Of a stretch of 20,882 nt of DNA, positions 1 through 20,882 are shown in pieces. Below the pieces are notes generated by a model that did no database searches, was not told the DNA's origin, and saw only the letters and a list, made by a program, of their open reading frames with translations. Positions within the stretch are counted from its first letter, which is position 1. Each line of letters begins with the position of its first letter. Location of the stretch: positions 1 to 20,882 of IMG/VR virus record IMGVR_UViG_3300032220_001290; one strand, written 5' to 3'. Both the position numbers and the translations under genes were made by a program. Source of the DNA: a virus.

Positions 1-105
1 GTACCGAGAGACAATTACTTAGCCTTCTTTGGTAAAGGAGAACAGGAAGGTGCCATAGCTGCCAGCAGCGTTAAGAAACTAATTGACTTTATTACAAACA
101 AATAA
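1..105 (+). CDS. C-terminal end of a truncated gene, unknown
   Basis: Frame 1 is open from the window edge to a TAA at 103-105 and encodes the last 34 residues of a protein, ending in DFITNK. The start lies outside the window. No motif can be recognised in so short a piece. The next gene begins 4 nt after the stop, so the two are probably co-transcribed. Confidence 0.6.
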   Translation, partial: VPRDNYLAFFGKGEQEGAIAASSVKKLIDFITNK

Positions 106-109
106 TGTT

Positions 110-673
110 ATGAGTTTAAAATATACATTACAAAGCCTTAGATGGATTAAAGCATTGTGGAGTCCATTTAAACCATTCAAAGTTAGCTTCTACGCTGGTA
201 AACTATCAATAGGCACTCCATACTTCTTCCCTAGAAAATGGGTTAAATACACAGACGCAGATGCAATAAAAGCATCTATAGAACATAAAGCTAATAAGGA
301 TAAAGTACAAGTATCTGATAAGCAACTATTTGAAATGTATAAAAAATACAGCAAAGCAGTTCCAATTAAAGTTGGATTCGATTGGTGTAGTTTAGGATGG
401 AAAACAAAATGGTCAGATACTGATTTCAGACATGAATGGAATCCAGTATTCACATTTGTATTCTTCGGCTACCAAATTGCATTAACAGTTTATAGTCCAC
501 ATCGTAGTCATTATTGGGAAGCATGGTTATATTATGAGTATGCTACTGATAAAACTAAATCTAAACGTGAGCGAATAGAGCAGTGTAGAAAAGAGCATAG
601 TCAAACTTGGACAGTTGCTGGAGGTGAAATAGACTATTACGAACATATACTCAAATCAAAATATTTAAAATGA
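110..673 (+). CDS. Conserved phage protein of unknown function, 187 aa
   Basis: I place the start at ATG 110, four bases after the upstream stop. The frame can be extended to a TTG at 83, but that lies inside the upstream gene and has no leader of its own. The protein is rich in aromatic residues (Trp, Tyr, Phe), with a central block near residues 90-130 containing FDWCSLGWKTKWSDTDFR, WNPVF and FFGYQIAL, followed by HYWEAWLYY. The C-terminal third is charged. No catalytic motif or signal peptide is visible. From memory this general pattern recurs as a hypothetical protein in large Bacteroidetes phages, but I cannot confirm a family. Its stop overlaps the next start (ATGA), suggesting translational coupling. 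Confidence 0.85.
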   Translation: MSLKYTLQSLRWIKALWSPFKPFKVSFYAGKLSIGTPYFFPRKWVKYTDADAIKASIEHKANKDKVQVSDKQLFEMYKKYSKAVPIKVGFDWCSLGWKTKWSDTDFRHEWNPVFTFVFFGYQIALTVYSPHRSHYWEAWLYYEYATDKTKSKRERIEQCRKEHSQTWTVAGGEIDYYEHILKSKYLK

Positions 674-948
674 AACGAGCAGATAAAAATAAACTAGTAT
701 TAAAGGAATTAATCGATAAGATGTTTGAGATAGCAGGTCATCCTCTTAAATTTGAAGATGTTGAAGGTAGAACTGATAATTGGTTTCAACAACATACAAT
801 GACTGAAGCTCAAAATGAGGAGTGGCGAGATTGGGGTACTAAATTCATAATGAAAAAACGTCGTTACAATAAGAAACTAGCTGATCGCGAAATGAGAATG
901 CTAGATTTATATTGTGGACTAAAAATATCAGACTATAATGGAAGATAA
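670..948 (+). CDS. Small hypothetical phage protein, 92 aa
   Basis: The start overlaps the previous stop as ATGA at 670-673, the usual sign of coupled translation. The protein is highly charged. It has a Trp-containing middle (NWFQQHTMTEAQNEEWRDWG, residues 38-57) and a basic stretch (KKRRYNKK) near residue 62, so nucleic-acid or protein binding is possible, but nothing diagnostic is present. No membrane segment is seen. Function unknown. Confidence 0.75.
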   Translation: MKRADKNKLVLKELIDKMFEIAGHPLKFEDVEGRTDNWFQQHTMTEAQNEEWRDWGTKFIMKKRRYNKKLADREMRMLDLYCGLKISDYNGR

Positions 949-1135
949 CTACATGCAACGCGTTCGTGAACGTTTCTATAAGCAAGTAAAGGAAACTAAT
1001 TGGGGTGTACCTGAAGAACGAGTATATAGAGCTAGAGGACGTAAAGTAGCACCTAGAGTTATAGCAGAGCAAACACTAAGATCTAGAAAGGAATATAAAC
1101 AAGTACCACAAACTAAATTCTTTAATTTTAACTAA
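938..1135 (+). CDS. Small basic hypothetical protein, 60-65 aa
   Basis: Two starts are possible. ATG 938 overlaps the upstream gene by 11 nt and gives 65 residues. ATG 953 lies 4 nt after the upstream stop and gives 60 residues beginning MQRVRERF. The protein is strongly basic, with many Arg and Lys (for example RVYRARGRKVAPR), which would suit nucleic-acid contact, but there is no recognised domain. It ends one base before the next start. Confidence 0.65.
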   Translation: MEDNYMQRVRERFYKQVKETNWGVPEERVYRARGRKVAPRVIAEQTLRSRKEYKQVPQTKFFNFN

Positions 1136-1136
1136 T

Positions 1137-1355
1137 ATGGAAAATAAATATAAAATCGCAGGCGAATATTTCGGATTCGATATATTCGAAGAGGTATTTA
1201 AAGTAATTAATGAGCGAGCATCATCAAATGATGATCATATGTTTAAAGCAGGTGTAGCAAGTGCTGAGGCTGCAGTTAGACGTTTGAGAGAAGAATATTA
1301 TAACAGTTTAAAATTTATGAATGATGAGCAAGAACAGAAAACCACGGGTGCCTAA
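1137..1355 (+). CDS. Small hypothetical protein, 72 aa
   Basis: ATG 1137 follows the previous TAA by one base. The sequence reads as one compact, mostly helical, charged protein. It contains KIAGEYFGFDIFEEVFKVI at its N-terminus and an Ala/Arg-rich helix (AAVRRLREEY) later. No signal peptide, membrane segment or known motif is seen. Its 3' end overlaps the next gene by 35 nt in another frame. Function unknown. Confidence 0.7.
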   Translation: MENKYKIAGEYFGFDIFEEVFKVINERASSNDDHMFKAGVASAEAAVRRLREEYYNSLKFMNDEQEQKTTGA

Positions 1356-1506
1356 GAAGGACGAGTGGAATCCAAATGAATGGCAAGGGCGTAGTAAACA
1401 ACAAGTAGATAGTAATAATTGGGTAGCAGCCGCTACTATTATATTAATGGGAATTGTACTCGTATTTTCAGTAGTATATGAAATAGTAACAAGATGGTTA
1501 AATTAG
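1321..1506 (+). CDS. One-helix membrane protein, about 60 aa
   Basis: Two adjacent ATGs (1321 and 1324) can start this frame. The first 30 residues are basic and polar (KNRKPRVPKKDEW). Residues about 34-56 (WVAAATIILMGIVLVFSVVY) form one strongly hydrophobic helix, followed by a short tail EIVTRWLN. By the positive-inside rule the basic N-terminus would be cytoplasmic. Small membrane proteins of this type in phages may act in lysis timing or superinfection exclusion, but nothing here points to a specific role. Confidence 0.7.
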   Translation: MMSKNRKPRVPKKDEWNPNEWQGRSKQQVDSNNWVAAATIILMGIVLVFSVVYEIVTRWLN

Positions 1507-1576
1507 TGGTGTAATAAGAAGTATATTAAGGATATATCTATCTACAGTTATCCTAGAATCATAGATATTTATCGGC

Positions 1577-2206
1577 ATGAAGAAATGCCTATTAGCCCTA
1601 TTACTACTAATCAGCTTTACAGTTACAGCTCAAGATGTAGTTACACTAACACACAAAGCGTACACAACGCATTACAGCAAATCAAAACACTATCCAGTTA
1701 AAGTTGAATGGTGGATTACCAAAGCATCATTAACGTGTCCTGTTAAGGTAAAACGTGGTGATAAATTTATTGTTGATCCAAAAATACCAACTGAAACAAA
1801 TTTACAAGCCGACTATACAGGTGCTGGATTCGATCGTGGACATAATATGCCTGCAGCTGATGCTGCTTGTGATCAAGTAGCAAATGAGGAATCATTTTAC
1901 TTTAGTAATATGACTGCTCAATATCCTGCTTTAAATCGTGGTGATTGGAAAGCATTAGAGATGCTATCTCGTGAAATTGCACTTAAAGATGATTCAGTTA
2001 AAGTATGGTGTGGTTCAATAGGTGTAGCTAAAAAGATAGGTACAACTGCAGTACCAACTCAATGTTGGAAAGTCGTTTATACTAAGAAGACAAATGAATA
2101 CATAGCATTTATATTTGATAACAATACAACTAAAGCAGACGGCATTAACAATAACAAGGTCGACTTACCTGATGTTGAAAAATTAACAGGATTTAAGTTT
2201 AAGTAA
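1577..2206 (+). CDS. Secreted DNA/RNA non-specific endonuclease (NUC family)
   Basis: The 209-residue protein starts with a typical signal peptide (MKKCLLALLLLISFTVTAQ, residues 1-19; TAQ endings are common in Bacteroidetes exports). The mature part carries the signature of the Serratia-type nuclease family (Endonuclease_NS, beta-beta-alpha metal fold). This comprises DRGH at 86-89 with His89 as the likely general base, SNMTAQ at 110-115, and N120 plus WxxLE at 124-128, where Asn120 is the expected Mg ligand. Cysteines at 54, 98, 145 and 163 could form disulfides outside the cytoplasm. It should cleave DNA and RNA in the periplasm or outside the cell. It overlaps the next gene by one base (TAATG). 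The family assignment is firm; the benefit to the phage (nucleotide salvage, blocking competitors' DNA, or spread through extracellular DNA) is inferred. Confidence 0.92.
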   Translation: MKKCLLALLLLISFTVTAQDVVTLTHKAYTTHYSKSKHYPVKVEWWITKASLTCPVKVKRGDKFIVDPKIPTETNLQADYTGAGFDRGHNMPAADAACDQVANEESFYFSNMTAQYPALNRGDWKALEMLSREIALKDDSVKVWCGSIGVAKKIGTTAVPTQCWKVVYTKKTNEYIAFIFDNNTTKADGINNNKVDLPDVEKLTGFKFK

Positions 2207-2604
2207 TGTTCATACCAAATCACCTCCACCTATTAGTAAAGGGTTATATTACAAACCCACCAAAATCAGAAGAAATACTAAACCAATGGTTTAGAGAATT
2301 AGTAAATAAAGTCGGAATGGTAGTTGTAGCAGGACCTACCTCAGTATATGTTAATGAACTTGGAAACGAGGGTATAACAGGTACAGTAACATTAGCTACA
2401 TCACACGCCTCAATACACGTTTGGGATGCAATTTATCCTTCAATGTTCCAATTTGACTTATATAGCTGCTCAGATTTTACACCTGAGCAAGTATTAAATC
2501 ACGTCAACGAACACTTCGATCTACAATCAGCAGTATGGCAGTTTATAGATAGAAACAGTATGGAATTTAAGGTGATTGATAGTGGGAAGTGGATGGCGGA
2601 ATAA
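2206..2604 (+). CDS. speD: S-adenosylmethionine decarboxylase-like pyruvoyl enzyme (SpeD family)
   Basis: The 132-residue length and motif order match the short bacterial/archaeal SpeD proenzymes. These split themselves to create a pyruvoyl cofactor and decarboxylate AdoMet for spermidine synthesis. Visible are GITGTVTLATSHASIHVW (56-73), with Ser66 at the pyruvoyl-forming position and His71 where the processing His sits five residues later, and YSCS with Cys88 at the expected catalytic Cys. An early HLHLLVKGY forms the first strand. The usual residue before the cleaved Ser is Glu (ESH); here it is Thr65 (TSH). SpeD-family members are known that decarboxylate ornithine or arginine instead, so the substrate is open. 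T4-like cyanophages are known to carry speD. The start overlaps the nuclease stop by one base, so the two are coupled. Confidence 0.85.
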   Translation: MFIPNHLHLLVKGYITNPPKSEEILNQWFRELVNKVGMVVVAGPTSVYVNELGNEGITGTVTLATSHASIHVWDAIYPSMFQFDLYSCSDFTPEQVLNHVNEHFDLQSAVWQFIDRNSMEFKVIDSGKWMAE

Positions 2605-2618
2605 GGATCGTATATTGA
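2595..2618 (+). promoter_or_regulatory. Putative GGCA-class promoter (variant box GGCG)
   Basis: GGCG at 2595-2598, a 12-base spacer, then TATATTGA at 2611-2618, 26 nt before the ATG at 2637. The box overlaps the end of the upstream gene. It fits the shared GGCA-N12-TAnnTTBA pattern with one box mismatch. Confidence 0.6.
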
Positions 2619-2636
2619 TTCAAATTAAAAATACAT

Positions 2637-2840
2637 ATGGCATTTCAAACTCGAGACGAAGCGCAAGACAAAGTATCTAGGAAATTAGATAGAGTATTAA
2701 ACAAGAAAAAGAAACATGTGCCACTAAGTCAGGAATCGTGGAGTGACCTAAACCAACGAGGTGCTACATTAGTAGAACAAGAACAATGGTTAGTATTAAA
2801 ACGTAAAGCATTAGATCGAGACGCAAATAACAAAGCATAA
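2637..2840 (+). CDS. Small charged hypothetical protein, 67 aa
   Basis: ATG 2637 follows an A-rich leader downstream of a GGCA-class promoter. The protein is hydrophilic and lysine/arginine-rich (NKKKKHV near residue 23, VLKRKALDRD near the end), probably helical, with no membrane or secretion signal. A perfect hairpin follows its stop by three bases, so it may be transcribed alone. Function unknown. Confidence 0.75.
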   Translation: MAFQTRDEAQDKVSRKLDRVLNKKKKHVPLSQESWSDLNQRGATLVEQEQWLVLKRKALDRDANNKA

Positions 2841-2843
2841 TTT

Positions 2844-2860
2844 GAGGGGCATAGCCCCTC
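2844..2860 (+). terminator. Perfect 7-bp GC-rich hairpin, probable terminator overlapping a promoter
   Basis: GAGGGGC at 2844-2850 pairs perfectly with GCCCCTC at 2854-2860 around an ATA loop, just after the stop of the 67-aa gene. The following bases (ACTTATATTT) are only partly T-rich, so termination may be weak. The next gene's promoter box lies inside this hairpin. Confidence 0.6.
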
Positions 2861-2871
2861 ACTTATATTTA
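2848..2871 (+). promoter_or_regulatory. Putative GGCA-class promoter inside a terminator hairpin
   Basis: GGCA at 2848-2851 (stem and loop of the hairpin), a 12-base spacer, then TATATTTA at 2864-2871, 27 nt before the ATG at 2891. An exact match to the shared pattern. Confidence 0.75.
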
Positions 2872-2890
2872 TGTTATAAAATTAAAACGT

Positions 2891-3076
2891 ATGACATCAG
2901 AATTATTAACTAAATGTTTAGAGGTTGAAAACTGGACCCGTTCATTAACAATGAGAGGTATGGATAGAGAAGAGATCGTATATCGAATTGATGAAATGTA
3001 TGTTCCTGAAACATTAGATGAAATGGAAGCGTATAGCGAAGCTATATTATATGCTCGCTTAGGTGTCTTAAATTAG
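2891..3076 (+). CDS. Small acidic hypothetical protein, 61 aa
   Basis: ATG 2891 follows an A-rich leader (TTATAAAATTAAAACGT). The protein is acidic and probably helical (VPETLDEMEAYSEAILYARL), with a single Cys at residue 9 and no membrane segment. It sits alone between two GGCA-class promoters, which suggests its own short transcript. No family recognised. Confidence 0.75.
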   Translation: MTSELLTKCLEVENWTRSLTMRGMDREEIVYRIDEMYVPETLDEMEAYSEAILYARLGVLN

Positions 3077-3085
3077 AGGTGGTCG

Positions 3086-3109
3086 GGCAGAGGGATTAAT
3101 GTAGATTTA
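3086..3109 (+). promoter_or_regulatory. Putative GGCA-class promoter for the DUF932 gene
   Basis: GGCA at 3086-3089, a 12-base spacer, then TAGATTTA at 3102-3109. The ATG is 36 nt after the start of the -10-like element, behind a long A-rich leader. Exact match to the shared pattern. Confidence 0.75.
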
Positions 3110-3137
3110 AGTATTAAATAAAATTAAAATAAAGGTT

Positions 3138-3884
3138 ATGAGTTACAACATTGAAAACATTAGGTCATTAGCACCGTCAGTATTTACAACTGAAAAAGCT
3201 TCACATTTAACGGATAAGTATATCCAAACCCCTACTATCAAAGTAGTAGAAGACCTAATGAACTTAGGTTGGGAAGTAACTAAAGTACAAGAGGTTAAAT
3301 CTCGTAAGTACCAAGGCTTCCAAAAGCATCTAATCATGTTTGCTAATCCAGACATCATGATTAAAGGTCAAAATGGTGATGATGCTCAACCACAAATATT
3401 ACTTACCAATTCACATGATGGTAAGGCAGCATTTAACTTTAGAGTTGGTATCTTTAGATTCGTATGTGAAAACGGATTGGTAATTAGCGATGCTGATTTC
3501 GGTGTAATGTCTATCAGACACGTTAACTACACTTTCGAATCATTACAAGGTAAAGTAAACGAAATGATTACTAAGTTACCTGGGTTAGTAGATAAGATTA
3601 ATACGTTTAAAGCTACAACATTAACTGAACCTCAAATGGTTGAGTTTGCTACTAAAGCGTGTGCTTTAAGATCAAAGCAAACAGTTAATATTATGGATGT
3701 ATTAAATGCTACTCGTCCAGAGGATCAAGGTAATGATTTGTGGGCTGTATTTAACAGAGTACAAGAGAAAGTAGTAAATGGAATGTTTAAAACAGGTACT
3801 CGTAAGGCGAGAGTGATTAAGAACTTCCAACAGGATATTAAAATCAACGAACAATTGTTCGAATTAGCTGAATCATATCTTTAA
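3138..3884 (+). CDS. DUF932 family protein
   Basis: The 248-residue protein looks like DUF932, a family found across phages and plasmids without an established biochemical role. Supporting features are the N-terminal part with TTEKASHLTDKYIQTPT, a middle with LLTNSHDGKAAFNFRVGIFR and FVCENGLVISD (about residues 88-118; the N-S-HDG and R-x-VC-x-NG pattern is typical), and a helical C-terminal half. No signal peptide is present. It has its own GGCA-class promoter with the fullest A-rich leader nearby and a long terminator hairpin after it, which suggests strong single-gene expression. Family call fairly firm; function unknown. Confidence 0.8.
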   Translation: MSYNIENIRSLAPSVFTTEKASHLTDKYIQTPTIKVVEDLMNLGWEVTKVQEVKSRKYQGFQKHLIMFANPDIMIKGQNGDDAQPQILLTNSHDGKAAFNFRVGIFRFVCENGLVISDADFGVMSIRHVNYTFESLQGKVNEMITKLPGLVDKINTFKATTLTEPQMVEFATKACALRSKQTVNIMDVLNATRPEDQGNDLWAVFNRVQEKVVNGMFKTGTRKARVIKNFQQDIKINEQLFELAESYL

Positions 3885-3890
3885 TTTTAA

Positions 3891-3922
3891 GTAAGATTGG
3901 GGGTATAAAGCCCCCAACTTAC
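3891..3922 (+). terminator. Long hairpin terminator after the DUF932 gene
   Basis: GTAAG-A-TTGGGGG (3891-3903) pairs with CCCCCAA-CTTAC (3911-3922): 12 base pairs with one bulged A and a 7-base loop, starting 6 nt after the stop codon. The T-tract after it is poor (ATTTACTACT). TACATTTA at 3920-3927 could be the -10 element for the next gene, but no GGCA box precedes it. Confidence 0.7.
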
Positions 3923-3932
3923 ATTTACTACT

Positions 3933-4229
3933 ATGGAAAATAAAAGCGAAATAAATTTAGGTGGTGGAACTAATATAGTAATGACTACATCTAGATTAGT
4001 CACATGTAATGAAACACTAACATTAATTATTCCAAATGATGGAGCCATTCAATTAGATGTTAAAATACAAGCTGATTTTGATACTATACCTGAAAAGTAT
4101 CATGAAATATTCTTAAATATGCTATCATCTAAATATATGAAAGCAGTATCGTTTGGAGATAATCCATTTAGCCAGTGTCTACCTGCACCTAAGAAACGTT
4201 GGTGGCAATTTTGGAAGGCAAAATTGTAA
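3933..4229 (+). CDS. Hypothetical protein with Trp-rich basic tail, 98 aa
   Basis: ATG 3933 lies 10 nt after the hairpin. The first 70 residues look like a small beta-rich domain (GGGTNIVMTTSRLVTC, LTLIIPNDGAIQLDVKIQA). The last 15 residues are proline, lysine and tryptophan (PAPKKRWWQFWKAKL). Such a WWQFWK tail could contact a membrane surface or an RNA, but this is a guess. No transmembrane helix. Family not recognised. The promoter box of the next gene lies inside its 3' end. Confidence 0.75.
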   Translation: MENKSEINLGGGTNIVMTTSRLVTCNETLTLIIPNDGAIQLDVKIQADFDTIPEKYHEIFLNMLSSKYMKAVSFGDNPFSQCLPAPKKRWWQFWKAKL

Positions 4230-4240
4230 TTGTATCTTCA
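4217..4240 (+). promoter_or_regulatory. Putative GGCA-class promoter, predicted leaderless start
   Basis: GGCA at 4217-4220, a 12-base spacer, then TATCTTCA at 4233-4240. The ATG at 4245 lies exactly 12 nt after the first T of the -10-like element, where transcription would be expected to start. Confidence 0.7.
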
Positions 4241-4244
4241 CTCT

Positions 4245-4667
4245 ATGGAATTAAAAGATAGAATATCAACATTCAGAAAGAATACCTATAACAGATTCTA
4301 CTGGTGGAGACGATTCCAACCACGTGAAACGTTACATAAGTATAAACGTTTGAATGAACGCATCCCAAATGGCGATTTCGAGGTATCAGATTACCACTGG
4401 CAAGTATTATGGGAGAACAAATTAGAGAAACAATCCATATCTGAAGAATGTAGTGTAGATAAACAGCACGAAATCAGATGTATGTTTGGAGAGCGTAGAC
4501 GTAGATTAAATAACGATTACGAGAAGGACGAACAGAAAATATTAGACGAAATGTATAAGGCATTTAGAGTGGAATTAAGAATGAGTAAAGAAGAAGTAGA
4601 AGATGAAATGCTTAATTTCGATGGTACATTGTCTGAATTCTATCATTATATTTATAACAAAAGATAA
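4245..4667 (+). CDS. Charged hypothetical protein, 140 aa
   Basis: I take ATG 4245 as the start. An upstream TTG at 4230 in the same frame would place the start before the promoter's -10 element. The protein is strongly charged, with Arg/Trp-rich stretches (FYWWRRFQPR near residue 20, FGERRRRLNNDYEKDEQK near residue 85) and an acidic helical C-terminal part, probably mostly alpha-helical. No signal, membrane helix or known domain. It appears to start an operon with the next two or three genes, which follow at 3-17 nt. Confidence 0.75.
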   Translation: MELKDRISTFRKNTYNRFYWWRRFQPRETLHKYKRLNERIPNGDFEVSDYHWQVLWENKLEKQSISEECSVDKQHEIRCMFGERRRRLNNDYEKDEQKILDEMYKAFRVELRMSKEEVEDEMLNFDGTLSEFYHYIYNKR

Positions 4668-4670
4668 CAA

Positions 4671-4871
4671 ATGGAAATTAAAGACATTCTTAGTGAATTA
4701 ATTACAGTGGCTACAGCTACATTAAATGAACGTGGTTGTCCTGAAAACTTCGATTTAGAAGATTTCATCAATGCAATAGAAGATTACTATGAAGAATTAG
4801 ATGAAATTGGAGAGTTCACTTATTTAGATGATAAAGACGAATACGACTTCAGTGATGAAGGCGAATATTAA
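4671..4871 (+). CDS. Very acidic small protein, 66 aa
   Basis: ATG 4671 is 3 nt after the previous stop. About a third of the residues are Asp or Glu, concentrated in the second half (EDYYEELDEIGEF, DDKDEYDFSDEGEY). Such acidic phage proteins are sometimes DNA mimics that bind host DNA-binding proteins. Here that is only a possibility from composition. No domain recognised. Confidence 0.75.
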   Translation: MEIKDILSELITVATATLNERGCPENFDLEDFINAIEDYYEELDEIGEFTYLDDKDEYDFSDEGEY

Positions 4872-4888
4872 TTATTAAAATAAAAGTT

Positions 4889-5140
4889 ATGTCAACAAAA
4901 AATTGGGATCGCGTCTTAACAGACGAACAAATCAGTTCAATTCATGATCAATTAGTAGTATTGTTTAGAGATGATGCTGAGGTATTAGCTGAAATGGTAC
5001 TAAACAATTACTTAGCCGAAGATAAAAATATGTTATGGGCTAATATGGTTGAATTGATTGAGCAAGCCGAAAAAGGTGAGTTATTATCAATTGATCAGAT
5101 CAACATGATCTTAAAAGAAGATACTAATGCTAATTGTTAA
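4889..5140 (+). CDS. Small acidic hypothetical protein, 83 aa
   Basis: ATG 4889 follows an A-rich leader (AAAATAAAAGTT). A degenerate promoter-like match (GGCG at 4860-4863, 12 bases, TAAAATAA) precedes it. The protein is acidic and probably all-helical (DEQISSIHDQLVVLF, AEVLAEMVLNNYLAE, MVELIEQAEKGEL). No membrane segment. It overlaps the next small gene by 14 nt. Function unknown. Confidence 0.75.
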   Translation: MSTKNWDRVLTDEQISSIHDQLVVLFRDDAEVLAEMVLNNYLAEDKNMLWANMVELIEQAEKGELLSIDQINMILKEDTNANC

Positions 5141-5297
5141 AATATTAACATCATTATCAGTAATATTCTTCATAACACTATTTATAGGTGAAACAATGGC
5201 TATTAAAAATAAGTATCCTAAATTCACTAAGTGGTGGAGAGAAAATTGGATTGGCACTGAAGATAAATTAGATTCACGTAAACAAAATAAAAAATAA
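5127..5297 (+). CDS. Short one-helix membrane protein, 56 aa
   Basis: This short gene starts at ATG 5127, overlapping the previous gene by 14 nt, and ends at TAA 5295-5297. Residues 3-20 (IVKILTSLSVIFFITLFI) form one hydrophobic helix, followed by GETMAIKNKYPKFTKWWREN and a charged tail. The F-x-KWWR motif next to a membrane anchor resembles small proteins I recall from other Bacteroidetes phages, without known function. The alternative start at the internal Met24 would drop the helix. The promoter of the next gene lies within its 3' end. Confidence 0.65.
   Translation: MLIVKILTSLSVIFFITLFIGETMAIKNKYPKFTKWWRENWIGTEDKLDSRKQNKK
5253..5276 (+). promoter_or_regulatory. Putative GGCA-class promoter inside the 56-aa gene
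   Basis: GGCA at 5253-5256, a 12-base spacer, then TAGATTCA at 5269-5276, within the coding end of the 56-aa gene. The ATG at 5302 is 33 nt after the -10-like element. Exact match to the shared pattern. Confidence 0.7.
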
Positions 5298-5301
5298 AGT
5301 T

Positions 5302-5568
5302 ATGGCAAAAGCAGTAAAAACAACAACAGAAAAAGCATTTATGCTTACTCAAGATCAATTTGACGTATTAGTTGAAGTAAGATCATTCCTAGACAGCGCA
5401 TCAGACACATTAGGTGATATTGATGGCGATGGTAATTTACTTGAAATTGGTAGATCAGTAGGTAACGCTACAAGCGACGTTATCAATGCATTCAACCAAT
5501 TAGGTGATTTAGTTGATGCAATTAATCCTAATGCTGATGATAATGATTGGGAATTTGATATTAAATAG
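5302..5568 (+). CDS. Small acidic hypothetical protein, 88 aa
   Basis: ATG 5302 follows an A-rich leader (AAAAAATAAAGTT). After a Lys/Thr-rich start (AKAVKTTTEKAF), the protein is acidic, with helices around VLVEVRSFLDSASDTL and VINAFNQLGDLVDAI. DIDGDGNLL at 39-47 looks like the front half of an EF-hand loop, but position 12 of the loop is Gly rather than Glu/Asp, so I do not call calcium binding. A perfect 10-bp hairpin follows, and the gene has its own promoter, so it may be a single-gene transcript. Confidence 0.75.
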   Translation: MAKAVKTTTEKAFMLTQDQFDVLVEVRSFLDSASDTLGDIDGDGNLLEIGRSVGNATSDVINAFNQLGDLVDAINPNADDNDWEFDIK

Positions 5569-5589
5569 TATTTAAGGTTAGTAAATTTG

Positions 5590-5613
5590 GATAGGCACCG
5601 CAAGGTGTCTATC
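5590..5613 (+). terminator. Perfect 10-bp hairpin with GCAA tetraloop, terminator fused to a promoter
   Basis: GATAGGCACC (5590-5599) pairs with GGTGTCTATC (5604-5613), with one G-T wobble, around a GCAA loop of the stable GNRA type. TTTATG follows. The hairpin contains the GGCA box of the next promoter in its left arm and half of its -10-like element in its right arm. Confidence 0.75.
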
Positions 5614-5617
5614 TTTA
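5594..5617 (+). promoter_or_regulatory. Putative GGCA-class promoter within a terminator hairpin, predicted leaderless start
   Basis: GGCA at 5594-5597, a 12-base spacer, then TATCTTTA at 5610-5617. The ATG at 5622 lies exactly 12 nt after the first T of the -10-like element, so the transcript may begin at the AUG. Exact match to the shared pattern. Confidence 0.75.
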
Positions 5618-5621
5618 TGTC

Positions 5622-6173
5622 ATGACAAATTTAGTAATACACCCCACAGATCGCAGTACGGATTTTCTAAAACCGATATATGCGAACATAACCGATGCAA
5701 CCATTATTAATGGTGGTGTTAGTAAAGCACAAATCGCTAAACTAATAAGCGAACACGACCGAATCATAATGATGGGACATGGCTCACCATCAGGTTTATT
5801 TAGCTGTGCTAAGTTCGGGGATAATGATTATAGTGGGTTTGTAATTGACTCTACAATGGTACCACTACTATACGAGAAAGAATGTATTGCTATATGGTGT
5901 AATGCAGATAAATTCATGAATCAACATGAATTAAATGGATTTTACAGCGGTATGTTTATTAGTGAGGTAGGCGAAGCAACATATTGTGGATTACCAGGTA
6001 TGGAACAAGAAACAGTAACAGCATCAAACGATTACTTCGCTGAACTATTAGGTGAAGTGATTAATGAGCCATTAAGCGTTATATATGAGCATATTATGGA
6101 TAATTATGGATTACTAACCGAAGATAATCCCGTCGCTAACTACAATCATAATAGATTGTACTTGGCAGAATAA
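5622..6173 (+). CDS. Caspase-like (clan CD) cysteine peptidase candidate
   Basis: The 183-residue protein shows the two diagnostic blocks of clan CD peptidases (caspases, gingipains, legumain, CHAT). One is a hydrophobic strand ending in His-Gly (RIIMMGHG, His53-Gly54). The other is a second hydrophobic strand ending in Cys (CIAIWCNAD, Cys93). The 40-residue spacing is close to that in caspases and legumain. An N-terminal strand (NLVIHPTD) and the helix before the His strand also fit the fold. There is no signal peptide, so it would act in the cytoplasm. Its target is unknown. Weak points are that the residue before Cys93 is Trp rather than the common Ala or Gln, and that no prodomain or partner was found nearby. 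It is expressed from its own promoter, apparently on a leaderless transcript. Confidence 0.6.
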   Translation: MTNLVIHPTDRSTDFLKPIYANITDATIINGGVSKAQIAKLISEHDRIIMMGHGSPSGLFSCAKFGDNDYSGFVIDSTMVPLLYEKECIAIWCNADKFMNQHELNGFYSGMFISEVGEATYCGLPGMEQETVTASNDYFAELLGEVINEPLSVIYEHIMDNYGLLTEDNPVANYNHNRLYLAE

Positions 6174-6187
6174 CAGTTGTATATTGA
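6164..6187 (+). promoter_or_regulatory. Putative GGCA-class promoter
   Basis: GGCA at 6164-6167 (inside the end of the previous gene), a 12-base spacer, then TATATTGA at 6180-6187, followed by CGGTATAAAATTAAAA shared almost exactly with three later sites. The ATG at 6207 is 27 nt after the -10-like element. Confidence 0.8.
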
Positions 6188-6206
6188 CGGTATAAAATTA
6201 AAAAAT

Positions 6207-6521
6207 ATGAAATTAACATTACAAGAATTAAACGAAATCTATTACTGCTTAGGTAAAGTATTAACATTAAACGAAGTTAATCTCGCTAACATTAGCTTAG
6301 TAGAACAAATTAGAGATAAGGTACGTGACGAGATAGATATAATAGAATACAAAAACGAAAGCAACGAAGACGATGGACCAGAATATGACAGTGCTGGTTT
6401 CACTGAAGATGACAGAATAGTAAACGGACAGTATAGAGTAATAAGTAACGACGATGCAGATGAAGACTATAAAGCATCATTAATCCAAGACGAACAACGT
6501 TACGAAAATCAACATAAATAA
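6207..6521 (+). CDS. Acidic hypothetical protein, 104 aa
   Basis: The frame is open upstream to a TTG at 6177, but that codon precedes the promoter's -10-like element, so ATG 6207 behind the A-rich leader is chosen. The N-terminal half is helical (LTLQELNEIYYCLGKVL, SLVEQIRDKVRDEIDII). The C-terminal half is very acidic and probably disordered (NESNEDDGPEYD, SNDDADEDY). No recognised domain. It is followed 7 nt later by an exported-protein gene. Confidence 0.75.
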   Translation: MKLTLQELNEIYYCLGKVLTLNEVNLANISLVEQIRDKVRDEIDIIEYKNESNEDDGPEYDSAGFTEDDRIVNGQYRVISNDDADEDYKASLIQDEQRYENQHK

Positions 6522-6528
6522 TTTAAAA

Positions 6529-6939
6529 TTGAATATAAATTTAATTATATCATCAGCCCTATTACTACTGCCTTGTAAAATACAACAAGAGGAATTAAGA
6601 ATAAACTACCTAATTCCAACACTTAAACCAGAGCAAGTAACAGTAACCACTTACACCCCATCAGTAGAGGAATGTGATAGTACACCACATATCACAGCTA
6701 GCGGATTTAAAATAGACACATTAAATCCTAAGCGACACAGGATAATAGCGGTAAGTAGAGACCTAAAACGTAAATGGAAATTTGGAACTAAGATTAGAAT
6801 AACAGGTATGGGTAAACATAACGGCACATACATAGTTAAGGATGTAATGAATAAACGTTATAAAAAGCGCATTGATATACTCGTGGGTAAGCAAGACAAG
6901 CAGTTTAAATTCACGGGAATTAAAATATATAAAATATGA
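6529..6939 (+). CDS. Exported 3D-domain (double-psi barrel) protein, possible lipoprotein
   Basis: No ATG exists before the conserved region. A TTG at 6529 after an A-rich leader (AATTTAAAA) gives a hydrophobic N-terminus (MNINLIISSALLLLPC), and Cys16 could be a lipoprotein anchor. Residues 37-125 resemble the 3D/RlpA-like barrel: VTTYTPS near 38, TASG at 56-59, a VSRDL strand, KIRITGMGKHNGTYIVKD with Asp105, and RIDILV with Asp116. Proteins with this domain act on or bind peptidoglycan, for example the MltA and RlpA relatives. A cell-wall role in the periplasm or at the membrane is likely. The domain call is moderately firm. The unusual TTG start and the lipobox (LLPC, lacking the usual small residue before Cys) are uncertain. 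Confidence 0.65.
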   Translation: MNINLIISSALLLLPCKIQQEELRINYLIPTLKPEQVTVTTYTPSVEECDSTPHITASGFKIDTLNPKRHRIIAVSRDLKRKWKFGTKIRITGMGKHNGTYIVKDVMNKRYKKRIDILVGKQDKQFKFTGIKIYKI

Positions 6940-7196
6940 AAACATTCAACGATTTAGAATTTAAACAAGACATACAACGAGGATTAAACGCAGCTCGAAT
7001 CATGTTCGATAATGGATACGGAGCGAGTGTAGTAATAGGACCATACACATATGGTGGTGAAAATGGCTTATATGAATTAGGTGTATTAGGTAAAGATGGT
7101 AAATTATGCTATGATACGCCTGTAACGGGCGATGTTGAAGGATATCTAAGTGAAGATGACGTGACTAGATTATTAGAACAAATACAGAACTTATAA
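6936..7196 (+). CDS. Small hypothetical protein, 86 aa
   Basis: The start overlaps the previous stop as ATGA (6936-6939), so translation is probably coupled. An N-terminal helix (LEFKQDIQRGLNAARIMFD) is followed by a Gly/Tyr-rich beta segment (GASVVIGPYTYGGENGLYEL) and an acidic end. It looks like a compact globular cytosolic protein. No known family recognised. Confidence 0.75.
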   Translation: MKTFNDLEFKQDIQRGLNAARIMFDNGYGASVVIGPYTYGGENGLYELGVLGKDGKLCYDTPVTGDVEGYLSEDDVTRLLEQIQNL

Positions 7197-7269
7197 ATAG
7201 CACCCTAAAATTCAGCTTAAGCTTTATGGCTCACACACCACATATATAAATACGTATATACGATTAGCT

Positions 7270-7389
7270 ATGATAATTTACATGATAGAAACAATAACAC
7301 TAATAGCGAACAACAATCCACAATTTAAAATAACAACGCCTACACGAGTAGGCGAAACAGATAAAGGAAAATATTTAATATATGAATGA
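7270..7389 (+). CDS. Short hypothetical peptide gene, 35-39 aa
   Basis: A short frame starts at ATG 7270 (or in-frame ATG 7282) and ends at TGA 7387-7389, overlapping the next start (7382) by 8 nt. The product (ETITLIANNNPQFKITTPTR, then VGETDKGKYLIYE) reads like protein, and the overlap resembles neighbouring gene junctions. Its small size and lack of a clear promoter keep confidence low. The rest of the 185-bp gap upstream holds only AT-rich sequence with one TATAAATA. Confidence 0.45.
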   Translation: MIIYMIETITLIANNNPQFKITTPTRVGETDKGKYLIYE

Positions 7390-7795
7390 TATAAATAAAC
7401 AATTCGAAATGATAAACAAAATATTGGATCGAATCGATGCTAAACAGAAAGAAATTAATGGAAAGTTAGACGAAGTAATTGCAGCGTTACACGCTTATGA
7501 TGACGAGAATATTGAAGATATAAATGAAGGGTATGGCGAATCATCATTTGAAGCGTTCCAAGACACCAAAAACGACATATTGAGTTGGGACGTAGATGGA
7601 GCAGAACGTCGAACACACCACGTAACGAACGAGGAAGCGGATGGTGATGCTAATAAAATACGTGTGAGTAAGGATAGTAATAATACTCAGGATAAACACG
7701 TGGGTAAGAAGAAACGTGATAAATGGGTTAGTCCATACCCACCGAATCCGAAACGTAAATTCACACAAGATTTAATACCTAAAAACAAAGGATAG
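7382..7795 (+). CDS. Hypothetical protein with N-terminal coiled coil, 137 aa
   Basis: Residues 1-40 (NKQFEMINKILDRIDAKQKE, then INGKLDEVIAALHAY) show the heptad spacing of a coiled coil, suggesting oligomerisation. The middle is acidic and polar. The last 35 residues are basic and Pro-rich (GKKKRDKWVSPYPPNPKRK), probably a flexible tail that could bind nucleic acid. No enzyme motif. It abuts the next gene (TAG then ATG directly). Confidence 0.75.
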   Translation: MNDINKQFEMINKILDRIDAKQKEINGKLDEVIAALHAYDDENIEDINEGYGESSFEAFQDTKNDILSWDVDGAERRTHHVTNEEADGDANKIRVSKDSNNTQDKHVGKKKRDKWVSPYPPNPKRKFTQDLIPKNKG

Positions 7796-8014
7796 ATGAG
7801 CGACTTTAGTAAACAATGGTGCAACGTAAACGACCCTGATATGCCGTATGATTTCGATATATTGGAGGTGTTTAGTAAATTGAAATACAACACATATGAG
7901 AGCTGGATATGTGAGGGATATGGCTTTGGGGCTGTAGCTAATATAGACGGCGAGTGTATGTTGAATATGCCTAATGGAAAATGGGTACCCTACGATGATG
8001 TAGTCAACAAGTAA
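7796..8014 (+). CDS. Small hypothetical protein, 72 aa
   Basis: ATG 7796 directly follows the previous stop codon. The protein is rich in Asp, Trp, Tyr and Phe, with three Cys at 9, 39 and 54 (QWCNVN, WICEGYG, GECMLN). The pattern does not match a standard zinc motif. It may be a small beta domain (GFGAVANIDGECMLNMPNGK). It ends the gene run before a terminator-like hairpin and the long non-coding gap. Confidence 0.75.
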   Translation: MSDFSKQWCNVNDPDMPYDFDILEVFSKLKYNTYESWICEGYGFGAVANIDGECMLNMPNGKWVPYDDVVNK

Positions 8015-8036
8015 CGCGTTTTTTTCGCCGTTAAAT

Positions 8037-8057
8037 GCGCATTACGTGCGTTTTTTT
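8037..8057 (+). terminator. Short hairpin followed by seven T
   Basis: CGCA (8038-8041) pairs with TGCG (8047-8050) around TTACG, extendable by one G-T pair, and is followed immediately by TTTTTTT (8051-8057). The stem is short but the T-run is good, and it sits about 25 nt after the stop at 8014. Confidence 0.5.
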
Positions 8058-8097
8058 GTTTAAACGACATCACTTTTTTTTATCACAACGTGTGTAT

Positions 8098-8309
8098 AAC
8101 TACACAACGTAGGACAACTACGAATATTAGTAATATATTACTACGCGATTTAGGATGGTAGTATGTGACCTGTTGTTGTTGTATGTGGGTGGTGGTGTTG
8201 TGTTCCATCCCGCCTTCATTCCGCGCATCCACACTTTTTTATATACACATTTTTTTTTACTACACCACTTAGTTGTTTACTACACGCTTTAGTACTACTA
8301 AATGTAGTA
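8098..8309 (+). repeat. Array of six imperfect 17-bp motifs, WACTAC-N6-TAGKW
   Basis: Copies start at 8098, 8116, 8139, 8258, 8278 and 8293. Read as 17-mers, all share ACTAC at positions 2-6 and TAG at 13-15: for example AACTACACAACGTAGGA, TACTACGCGATTTAGGA and TACTACACGCTTTAGTA. They form two clusters of three, separated by about 100 bp. Each copy has partial two-fold symmetry (CTA...TAG), as expected for a dimeric DNA-binding protein. The last copy is nearly a full palindrome and forms the stem of the hairpin at 8293-8309. Confidence 0.65.
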
Positions 8310-8314
8310 TTTTT
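8293..8314 (+). terminator. Hairpin with T-run, overlaps the last motif copy
   Basis: TACTAC (8293-8298) pairs perfectly with GTAGTA (8304-8309) around TAAAT, followed by TTTTTG. It could terminate transcription before the AT-hook gene's promoter. Because it coincides with an array copy, it may instead be primarily a protein-binding palindrome. Confidence 0.4.
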
Positions 8315-8334
8315 GTGTTACAATGTTTTGTTGT

Positions 8335-8358
8335 GGCAAAGTTTTTTTCATAGATTTA
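8335..8358 (+). promoter_or_regulatory. Putative GGCA-class promoter for the four-AT-hook gene
   Basis: GGCA at 8335-8338, a 12-base spacer containing seven T, then TAGATTTA at 8351-8358. The ATG at 8378 is 27 nt after the -10-like element. Exact match to the shared pattern. Confidence 0.75.
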
Positions 8359-8377
8359 CGTCATAATAATTAAAGAT

Positions 8378-9022
8378 ATGAAAGTAATAGAAAAAGATTT
8401 TGTCGTCGGTGGAGCAAAGCTCGGCACATACAACGCATACGAAGATATTGAACCTGAATTGTTACGTTTCCGTCCTGGACAACGTGTACTCCCAGCACCT
8501 TTTTTTTATGAAACGGGTGATACATACACACTAATTGCTCAACACGAGCCCGGTACAAAGTTTTATCCAAACGGTGGTTTTGAGGTGCGTGATAGTGGGG
8601 GTGGTTCTCGTCACTATGATTTGGATCAAGTTATTGTGCATCCAGCATCATGTAAACACCAACCAACATTAGATTTGATGACGCGACGTGAGGAACGTGA
8701 GGCGGCAGCCGCCGAACGAGCTGTTTTGCGCGGTGATAAGGTGAAGGTTAAGGTTGAGGGTGCGCGTAGAGGACGTCCAGCTATTGATCCAGCTGTTAAG
8801 GCAGCCCGTGAAGCGGAGAAGGTTTTACGCACCCAACGCTCAGGCGGTAAAAGAGGCCGTCCATCTTCTGGTGAGCCCAAGACCCAGACGGTAAAAGCCA
8901 CTAGTGGTAAACGCGGGCGACCAGCTTTGTCCACAACCCAGATTGCAGCTGCAACCGCAGCTAAAGCAGCTACTAGATCACGCTCTGGTGGACGCAGAGG
9001 TAGACCTAAATCATCGCGTTAG
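8378..9022 (+). CDS. DNA-binding protein with four AT-hooks, 214 aa
   Basis: The N-terminal 95 residues form a small unknown domain (VGGAKLGTYNAYEDIEPELL, GDTYTLIAQHEPGTKFY, DLDQVIVHPASCKH). The rest is Ala/Arg/Lys-rich with four AT-hook cores RGRP at 131-134, 159-162, 179-182 and 207-210, each preceded by basic residues. AT-hooks insert the RGR core into the minor groove of AT-rich DNA, so this should bind the phage's own AT-rich DNA, possibly as an organiser or regulator. It lies directly downstream of the T-tract-rich gap. Its base composition is visibly more GC-rich than neighbours, as Ala/Arg/Gly codons require. The AT-hook call is firm; the target sites are unknown. Confidence 0.88.
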   Translation: MKVIEKDFVVGGAKLGTYNAYEDIEPELLRFRPGQRVLPAPFFYETGDTYTLIAQHEPGTKFYPNGGFEVRDSGGGSRHYDLDQVIVHPASCKHQPTLDLMTRREEREAAAAERAVLRGDKVKVKVEGARRGRPAIDPAVKAAREAEKVLRTQRSGGKRGRPSSGEPKTQTVKATSGKRGRPALSTTQIAAATAAKAATRSRSGGRRGRPKSSR

Positions 9023-9032
9023 TTTTTGTTCG

Positions 9033-9056
9033 GTCGAGGTTTTTTATGTAGATTGA
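9033..9056 (+). promoter_or_regulatory. Degenerate GGCA-class promoter (box GTCG)
   Basis: GTCG at 9033-9036, a 12-base spacer, then TAGATTGA at 9049-9056. The ATG at 9081 is 32 nt after the -10-like element. The -10-like part is exact; the box matches two of four bases. Confidence 0.5.
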
Positions 9057-9080
9057 TGTTATAATTAAAATTAATAAGTT

Positions 9081-9293
9081 ATGAAAGTAGAATTGTTTAT
9101 TACTAAGGACAGAGTTCCTTACATCGTTGGAGAATTAGGTGTAGATAGAGTTACTGTATCAGAGTATGATGATACTCAAGACACAGTTAGTTTTGAGCTA
9201 ACCGGTCAGCTAGATTTGTTATACCTGTTCCACGCTGGAATAAGATGTGGATCAGATAATATGGCTAAAGCGTTAACTAGCAAGGTTGTTTAG
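9081..9293 (+). CDS. Small hypothetical protein, 70 aa
   Basis: ATG 9081 follows the leader TTAATAAGTT. The first 45 residues look like alternating beta strands (KVELFITKDRVPYIVGELG, TVSFELTGQLDLLYL), then a short helix with one Cys (GIRCGSDNMAKAL). A compact cytosolic fold is likely. Its stop codon TAG contributes the first G of the next promoter box. No family recognised. Confidence 0.75.
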   Translation: MKVELFITKDRVPYIVGELGVDRVTVSEYDDTQDTVSFELTGQLDLLYLFHAGIRCGSDNMAKALTSKVV

Positions 9294-9316
9294 GCAAGGT
9301 TTTGTTCCGATCTTCA
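9293..9316 (+). promoter_or_regulatory. Putative GGCA-class promoter (variant -10 GATCTTCA)
   Basis: GGCA at 9293-9296, starting in the upstream stop codon, a 12-base spacer, then GATCTTCA at 9309-9316 and CGTTATAAAATTAAAA. The ATG at 9336 is 27 nt after the -10-like element. The box is exact; the -10-like part has GA instead of TA. Confidence 0.65.
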
Positions 9317-9335
9317 CGTTATAAAATTAAAAAAT

Positions 9336-9533
9336 ATGAATGTAAATGAATTAAAGCCTAATCAAATGATTTATGGCAACAAAGGTAATGTTTGGACTAA
9401 CACAGCTCACATTTTTGAGTCTGGAAAAGGCAATTTGTGTGGTACACCTGCTCTAGCTACAAATTGGGCTCGCATTGAGGGAGTGGAAGTGATTGGTTGT
9501 CCAGCTTGTCTGGCTAAAGCGAATACCAATTAA
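9336..9533 (+). CDS. Small Cys/His protein, probable zinc-binding, 65 aa
   Basis: The protein has His25, Cys35, and a CPAC knuckle at 55-58 (Cys55, Cys58). This H-x9-C-x19-CxxC spacing resembles small zinc-binding phage proteins carrying an H...CG...C-x2-C signature. Four ligands for one zinc ion are therefore available. No catalytic motif is present. It sits between the two AT-hook genes, each with its own promoter. Zinc binding is inferred from spacing only. Confidence 0.75.
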   Translation: MNVNELKPNQMIYGNKGNVWTNTAHIFESGKGNLCGTPALATNWARIEGVEVIGCPACLAKANTN

Positions 9534-9541
9534 TTTTTTTG

Positions 9542-9565
9542 GTCAACGTTTTGTTCCGAAATTTA
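9542..9565 (+). promoter_or_regulatory. Degenerate GGCA-class promoter (GTCA box)
   Basis: GTCA at 9542-9545, a 12-base spacer, then GAAATTTA at 9558-9565. The spacer end (TTTTGTTCC) is identical to that of the site at 9293. The ATG at 9602 is 44 nt away behind a long A-run. Confidence 0.45.
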
Positions 9566-9601
9566 GTATATAATAATTAAAATAAAAAAAAAATCAAGGT
9601 T

Positions 9602-9838
9602 ATGTCAAAAGAAAACAAATCAACAAAGAGAGGTCGTCCAACAGTAAGTACATCAGCACGTCAAGCACGTCTGGAAGCTAGAGCAGCACGCGTTGCGTCT
9701 GGTGGATCGATCGGTAGAGGTCGTCCAGCGAGTGAGGGATCAGCACGTCAAGCTAAATTAGCTATACGCGCAGCTAAGATCGCGTCTGGTGGAACGATCA
9801 AGCGTGGTAGACCAGCTAAGGCTGAGGTAGCCGCATAA
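9602..9838 (+). CDS. Small three-AT-hook protein with internal duplication, 78 aa
   Basis: Almost the whole protein is AT-hook repeat. RGRP cores lie at 10-13, 39-42 and 68-71, exactly 29 residues apart, joined by Ala/Arg helices (SARQARLEARAARVASGGS and SARQAKLAIRAAKIASGGT). The perfect spacing would place three minor-groove contacts on one DNA face or bridge several sites. It is likely an abundant small DNA-coating protein or silencer-like regulator for AT-rich DNA. A strong terminator follows. The DNA-binding assignment is firm; the role is inferred. Confidence 0.88.
   Translation: MSKENKSTKRGRPTVSTSARQARLEARAARVASGGSIGRGRPASEGSARQAKLAIRAAKIASGGTIKRGRPAKAEVAA
9652..9825 (+). repeat. Tandem duplication of an 87-bp unit within the AT-hook gene
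   Basis: Units 9652-9738 and 9739-9825 begin with the same bases (ATCAGCACGTCAAGC) and share further blocks such as GCGTCTGGTGGA. Each encodes one 29-residue linker plus AT-hook. The two copies have diverged at many third positions, so the duplication is not recent. Confidence 0.7.
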
Positions 9839-9842
9839 TTTT

Positions 9843-9886
9843 TGAACGACGGGGTCTGTAGTAGATCCCGTCTGTTCATTTTTTTA
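9843..9886 (+). terminator. Strong intrinsic terminator after the small AT-hook gene
   Basis: TGAACGACGGG (9843-9853) pairs with CCCGTC-T-GTTCA (9867-9878), with one bulged T. The stem extends inward by a G-T pair and then TCT/AGA around a GTAGT loop. Seven T follow directly (ATTTTTTTATC). This is the best-formed terminator in the first half of the window. Confidence 0.85.
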
Positions 9887-9905
9887 TCATTATTAAATTT
9901 TTTAT

Positions 9906-10103
9906 ATGAACATTATTATTAATTTTTTATTGACGTTTTTATTTGGTGTACGAGTAGAAGGTGAGCCGATCAATCTAGAGTACGGTACTCGGGTCCCTTG
10001 CTCCACTAGTGACCCAGACGATCGTCCAGAGCAATTTACCTGGTTCACTGAATTTAGAGTGAGTTGTTTACATGGTAAACAAAATGTTTATTTGGAGGGC
10101 TAA
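9906..10103 (+). CDS. Small exported or membrane-anchored hypothetical protein, 65 aa
   Basis: ATG 9906 follows the strong terminator by about 20 nt of AT-rich DNA, so a promoter must lie in that gap, but no GGCA box is there. Residues 2-15 (NIIINFLLTFLFGV) form a hydrophobic segment that could be a signal or anchor. The rest is polar, with Cys32 and Cys54 possibly disulfide-bonded. Function unknown. Confidence 0.65.
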   Translation: MNIIINFLLTFLFGVRVEGEPINLEYGTRVPCSTSDPDDRPEQFTWFTEFRVSCLHGKQNVYLEG

Positions 10104-10122
10104 ATATTATTACTTATCTTCA
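10098..10122 (+). promoter_or_regulatory. Degenerate GGCA-class promoter (GGCT, 13-base spacer)
   Basis: GGCT at 10098-10101, a 13-base spacer, then TATCTTCA at 10115-10122. The ATG at 10153 is 38 nt after the -10-like element. The -10-like part is exact, but the box and spacing each deviate by one. Confidence 0.45.
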
Positions 10123-10152
10123 CAGTATTAAATTAAAATTAAATTAAAAGTT

Positions 10153-10536
10153 ATGGCTACAAGATCATTAATCGGAGTTAAGTTGAACGACAACATAGTG
10201 AAAACAATTTATTGCCACTGGGATGGTTACCCAGAGCACAACGGGAAGTTGCTAGTGGAAAACTACAGCACGCCCGCAGCAATAACGGAGCTAATGTTAC
10301 TGGGTGATTTAAGTAACCTAGATCTAACACCAGACAAGTGTAAAGCGTATCACCGCGATCGAAACGAACCGTGGGGTATGGTTGAACCCAGAGACACAAG
10401 CGCCAGTGAGCTGGTGAGTGTGGGGAATGAGTACGGTGTGGATTACGTGTACGTGTATAATGAGAATTACGAATGGGACTGTTTTAAAAGTGACGGTACC
10501 CCAGTAGATATATTGAGCAATATCGCTCTAAATTAG
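10153..10536 (+). CDS. Widespread conserved phage protein of unknown function (MATRSxIG family), 127 aa
   Basis: The N-terminus MATRSLIGVKLNDNIVKTIY, followed by CHWDGYPEHNGKLL and LLGDLSNL, is a pattern I recall from many phage and plasmid hypothetical proteins. The conserved H-W-D-G-Y-P and RDRNEPWG (near residue 69) blocks suggest a shared active or binding site, and the C-terminal strand (YVYVYNENYEWDCF) closes a small alpha/beta domain. No experimental function is known to me. It has its own degenerate GGCA-class promoter. Confidence 0.85.
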   Translation: MATRSLIGVKLNDNIVKTIYCHWDGYPEHNGKLLVENYSTPAAITELMLLGDLSNLDLTPDKCKAYHRDRNEPWGMVEPRDTSASELVSVGNEYGVDYVYVYNENYEWDCFKSDGTPVDILSNIALN

Positions 10537-10561
10537 GTTCATACTTTTAATTTTTAATGGT

Positions 10562-10603
10562 GAGCGAGCTGGGTTTCTACCCGGCTCAATTGCTGTCTGG
10601 GCT
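10562..10603 (+). other. GC-rich hairpin region of unknown role
   Basis: In the 111-bp gap after the MATRS gene, GAGCTGGGT (10566-10574) pairs with ACCCGGCTC (10579-10587), 9 bp with one G-T pair and a TTCT loop. TGAGC at 10561-10565 offers an alternative pairing with the same right arm. No T-run follows, so it is a weak terminator candidate, and it does not fold as a tRNA. It could be a small RNA or transcript-end stabiliser. Confidence 0.45.
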
Positions 10604-10627
10604 GGCACAGTACCAGTCATATATTCA
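10604..10627 (+). promoter_or_regulatory. Putative GGCA-class promoter
   Basis: GGCA at 10604-10607, a 12-base spacer, then TATATTCA at 10620-10627 and CGGTATAAAAATT. The ATG at 10648 is 28 nt after the -10-like element. Exact match. Confidence 0.8.
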
Positions 10628-10647
10628 CGGTATAAAAATTAAATAAT

Positions 10648-10938
10648 ATGAACAAGAAAGAAATTAAAAGCGCAATTAATAAAGCCGCTTACGCGTTTGC
10701 TGAGTCAATGGGATATGAAGTACACGATGACGAGGGTGATGGTACCGTATCATTCGTCCCACACGAGTACACAACCATAGACGATACGATCACTTGGCAT
10801 CGCAGCTCACATGATACGTGTGTGTTGAATTGGTCCAGTGATAAGACCAAAGCGGACGCTGATACGATCGATGCACACATGAAACCAATAATCGAACAAT
10901 ATAATAATCAATATACACCGAAACATGTTATGGCATAG
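10648..10938 (+). CDS. Small hypothetical protein, 96 aa
   Basis: ATG 10648 follows an A-rich leader. A helix (KKEIKSAINKAAYAFAESMG) is followed by an acidic turn (VHDDEGDG), then beta strands with several His residues (VPHEYTTIDDTITWHRSSHD) and a C-terminal helix. The fold looks compact and cytosolic. No family recognised. The promoter box of the next gene lies inside its last codons (ATGGCATAG). Confidence 0.75.
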   Translation: MNKKEIKSAINKAAYAFAESMGYEVHDDEGDGTVSFVPHEYTTIDDTITWHRSSHDTCVLNWSSDKTKADADTIDAHMKPIIEQYNNQYTPKHVMA

Positions 10939-10955
10939 TTCGGTTCGTATATTCA
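10932..10955 (+). promoter_or_regulatory. Putative GGCA-class promoter
   Basis: GGCA at 10932-10935, within the last codons of the upstream gene, a 12-base spacer, then TATATTCA at 10948-10955 and CGGTATAAAAATA. The ATG at 10976 is 28 nt after the -10-like element. Exact match. Confidence 0.8.
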
Positions 10956-10975
10956 CGGTATAAAAATAATAAGAT

Positions 10976-11224
10976 ATGAACATTAAAACAAAACAAGGAT
11001 TAGCATTATTAGATGCAATGTTAGCTGATAGTACTTACAGTAAACATTATGATGTATTTAGTAAGGTATTTAAAGGTGTAGATATAGATTCAATTAATCA
11101 TCTTATATCAACTGAAATTAACGGTGAAGAAGTAATAGATGAATACGATGAATTGCTTAGTGATAAACAATTTATAAAGCAATTAAATACAATTCAGAAT
11201 AATATTAATAATGTATTTAACTAG
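10976..11224 (+). CDS. Small helical hypothetical protein, 82 aa
   Basis: The protein is predicted mostly helical from its pattern (KQGLALLDAMLADSTYSKHY, DELLSDKQFIKQLNTIQNNI) and has no Cys, Trp or membrane segment. Transcribed from its own promoter; its TAG stop supplies the first G of the next GGCA box. Function unknown. Confidence 0.75.
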   Translation: MNIKTKQGLALLDAMLADSTYSKHYDVFSKVFKGVDIDSINHLISTEINGEEVIDEYDELLSDKQFIKQLNTIQNNINNVFN

Positions 11225-11247
11225 GCAGAACATAAATCATATATTCA
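11224..11247 (+). promoter_or_regulatory. Putative GGCA-class promoter
   Basis: GGCA at 11224-11227, starting in the upstream stop codon, a 12-base spacer, then TATATTCA at 11240-11247 and CGGTATAAAATTAAAA. The ATG at 11265 is 25 nt after the -10-like element. Exact match. Confidence 0.8.
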
Positions 11248-11264
11248 CGGTATAAAATTAAAAT

Positions 11265-11426
11265 ATGAGCAAATTAACATTTACAGACGGTCAAACATTC
11301 GATTTAAGTGGTCCACTACGTTTGGAAGAACGTTACGATGGATGGTATGTACTGGGAAATAACAGAATGATACCCGTGGCTAGTCAAGACGCAGGTAATA
11401 TATTGATAACACAATTAAACAATTAA
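11265..11426 (+). CDS. Short hypothetical protein, 53 aa
   Basis: ATG 11265 lies right behind the A-rich leader of an exact GGCA-class promoter, and the frame ends at TAA 11424-11426, three bases before the next ATG. The product (MSKLTFTDGQTFDLSGPLRL, then EERYDGWYVLGNNRMIP) looks like a small all-beta domain. Promoter placement and operon spacing make it a real gene despite its length. No family recognised. Confidence 0.75.
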   Translation: MSKLTFTDGQTFDLSGPLRLEERYDGWYVLGNNRMIPVASQDAGNILITQLNN

Positions 11427-11429
11427 AGT

Positions 11430-11636
11430 ATGAACGTAAACGATTTAATGAACATGAATGACATGTACTATGTAGGTAACATTATAGACATGGATGGTGA
11501 TGGGTGGGTAAGTAAAGCTGAAGCACAGTCAATATTAGATGAACTAATGGGTAGTGATGATAATTCAGGTGGATATGGTGATGAATCGCCAGCTGAATAC
11601 AAACGCATGTTAGCTACCGTGGGTGTTAAGATTTAA
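11430..11636 (+). CDS. Small protein with one EF-hand loop, 68 aa
   Basis: Residues 20-31 (DMDGDGWVSKAE) match the canonical 12-residue EF-hand calcium loop: Asp at 1, 3 and 5, Gly at 6, hydrophobic Val at 8 and Glu at 12. A helix before it (DMYYVGNII) and after it (AQSILDELMG) completes a helix-loop-helix. A single EF-hand would normally pair with a second copy by dimerising. Calcium or other divalent metal binding is likely; the partner and role are unknown. It is co-transcribed with the 53-aa gene (gap of 3 nt) and is the last gene before a non-coding gap. Confidence 0.75.
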   Translation: MNVNDLMNMNDMYYVGNIIDMDGDGWVSKAEAQSILDELMGSDDNSGGYGDESPAEYKRMLATVGVKI

Positions 11637-11729
11637 TGGGCATGGTGCCCGATGCCCGAGACTTTAAACTCTCGGGACGCCCGCGGTCGATAGCGATCCG
11701 ATAGCGTTTCGACGGCGGAGTGCTCCCAT
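11636..11729 (+). other. GC-rich, highly foldable element (possible structured RNA)
   Basis: ATGGG (11636-11640) could pair with CCCAT (11725-11729) to enclose several helices. These are GGGCA/TGCCC (11638-11650), the perfect 7-bp CCCGAGA/TCTCGGG (11655-11676), CCGC-G-GTCGA with TCGAC-G-GCGG (about 11681-11717), and GGAG/CTCC (11717-11726). Some helices exclude each other. The loop of the large helix repeats CGATAGCG twice. The block is much more GC-rich than the genome around it. Its identity is unknown. Confidence 0.45.
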
Positions 11730-11942
11730 GATAATCGCGGTACATCGACGGGGCGTTGTCGTGCACAAAAAAGCTATGGATATTCTCAACAGAAACACAA
11801 CCTTTACGCCCCGAGCGTATATATTTATATCCACGTTCCCATTTAATCCATTTCGCACCAACGTTATAAAACCGCAAAACTACCTCTTAAACAAATTTTT
11901 TATGTCGACAAAGTATATACAACCACCCATAACCATTTTTAT
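11637..11942 (+). other. 306-bp gap without a convincing gene
   Basis: Besides the foldable GC-rich block at its left end, the gap holds AT-rich sequence with no GGCA-class promoter and no protein-like reading frame. Frames of 65-83 codons exist on both strands but have unnatural composition. The next gene starts directly after ATTTTTAT at 11935-11942. It may be the decayed remains of a gene or an RNA locus. Confidence 0.6.
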
Positions 11943-12128
11943 ATGAATATAAAATACATTGAAGGATCGATGATGCTAACGAAAGAAGCATTCGAACAAT
12001 ATATTCAACAACAACGTAACACAGAAGCCACACAATATGGCTTGACGATGGAAGAATACCAACACGCTATAATGAGTGGAAGTGTTGTCCAGGCAAAATC
12101 CCCATCGGATATTCCACCTAAACAATAG
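11943..12128 (+). CDS. Small hypothetical protein, 52-61 aa
   Basis: ATG 11943 gives 61 residues; the internal MM at 11970/11973 gives 51-52 residues beginning MLTKEAFEQYIQ. The protein is Gln/Glu-rich and helical, with a Pro-rich end (SPSDIPPKQ). It ends 3 nt before the T5orf172 gene, so the two are probably co-transcribed. Function unknown. Confidence 0.65.
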   Translation: MNIKYIEGSMMLTKEAFEQYIQQQRNTEATQYGLTMEEYQHAIMSGSVVQAKSPSDIPPKQ

Positions 12129-12131
12129 GTT

Positions 12132-12620
12132 ATGAAACGTATTACACACGATGAGGCTAAGCAATATCTCCCGTTAGATAGTAAAGACATGCGCTACAAT
12201 ATGCGTCGTGCTATCGCTTACGCCCTTACCCCCATCCCTGATTCTCCAGGTTGGGAAGAAATCACATATTATGGCGCCTCCTGGATTGATCCAACTGATA
12301 CCCCACAGAACCCCCATTATATTTACATTCTCGTTAACCCATCTATTCCAGGTATATGTAAGATTGGCTTTACTACCACGACAGTATACGATAGAGTTAA
12401 GCAAATAAACTCAGCTACGGGCGTAATTACACCTTGGTATGCTGTATTCACATATAAGTGTCCAGATGGTCGTTCACTTGAACACGACATACACACACAT
12501 CTTGAAGATATCGGTGTGCGTGTTAATCCTAAGCGTGAAGGATTTCAAATATCATCTGATGATGCACGCGTTATTATTGAAAATATGGGTAACAAATACA
12601 AATCAAATGAAATCAATTAA
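12132..12620 (+). CDS. T5orf172-domain protein (GIY-YIG superfamily)
   Basis: The 162-residue protein has about 60 N-terminal residues of unknown fold, then a T5orf172-type domain at 63-140. This contains YIYILVNPSIPG (63-74), CKIGFTTTTVYDRVKQIN (76-93), SATG (94-97), Glu117 in LEHDIHTHL, and NPKREGF (132-138). This domain belongs to the GIY-YIG nuclease superfamily; Arg88 and Glu117 sit where the catalytic Arg and Glu are expected. Whether it cuts DNA (host, competitor or homing target) is untested in most members. It lies after the motif-rich gap and overlaps the next membrane-protein gene by 14 nt. Confidence 0.8.
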   Translation: MKRITHDEAKQYLPLDSKDMRYNMRRAIAYALTPIPDSPGWEEITYYGASWIDPTDTPQNPHYIYILVNPSIPGICKIGFTTTTVYDRVKQINSATGVITPWYAVFTYKCPDGRSLEHDIHTHLEDIGVRVNPKREGFQISSDDARVIIENMGNKYKSNEIN

Positions 12621-12801
12621 TATTTTAATGATTGTTGCTGCTTGGGTATTTGGTCATTTTTTAGTTTATAATACCCAATATTATTTGACTGAAATATATG
12701 CTTATAATATTCCTCTCATTATAGTGGTATTTGTAGCGGCGGTATATTTACATTCTTGTTTATTTAAATATATGACTTTTAAGATATTAGACCATATTTA
12801 G
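12607..12801 (+). CDS. Two-helix membrane protein, 64 aa
   Basis: ATG 12607 overlaps the upstream gene by 14 nt; longer forms starting within that gene are unlikely. Two hydrophobic helices are clear: ILMIVAAWVFGHFLVY (about 6-21) and IPLIIVVFVAAVYLHSCLF (about 35-53), with a short basic tail. The frame stops at TAG 12799-12801, but the same frame stays open beyond it into a third hydrophobic segment and the next gene. A holin-like or exclusion role is possible from shape alone. Confidence 0.7.
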   Translation: MKSINILMIVAAWVFGHFLVYNTQYYLTEIYAYNIPLIIVVFVAAVYLHSCLFKYMTFKILDHI

Positions 12802-12894
12802 TATATACGGATATTAGTAGTGGGTGGTGTATCAACAAAAACAGTAGTAGGACTATTTATTGCTCTATTATGTTATATATATTTATTGCAAACA

Positions 12895-13401
12895 ATGGCT
12901 ACATTTAAAATAAAACTCGAAGATAAAGCTGCTTTCCTTAATCGTATGGAAAAGGCGGGTGTTGAACTAAACACCGACCAAACAGTAGATAATAAGTTAG
13001 GGGGATATTTTGAAGTAACTATTGACGAACCGAAGCAGTTAGAAGCTGCTAATTTAATTATAAAACAATCTCCAAAAATTAATACTATAAAAGAAATGGA
13101 AAATAAGAAAAAAATGACTAAAGACGAATTAAAAGAAATGGTTCGTCAAGAATTACAAGCTGTATTAGCTGAAAAGAAAAAAGCAGCAGATGATAAAGAT
13201 AAATTAGATGAAGCTACTTTGGAAGAATCTCCAACAGCTGAAATTTTATCTATATTAGCTGGTGTTGCTGGTTTAGGTTTAGGTAGCGCTGCTATTTTGA
13301 AAGCTCAAGACATGTTAAAAGCTAAAAAACCAGAATTGTATAAAAAATTACAAGGTATTAGTGCTGCAATTAGTACTGCTGATCCTTCTAAGAATATCTA
13401 A
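12895..13401 (+). CDS. Hypothetical late-region protein with C-terminal hydrophobic helix, 168 aa
   Basis: I prefer ATG 12895 (MATFKIKLEDKAAF), after ATATTTATTGCAAACA. A GTG at 12820 in the same frame would add 25 hydrophobic residues (TVVGLFIALLCYIYLL). The protein starts with a small alpha/beta domain, has a charged helix (TKDELKEMVRQELQAVLAEK, 75-94), then a Gly/Ala-rich hydrophobic helix at 117-135 and a Lys-rich end. It may be a minor virion or membrane-associated protein. A strong terminator follows 25 nt after the stop. Confidence 0.65.
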   Translation: MATFKIKLEDKAAFLNRMEKAGVELNTDQTVDNKLGGYFEVTIDEPKQLEAANLIIKQSPKINTIKEMENKKKMTKDELKEMVRQELQAVLAEKKKAADDKDKLDEATLEESPTAEILSILAGVAGLGLGSAAILKAQDMLKAKKPELYKKLQGISAAISTADPSKNI

Positions 13402-13425
13402 TTCTAGATTTAAAATAAGAAATTT

Positions 13426-13456
13426 GGGCGTCTTGAAAAAGATGCCCTTTTTCTTT
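13426..13456 (+). terminator. Strong intrinsic terminator
   Basis: GGGCGTCTT (13426-13434) pairs with AAGATGCCC (13439-13447), 9 bp with one G-T pair and a stable GAAA loop, followed by TTTTTCTTT. It separates the upstream genes from the late module. Confidence 0.88.
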
Positions 13457-13493
13457 GGAGGTACAAAATATCTATCGTAACTTCCACCTACGC

Positions 13494-13517
13494 GGGTTGG
13501 GAAAAGGGGGAACGGGG
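13494..13517 (+). other. Canonical G-quadruplex motif on the + strand
   Basis: Four runs of G (GGG, GGG, GGGGG, GGGG) separated by TT, AAAA and AAC meet the standard G3+ N1-7 rule. The surrounding 60 bases are nearly all purine, and GGGTTGGGG at 13538-13546 adds two more runs. It lies in the gap between the strong terminator and the first late gene. Confidence 0.75.
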
Positions 13518-13584
13518 AGAATAGGAAAAACGCCGAAGGGTTGGGGAACGAAAAGAACCATATATTTATATATAAACATATACT

Positions 13585-13782
13585 ATGAAATACAAAAATA
13601 ACGTGTTAGAGAAATTAACACAAATCGAATCAGTAGTTACTAAAGTTCAATTCCAAATTAACAGAGGTGTTGATCAAGATACTATTTTAGAATCTATCGA
13701 AAATCTAAAAGAACAAATTGAAAAAACTCGTGAAATTGTTTCTTTAGAACAAGATGATTTTGCACAACAATTTGCTAGATAA
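13585..13782 (+). CDS. Small coiled-coil protein, 65 aa
   Basis: ATG 13585 follows the AT-rich stretch ATATTTATATATAAACATATACT. The protein is one long amphipathic helix pattern (VLEKLTQIESVVTKVQFQI, ILESIENLKEQIEKTREIV), so probably a coiled-coil dimer or trimer. It is followed after 2 nt by a membrane protein with a similar coiled region, suggesting the two may interact. Function unknown. Confidence 0.75.
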   Translation: MKYKNNVLEKLTQIESVVTKVQFQINRGVDQDTILESIENLKEQIEKTREIVSLEQDDFAQQFAR

Positions 13783-13784
13783 TT

Positions 13785-14057
13785 ATGTGGTTAACATTAT
13801 TAATTGTACATATTGTTGAATTAGCTATTATTGGTGGTTATCTATTGATTAGACGTAATACTGCACTTGAAAAAGCAGTTGTTGAACAACGTCAATTTAT
13901 TGATGCTATTGGTATTATAATTGCTAATTCTGATGCTAAATTAAAGGAATTAGATATTCAAGGTGCGTTTGAAGCAGATGATGAAGTAGGTACATTCTTT
14001 AATAATTTAAAGGATATCCAAAATATCATAAGTGACTTTAATAATTCTAGAAACTAG
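13785..14057 (+). CDS. N-terminally anchored membrane protein, 90 aa
   Basis: Residues 2-22 (WLTLLIVHIVELAIIGGYLL) form a membrane helix, followed by basic RR, then a soluble helical and acidic domain (AVVEQRQFIDAIGIIIANSD, FEADDEVGTFFNNLKD). The basic residues after the helix suggest the long C-terminal part is cytoplasmic. This general layout is seen in spanins and other envelope proteins, but orientation here argues against a spanin. Function unknown. Confidence 0.75.
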   Translation: MWLTLLIVHIVELAIIGGYLLIRRNTALEKAVVEQRQFIDAIGIIIANSDAKLKELDIQGAFEADDEVGTFFNNLKDIQNIISDFNNSRN

Positions 14058-14066
14058 TTTGGTTAT

Positions 14067-14109
14067 GTGATTTTCCTTCCATATATTGGGAGTAAAATTA
14101 GGAAATCAC
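14067..14109 (+). promoter_or_regulatory. Inverted repeat at the start of the sigma-factor gene
   Basis: GTGATTTTCC (14067-14076) can pair with GGAAATCAC (14101-14109), 9 bp with one bulged T, ending one base before ATG 14111. The loop contains TATATT and an A-rich stretch. If transcribed, the hairpin would bury the ribosome landing region; as DNA it could be an operator. Confidence 0.5.
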
Positions 14110-14110
14110 T

Positions 14111-14881
14111 ATGTCATATAACGATAATTACGATATATTTGCTGATGATGATACATTAGCACTTACTAAACGCGGTAAACCACGTAAACGTAAACCAAAA
14201 GAACCCCGTATCTATTTCACTCAAGATACTGAGGATGCTATTGTCGAGTACCTTATTACTGTTGATACAGCTGAGCGTAATCGCATTTACAATGAGCGTA
14301 TTGAATATGGCTTCTATAAATTAGCCGAGAATATTATTCATACGTTTAAATTCTACTACACCGATACTGATACTATTGAAGAACTCAAGCACGAGGTAAT
14401 TACTTTCTTGCTTGAGAAACTTCATCTATATAGACCTGAGAAGGGTAAGGCATTTAGTTACTTTGGTACTATTGCTAAACGTTATCTTATTGTTTATAAT
14501 GAAAATAACTACAAGAAACTTCAAGAAAAAGTTGATGTAGATGAAAGCGATGAAGAACAAATGTCATTATATGAAAATGATAAGAATATTGAAAATATGC
14601 TAGATGGGGATGGGTTTATGAACCAATATATTAAATACATAGACACCCATATATTTAGATTATTTCCTAAAAAACAAGACGCTCAAACAGCAGACGCTGT
14701 TGTTGAATTATTCCGCAAGCGTGAAACACTAGAAATATTTAATAAAAAGGCTTTATACATTTACATACGCGAAATAACAGACGTATCAACTCCTCAGATC
14801 ACTAAAATTATTAAAAAGCTTAAGGTCATATATGTTCATCTATATAATGAATATTATAAGTATGGACATATAAAGATTTAA
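14111..14881 (+). CDS. gp55: T4 gp55-like late-transcription sigma factor
   Basis: The 256-residue protein has a basic N-terminal tail (KRGKPRKRKPKEPR, 20-33). A sigma region-2-like core follows at about 58-130: a helix ERNRIYNERIEYGFYKLAEN, then DTIEELKHEVITFLLEKL, then RPEKGKAFSYFGTIAKRYL, where the FSYF/T-x-I pattern is typical of gp55 relatives. It would join host RNA polymerase core to transcribe structural genes; in T4, gp55 recognises a TATAAATA element with the sliding clamp and gp33. No clear TATAAATA is seen at the late genes here. An inverted repeat covers its start. Assignment to the gp55 group is moderately firm. Confidence 0.75.
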   Translation: MSYNDNYDIFADDDTLALTKRGKPRKRKPKEPRIYFTQDTEDAIVEYLITVDTAERNRIYNERIEYGFYKLAENIIHTFKFYYTDTDTIEELKHEVITFLLEKLHLYRPEKGKAFSYFGTIAKRYLIVYNENNYKKLQEKVDVDESDEEQMSLYENDKNIENMLDGDGFMNQYIKYIDTHIFRLFPKKQDAQTADAVVELFRKRETLEIFNKKALYIYIREITDVSTPQITKIIKKLKVIYVHLYNEYYKYGHIKI

Positions 14882-14909
14882 TTATTCATATTTATTGATA
14901 AACGCAATT

Positions 14910-15287
14910 ATGGCTAATTTTGACGACGTAACAGTATTCGGTAATACATCTTTATCGGATCTGTTTAAACAAATACACAAGAATAATAAAGATATTGATA
15001 AAAAGATTGAGGATTTTATTGATACTATGAAACCAATGGCAACAGCTAATGTGGGAAACGCCACAAATTTAATGCCTGTTGTTAAAGATTTAATTGATGT
15101 TAACGTAAAAAATAACGAACAATTGGTTAAAATGGCAGCTATAGCACAACGTGCTGCTACTACTAACTCAAATTCAGGAAATGAATTGATTGATATGAGT
15201 GAAATTGAAGCGTTATTAGCTGAACAAAAAGAGGTACAAGAAAAAGGACAAAAATTATTACAGCAAGCTACTCAATATCAAGCTTAA
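14910..15287 (+). CDS. Hypothetical helical protein of the late module, 125 aa
   Basis: ATG 14910 follows ATATTTATTGATAAACGCAA; an in-frame TTG at 14895 lies inside that AT-rich leader and is not preferred. The protein is helical and polar, with possible coiled coils at 14-40 and 93-122 (IEALLAEQKEVQEKGQKLLQ), and a middle rich in Ala and Asn. It abuts the spike gene directly (TAA then ATG), so it may be a tail or baseplate accessory protein or chaperone. Confidence 0.7.
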   Translation: MANFDDVTVFGNTSLSDLFKQIHKNNKDIDKKIEDFIDTMKPMATANVGNATNLMPVVKDLIDVNVKNNEQLVKMAAIAQRAATTNSNSGNELIDMSEIEALLAEQKEVQEKGQKLLQQATQYQA

Positions 15288-16460
15288 ATGAGAATAAGAA
15301 CTAACCTATCATCTGTTGTTGCCTCTGTTGGAAAAGGAAAAGCTACCCCACCTCAAAAAGCCCAAGTAGGTAGAGTTTATGGAGTTGTTACTACTGAAAA
15401 TACTCCTACAGCTGCTATGTTTAAAAAAGCAGGTGGATTTAATGGTATAGGTTCTGTATTTTATTTAGATTATAATCAAGCAAAAGATACTGCTGGTAAC
15501 ATAGGAGATGATTTTTTAGATAAATGTAAAATTGCTAAATCATTATCTTCCCAATTTCAATATTTTCCTATATTAGGAGAATTAGTTTATGTAGAAGATT
15601 TACCTGCTCCAACTTCACAAATTACTAATAATAATTCTCAAAAATATTATATTAGTGTAGTTAATTTATGGAATAATAATCAACAAAACAGCCAACCCGC
15701 ATCTGATCAATCAACTTTAGGTTTAACATTTGTTGAAAATCCAAATATTAAAACTTTATTATCATTTGAGGGTGATCATATTATTCAAGGTAGACAAGGT
15801 GCTGCTTTAAGATTTGGTTCTACTACTAAATTATTTTCTAATTTAAACGAATGGAGTGAAATAGGAAATGATGATAACCCAATAACAATATTATCAAATG
15901 GATTTAGTTATGAATTTGGAGAAAAATTTCATGTTGAGAAAATAAATAAAGACTTATCTACAATTTATCTTACATCAGCCCAAAAACTTCCCTTACAACC
16001 TGATAGAACAGGTAATATAAATCCACTTACTAACCCGATCGACCCATCAAAATATTCTAACGCTCAGATTATTATTAATAGTGATAGGATTACTTTAAAT
16101 TCTAAAAAAGATGAAGTAATGATATTTGCTAAAACAAATGTTGAAATAAGTACTAAAAATATTATTAATTTAAACGCTAACGAAAGGATTCATCTTAATG
16201 GAGGAACCATTTTTTTAGGTACTGTAAATAATCAATTACCGTCTGAACCATTAATTTTAGGTAATAAAACGTATGACTTATTACTTGACTTATTAGGTGG
16301 GTTATACGAATTTGGTACATCATTATCTACTGTTATTGGTAGTCCTGAAGGTGCGCCTGCTATAGACATTAATACTGCTGCCGAAGGATTATTAAATACT
16401 TTAGATAGAGCTACAGATAGATTAGAAGGTATTCTTTCACAACAAAACTTTACAGCTTAA
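15288..16460 (+). CDS. gp5: gp5-like baseplate central spike protein
   Basis: The 390-residue protein shows a beta-rich part with an OB-like segment (YFPILGELVYVEDLP, 92-106; YYISVVNLW, 120-128), a GDHIIQGRQGAALRFGS block (162-178) seen in T4-like spike proteins, and a repetitive beta-helix region at about 258-312 (IIINSDRITLNS, VEISTKNIINLN, IHLNGGTIFLG). EPLILGNKTYDLLLDLL (320-336) and a helical tail follow. No lysozyme domain is present, unlike T4 gp5, which fits a separate endolysin gene downstream. It would form the membrane-puncturing needle at the baseplate centre. Its stop overlaps the next start by one base. Confidence 0.75.
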   Translation: MRIRTNLSSVVASVGKGKATPPQKAQVGRVYGVVTTENTPTAAMFKKAGGFNGIGSVFYLDYNQAKDTAGNIGDDFLDKCKIAKSLSSQFQYFPILGELVYVEDLPAPTSQITNNNSQKYYISVVNLWNNNQQNSQPASDQSTLGLTFVENPNIKTLLSFEGDHIIQGRQGAALRFGSTTKLFSNLNEWSEIGNDDNPITILSNGFSYEFGEKFHVEKINKDLSTIYLTSAQKLPLQPDRTGNINPLTNPIDPSKYSNAQIIINSDRITLNSKKDEVMIFAKTNVEISTKNIINLNANERIHLNGGTIFLGTVNNQLPSEPLILGNKTYDLLLDLLGGLYEFGTSLSTVIGSPEGAPAIDINTAAEGLLNTLDRATDRLEGILSQQNFTA

Positions 16461-17725
16461 TGTCTAATAATTTAAGTATATCAACTGTAGTTTCCCCTGA
16501 TATTTTAAAAACAGTATCATCATCAGCTATTATTAAGACTTTTGGTGATCAATTAGTAAATAAGACTAAAGATAAAGTTATATCTGTTGTTGAAGGAAAA
16601 ATAGGTGAATTAAAAAAATTAATTGAAGAAACAATTACACAATCTATTCAAGCAGGAATAGATCATAATACTGAGTTAAAACGTTTAGAAGTAATTTTTA
16701 AAAACAAACAAATTACTGAAGAACAATATAATGCTGCTGTTGCAAAAGAAAATGAAGCTTACAAAGCTAAAATAGATAGTTTAAATGCTCAAAAAGCTAA
16801 ATTTCAAGAAGATTTAACTAAAATACTTTCTGACCCTTATAAAAAATTAAAAGCTGAAAGAGCAAAATTAAAGTTAAGAACTAAAAAACAAAAAACAAAA
16901 AATAAGGCTGACCGAACTAAAGCAAGAAGAGACTTAGCTAAAAAAATGGCTTTAAATGCTGCTAAAACTCTAGCTCCAATTATTGCTTTACAAATTGCAG
17001 GTAAACTTGCCTCTATTTTATCTCAAAGAGGTAAATTAGAAGTTTTAGTAGATCAAGTAAATACTTATATTGAACAAGCAAATACACCTGAAACTATTGT
17101 TATTGCTACTAATTTAAGAAATAATACTATTACTTTAATTAATAATAGCATAAGTAAATTATCATCATTACAAAAAACAATATCTCAAATTACAACGTAT
17201 ATTGCTATATTTAGTGCAATTGTAGCTGTATTATCTGCTATTCCTATCCCAACAGCTGTACCTCCAGGTATAGGTATTCCTATTAATTTAATTATTAAAA
17301 TTGTTAAGACACTTGAAAGAGCAAATAAACTAATTCTTGCTTTAAATGTAATATTAGCTATTTCTACCGTAGTATTAGAAAATGAAATTTCTAAATTAAA
17401 CGACCTAATTAGTAGAATAAATGATATAAATGCATTATTAGACGTTAAAACTAATATAAATCTTAACCAACAACAATTAACAGATTTAACATCTAGTATT
17501 TTTAACAATGTTGATCAGTTTGAAGAATATAAAGGATTTAAATTTAAAATTAAAGAAGAACAAAACAAAGCGTTTGTTGTTAAGGGAAATATACGTCGTT
17601 ATGCTGTAGCAGTTAATCGCGATGGTACAGAAGTATTAAAAAGTGAATTATCATTTACTTTAGACCCACAAGATTTAGTGGACCAACTAAAACTAGTTAT
17701 CGATCAACGAAATTTACAAGGATAA
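16460..17725 (+). CDS. Large helical structural protein with hydrophobic helices, 421 aa
   Basis: It lies between spike and gp25 genes and overlaps the spike stop by one base (TAATG). Residues 30-165 are a Lys-rich coiled-coil region. Hydrophobic stretches follow at about 166-184 (LNAAKTLAPIIALQIAGKL), 245-281 (including AIFSAIVAVLSAIPIPT and PPGIGIPINLIIKIV) and 290-306. After a further coiled coil comes a small C-terminal beta domain from about 352 (FEEYKGFKFKIKEEQ, VKGNIRRYAVAVNRDGTE). Tail proteins ejected into the host envelope, such as tape measures, often combine long helices with membrane-like segments. No family recognised; a baseplate or tail-lumen role is inferred from position. 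Confidence 0.7.
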   Translation: MSNNLSISTVVSPDILKTVSSSAIIKTFGDQLVNKTKDKVISVVEGKIGELKKLIEETITQSIQAGIDHNTELKRLEVIFKNKQITEEQYNAAVAKENEAYKAKIDSLNAQKAKFQEDLTKILSDPYKKLKAERAKLKLRTKKQKTKNKADRTKARRDLAKKMALNAAKTLAPIIALQIAGKLASILSQRGKLEVLVDQVNTYIEQANTPETIVIATNLRNNTITLINNSISKLSSLQKTISQITTYIAIFSAIVAVLSAIPIPTAVPPGIGIPINLIIKIVKTLERANKLILALNVILAISTVVLENEISKLNDLISRINDINALLDVKTNINLNQQQLTDLTSSIFNNVDQFEEYKGFKFKIKEEQNKAFVVKGNIRRYAVAVNRDGTEVLKSELSFTLDPQDLVDQLKLVIDQRNLQG

Positions 17726-17738
17726 AATATTTATAATT

Positions 17739-18107
17739 ATGAACACAAAAGCATTTAAAAGACTAATCAAAGAAGCCGTAATCGATGCTATTCATGAAGA
17801 GTTACCATACATTCTTGAAGAGCACGTGGCTAAACAAGAGAAAAAAGCATTACGTGAAGGTAAAACAATAAGTTTTACTAGCGCTGATGTATCAACTAAT
17901 CCATTACCTAATGGTGTTCGTGGCCAACTAGCATCTCAAATGGGAGAAGCATTTGGTTTTCAACAACAAAAGCAACGACCATTAGAAGTAATTAATGCTG
18001 TAGATGATATTACTGGTGAAAAAGTAAACCCATTTGCTGCTTTTATTGCTGATGCTGCTGCTAGTATGACACCTCAAGAAAAAGCGGGTCTTAAAAATTT
18101 AGGATAA
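17739..18107 (+). CDS. Hypothetical late protein, 122 aa
   Basis: ATG 17739 follows AAATATTTATAATT. A charged N-terminal helix (AFKRLIKEAVIDAIHEELPY) leads into a polar, probably extended region and an Ala-rich helix (NPFAAFIADAAASMTPQEKA). N-terminal helices of the K-x-L-I-x-E-A type also occur in small structural proteins of T4-like phages. It sits one base before the gp25 gene, so a virion or assembly role is likely. Confidence 0.7.
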   Translation: MNTKAFKRLIKEAVIDAIHEELPYILEEHVAKQEKKALREGKTISFTSADVSTNPLPNGVRGQLASQMGEAFGFQQQKQRPLEVINAVDDITGEKVNPFAAFIADAAASMTPQEKAGLKNLG

Positions 18108-18108
18108 T

Positions 18109-18513
18109 ATGCCAATACCTCAAACGATACGTGTAAATCCGTTAGATTTACAGAAGAATATTGCTATTGGGGTATCATTACCTTTTAATAAACCCTTTAC
18201 TAGTACATATACTACTAAAGATCAAATTAAATCTAATTTAGTTAATTTATTACTAACCGATATAGGTGAAAGAGTAATGAATCCTAATTTTGGATGTAAT
18301 TTAAAAAGATATTTATTTGAAAACATAAATGATGTTAATGCTGAAAAAGTTAAAAATGCTGTGTTGAGTAGTGTAGGATATTATATTCCTGAAATAACAA
18401 TAACTAGCATTGCTATAACTCCAAATACAGATTATAACTCAGTAGATATAAGTGTTAACTATGTATTAAATATATCACAGACCTCAGACGAAATAACAGT
18501 ACAATTTAATTAA
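18109..18513 (+). CDS. gp25: gp25-like baseplate wedge protein
   Basis: The 134-residue length and the core LLLTDIGERVMNPNFGCNLKRYLFE (split here as LLLTDIGERV at 47-56 and MNPNFGCNL, RYLFE after it) match the GPW/gp25 family, whose E-R and N-P/F-G residues are conserved. gp25 forms part of the wedge core that triggers sheath contraction and is shared with type VI secretion (TssE). It precedes gp6 by two bases, the usual order. Confidence 0.9.
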   Translation: MPIPQTIRVNPLDLQKNIAIGVSLPFNKPFTSTYTTKDQIKSNLVNLLLTDIGERVMNPNFGCNLKRYLFENINDVNAEKVKNAVLSSVGYYIPEITITSIAITPNTDYNSVDISVNYVLNISQTSDEITVQFN

Positions 18514-18515
18514 TA

Positions 18516-20342
18516 ATGACTAGCGAAGATCAAAACATATCATATATAGATAAATCATTTACGGAATTTAAAGGACAGCTACAACAGTATGCTAAAACAT
18601 ATTTTCCTAACACATACAATGATTTTTCTGAATCTACCCCAGGTAATATGTTTATTGAAATGGCATCTTATGTTGGTGATGTGATGTCATTTTATTTAGA
18701 TACTCAAACTCAAGAAAATTTTTTATTATTTGCTAAGGAAAAAGAAAATTTATATGCACAGGCCTATGTAATGGGTTATCGCCCAAAAGCATCATACGCT
18801 TCAAGTACTACAGTTGATGTATATCAAATTATTCCAACTATAACAAGTGCAAGTGTGCTTGTACCTGATGTTAATACATACGGACTATTAATACCAGCAA
18901 ATACAGTAATAACATCAACATCTACCGGTACTAAATTTATTACAACACAAGAAATTGATTTTACAAATACAGCTAGTGCTGAACTTACTTTTATAAATAG
19001 TGGAAATTATTTAATTAAAAAATCAGTACCTGCTATTTCAGCTGAATTAAAATCAACCACTATTAGTTTCTCTCCAAATCAAAAGTTTGCAACTGCTAAT
19101 ATCATTGATACTAATATTTTACAAATATTAAACGTAACAGGAAGTAATGGGAATATTTGGTATGAAGTTCCTTATTTAGCTCAATCAACAATCTTCCAAA
19201 AAACATCTAATACTGGATCAAATCAAGATCAAGTACCTTATTTATTATCCTTACAAAGAGTTCCTAGACGTTTTGTTTCTAGAATTTTATCTGATAATAC
19301 AATCCAATTAGAATTTGGAGCAGGTATATCTAATAAATCTGATTCTCAAATTATTCCAACTGCAGATAATATCCAATCGGGACAAATACCTGGTATATCA
19401 TTGATAACTAATAATTATAATGAAGCATCTACTTTTTTTACTCAAGAATATGGATTAGTACCTCCAGAATCTTTAACAGTAAAGTATTTAGTGGGTGGTG
19501 GTATCCAATCAAATGTTCCTGTTAGTGACTTAACTGATATAGATATTTCTTCTATTACGTCTACTAAAAATGGATATGCAGGACCTTTACTTTCACAAAT
19601 ATTAGATAGTGTAATATCAACAAATCCTAATCCTTCTGTAGGTGGTAGAAATGGTGATACAATAGATGAAATTAGACAAAATGCATTATATGCTTATTCA
19701 ACTCAATTAAGAGCTGTAACTAAAGATGATTACATTGTACGTGCATTAGCAATGCCTGCTGATTATGGTACTGTATCTAAAGCATATATTTCACAAGATT
19801 TTTATAGTAATCCACAACAAACTACATCATATACACAAGGATTTAACCCATTATCTTTAGATTTATATATTTTATCATATAATAGTAGTAAACAATTAGC
19901 TACAGGCTCAGCTTTATTAAAAAATAACTTAGCAACTTATATTAATCAATATAGAATGGTTACTGATGCTATTAATATTAAAGATGCCTATTATATTAAT
20001 GTTGGTATTAATTTTGATATAACAGTATTAAGTGGATATTCTAACAAAGATATATTAACTAGTTGTATAGCTACTTTACAAAATCATTTTAATATAGATA
20101 ATTGGCAAATTAACCAACCAATAATTTTATCAGAAATAACTTCTAAATTATTACAAATTAGAGGAGTACAATCTATAGTTAAAATTGAAATAGTAAATAA
20201 ACAAGGAGGAGATTATTCTCCATATGGATATGATATCACAGGAGCAACTAGAAATGGTAATATTTATCCTTCATTAGATCCTGCTATATTTGAAGTTAGA
20301 TTCCCTAACACAGATATTCAAGGTAGAGTAGTAGTAAGTTAA
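18516..20342 (+). CDS. gp6: gp6-like (J-family) baseplate wedge protein
   Basis: The 608-residue protein has the N-terminal pattern of T4 gp6 and cyanophage relatives: YIDKSFTEFKGQL, then FSESTPGNMFIEMASYVGDV near residues 38-57 and SFYLDTQTQENFL after it. A long beta-rich middle follows. The C-terminal part contains GGRNGDTIDEIRQNALYAYS (near 373-392), TKDDYIVRALAMP and a final beta domain (YINVGINFDITV). gp6 dimers form the inner ring joining wedges around the hub. The gp25-gp6 order supports the call. Confidence 0.88.
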   Translation: MTSEDQNISYIDKSFTEFKGQLQQYAKTYFPNTYNDFSESTPGNMFIEMASYVGDVMSFYLDTQTQENFLLFAKEKENLYAQAYVMGYRPKASYASSTTVDVYQIIPTITSASVLVPDVNTYGLLIPANTVITSTSTGTKFITTQEIDFTNTASAELTFINSGNYLIKKSVPAISAELKSTTISFSPNQKFATANIIDTNILQILNVTGSNGNIWYEVPYLAQSTIFQKTSNTGSNQDQVPYLLSLQRVPRRFVSRILSDNTIQLEFGAGISNKSDSQIIPTADNIQSGQIPGISLITNNYNEASTFFTQEYGLVPPESLTVKYLVGGGIQSNVPVSDLTDIDISSITSTKNGYAGPLLSQILDSVISTNPNPSVGGRNGDTIDEIRQNALYAYSTQLRAVTKDDYIVRALAMPADYGTVSKAYISQDFYSNPQQTTSYTQGFNPLSLDLYILSYNSSKQLATGSALLKNNLATYINQYRMVTDAINIKDAYYINVGINFDITVLSGYSNKDILTSCIATLQNHFNIDNWQINQPIILSEITSKLLQIRGVQSIVKIEIVNKQGGDYSPYGYDITGATRNGNIYPSLDPAIFEVRFPNTDIQGRVVVS

Positions 20343-20359
20343 AAATTAAAAATAAAAGT

Positions 20360-20882
20360 ATGAATTTAGACAAATTAAAAGGGCACATTCCTGATGCTGT
20401 GATAACTCAAATCCCAGCTGTAATGGAAAAATTCCAAATCAACACCCCACTACGTTTAGCTCATTTTTTAGCTCAATGTGGTCATGAATCTGGTGGATTT
20501 CGTTTAACTAAAGAAAATTTAAACTATAGTGCTAAAGGCTTAATGGGTATATTTAAAAAATATTTCCCAACTGAAGCACTAGCTAAACAATATGAGCGCA
20601 AACCCGAAAAAATTGCTAATAAAGTATATGGTAATAGAATGGGTAATGGTGCTGAAGCAACAGGTGATGGTGCTAAATTTTGTGGCCGTGGATATATTCA
20701 GTTAACTGGCAAAGATAATTATACAGCATTTGGTAAATCAATAAATGAAGATATTGCTGCTAACCCAACAGTGGTAGCAGAAAAATATGCATTACTATCC
20801 GCTGCTTGGTTCTTTAATAAAAATGGTTTACACAAATTAGCGGATGGTGGCGCAACTGATGCAGTTGTTACATCTATCACTA
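20360..20882 (+). CDS. GH19 chitinase-like endolysin, truncated by window end
   Basis: ATG 20360 follows the A-rich leader AAAAATAAAAGT. The first 174 residues are present and no stop is reached. LRLAHFLAQCGHESGGF (31-47) carries the catalytic Glu43 of glycoside hydrolase family 19. NRMGNG (92-97), GDGAKFCGRGYIQLTGKDNY (102-121) and the AAWFFNKNGL block (148-157) are family hallmarks. In phages such enzymes cut peptidoglycan for lysis. No signal peptide is visible, so it would need a holin or other release route. Placed beside baseplate genes, it could also be virion-associated. Confidence 0.9.
   Translation, partial: MNLDKLKGHIPDAVITQIPAVMEKFQINTPLRLAHFLAQCGHESGGFRLTKENLNYSAKGLMGIFKKYFPTEALAKQYERKPEKIANKVYGNRMGNGAEATGDGAKFCGRGYIQLTGKDNYTAFGKSINEDIAANPTVVAEKYALLSAAWFFNKNGLHKLADGGATDAVVTSIT

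Follow-up and report, generated by a model that had tools for sequence, protein, structure and literature searches.

A clade of uncultured T4-like viruses, whose hosts are probably Bacteroidota, carries a short DNA box at a fixed distance upstream of a −10 element at many of its genes. We propose that box and −10 element together form a phage-specific class of promoters in which the −10 element is opened by the host RNA polymerase and the box is read by a phage factor in place of the −35 element, a reading that we regard as reasonably probable. The DNA analysed here (the window, 20,882 nucleotides) is positions 1 to 20,882 of IMGVR_UViG_3300032220_001290 and represents part of the genome of a T4-like phage that is uncultured; Flavobacterium phage Immuto is a relative, and no cultured member of the box clade is known. 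In relatives the consensus is GGCARRRY-N8-TAnnTTYA, with the box at −28 to −21 and the core at −12 to −5. Several features of the sequence support the view that the sites are promoters: the geometry of the −10 element is fixed, a leaderless class has a distance of exactly 12 nt, and the sites keep to the plus strand and lie upstream of genes.

The promoter element in the window

The first-pass annotation of this DNA had reported ten exact matches to GGCA-N12-TAnnTTBA, and all of them are present: the window holds 10 such sites on the plus strand and 0 on the minus strand, whereas dinucleotide shuffles of the window give 0.21 expected sites and at most 1 in any shuffle, which excludes chance. 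The 12-base spacer is indeed constant, since a scan of spacers 5 to 24 returns 10 matches at 12, at most 1 at any other length and 3 at all other lengths together. The exact sites also lie just upstream of genes, with the first T of TAnnTT 12–36 nt before an ATG. The upstream element itself proved longer than the GGCA first described, extending to GGCARRRY at −28 to −21.

When the window was scored with a weight matrix trained on other phages only, the twelve best scores (16.6–33.1) were the ten exact sites together with 9293 and 2595, and the best minus-strand score was 5.0. The sites are as follows, with distances counted from position −12 to the ATG.

2848..2871, plus strand: exact box promoter, GGCATAGC N8 TATATTTA, score 29.7, 27 nt to ATG 2891; box within the hairpin GGGGC-ATA-GCCCC
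3086..3109, plus strand: exact box promoter of the DUF932 gene, 36 nt to ATG 3138
4217..4240, plus strand: exact box promoter, leaderless class, T(−12) exactly 12 nt to ATG 4245
5253..5276, plus strand: exact box promoter, score 16.6, 33 nt to ATG 5302
5594..5617, plus strand: exact box promoter, leaderless class, exactly 12 nt to ATG 5622; GNRA-like hairpin GGCACC-GCAA-GGTGTC
6164..6187, plus strand: exact box promoter, score 28.9, 27 nt to ATG 6207
8335..8358, plus strand: exact box promoter of an AT-hook-like protein, score 33.1 (the top score of the window), 27 nt to ATG 8378
10604..10627, plus strand: exact box promoter, score 30.6, 28 nt to ATG 10648
10932..10955, plus strand: exact box promoter, score 33.0, 28 nt to ATG 10976
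11224..11247, plus strand: exact box promoter, score 29.6, 25 nt to ATG 11265
9293..9316, plus strand: box promoter with G at −12, GGCAAGGT N8 GATCTTCA, score 27.5, 27 nt to ATG 9336
2595..2618, plus strand: box promoter with GGCG, score 19.1, 26 nt to ATG 2637 (candidate regulator gene)
11383..11406, plus strand: added site, GTCAAGAC N8 TATATTGA, score 13.6, 31 nt to ATG 11430
6890..6913, plus strand: added site, AGCAAGAC N8 TAAATTCA, score 13.1, 30 nt to ATG 6936
12092..12115, plus strand: probable added site, GGCAAAAT N8 GATATTCC, score 14.2, 24 nt to ATG 12132
9033..9056, plus strand: weak site, GTCGAGGT N8 TAGATTGA, score 8.9, before ATG 9081

Among the five degenerate sites proposed earlier, 9293 and 2595 are retained and 9033 weakly so. 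The other two, 9542 (score 4.2) and 10098 (score 4.6, with a true spacer of 13), fall below the best minus-strand score and are not supported. The three added sites were absent from the earlier list.

Conservation and geometry across the clade

We compared 50 loci, 39 of the box clade and 11 distant. The box was found in 39 of 39 loci of the window's clade and in 0 of the 11 distant loci, a sharp divide between phages with and without it. Across the 50 loci the spacer is 12 at 288 sites, 11 at 25 and 13 at 3, with none on the minus strand; a GTCA variant with spacer 12 is also enriched in the relatives (89 on the plus strand, 3 on the minus strand). Ten box genomes and the window together hold 247 plus-strand sites, 192 of which lie 12–60 nt before a gene, and 7 minus-strand sites. 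Genomes of the clade carry about ten to forty copies of the promoter.

The −10 element is close to the Bacteroidetes TAnnTTTG, as noted in the first pass: nnTT follows GGCARRRY-N8-TA in 97–98% of 360 distinct sites, but at −5 box sites have A in 93% and G in 1%. The distance from the first T of the −10 element to the ATG is either exactly 12 nt (24 sites) or more than 20 (about 21–50), and only 4 sites fall at 13–20. As the flavobacterial sigma-A box has been mapped to −12 to −5 (PMC9723704), a −10 element exactly 12 nt before the ATG would place +1 on the ATG itself.

A probable substitute for the −35 element

Sites with spacer 12 and spacer 11 differ in what stands at −35. TTG is found there at 30 of 280 spacer-12 sites (~11%) versus 24 of 29 spacer-11 sites (83%; p=3e-16), and, counted by gene family, in 7 of 117 versus 9 of 11; both comparisons are made within one clade, and shared ancestry inflates the site counts and, to a lesser degree, those by gene family. 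TTG is thus mostly gone at spacer-12 sites and retained at spacer-11 sites, which supports the view, drawn from sequence, that the box substitutes for most of what a −35 element does. The earlier proposal that GGCA had replaced the −33 TTTG is supported in that the box takes over, with the qualification that TTG is weakened rather than simply absent. The contrast between the two spacers amounts to a natural experiment on a box in place of a −35 element. Few promoters without the box are seen in box genomes, which counts against a phage-encoded reader, as its first molecules would need a source; the spacer-11 class, with its intact −35, may be that source.

What reads the box?

Since the box, at its fixed distance, apparently takes the part of the −35 element, the clade probably retunes the host RNA polymerase with a factor of its own. 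The host enzyme would open the promoter at TAnnTTYA (−12 to −5), and GGCARRRY at −28 to −21, held at its fixed distance, would do most of the work of a −35 element; a phage-encoded factor would bind the box DNA and contact the polymerase. Small phage genes and a few replication genes would in this way be turned on jointly, ahead of the late genes that use ATATTTATA. The protein nature of the reader, its coding by the phage, its activating role, the use of the host's polymerase and the timing are all inferred. A phage-encoded reader appears most likely because the box is not enriched in Bacteroidota genomes and because late genes carry a different motif. The first pass had left the choice between an activator and an altered sigma; an activator is now the leading explanation, as the box is phage-specific and takes over from the −35. 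The sigma-like gene of the phage fits poorly as reader.

14111..14881, plus strand: sigma-like gene, probable T4 gp55-type late factor, weak sigma matches only
13562..13570, plus strand: late-type motif ATATTTATA, before ATG 13585
17727..17735, plus strand: late-type motif ATATTTATA, before ATG 17739

It is unlikely, though the best of the alternatives, that these are alternative-sigma promoters, with −10 element and box both recognised by this sigma or by a further phage sigma that has gone unnoticed. Such a gene is present in the phage, and the A at −5 is not the host's G and recurs both in Immuto and in the late motif. However, the gene also occurs in boxless relatives, with its C-terminal HTH-like stretch (T227, P228, T231) conserved in both groups, and if a sigma had to read the box, an intact −35 TTG would not be expected at spacer-11 promoters. 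The predicted fold of the protein (pLDDT 69) gave weak sigma-factor matches only, and a comparison with PDB sequences gave no match. A gp55-type factor is better fitted by ATATTTATA, which is common to boxed and boxless clades, and on this ground the late sigma was rejected as box reader. Late genes use ATATTTATA, mostly without the core, and box promoters serve other genes; counted over the window by itself, the motif does not exceed chance (4 occurrences versus 2.3 expected). Box promoters also differ from T4 gp55-type late promoters, which are −10-only and stand before late genes.

Slightly less likely still, the box is read by a host regulator or by the primary sigma of the clade's particular hosts, with a host switch behind the clade boundary. 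A reader supplied by the host would be there before any phage protein is made, and the sharp boundary would fit as well. Against it, the box pattern is not enriched in 118 Bacteroidota genomes, a sample that may omit the true host genus (125 matches versus 137 reversed controls), and a host origin of the box was set aside for lack of such enrichment. Four MAGs with related phage contigs reach at most ~2x control with a loose pattern, and SZAS-14 has 1 match versus 2 controls with the strict pattern. Nor is any of the six promoter motifs of F. psychrophilum described as a GGCA box in the main text of PMC9723704.

We consider it improbable that the box is a repressor operator within the spacer of ordinary sigma-A promoters. 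A place between −35 and −10 is typical of repressor sites, but the −35 should then persist; it is mostly gone at spacer-12 sites and retained in Immuto (T, T and G at 81, 77 and 77%), and the box is not palindromic. An RNA or terminator hairpin of the upstream transcript that precedes a −10 by chance, as the short hairpins around the 2848 and 5594 boxes might suggest, is largely refuted and most improbable, for a perfect hairpin accompanies 7 of 116 sites only, and the bases and their spacing stay fixed at every site.

Returning to a phage-encoded activator, we note two small basic proteins that track the box.

2637..2840, plus strand: family B, 67-aa basic protein, three helices predicted; best candidate for the reader or its partner
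938..1135, plus strand: family A, 65-aa basic protein with an RGRK motif; secondary candidate

Family B is present in 38 of 38 box loci and in 1 of 85 others, and this exception is itself the end of a box-clade contig; the protein may be the reader, or a mere marker of the clade. Its AlphaFold2 model has pLDDT 77, and no PDB match below E 6 was found for the fold. Family A occurs in 36 of 38 box loci and 1 of 85 others. An HTH protein (78 aa, G006:208-444) agreed with the 14 genomes compared first, G023 and its variant element among them, and was dropped because it is also carried by boxless contigs with TTG-N20 promoters (those behind L270/L372, L271, L272 and L344). The AT-hook protein (8378-9022) was rejected as well, being found in 21 of 38 box loci and in boxless genomes. 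As to the MotA-like protein that the first pass had suggested looking for, a sequence-profile search with the MotA C-terminal domain MotCF (PF09158) gave no match at E<=1 in any of 8 records of related phages.

Relation to known promoters and to other lineages

Our literature search found no promoters of this kind for flavophages or Immuto. To our knowledge, little has been described of how Bacteroidota phages take over transcription besides the virion RNA polymerase of crAss-like phages. The closest parallel, also drawn in the first pass, is with the middle promoters of T4, where a T4-like phage likewise uses a short phage-specific box for the −35, a host-like −10 and tight spacing to serve non-late genes. 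The box itself differs: the MotA box, wwwTGCTTtA, has its centre at −30 and stands 12 +/- 1 bp from the −10 (PMC2988021), whereas GGCARRRY, being 8 bp long, leaves a gap of 8 bp. The absence of a MotCF match and the spacer-11 subclass with a full −35 are further differences. Flavobacterial primary-sigma promoters (TAnnTTTG at −12 to −5, TTG near −33) share the position and approximate sequence of the −10, A-rich leaders and a leaderless minority; they differ in the base at −5, in keeping TTG and in lacking the added box.

Immuto and other boxless phages have TTG-N20-TAnnTTTA promoters (9 of the 11 distant loci; the other 2 have another element). These share the core −10, the leaderless class and the place before orthologous genes, but are box-free and retain the −35 TTG at a rigid 20-bp spacer. 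In a third lineage (G023, L220 and L348), TAGGCTTACARARY promoters again combine a fixed upstream element at many promoters with an unchanged core. They contain CARARY, one base pair away from the CARRRY of the box, and differ in their other flanking bases, in GG at −33/−32 and in lacking both the GGCA box and family B. At the DUF932 gene the promoter has the box in most box-clade genomes, GGCTTACA in G023 and TTG-N20 in Immuto and G024. Tentatively, and at somewhat less than even odds in our judgement, the Immuto-like T4 group has evolved its own sigma appropriation, unrelated to MotA/AsiA, in which the upstream element (TTG-N20, TAGGCTTACARARY, GGCARRRY) was swapped more than once across dozens of promoters per genome, jointly with its reader. 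The clade, a large environmental one, shows a rewired promoter network, genes and −10 being constant under three upstream elements in three lineages. The analysis yields exact mutants, start-site predictions and a few candidate readers, and possibly an orthogonal promoter/activator pair for Bacteroidota genetics.

Finally, sigma-54 promoters also have a GGCA-like upstream element, but with GG at −24 and GC at −12; here GGCA lies at −28 to −25 and TA at −12/−11.

Box promoters and their geometry

What defines the box promoters of this T4-like phage, and how are they read? The first-pass annotation reported ten exact GGCA-N12-TAnnTTBA sites in this 20,882-base window, and each is present where it had been placed, always on the plus strand; dinucleotide shuffles of the window predict 0.21, and none of them gave more than one. 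The constant 12-base spacer claimed for them also holds: across spacers of 5 to 24, ten matches fall at 12 and three at all the others combined. When 106 sites from other phages, and none from the window, were used to train a weight matrix, its top twelve scores in the window went to the ten exact sites, 9293 and 2595, the weakest exact site scoring 16.6 and the best minus-strand position 5.0. Of the five degenerate sites also proposed, the matrix thus recovers 9293 and 2595 and lends weak support to 9033 but none to 9542 or 10098; it adds three overlooked sites at 12092, 11383 and 6890.

The consensus of 116 aligned sites reads GGCA at −28 to −25, R/A R/A R Y at −24 to −21, TCG at −15 to −13 and TATATTYA at −12 to −5, with A at +1 in 78% and then an A-rich leader. 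Among 360 distinct GGCARRRY-N8-TA sequences, collected without demanding the rest of the −10 element, TT occupies −8/−7 in 97–98%, in keeping with the suggested likeness to the Bacteroidetes −10; the likeness fails at −5, where the host TAnnTTTG has G and the box promoters have A (93%; G, 1%).

Their placement marks the sites as promoters. In ten box genomes and the window, 192 of 247 plus-strand sites lie 12–60 nt upstream of a gene start, and only seven sites occupy the opposite strand. The first T of the −10 is exactly 12 nt from the ATG at 24 sites and otherwise more than 20 nt away, save four sites at 13–20. In Flavobacterium psychrophilum, where 5.5% of mRNAs lack a leader, the sigma-A box maps to −12 to −5 (PMC9723704); by this mapping, the 12-nt distance would make the A of the ATG position +1. 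The genes served by these promoters are short (median product, 87 aa) and include a few orthologues of DNA primase, DNA polymerase A and ssDNA-binding genes, a set resembling the T4 middle genes.

Lineage restriction

The box occurs in 39 of 39 loci whose DUF932 protein shares 70% identity or more with that of the window, and in none of 11 sharing 53% or less. In 75 further loci of the boxless group there is no box excess, and TTG-N20-TAnnTTNA occurs 519 times on the plus strand versus 86 on the minus; the same rigid TTG-N20 is found in Flavobacterium phage Immuto and the related genome G005. A third element, TAGGCTTACARARY-N7-8-TATATTTA, is present at L217 (genome G023) and L220, both among the 11 distant loci, as well as on contig L348, with about 15 such promoters in G023 (L316–L323) and about 15 in L220. 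The DUF932 promoter itself varies by lineage: nearly every box genome has the box there, G023 has the GGCTTACA-type, and Immuto and G024 have TTG-N20. At 72850, 74380 and 75401 of genome G018 and 45684 of G021, variant boxes, GTCAGAAA or GCCAGAAA, sit in perfect GAAA-loop hairpins (GGTGGTCA-GAAA-TGATCACC) abutting the −10.

Trade-off with the −35 element

Across 50 DUF932 loci, 288 box sites have spacer 12, 25 have 11 and three have 13, with none on the minus strand at these spacers. A −35 TTG accompanies 30 of 280 spacer-12 sites (7 of 117 gene families) and 24 of 29 spacer-11 sites (9 of 11 families); Fisher's test on sites gives p = 3e-16, a value inflated by shared ancestry, and the family count agrees. 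A correctly spaced box therefore relieves selection on the −35, and the pattern indicates that the box is a substitute for that element. The box could instead be a repressor operator, but the loss of the −35 at correctly spaced sites counts against this; the trade-off argues for an activating role.

Proposed mechanism and candidate readers

Considering the sequence, geometry, strand and location of the box promoters, their clade restriction, the −35 trade-off and the lack of host enrichment (125 matches in 118 Bacteroidota genomes versus 137 for reversed-pattern controls), we propose that a phage-encoded protein would bind the box and touch the polymerase, replacing the contact of sigma region 4 with the −35, and that host polymerase with its own primary sigma would open the DNA at TAnnTTYA. 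Expression would precede that of the late genes. The parallel drawn earlier with T4 middle promoters survives as a mode of action, a phage box taking the place of the −35; box sequence and spacing differ (PMC2988021), and MotA, present in T4, is not detectable here, so the box promoters do not qualify as members of that class. Within the literature searched, no phage box replacing the −35 has been described for this phage group or host phylum.

Two window genes bear on the reader:

2637–2840, plus strand: family B protein, 67 aa, basic, three predicted helices
14111–14881: sigma-like gene, weak sigma matches

Each of 38 boxed loci carries family B, which elsewhere turns up only at one contig end of the same clade; it may be just a clade marker. 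The sigma-like gene, a sigma by weak matches, occurs in boxed and boxless phages, as does the late-gene motif ATATTTATA, and is thus better assigned to late transcription. A helix-turn-helix protein at first tracked the box, yet is present in boxless phages. A MotA-like protein, which the first-pass annotation proposed to look for, drew no match when the MotA C-terminal domain was searched for in related phages. Separately, two window proteins (8378–9022 and 9602–9838) carry repeated RGRP AT-hook-like motifs, and the phage promoters are AT-rich.

ATATTTATA accompanies the late genes of every genome compared. It lies about 25–30 nt upstream of structural genes, both in phages with the box and in those without (window copies at 13562 and 17727), and is strictly directional (for example, 32 plus versus one minus in genome G006); it includes TATTTATA, the reverse complement of the T4 late box TATAAATA.

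Phage identity, host and other features

The window, an IMG/VR fragment in its entirety, encodes contractile-tail phage genes, including T4 gp25-like and baseplate wedge proteins, with DUF932 and T5orf172. Its nearest cultured relative is Immuto (46% identity in the sigma-like protein, 44% in a baseplate protein, common gene order), and one contig with the box, L156, belongs to a MAG that carries the label Bacteroidetes; a Bacteroidota host is therefore probable. Phage Mel-JY01 (PP395634.1), whose listed host is the cyanobacterium Microcystis, has the baseplate and sigma-like genes of the Immuto-like group, and its host label may be worth checking.

After the small-gene cluster lies a GC-rich conserved non-coding element (window 11650–11790; G006 61167–61503) in which GATAGCGG-like repeats recur at intervals of about 11 bp and TGCTCCCAYGNTAATYGCGGTCCATCGACGG follows. 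Found in 10 of 10 box genomes compared and none of four boxless ones, and without a match in Rfam, it may be an origin of replication or have a regulatory role. The small-gene region also encodes a secreted-looking DNA/RNA non-specific endonuclease (1577–2206; PF01223, E 2e-41).

Follow-up and report, generated by a model that had tools for sequence, protein, structure and literature searches.

In animals, caspase-like proteases are central to cell death and to immunity; they are also central to several systems by which bacteria defend themselves against phages. The described enzymes closest to the phage protein considered here are the C25 peptidases (gingipain R and the PorU-type proteins), the CHAT/separase-like immune proteases (SAVED-CHAT and Csx29/TPR-CHAT), and the caspases, metacaspases and paracaspase of family C14. 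With C25, the phage protein shares a caspase-like fold and the order of the motifs (GHG, then C, with F five residues past the Cys); however, it has no Pfam C25 match, signal peptide or Ig-like domain, and it is 183 residues long, whereas the C25 proteins of the same genomes are open frames of 750–2000 residues. The CHAT proteases supply its best structural match, but the phage-borne protein lacks a sensor domain, whether TPR, SAVED or another, and has no Pfam CHAT match. The sheet order and dyad positions of C14 are also shared; unlike those enzymes, the phage protein has no C14 match, no recognised p20/p10 processing site and no death-fold domain. The His-to-Cys spacing of Csx29, 43 residues (H615, C658; PMC10028731), is the commonest spacing in the family to which the phage protein belongs. 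No described phage system with a caspase-like protease was found in the open-access literature, consistent with the original prediction for this gene, which knew of none.

The gene lies on a 20.9-kb virus fragment, analysed here in full as a window of 20,882 nucleotides. Its coding features are as follows.

5622..6173, + strand: predicted caspase-like (clan CD) cysteine peptidase gene, 183 aa, single domain (AlphaFold2, structure comparison, homologues)
5649..5651, + strand: Asp10 codon, invariant acidic residue just past strand b1; candidate S1-pocket residue (93/93 conservation; position in the AlphaFold2 model; role inferred)
5778..5780, + strand: His53 codon CAT, predicted catalytic His, GHG after strand b3 (93/93 conservation; AlphaFold2 strands)
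5898..5900, + strand: Cys93 codon TGT, predicted nucleophile, IWCNAD after strand b4 (93/93 conservation; AlphaFold2 strands)

Translation of this ORF, which starts at an ATG and encodes no signal peptide apparent by eye, confirmed the arrangement from which a caspase-like peptidase had been proposed: RIIMMGHG ends with His53-Gly54, CIAIWCNAD holds Cys93, each follows a hydrophobic strand, and the two residues are 40 apart. Both proved to be conserved among homologues, being identical in 93 of 93 aligned proteins. The same is true of D10, G52, G54, G58, L59 and M111, and no cysteine of the alignment other than Cys93 is invariant. Because GHG, G58-L59 and C93 are identical in all 93 homologues, the dyad layout, as judged from the alignment, exceeds what would be expected by chance. 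Across the family, loop insertions vary the His-to-Cys spacing from 33 to 116 residues.

Does the protein adopt the fold that this layout implies? An AlphaFold2 (AF2) model calculated from 68 sequences had a pLDDT of 96.4 and a pTM of 0.92. Its strands (residues 3–6, 26–29, 47–51, 87–91, 106–109 and 179–182, with a hairpin at 58–60/73–75) run in the order b1-a1-b2-a2-b3(His)-hairpin-a3-b4(Cys)-b5-b6, which is the strand order of caspases. Strand b3 (47–51) leads into G52-H53-G54 and strand b4 (87–91) into W92-C93; as in clan CD enzymes, His-Gly and Cys thus directly follow the hydrophobic strands b3 and b4, respectively, and the whole forms a caspase-like a/b/a sandwich in two AF2 models. Foldseek alone ranked clan CD structures weakly (best 1.2e-3), with flavodoxin-like folds intermixed. 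We therefore draw on VIA-align, a re-alignment of Foldseek's top 1000 chains, from which the best 50 PDB entries were listed. All 50 were caspase-fold proteins, with Z ranging from 12.1 to 8.7 over residues 1..183. The best match was SAVED-CHAT (Z 12.1, rmsd 3.1, 156 residues); also present were the gingipain RgpB (Z 10.7), DdvA (10.5), whose matched domain we take to be caspase-like from its place in this list, MALT1 (10.0), separase (9.7), caspase-7 (9.6), legumain (9.3) and Craspase TPR-CHAT (9.0).

The second AF2 model was that of a Prevotella relative (locus L112), calculated from 18 cellular sequences with the phage proteins left out, some of the 18 also being rows of the 68-sequence alignment. 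This model had a pLDDT of 94.9, and its best 50 entries were again exclusively caspase-fold (best Z 10.5), with Raptor, c-FLIP and GPI transamidase among the structural matches. Since two models from different query proteins concur, the predicted fold of the 183-residue protein is almost certainly caspase-like, and the confident caspase-like core anticipated by the original prediction emerged from structure prediction and fold search alike. Among the viral structures of BFVD there was no significant match, a Pithovirus "Caspase" appearing only at E 0.07.

Sequence comparisons gave a different picture. The 183-residue protein matched no Pfam family at E up to 10, and over 68 members of the family a single stray C50 match (E 0.13) was the only one to clan CD; no significant match to Pfam Peptidase_C14, C25, C50 or CHAT was obtained. 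PHROGs yielded no match for the protein and no family common to more than two of the 68 members, and no PADLOC model matched it. Among PDB sequences, the single protein retrieved nothing meaningful and the 68-member profile no relative. In hhalign comparisons with C25, C14 and CHAT domains from the same bacterial genomes and with six unrelated control families, matches were weak throughout. The closest was to bacterial C25 (gingipain/PorU-type; probability 14%, E 0.002, 57 columns), with His53 and Cys93 falling on the GHG and Cys of that family; against C14, GHG alone was aligned, and the control families reached at most 4.5%. The sensitive profile search that the original prediction had put forward thus reached no known clan CD family significantly. 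By prediction, the protein behaves as a clan CD peptidase, yet by sequence it stands outside the named families. Unmatched by any model in Pfam, PHROGs or PADLOC, the gene is, on sequence criteria, a member of a putative clan CD family undescribed so far.

The single protein retrieved eight relatives among viral contigs. An alignment query of the viral contigs found 83, of which the best 80 were taken as loci, and the same kind of query gave 34 matches in cellular genomes, almost exclusively from Bacteroidota, with one from Leptospirales. The carriers of the family are T4-like Bacteroidota phages, Lak megaphages, in which the gene has a distant form (23–24% identity), and Bacteroidota genomes; a plasmid search found no match to the protein. 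With a dN/dS of 0.094 against its nearest relative (0.05–0.26 for nine other pairs), the gene is, by this estimate, under purifying selection. A tree of 71 proteins shows the cellular and viral labels in clusters that nonetheless interleave, requiring six changes. One group of the tree consists of the Prevotella-type copies from the gut and a single metagenomic "phage" contig; the copies of environmental bacteria are nested among those of phages. Given this interleaving, the gene has probably passed between phages and hosts more than once. Might the bacterial copies be mis-binned contigs of T4-like phages? The S77 marker, used to test this, was found in 0 of 16 genomes; the copies look cellular, although fragmentary contigs may account for some of them. 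A Prevotellamassilia genome also holds a second, degenerate copy that is interrupted by a stop (G018:C232:53401-53607), and one Leptospirales genome has two intact copies (G019 C24, C68).

The predicted fold, the invariant dyad and the clan CD/caspase-fold structural matches all support the gene as a candidate caspase-like cysteine peptidase. We consider it probable that the product is an active, single-domain, cytosolic clan CD endopeptidase, accessory and non-structural, that most likely serves phage-host conflict. Catalytic competence of the predicted His53/Cys93 dyad is very likely. In the proposed mechanism, His53 would serve as general base and Cys93 would attack the scissile carbonyl; both residues lie at the central sheet's carboxyl end, an arrangement shared with gingipains, separase, CHAT proteases and caspases. 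The b3-b4 loop tolerates insertions, as would be expected of a substrate-side loop. The location of the S1 residue in clan CD enzymes, with gingipain R and MALT1 as the models, is the background to a further, tentative suggestion: Asp10, which is invariant and lies where b1 ends, may shape S1 for a basic P1 residue. Since a sensor domain is absent, the choice of substrate would depend on the enzyme alone or on a partner supplied by the host.

The protein would act in the infection phase and cleave a small number of the infected cell's proteins, perhaps just one; the target may belong to the host, which is the likeliest case, or to a rival phage. We regard a host-directed role as an even proposition, and counter-defence specifically as a conjecture that falls somewhat short of it. 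More speculative still is the idea that Bacteroidota phages carry the protease expressly to inactivate, by cleavage, an immune pathway of bacteria, perhaps a pathway with a caspase-like protease of its own; if true, viruses of bacteria would be using the caspase fold in a way that is new to description. A family that is conserved, minimal and stand-alone, that phages have in common with their hosts and that lies outside Pfam and PHROGs provides a small enzyme that lends itself to study and an immediate route to asking which proteins phages cleave during infection. As the family spans 160-kb T4-like and 540-kb Lak phages, one substrate could explain the gene in many uncultured viruses.

Might the protein instead be a weapon against competitors or one serving the host, through superinfection exclusion or as a phage-borne defence or abortive effector? 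We consider this unlikely, though it is the best of the alternatives. Its fold is common to the immune effectors SAVED-CHAT and Craspase TPR-CHAT, and some bacterial copies are found near restriction and candidate defence genes. The Prolixibacteraceae copy adjoins PDC-S11, a candidate defence gene, with HKD+Snf2 helicase and type IIG-like methylase genes nearby, and the Chitinophagaceae copy has a Mrr-type restriction helicase gene within 2 kb and a WYL regulator nearby. In Prevotella and relatives (L112 604-7093), the gene is followed by DSP-phosphatase-like and LMW phosphatase genes and by an AAA ATPase gene resembling IetA (PADLOC) of the IetAS defence system, in which an ATPase is paired with a protease; the preceding genes encode an NrtR-type Nudix protein, a DUF1810 fusion and a T4 gp30.3-like/UPF0227 fusion. 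The Daejeonella copy lies upstream of vWA and SbcD/SbcC-like genes (SbcC by eye), and several other bacterial copies have housekeeping-like or metabolic surroundings. These cellular neighbourhoods, with defence genes at two loci, may point to conflict biology, and they also speak for the phage-host conflict reading preferred above. The IetA resemblance, however, may merely reflect the common AAA fold. Moreover, the phages look lytic and T4-like, with no lysogeny genes seen within the window, and their copies stand alone, with neither a sensor domain nor a conserved partner gene: neighbour clustering of the phage loci gave no constant partner, the commonest neighbour being DUF932 (20 loci).

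Less probable again is that fold and dyad were kept in a protein other than an endopeptidase, such as a transamidase, a ligase, another thiol enzyme or a binder like Raptor or c-FLIP. GPI transamidase, Raptor and c-FLIP are indeed among the matches of the second model, and the protein is short, with no maturation site or sensor domain seen. Against this, both dyad residues are invariant in the 93 sequences; the pseudo-proteases of caspase fold known to us have lost the dyad.

Head maturation by proteases is common in phages, the window has baseplate genes 9–15 kb downstream of the caspase-like gene, and virion processing was among the roles first proposed for it. A virion or prohead maturation protease is nevertheless very improbable, and the candidacy was rejected because a gp21-type prohead protease is encoded elsewhere in the genomes concerned. 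A protease of the T4 gp21 family (PF03420) scored above the curated cut-off in 12 of 12 related phage records, each time tens of kb from the caspase-like gene, and S77 matches in these records never fell on that gene. The gp21-type enzyme, although a phage protease of the same genomes, is thus the product of a separate gene; the catalytic residues of S77 are unrelated to the clan CD dyad. Bacterial genomes carry the caspase-like gene as well, and in 16 of 16 no PF03420 match was seen. Furthermore, the gene is accessory, since no relative of it could be found in Flavobacterium phage immuto, whose baseplate protein (44% identity) makes this phage the nearest isolate. Finally, an ordinary Rossmann-like or flavodoxin-like protein that resembles a caspase by coincidence is scarcely credible: flavodoxin-like folds were among Foldseek's first matches, but re-alignment of the same 1000 chains left only caspase folds in the best 50 for both models, and the GHG and C motifs are invariant at both catalytic positions.

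The caspase-like gene sits in a block of small same-strand genes upstream of the baseplate genes, one of which gave a gp25 match; a 608-residue protein of the window shares 44% identity with a protein annotated as baseplate wedge. The block includes non-specific endonuclease, AdoMet decarboxylase-like and DUF932 genes. The Endonuclease_NS protein (1577-2206) has an apparent signal peptide, and its ORF overlaps the S-adenosylmethionine decarboxylase-like ORF at 2206-2604. By eye, ORFs 8378-9022 and 9602-9838 contain four and three (K/R)RGRP motifs, respectively, which are AT-hook-like; these may possibly encode DNA-binding proteins. The product of 14111-14881, which has no Pfam match, looks by eye like a late sigma factor of the T4 gp55 type.

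The following elements were noted upstream of the gene and elsewhere in the window.

5590..5613, + strand: terminator-like hairpin, 10-bp stem, GCAA loop, just upstream of the ATG (fold z -5.85; covariation)
5610..5621, + strand: TATCTTTATGTC, candidate promoter-like box abutting the ATG (12-mer barely above chance in the window)
2864, 6180, 9309, 10115, 10620, 10948, 11240, + strand: TATWTTCACGGTATAAAA sites, mostly just upstream of ORF starts

The hairpin is kept with compensatory changes in eight relatives; in their alignment, 90% of cells are paired and six are double-change cells, and the covariation score was reached in 0 of 500 shuffles. Terminator-like hairpins were also seen by eye directly before the ORFs at 2891, 3933, 7382 and 9906. 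The middle-type promoter that had been ascribed to the peptidase gene found no clear support, as TATCTTTATGTC is barely above chance and the clear recurrent promoter-like sequence, TATWTTCACGGTATAAAA (seven sites in the window vs. 0.17 expected), precedes other genes, including the one that follows the peptidase. This last site, at 6180-6197, suggests that the following gene starts at ATG 6208 rather than at TTG 6177.
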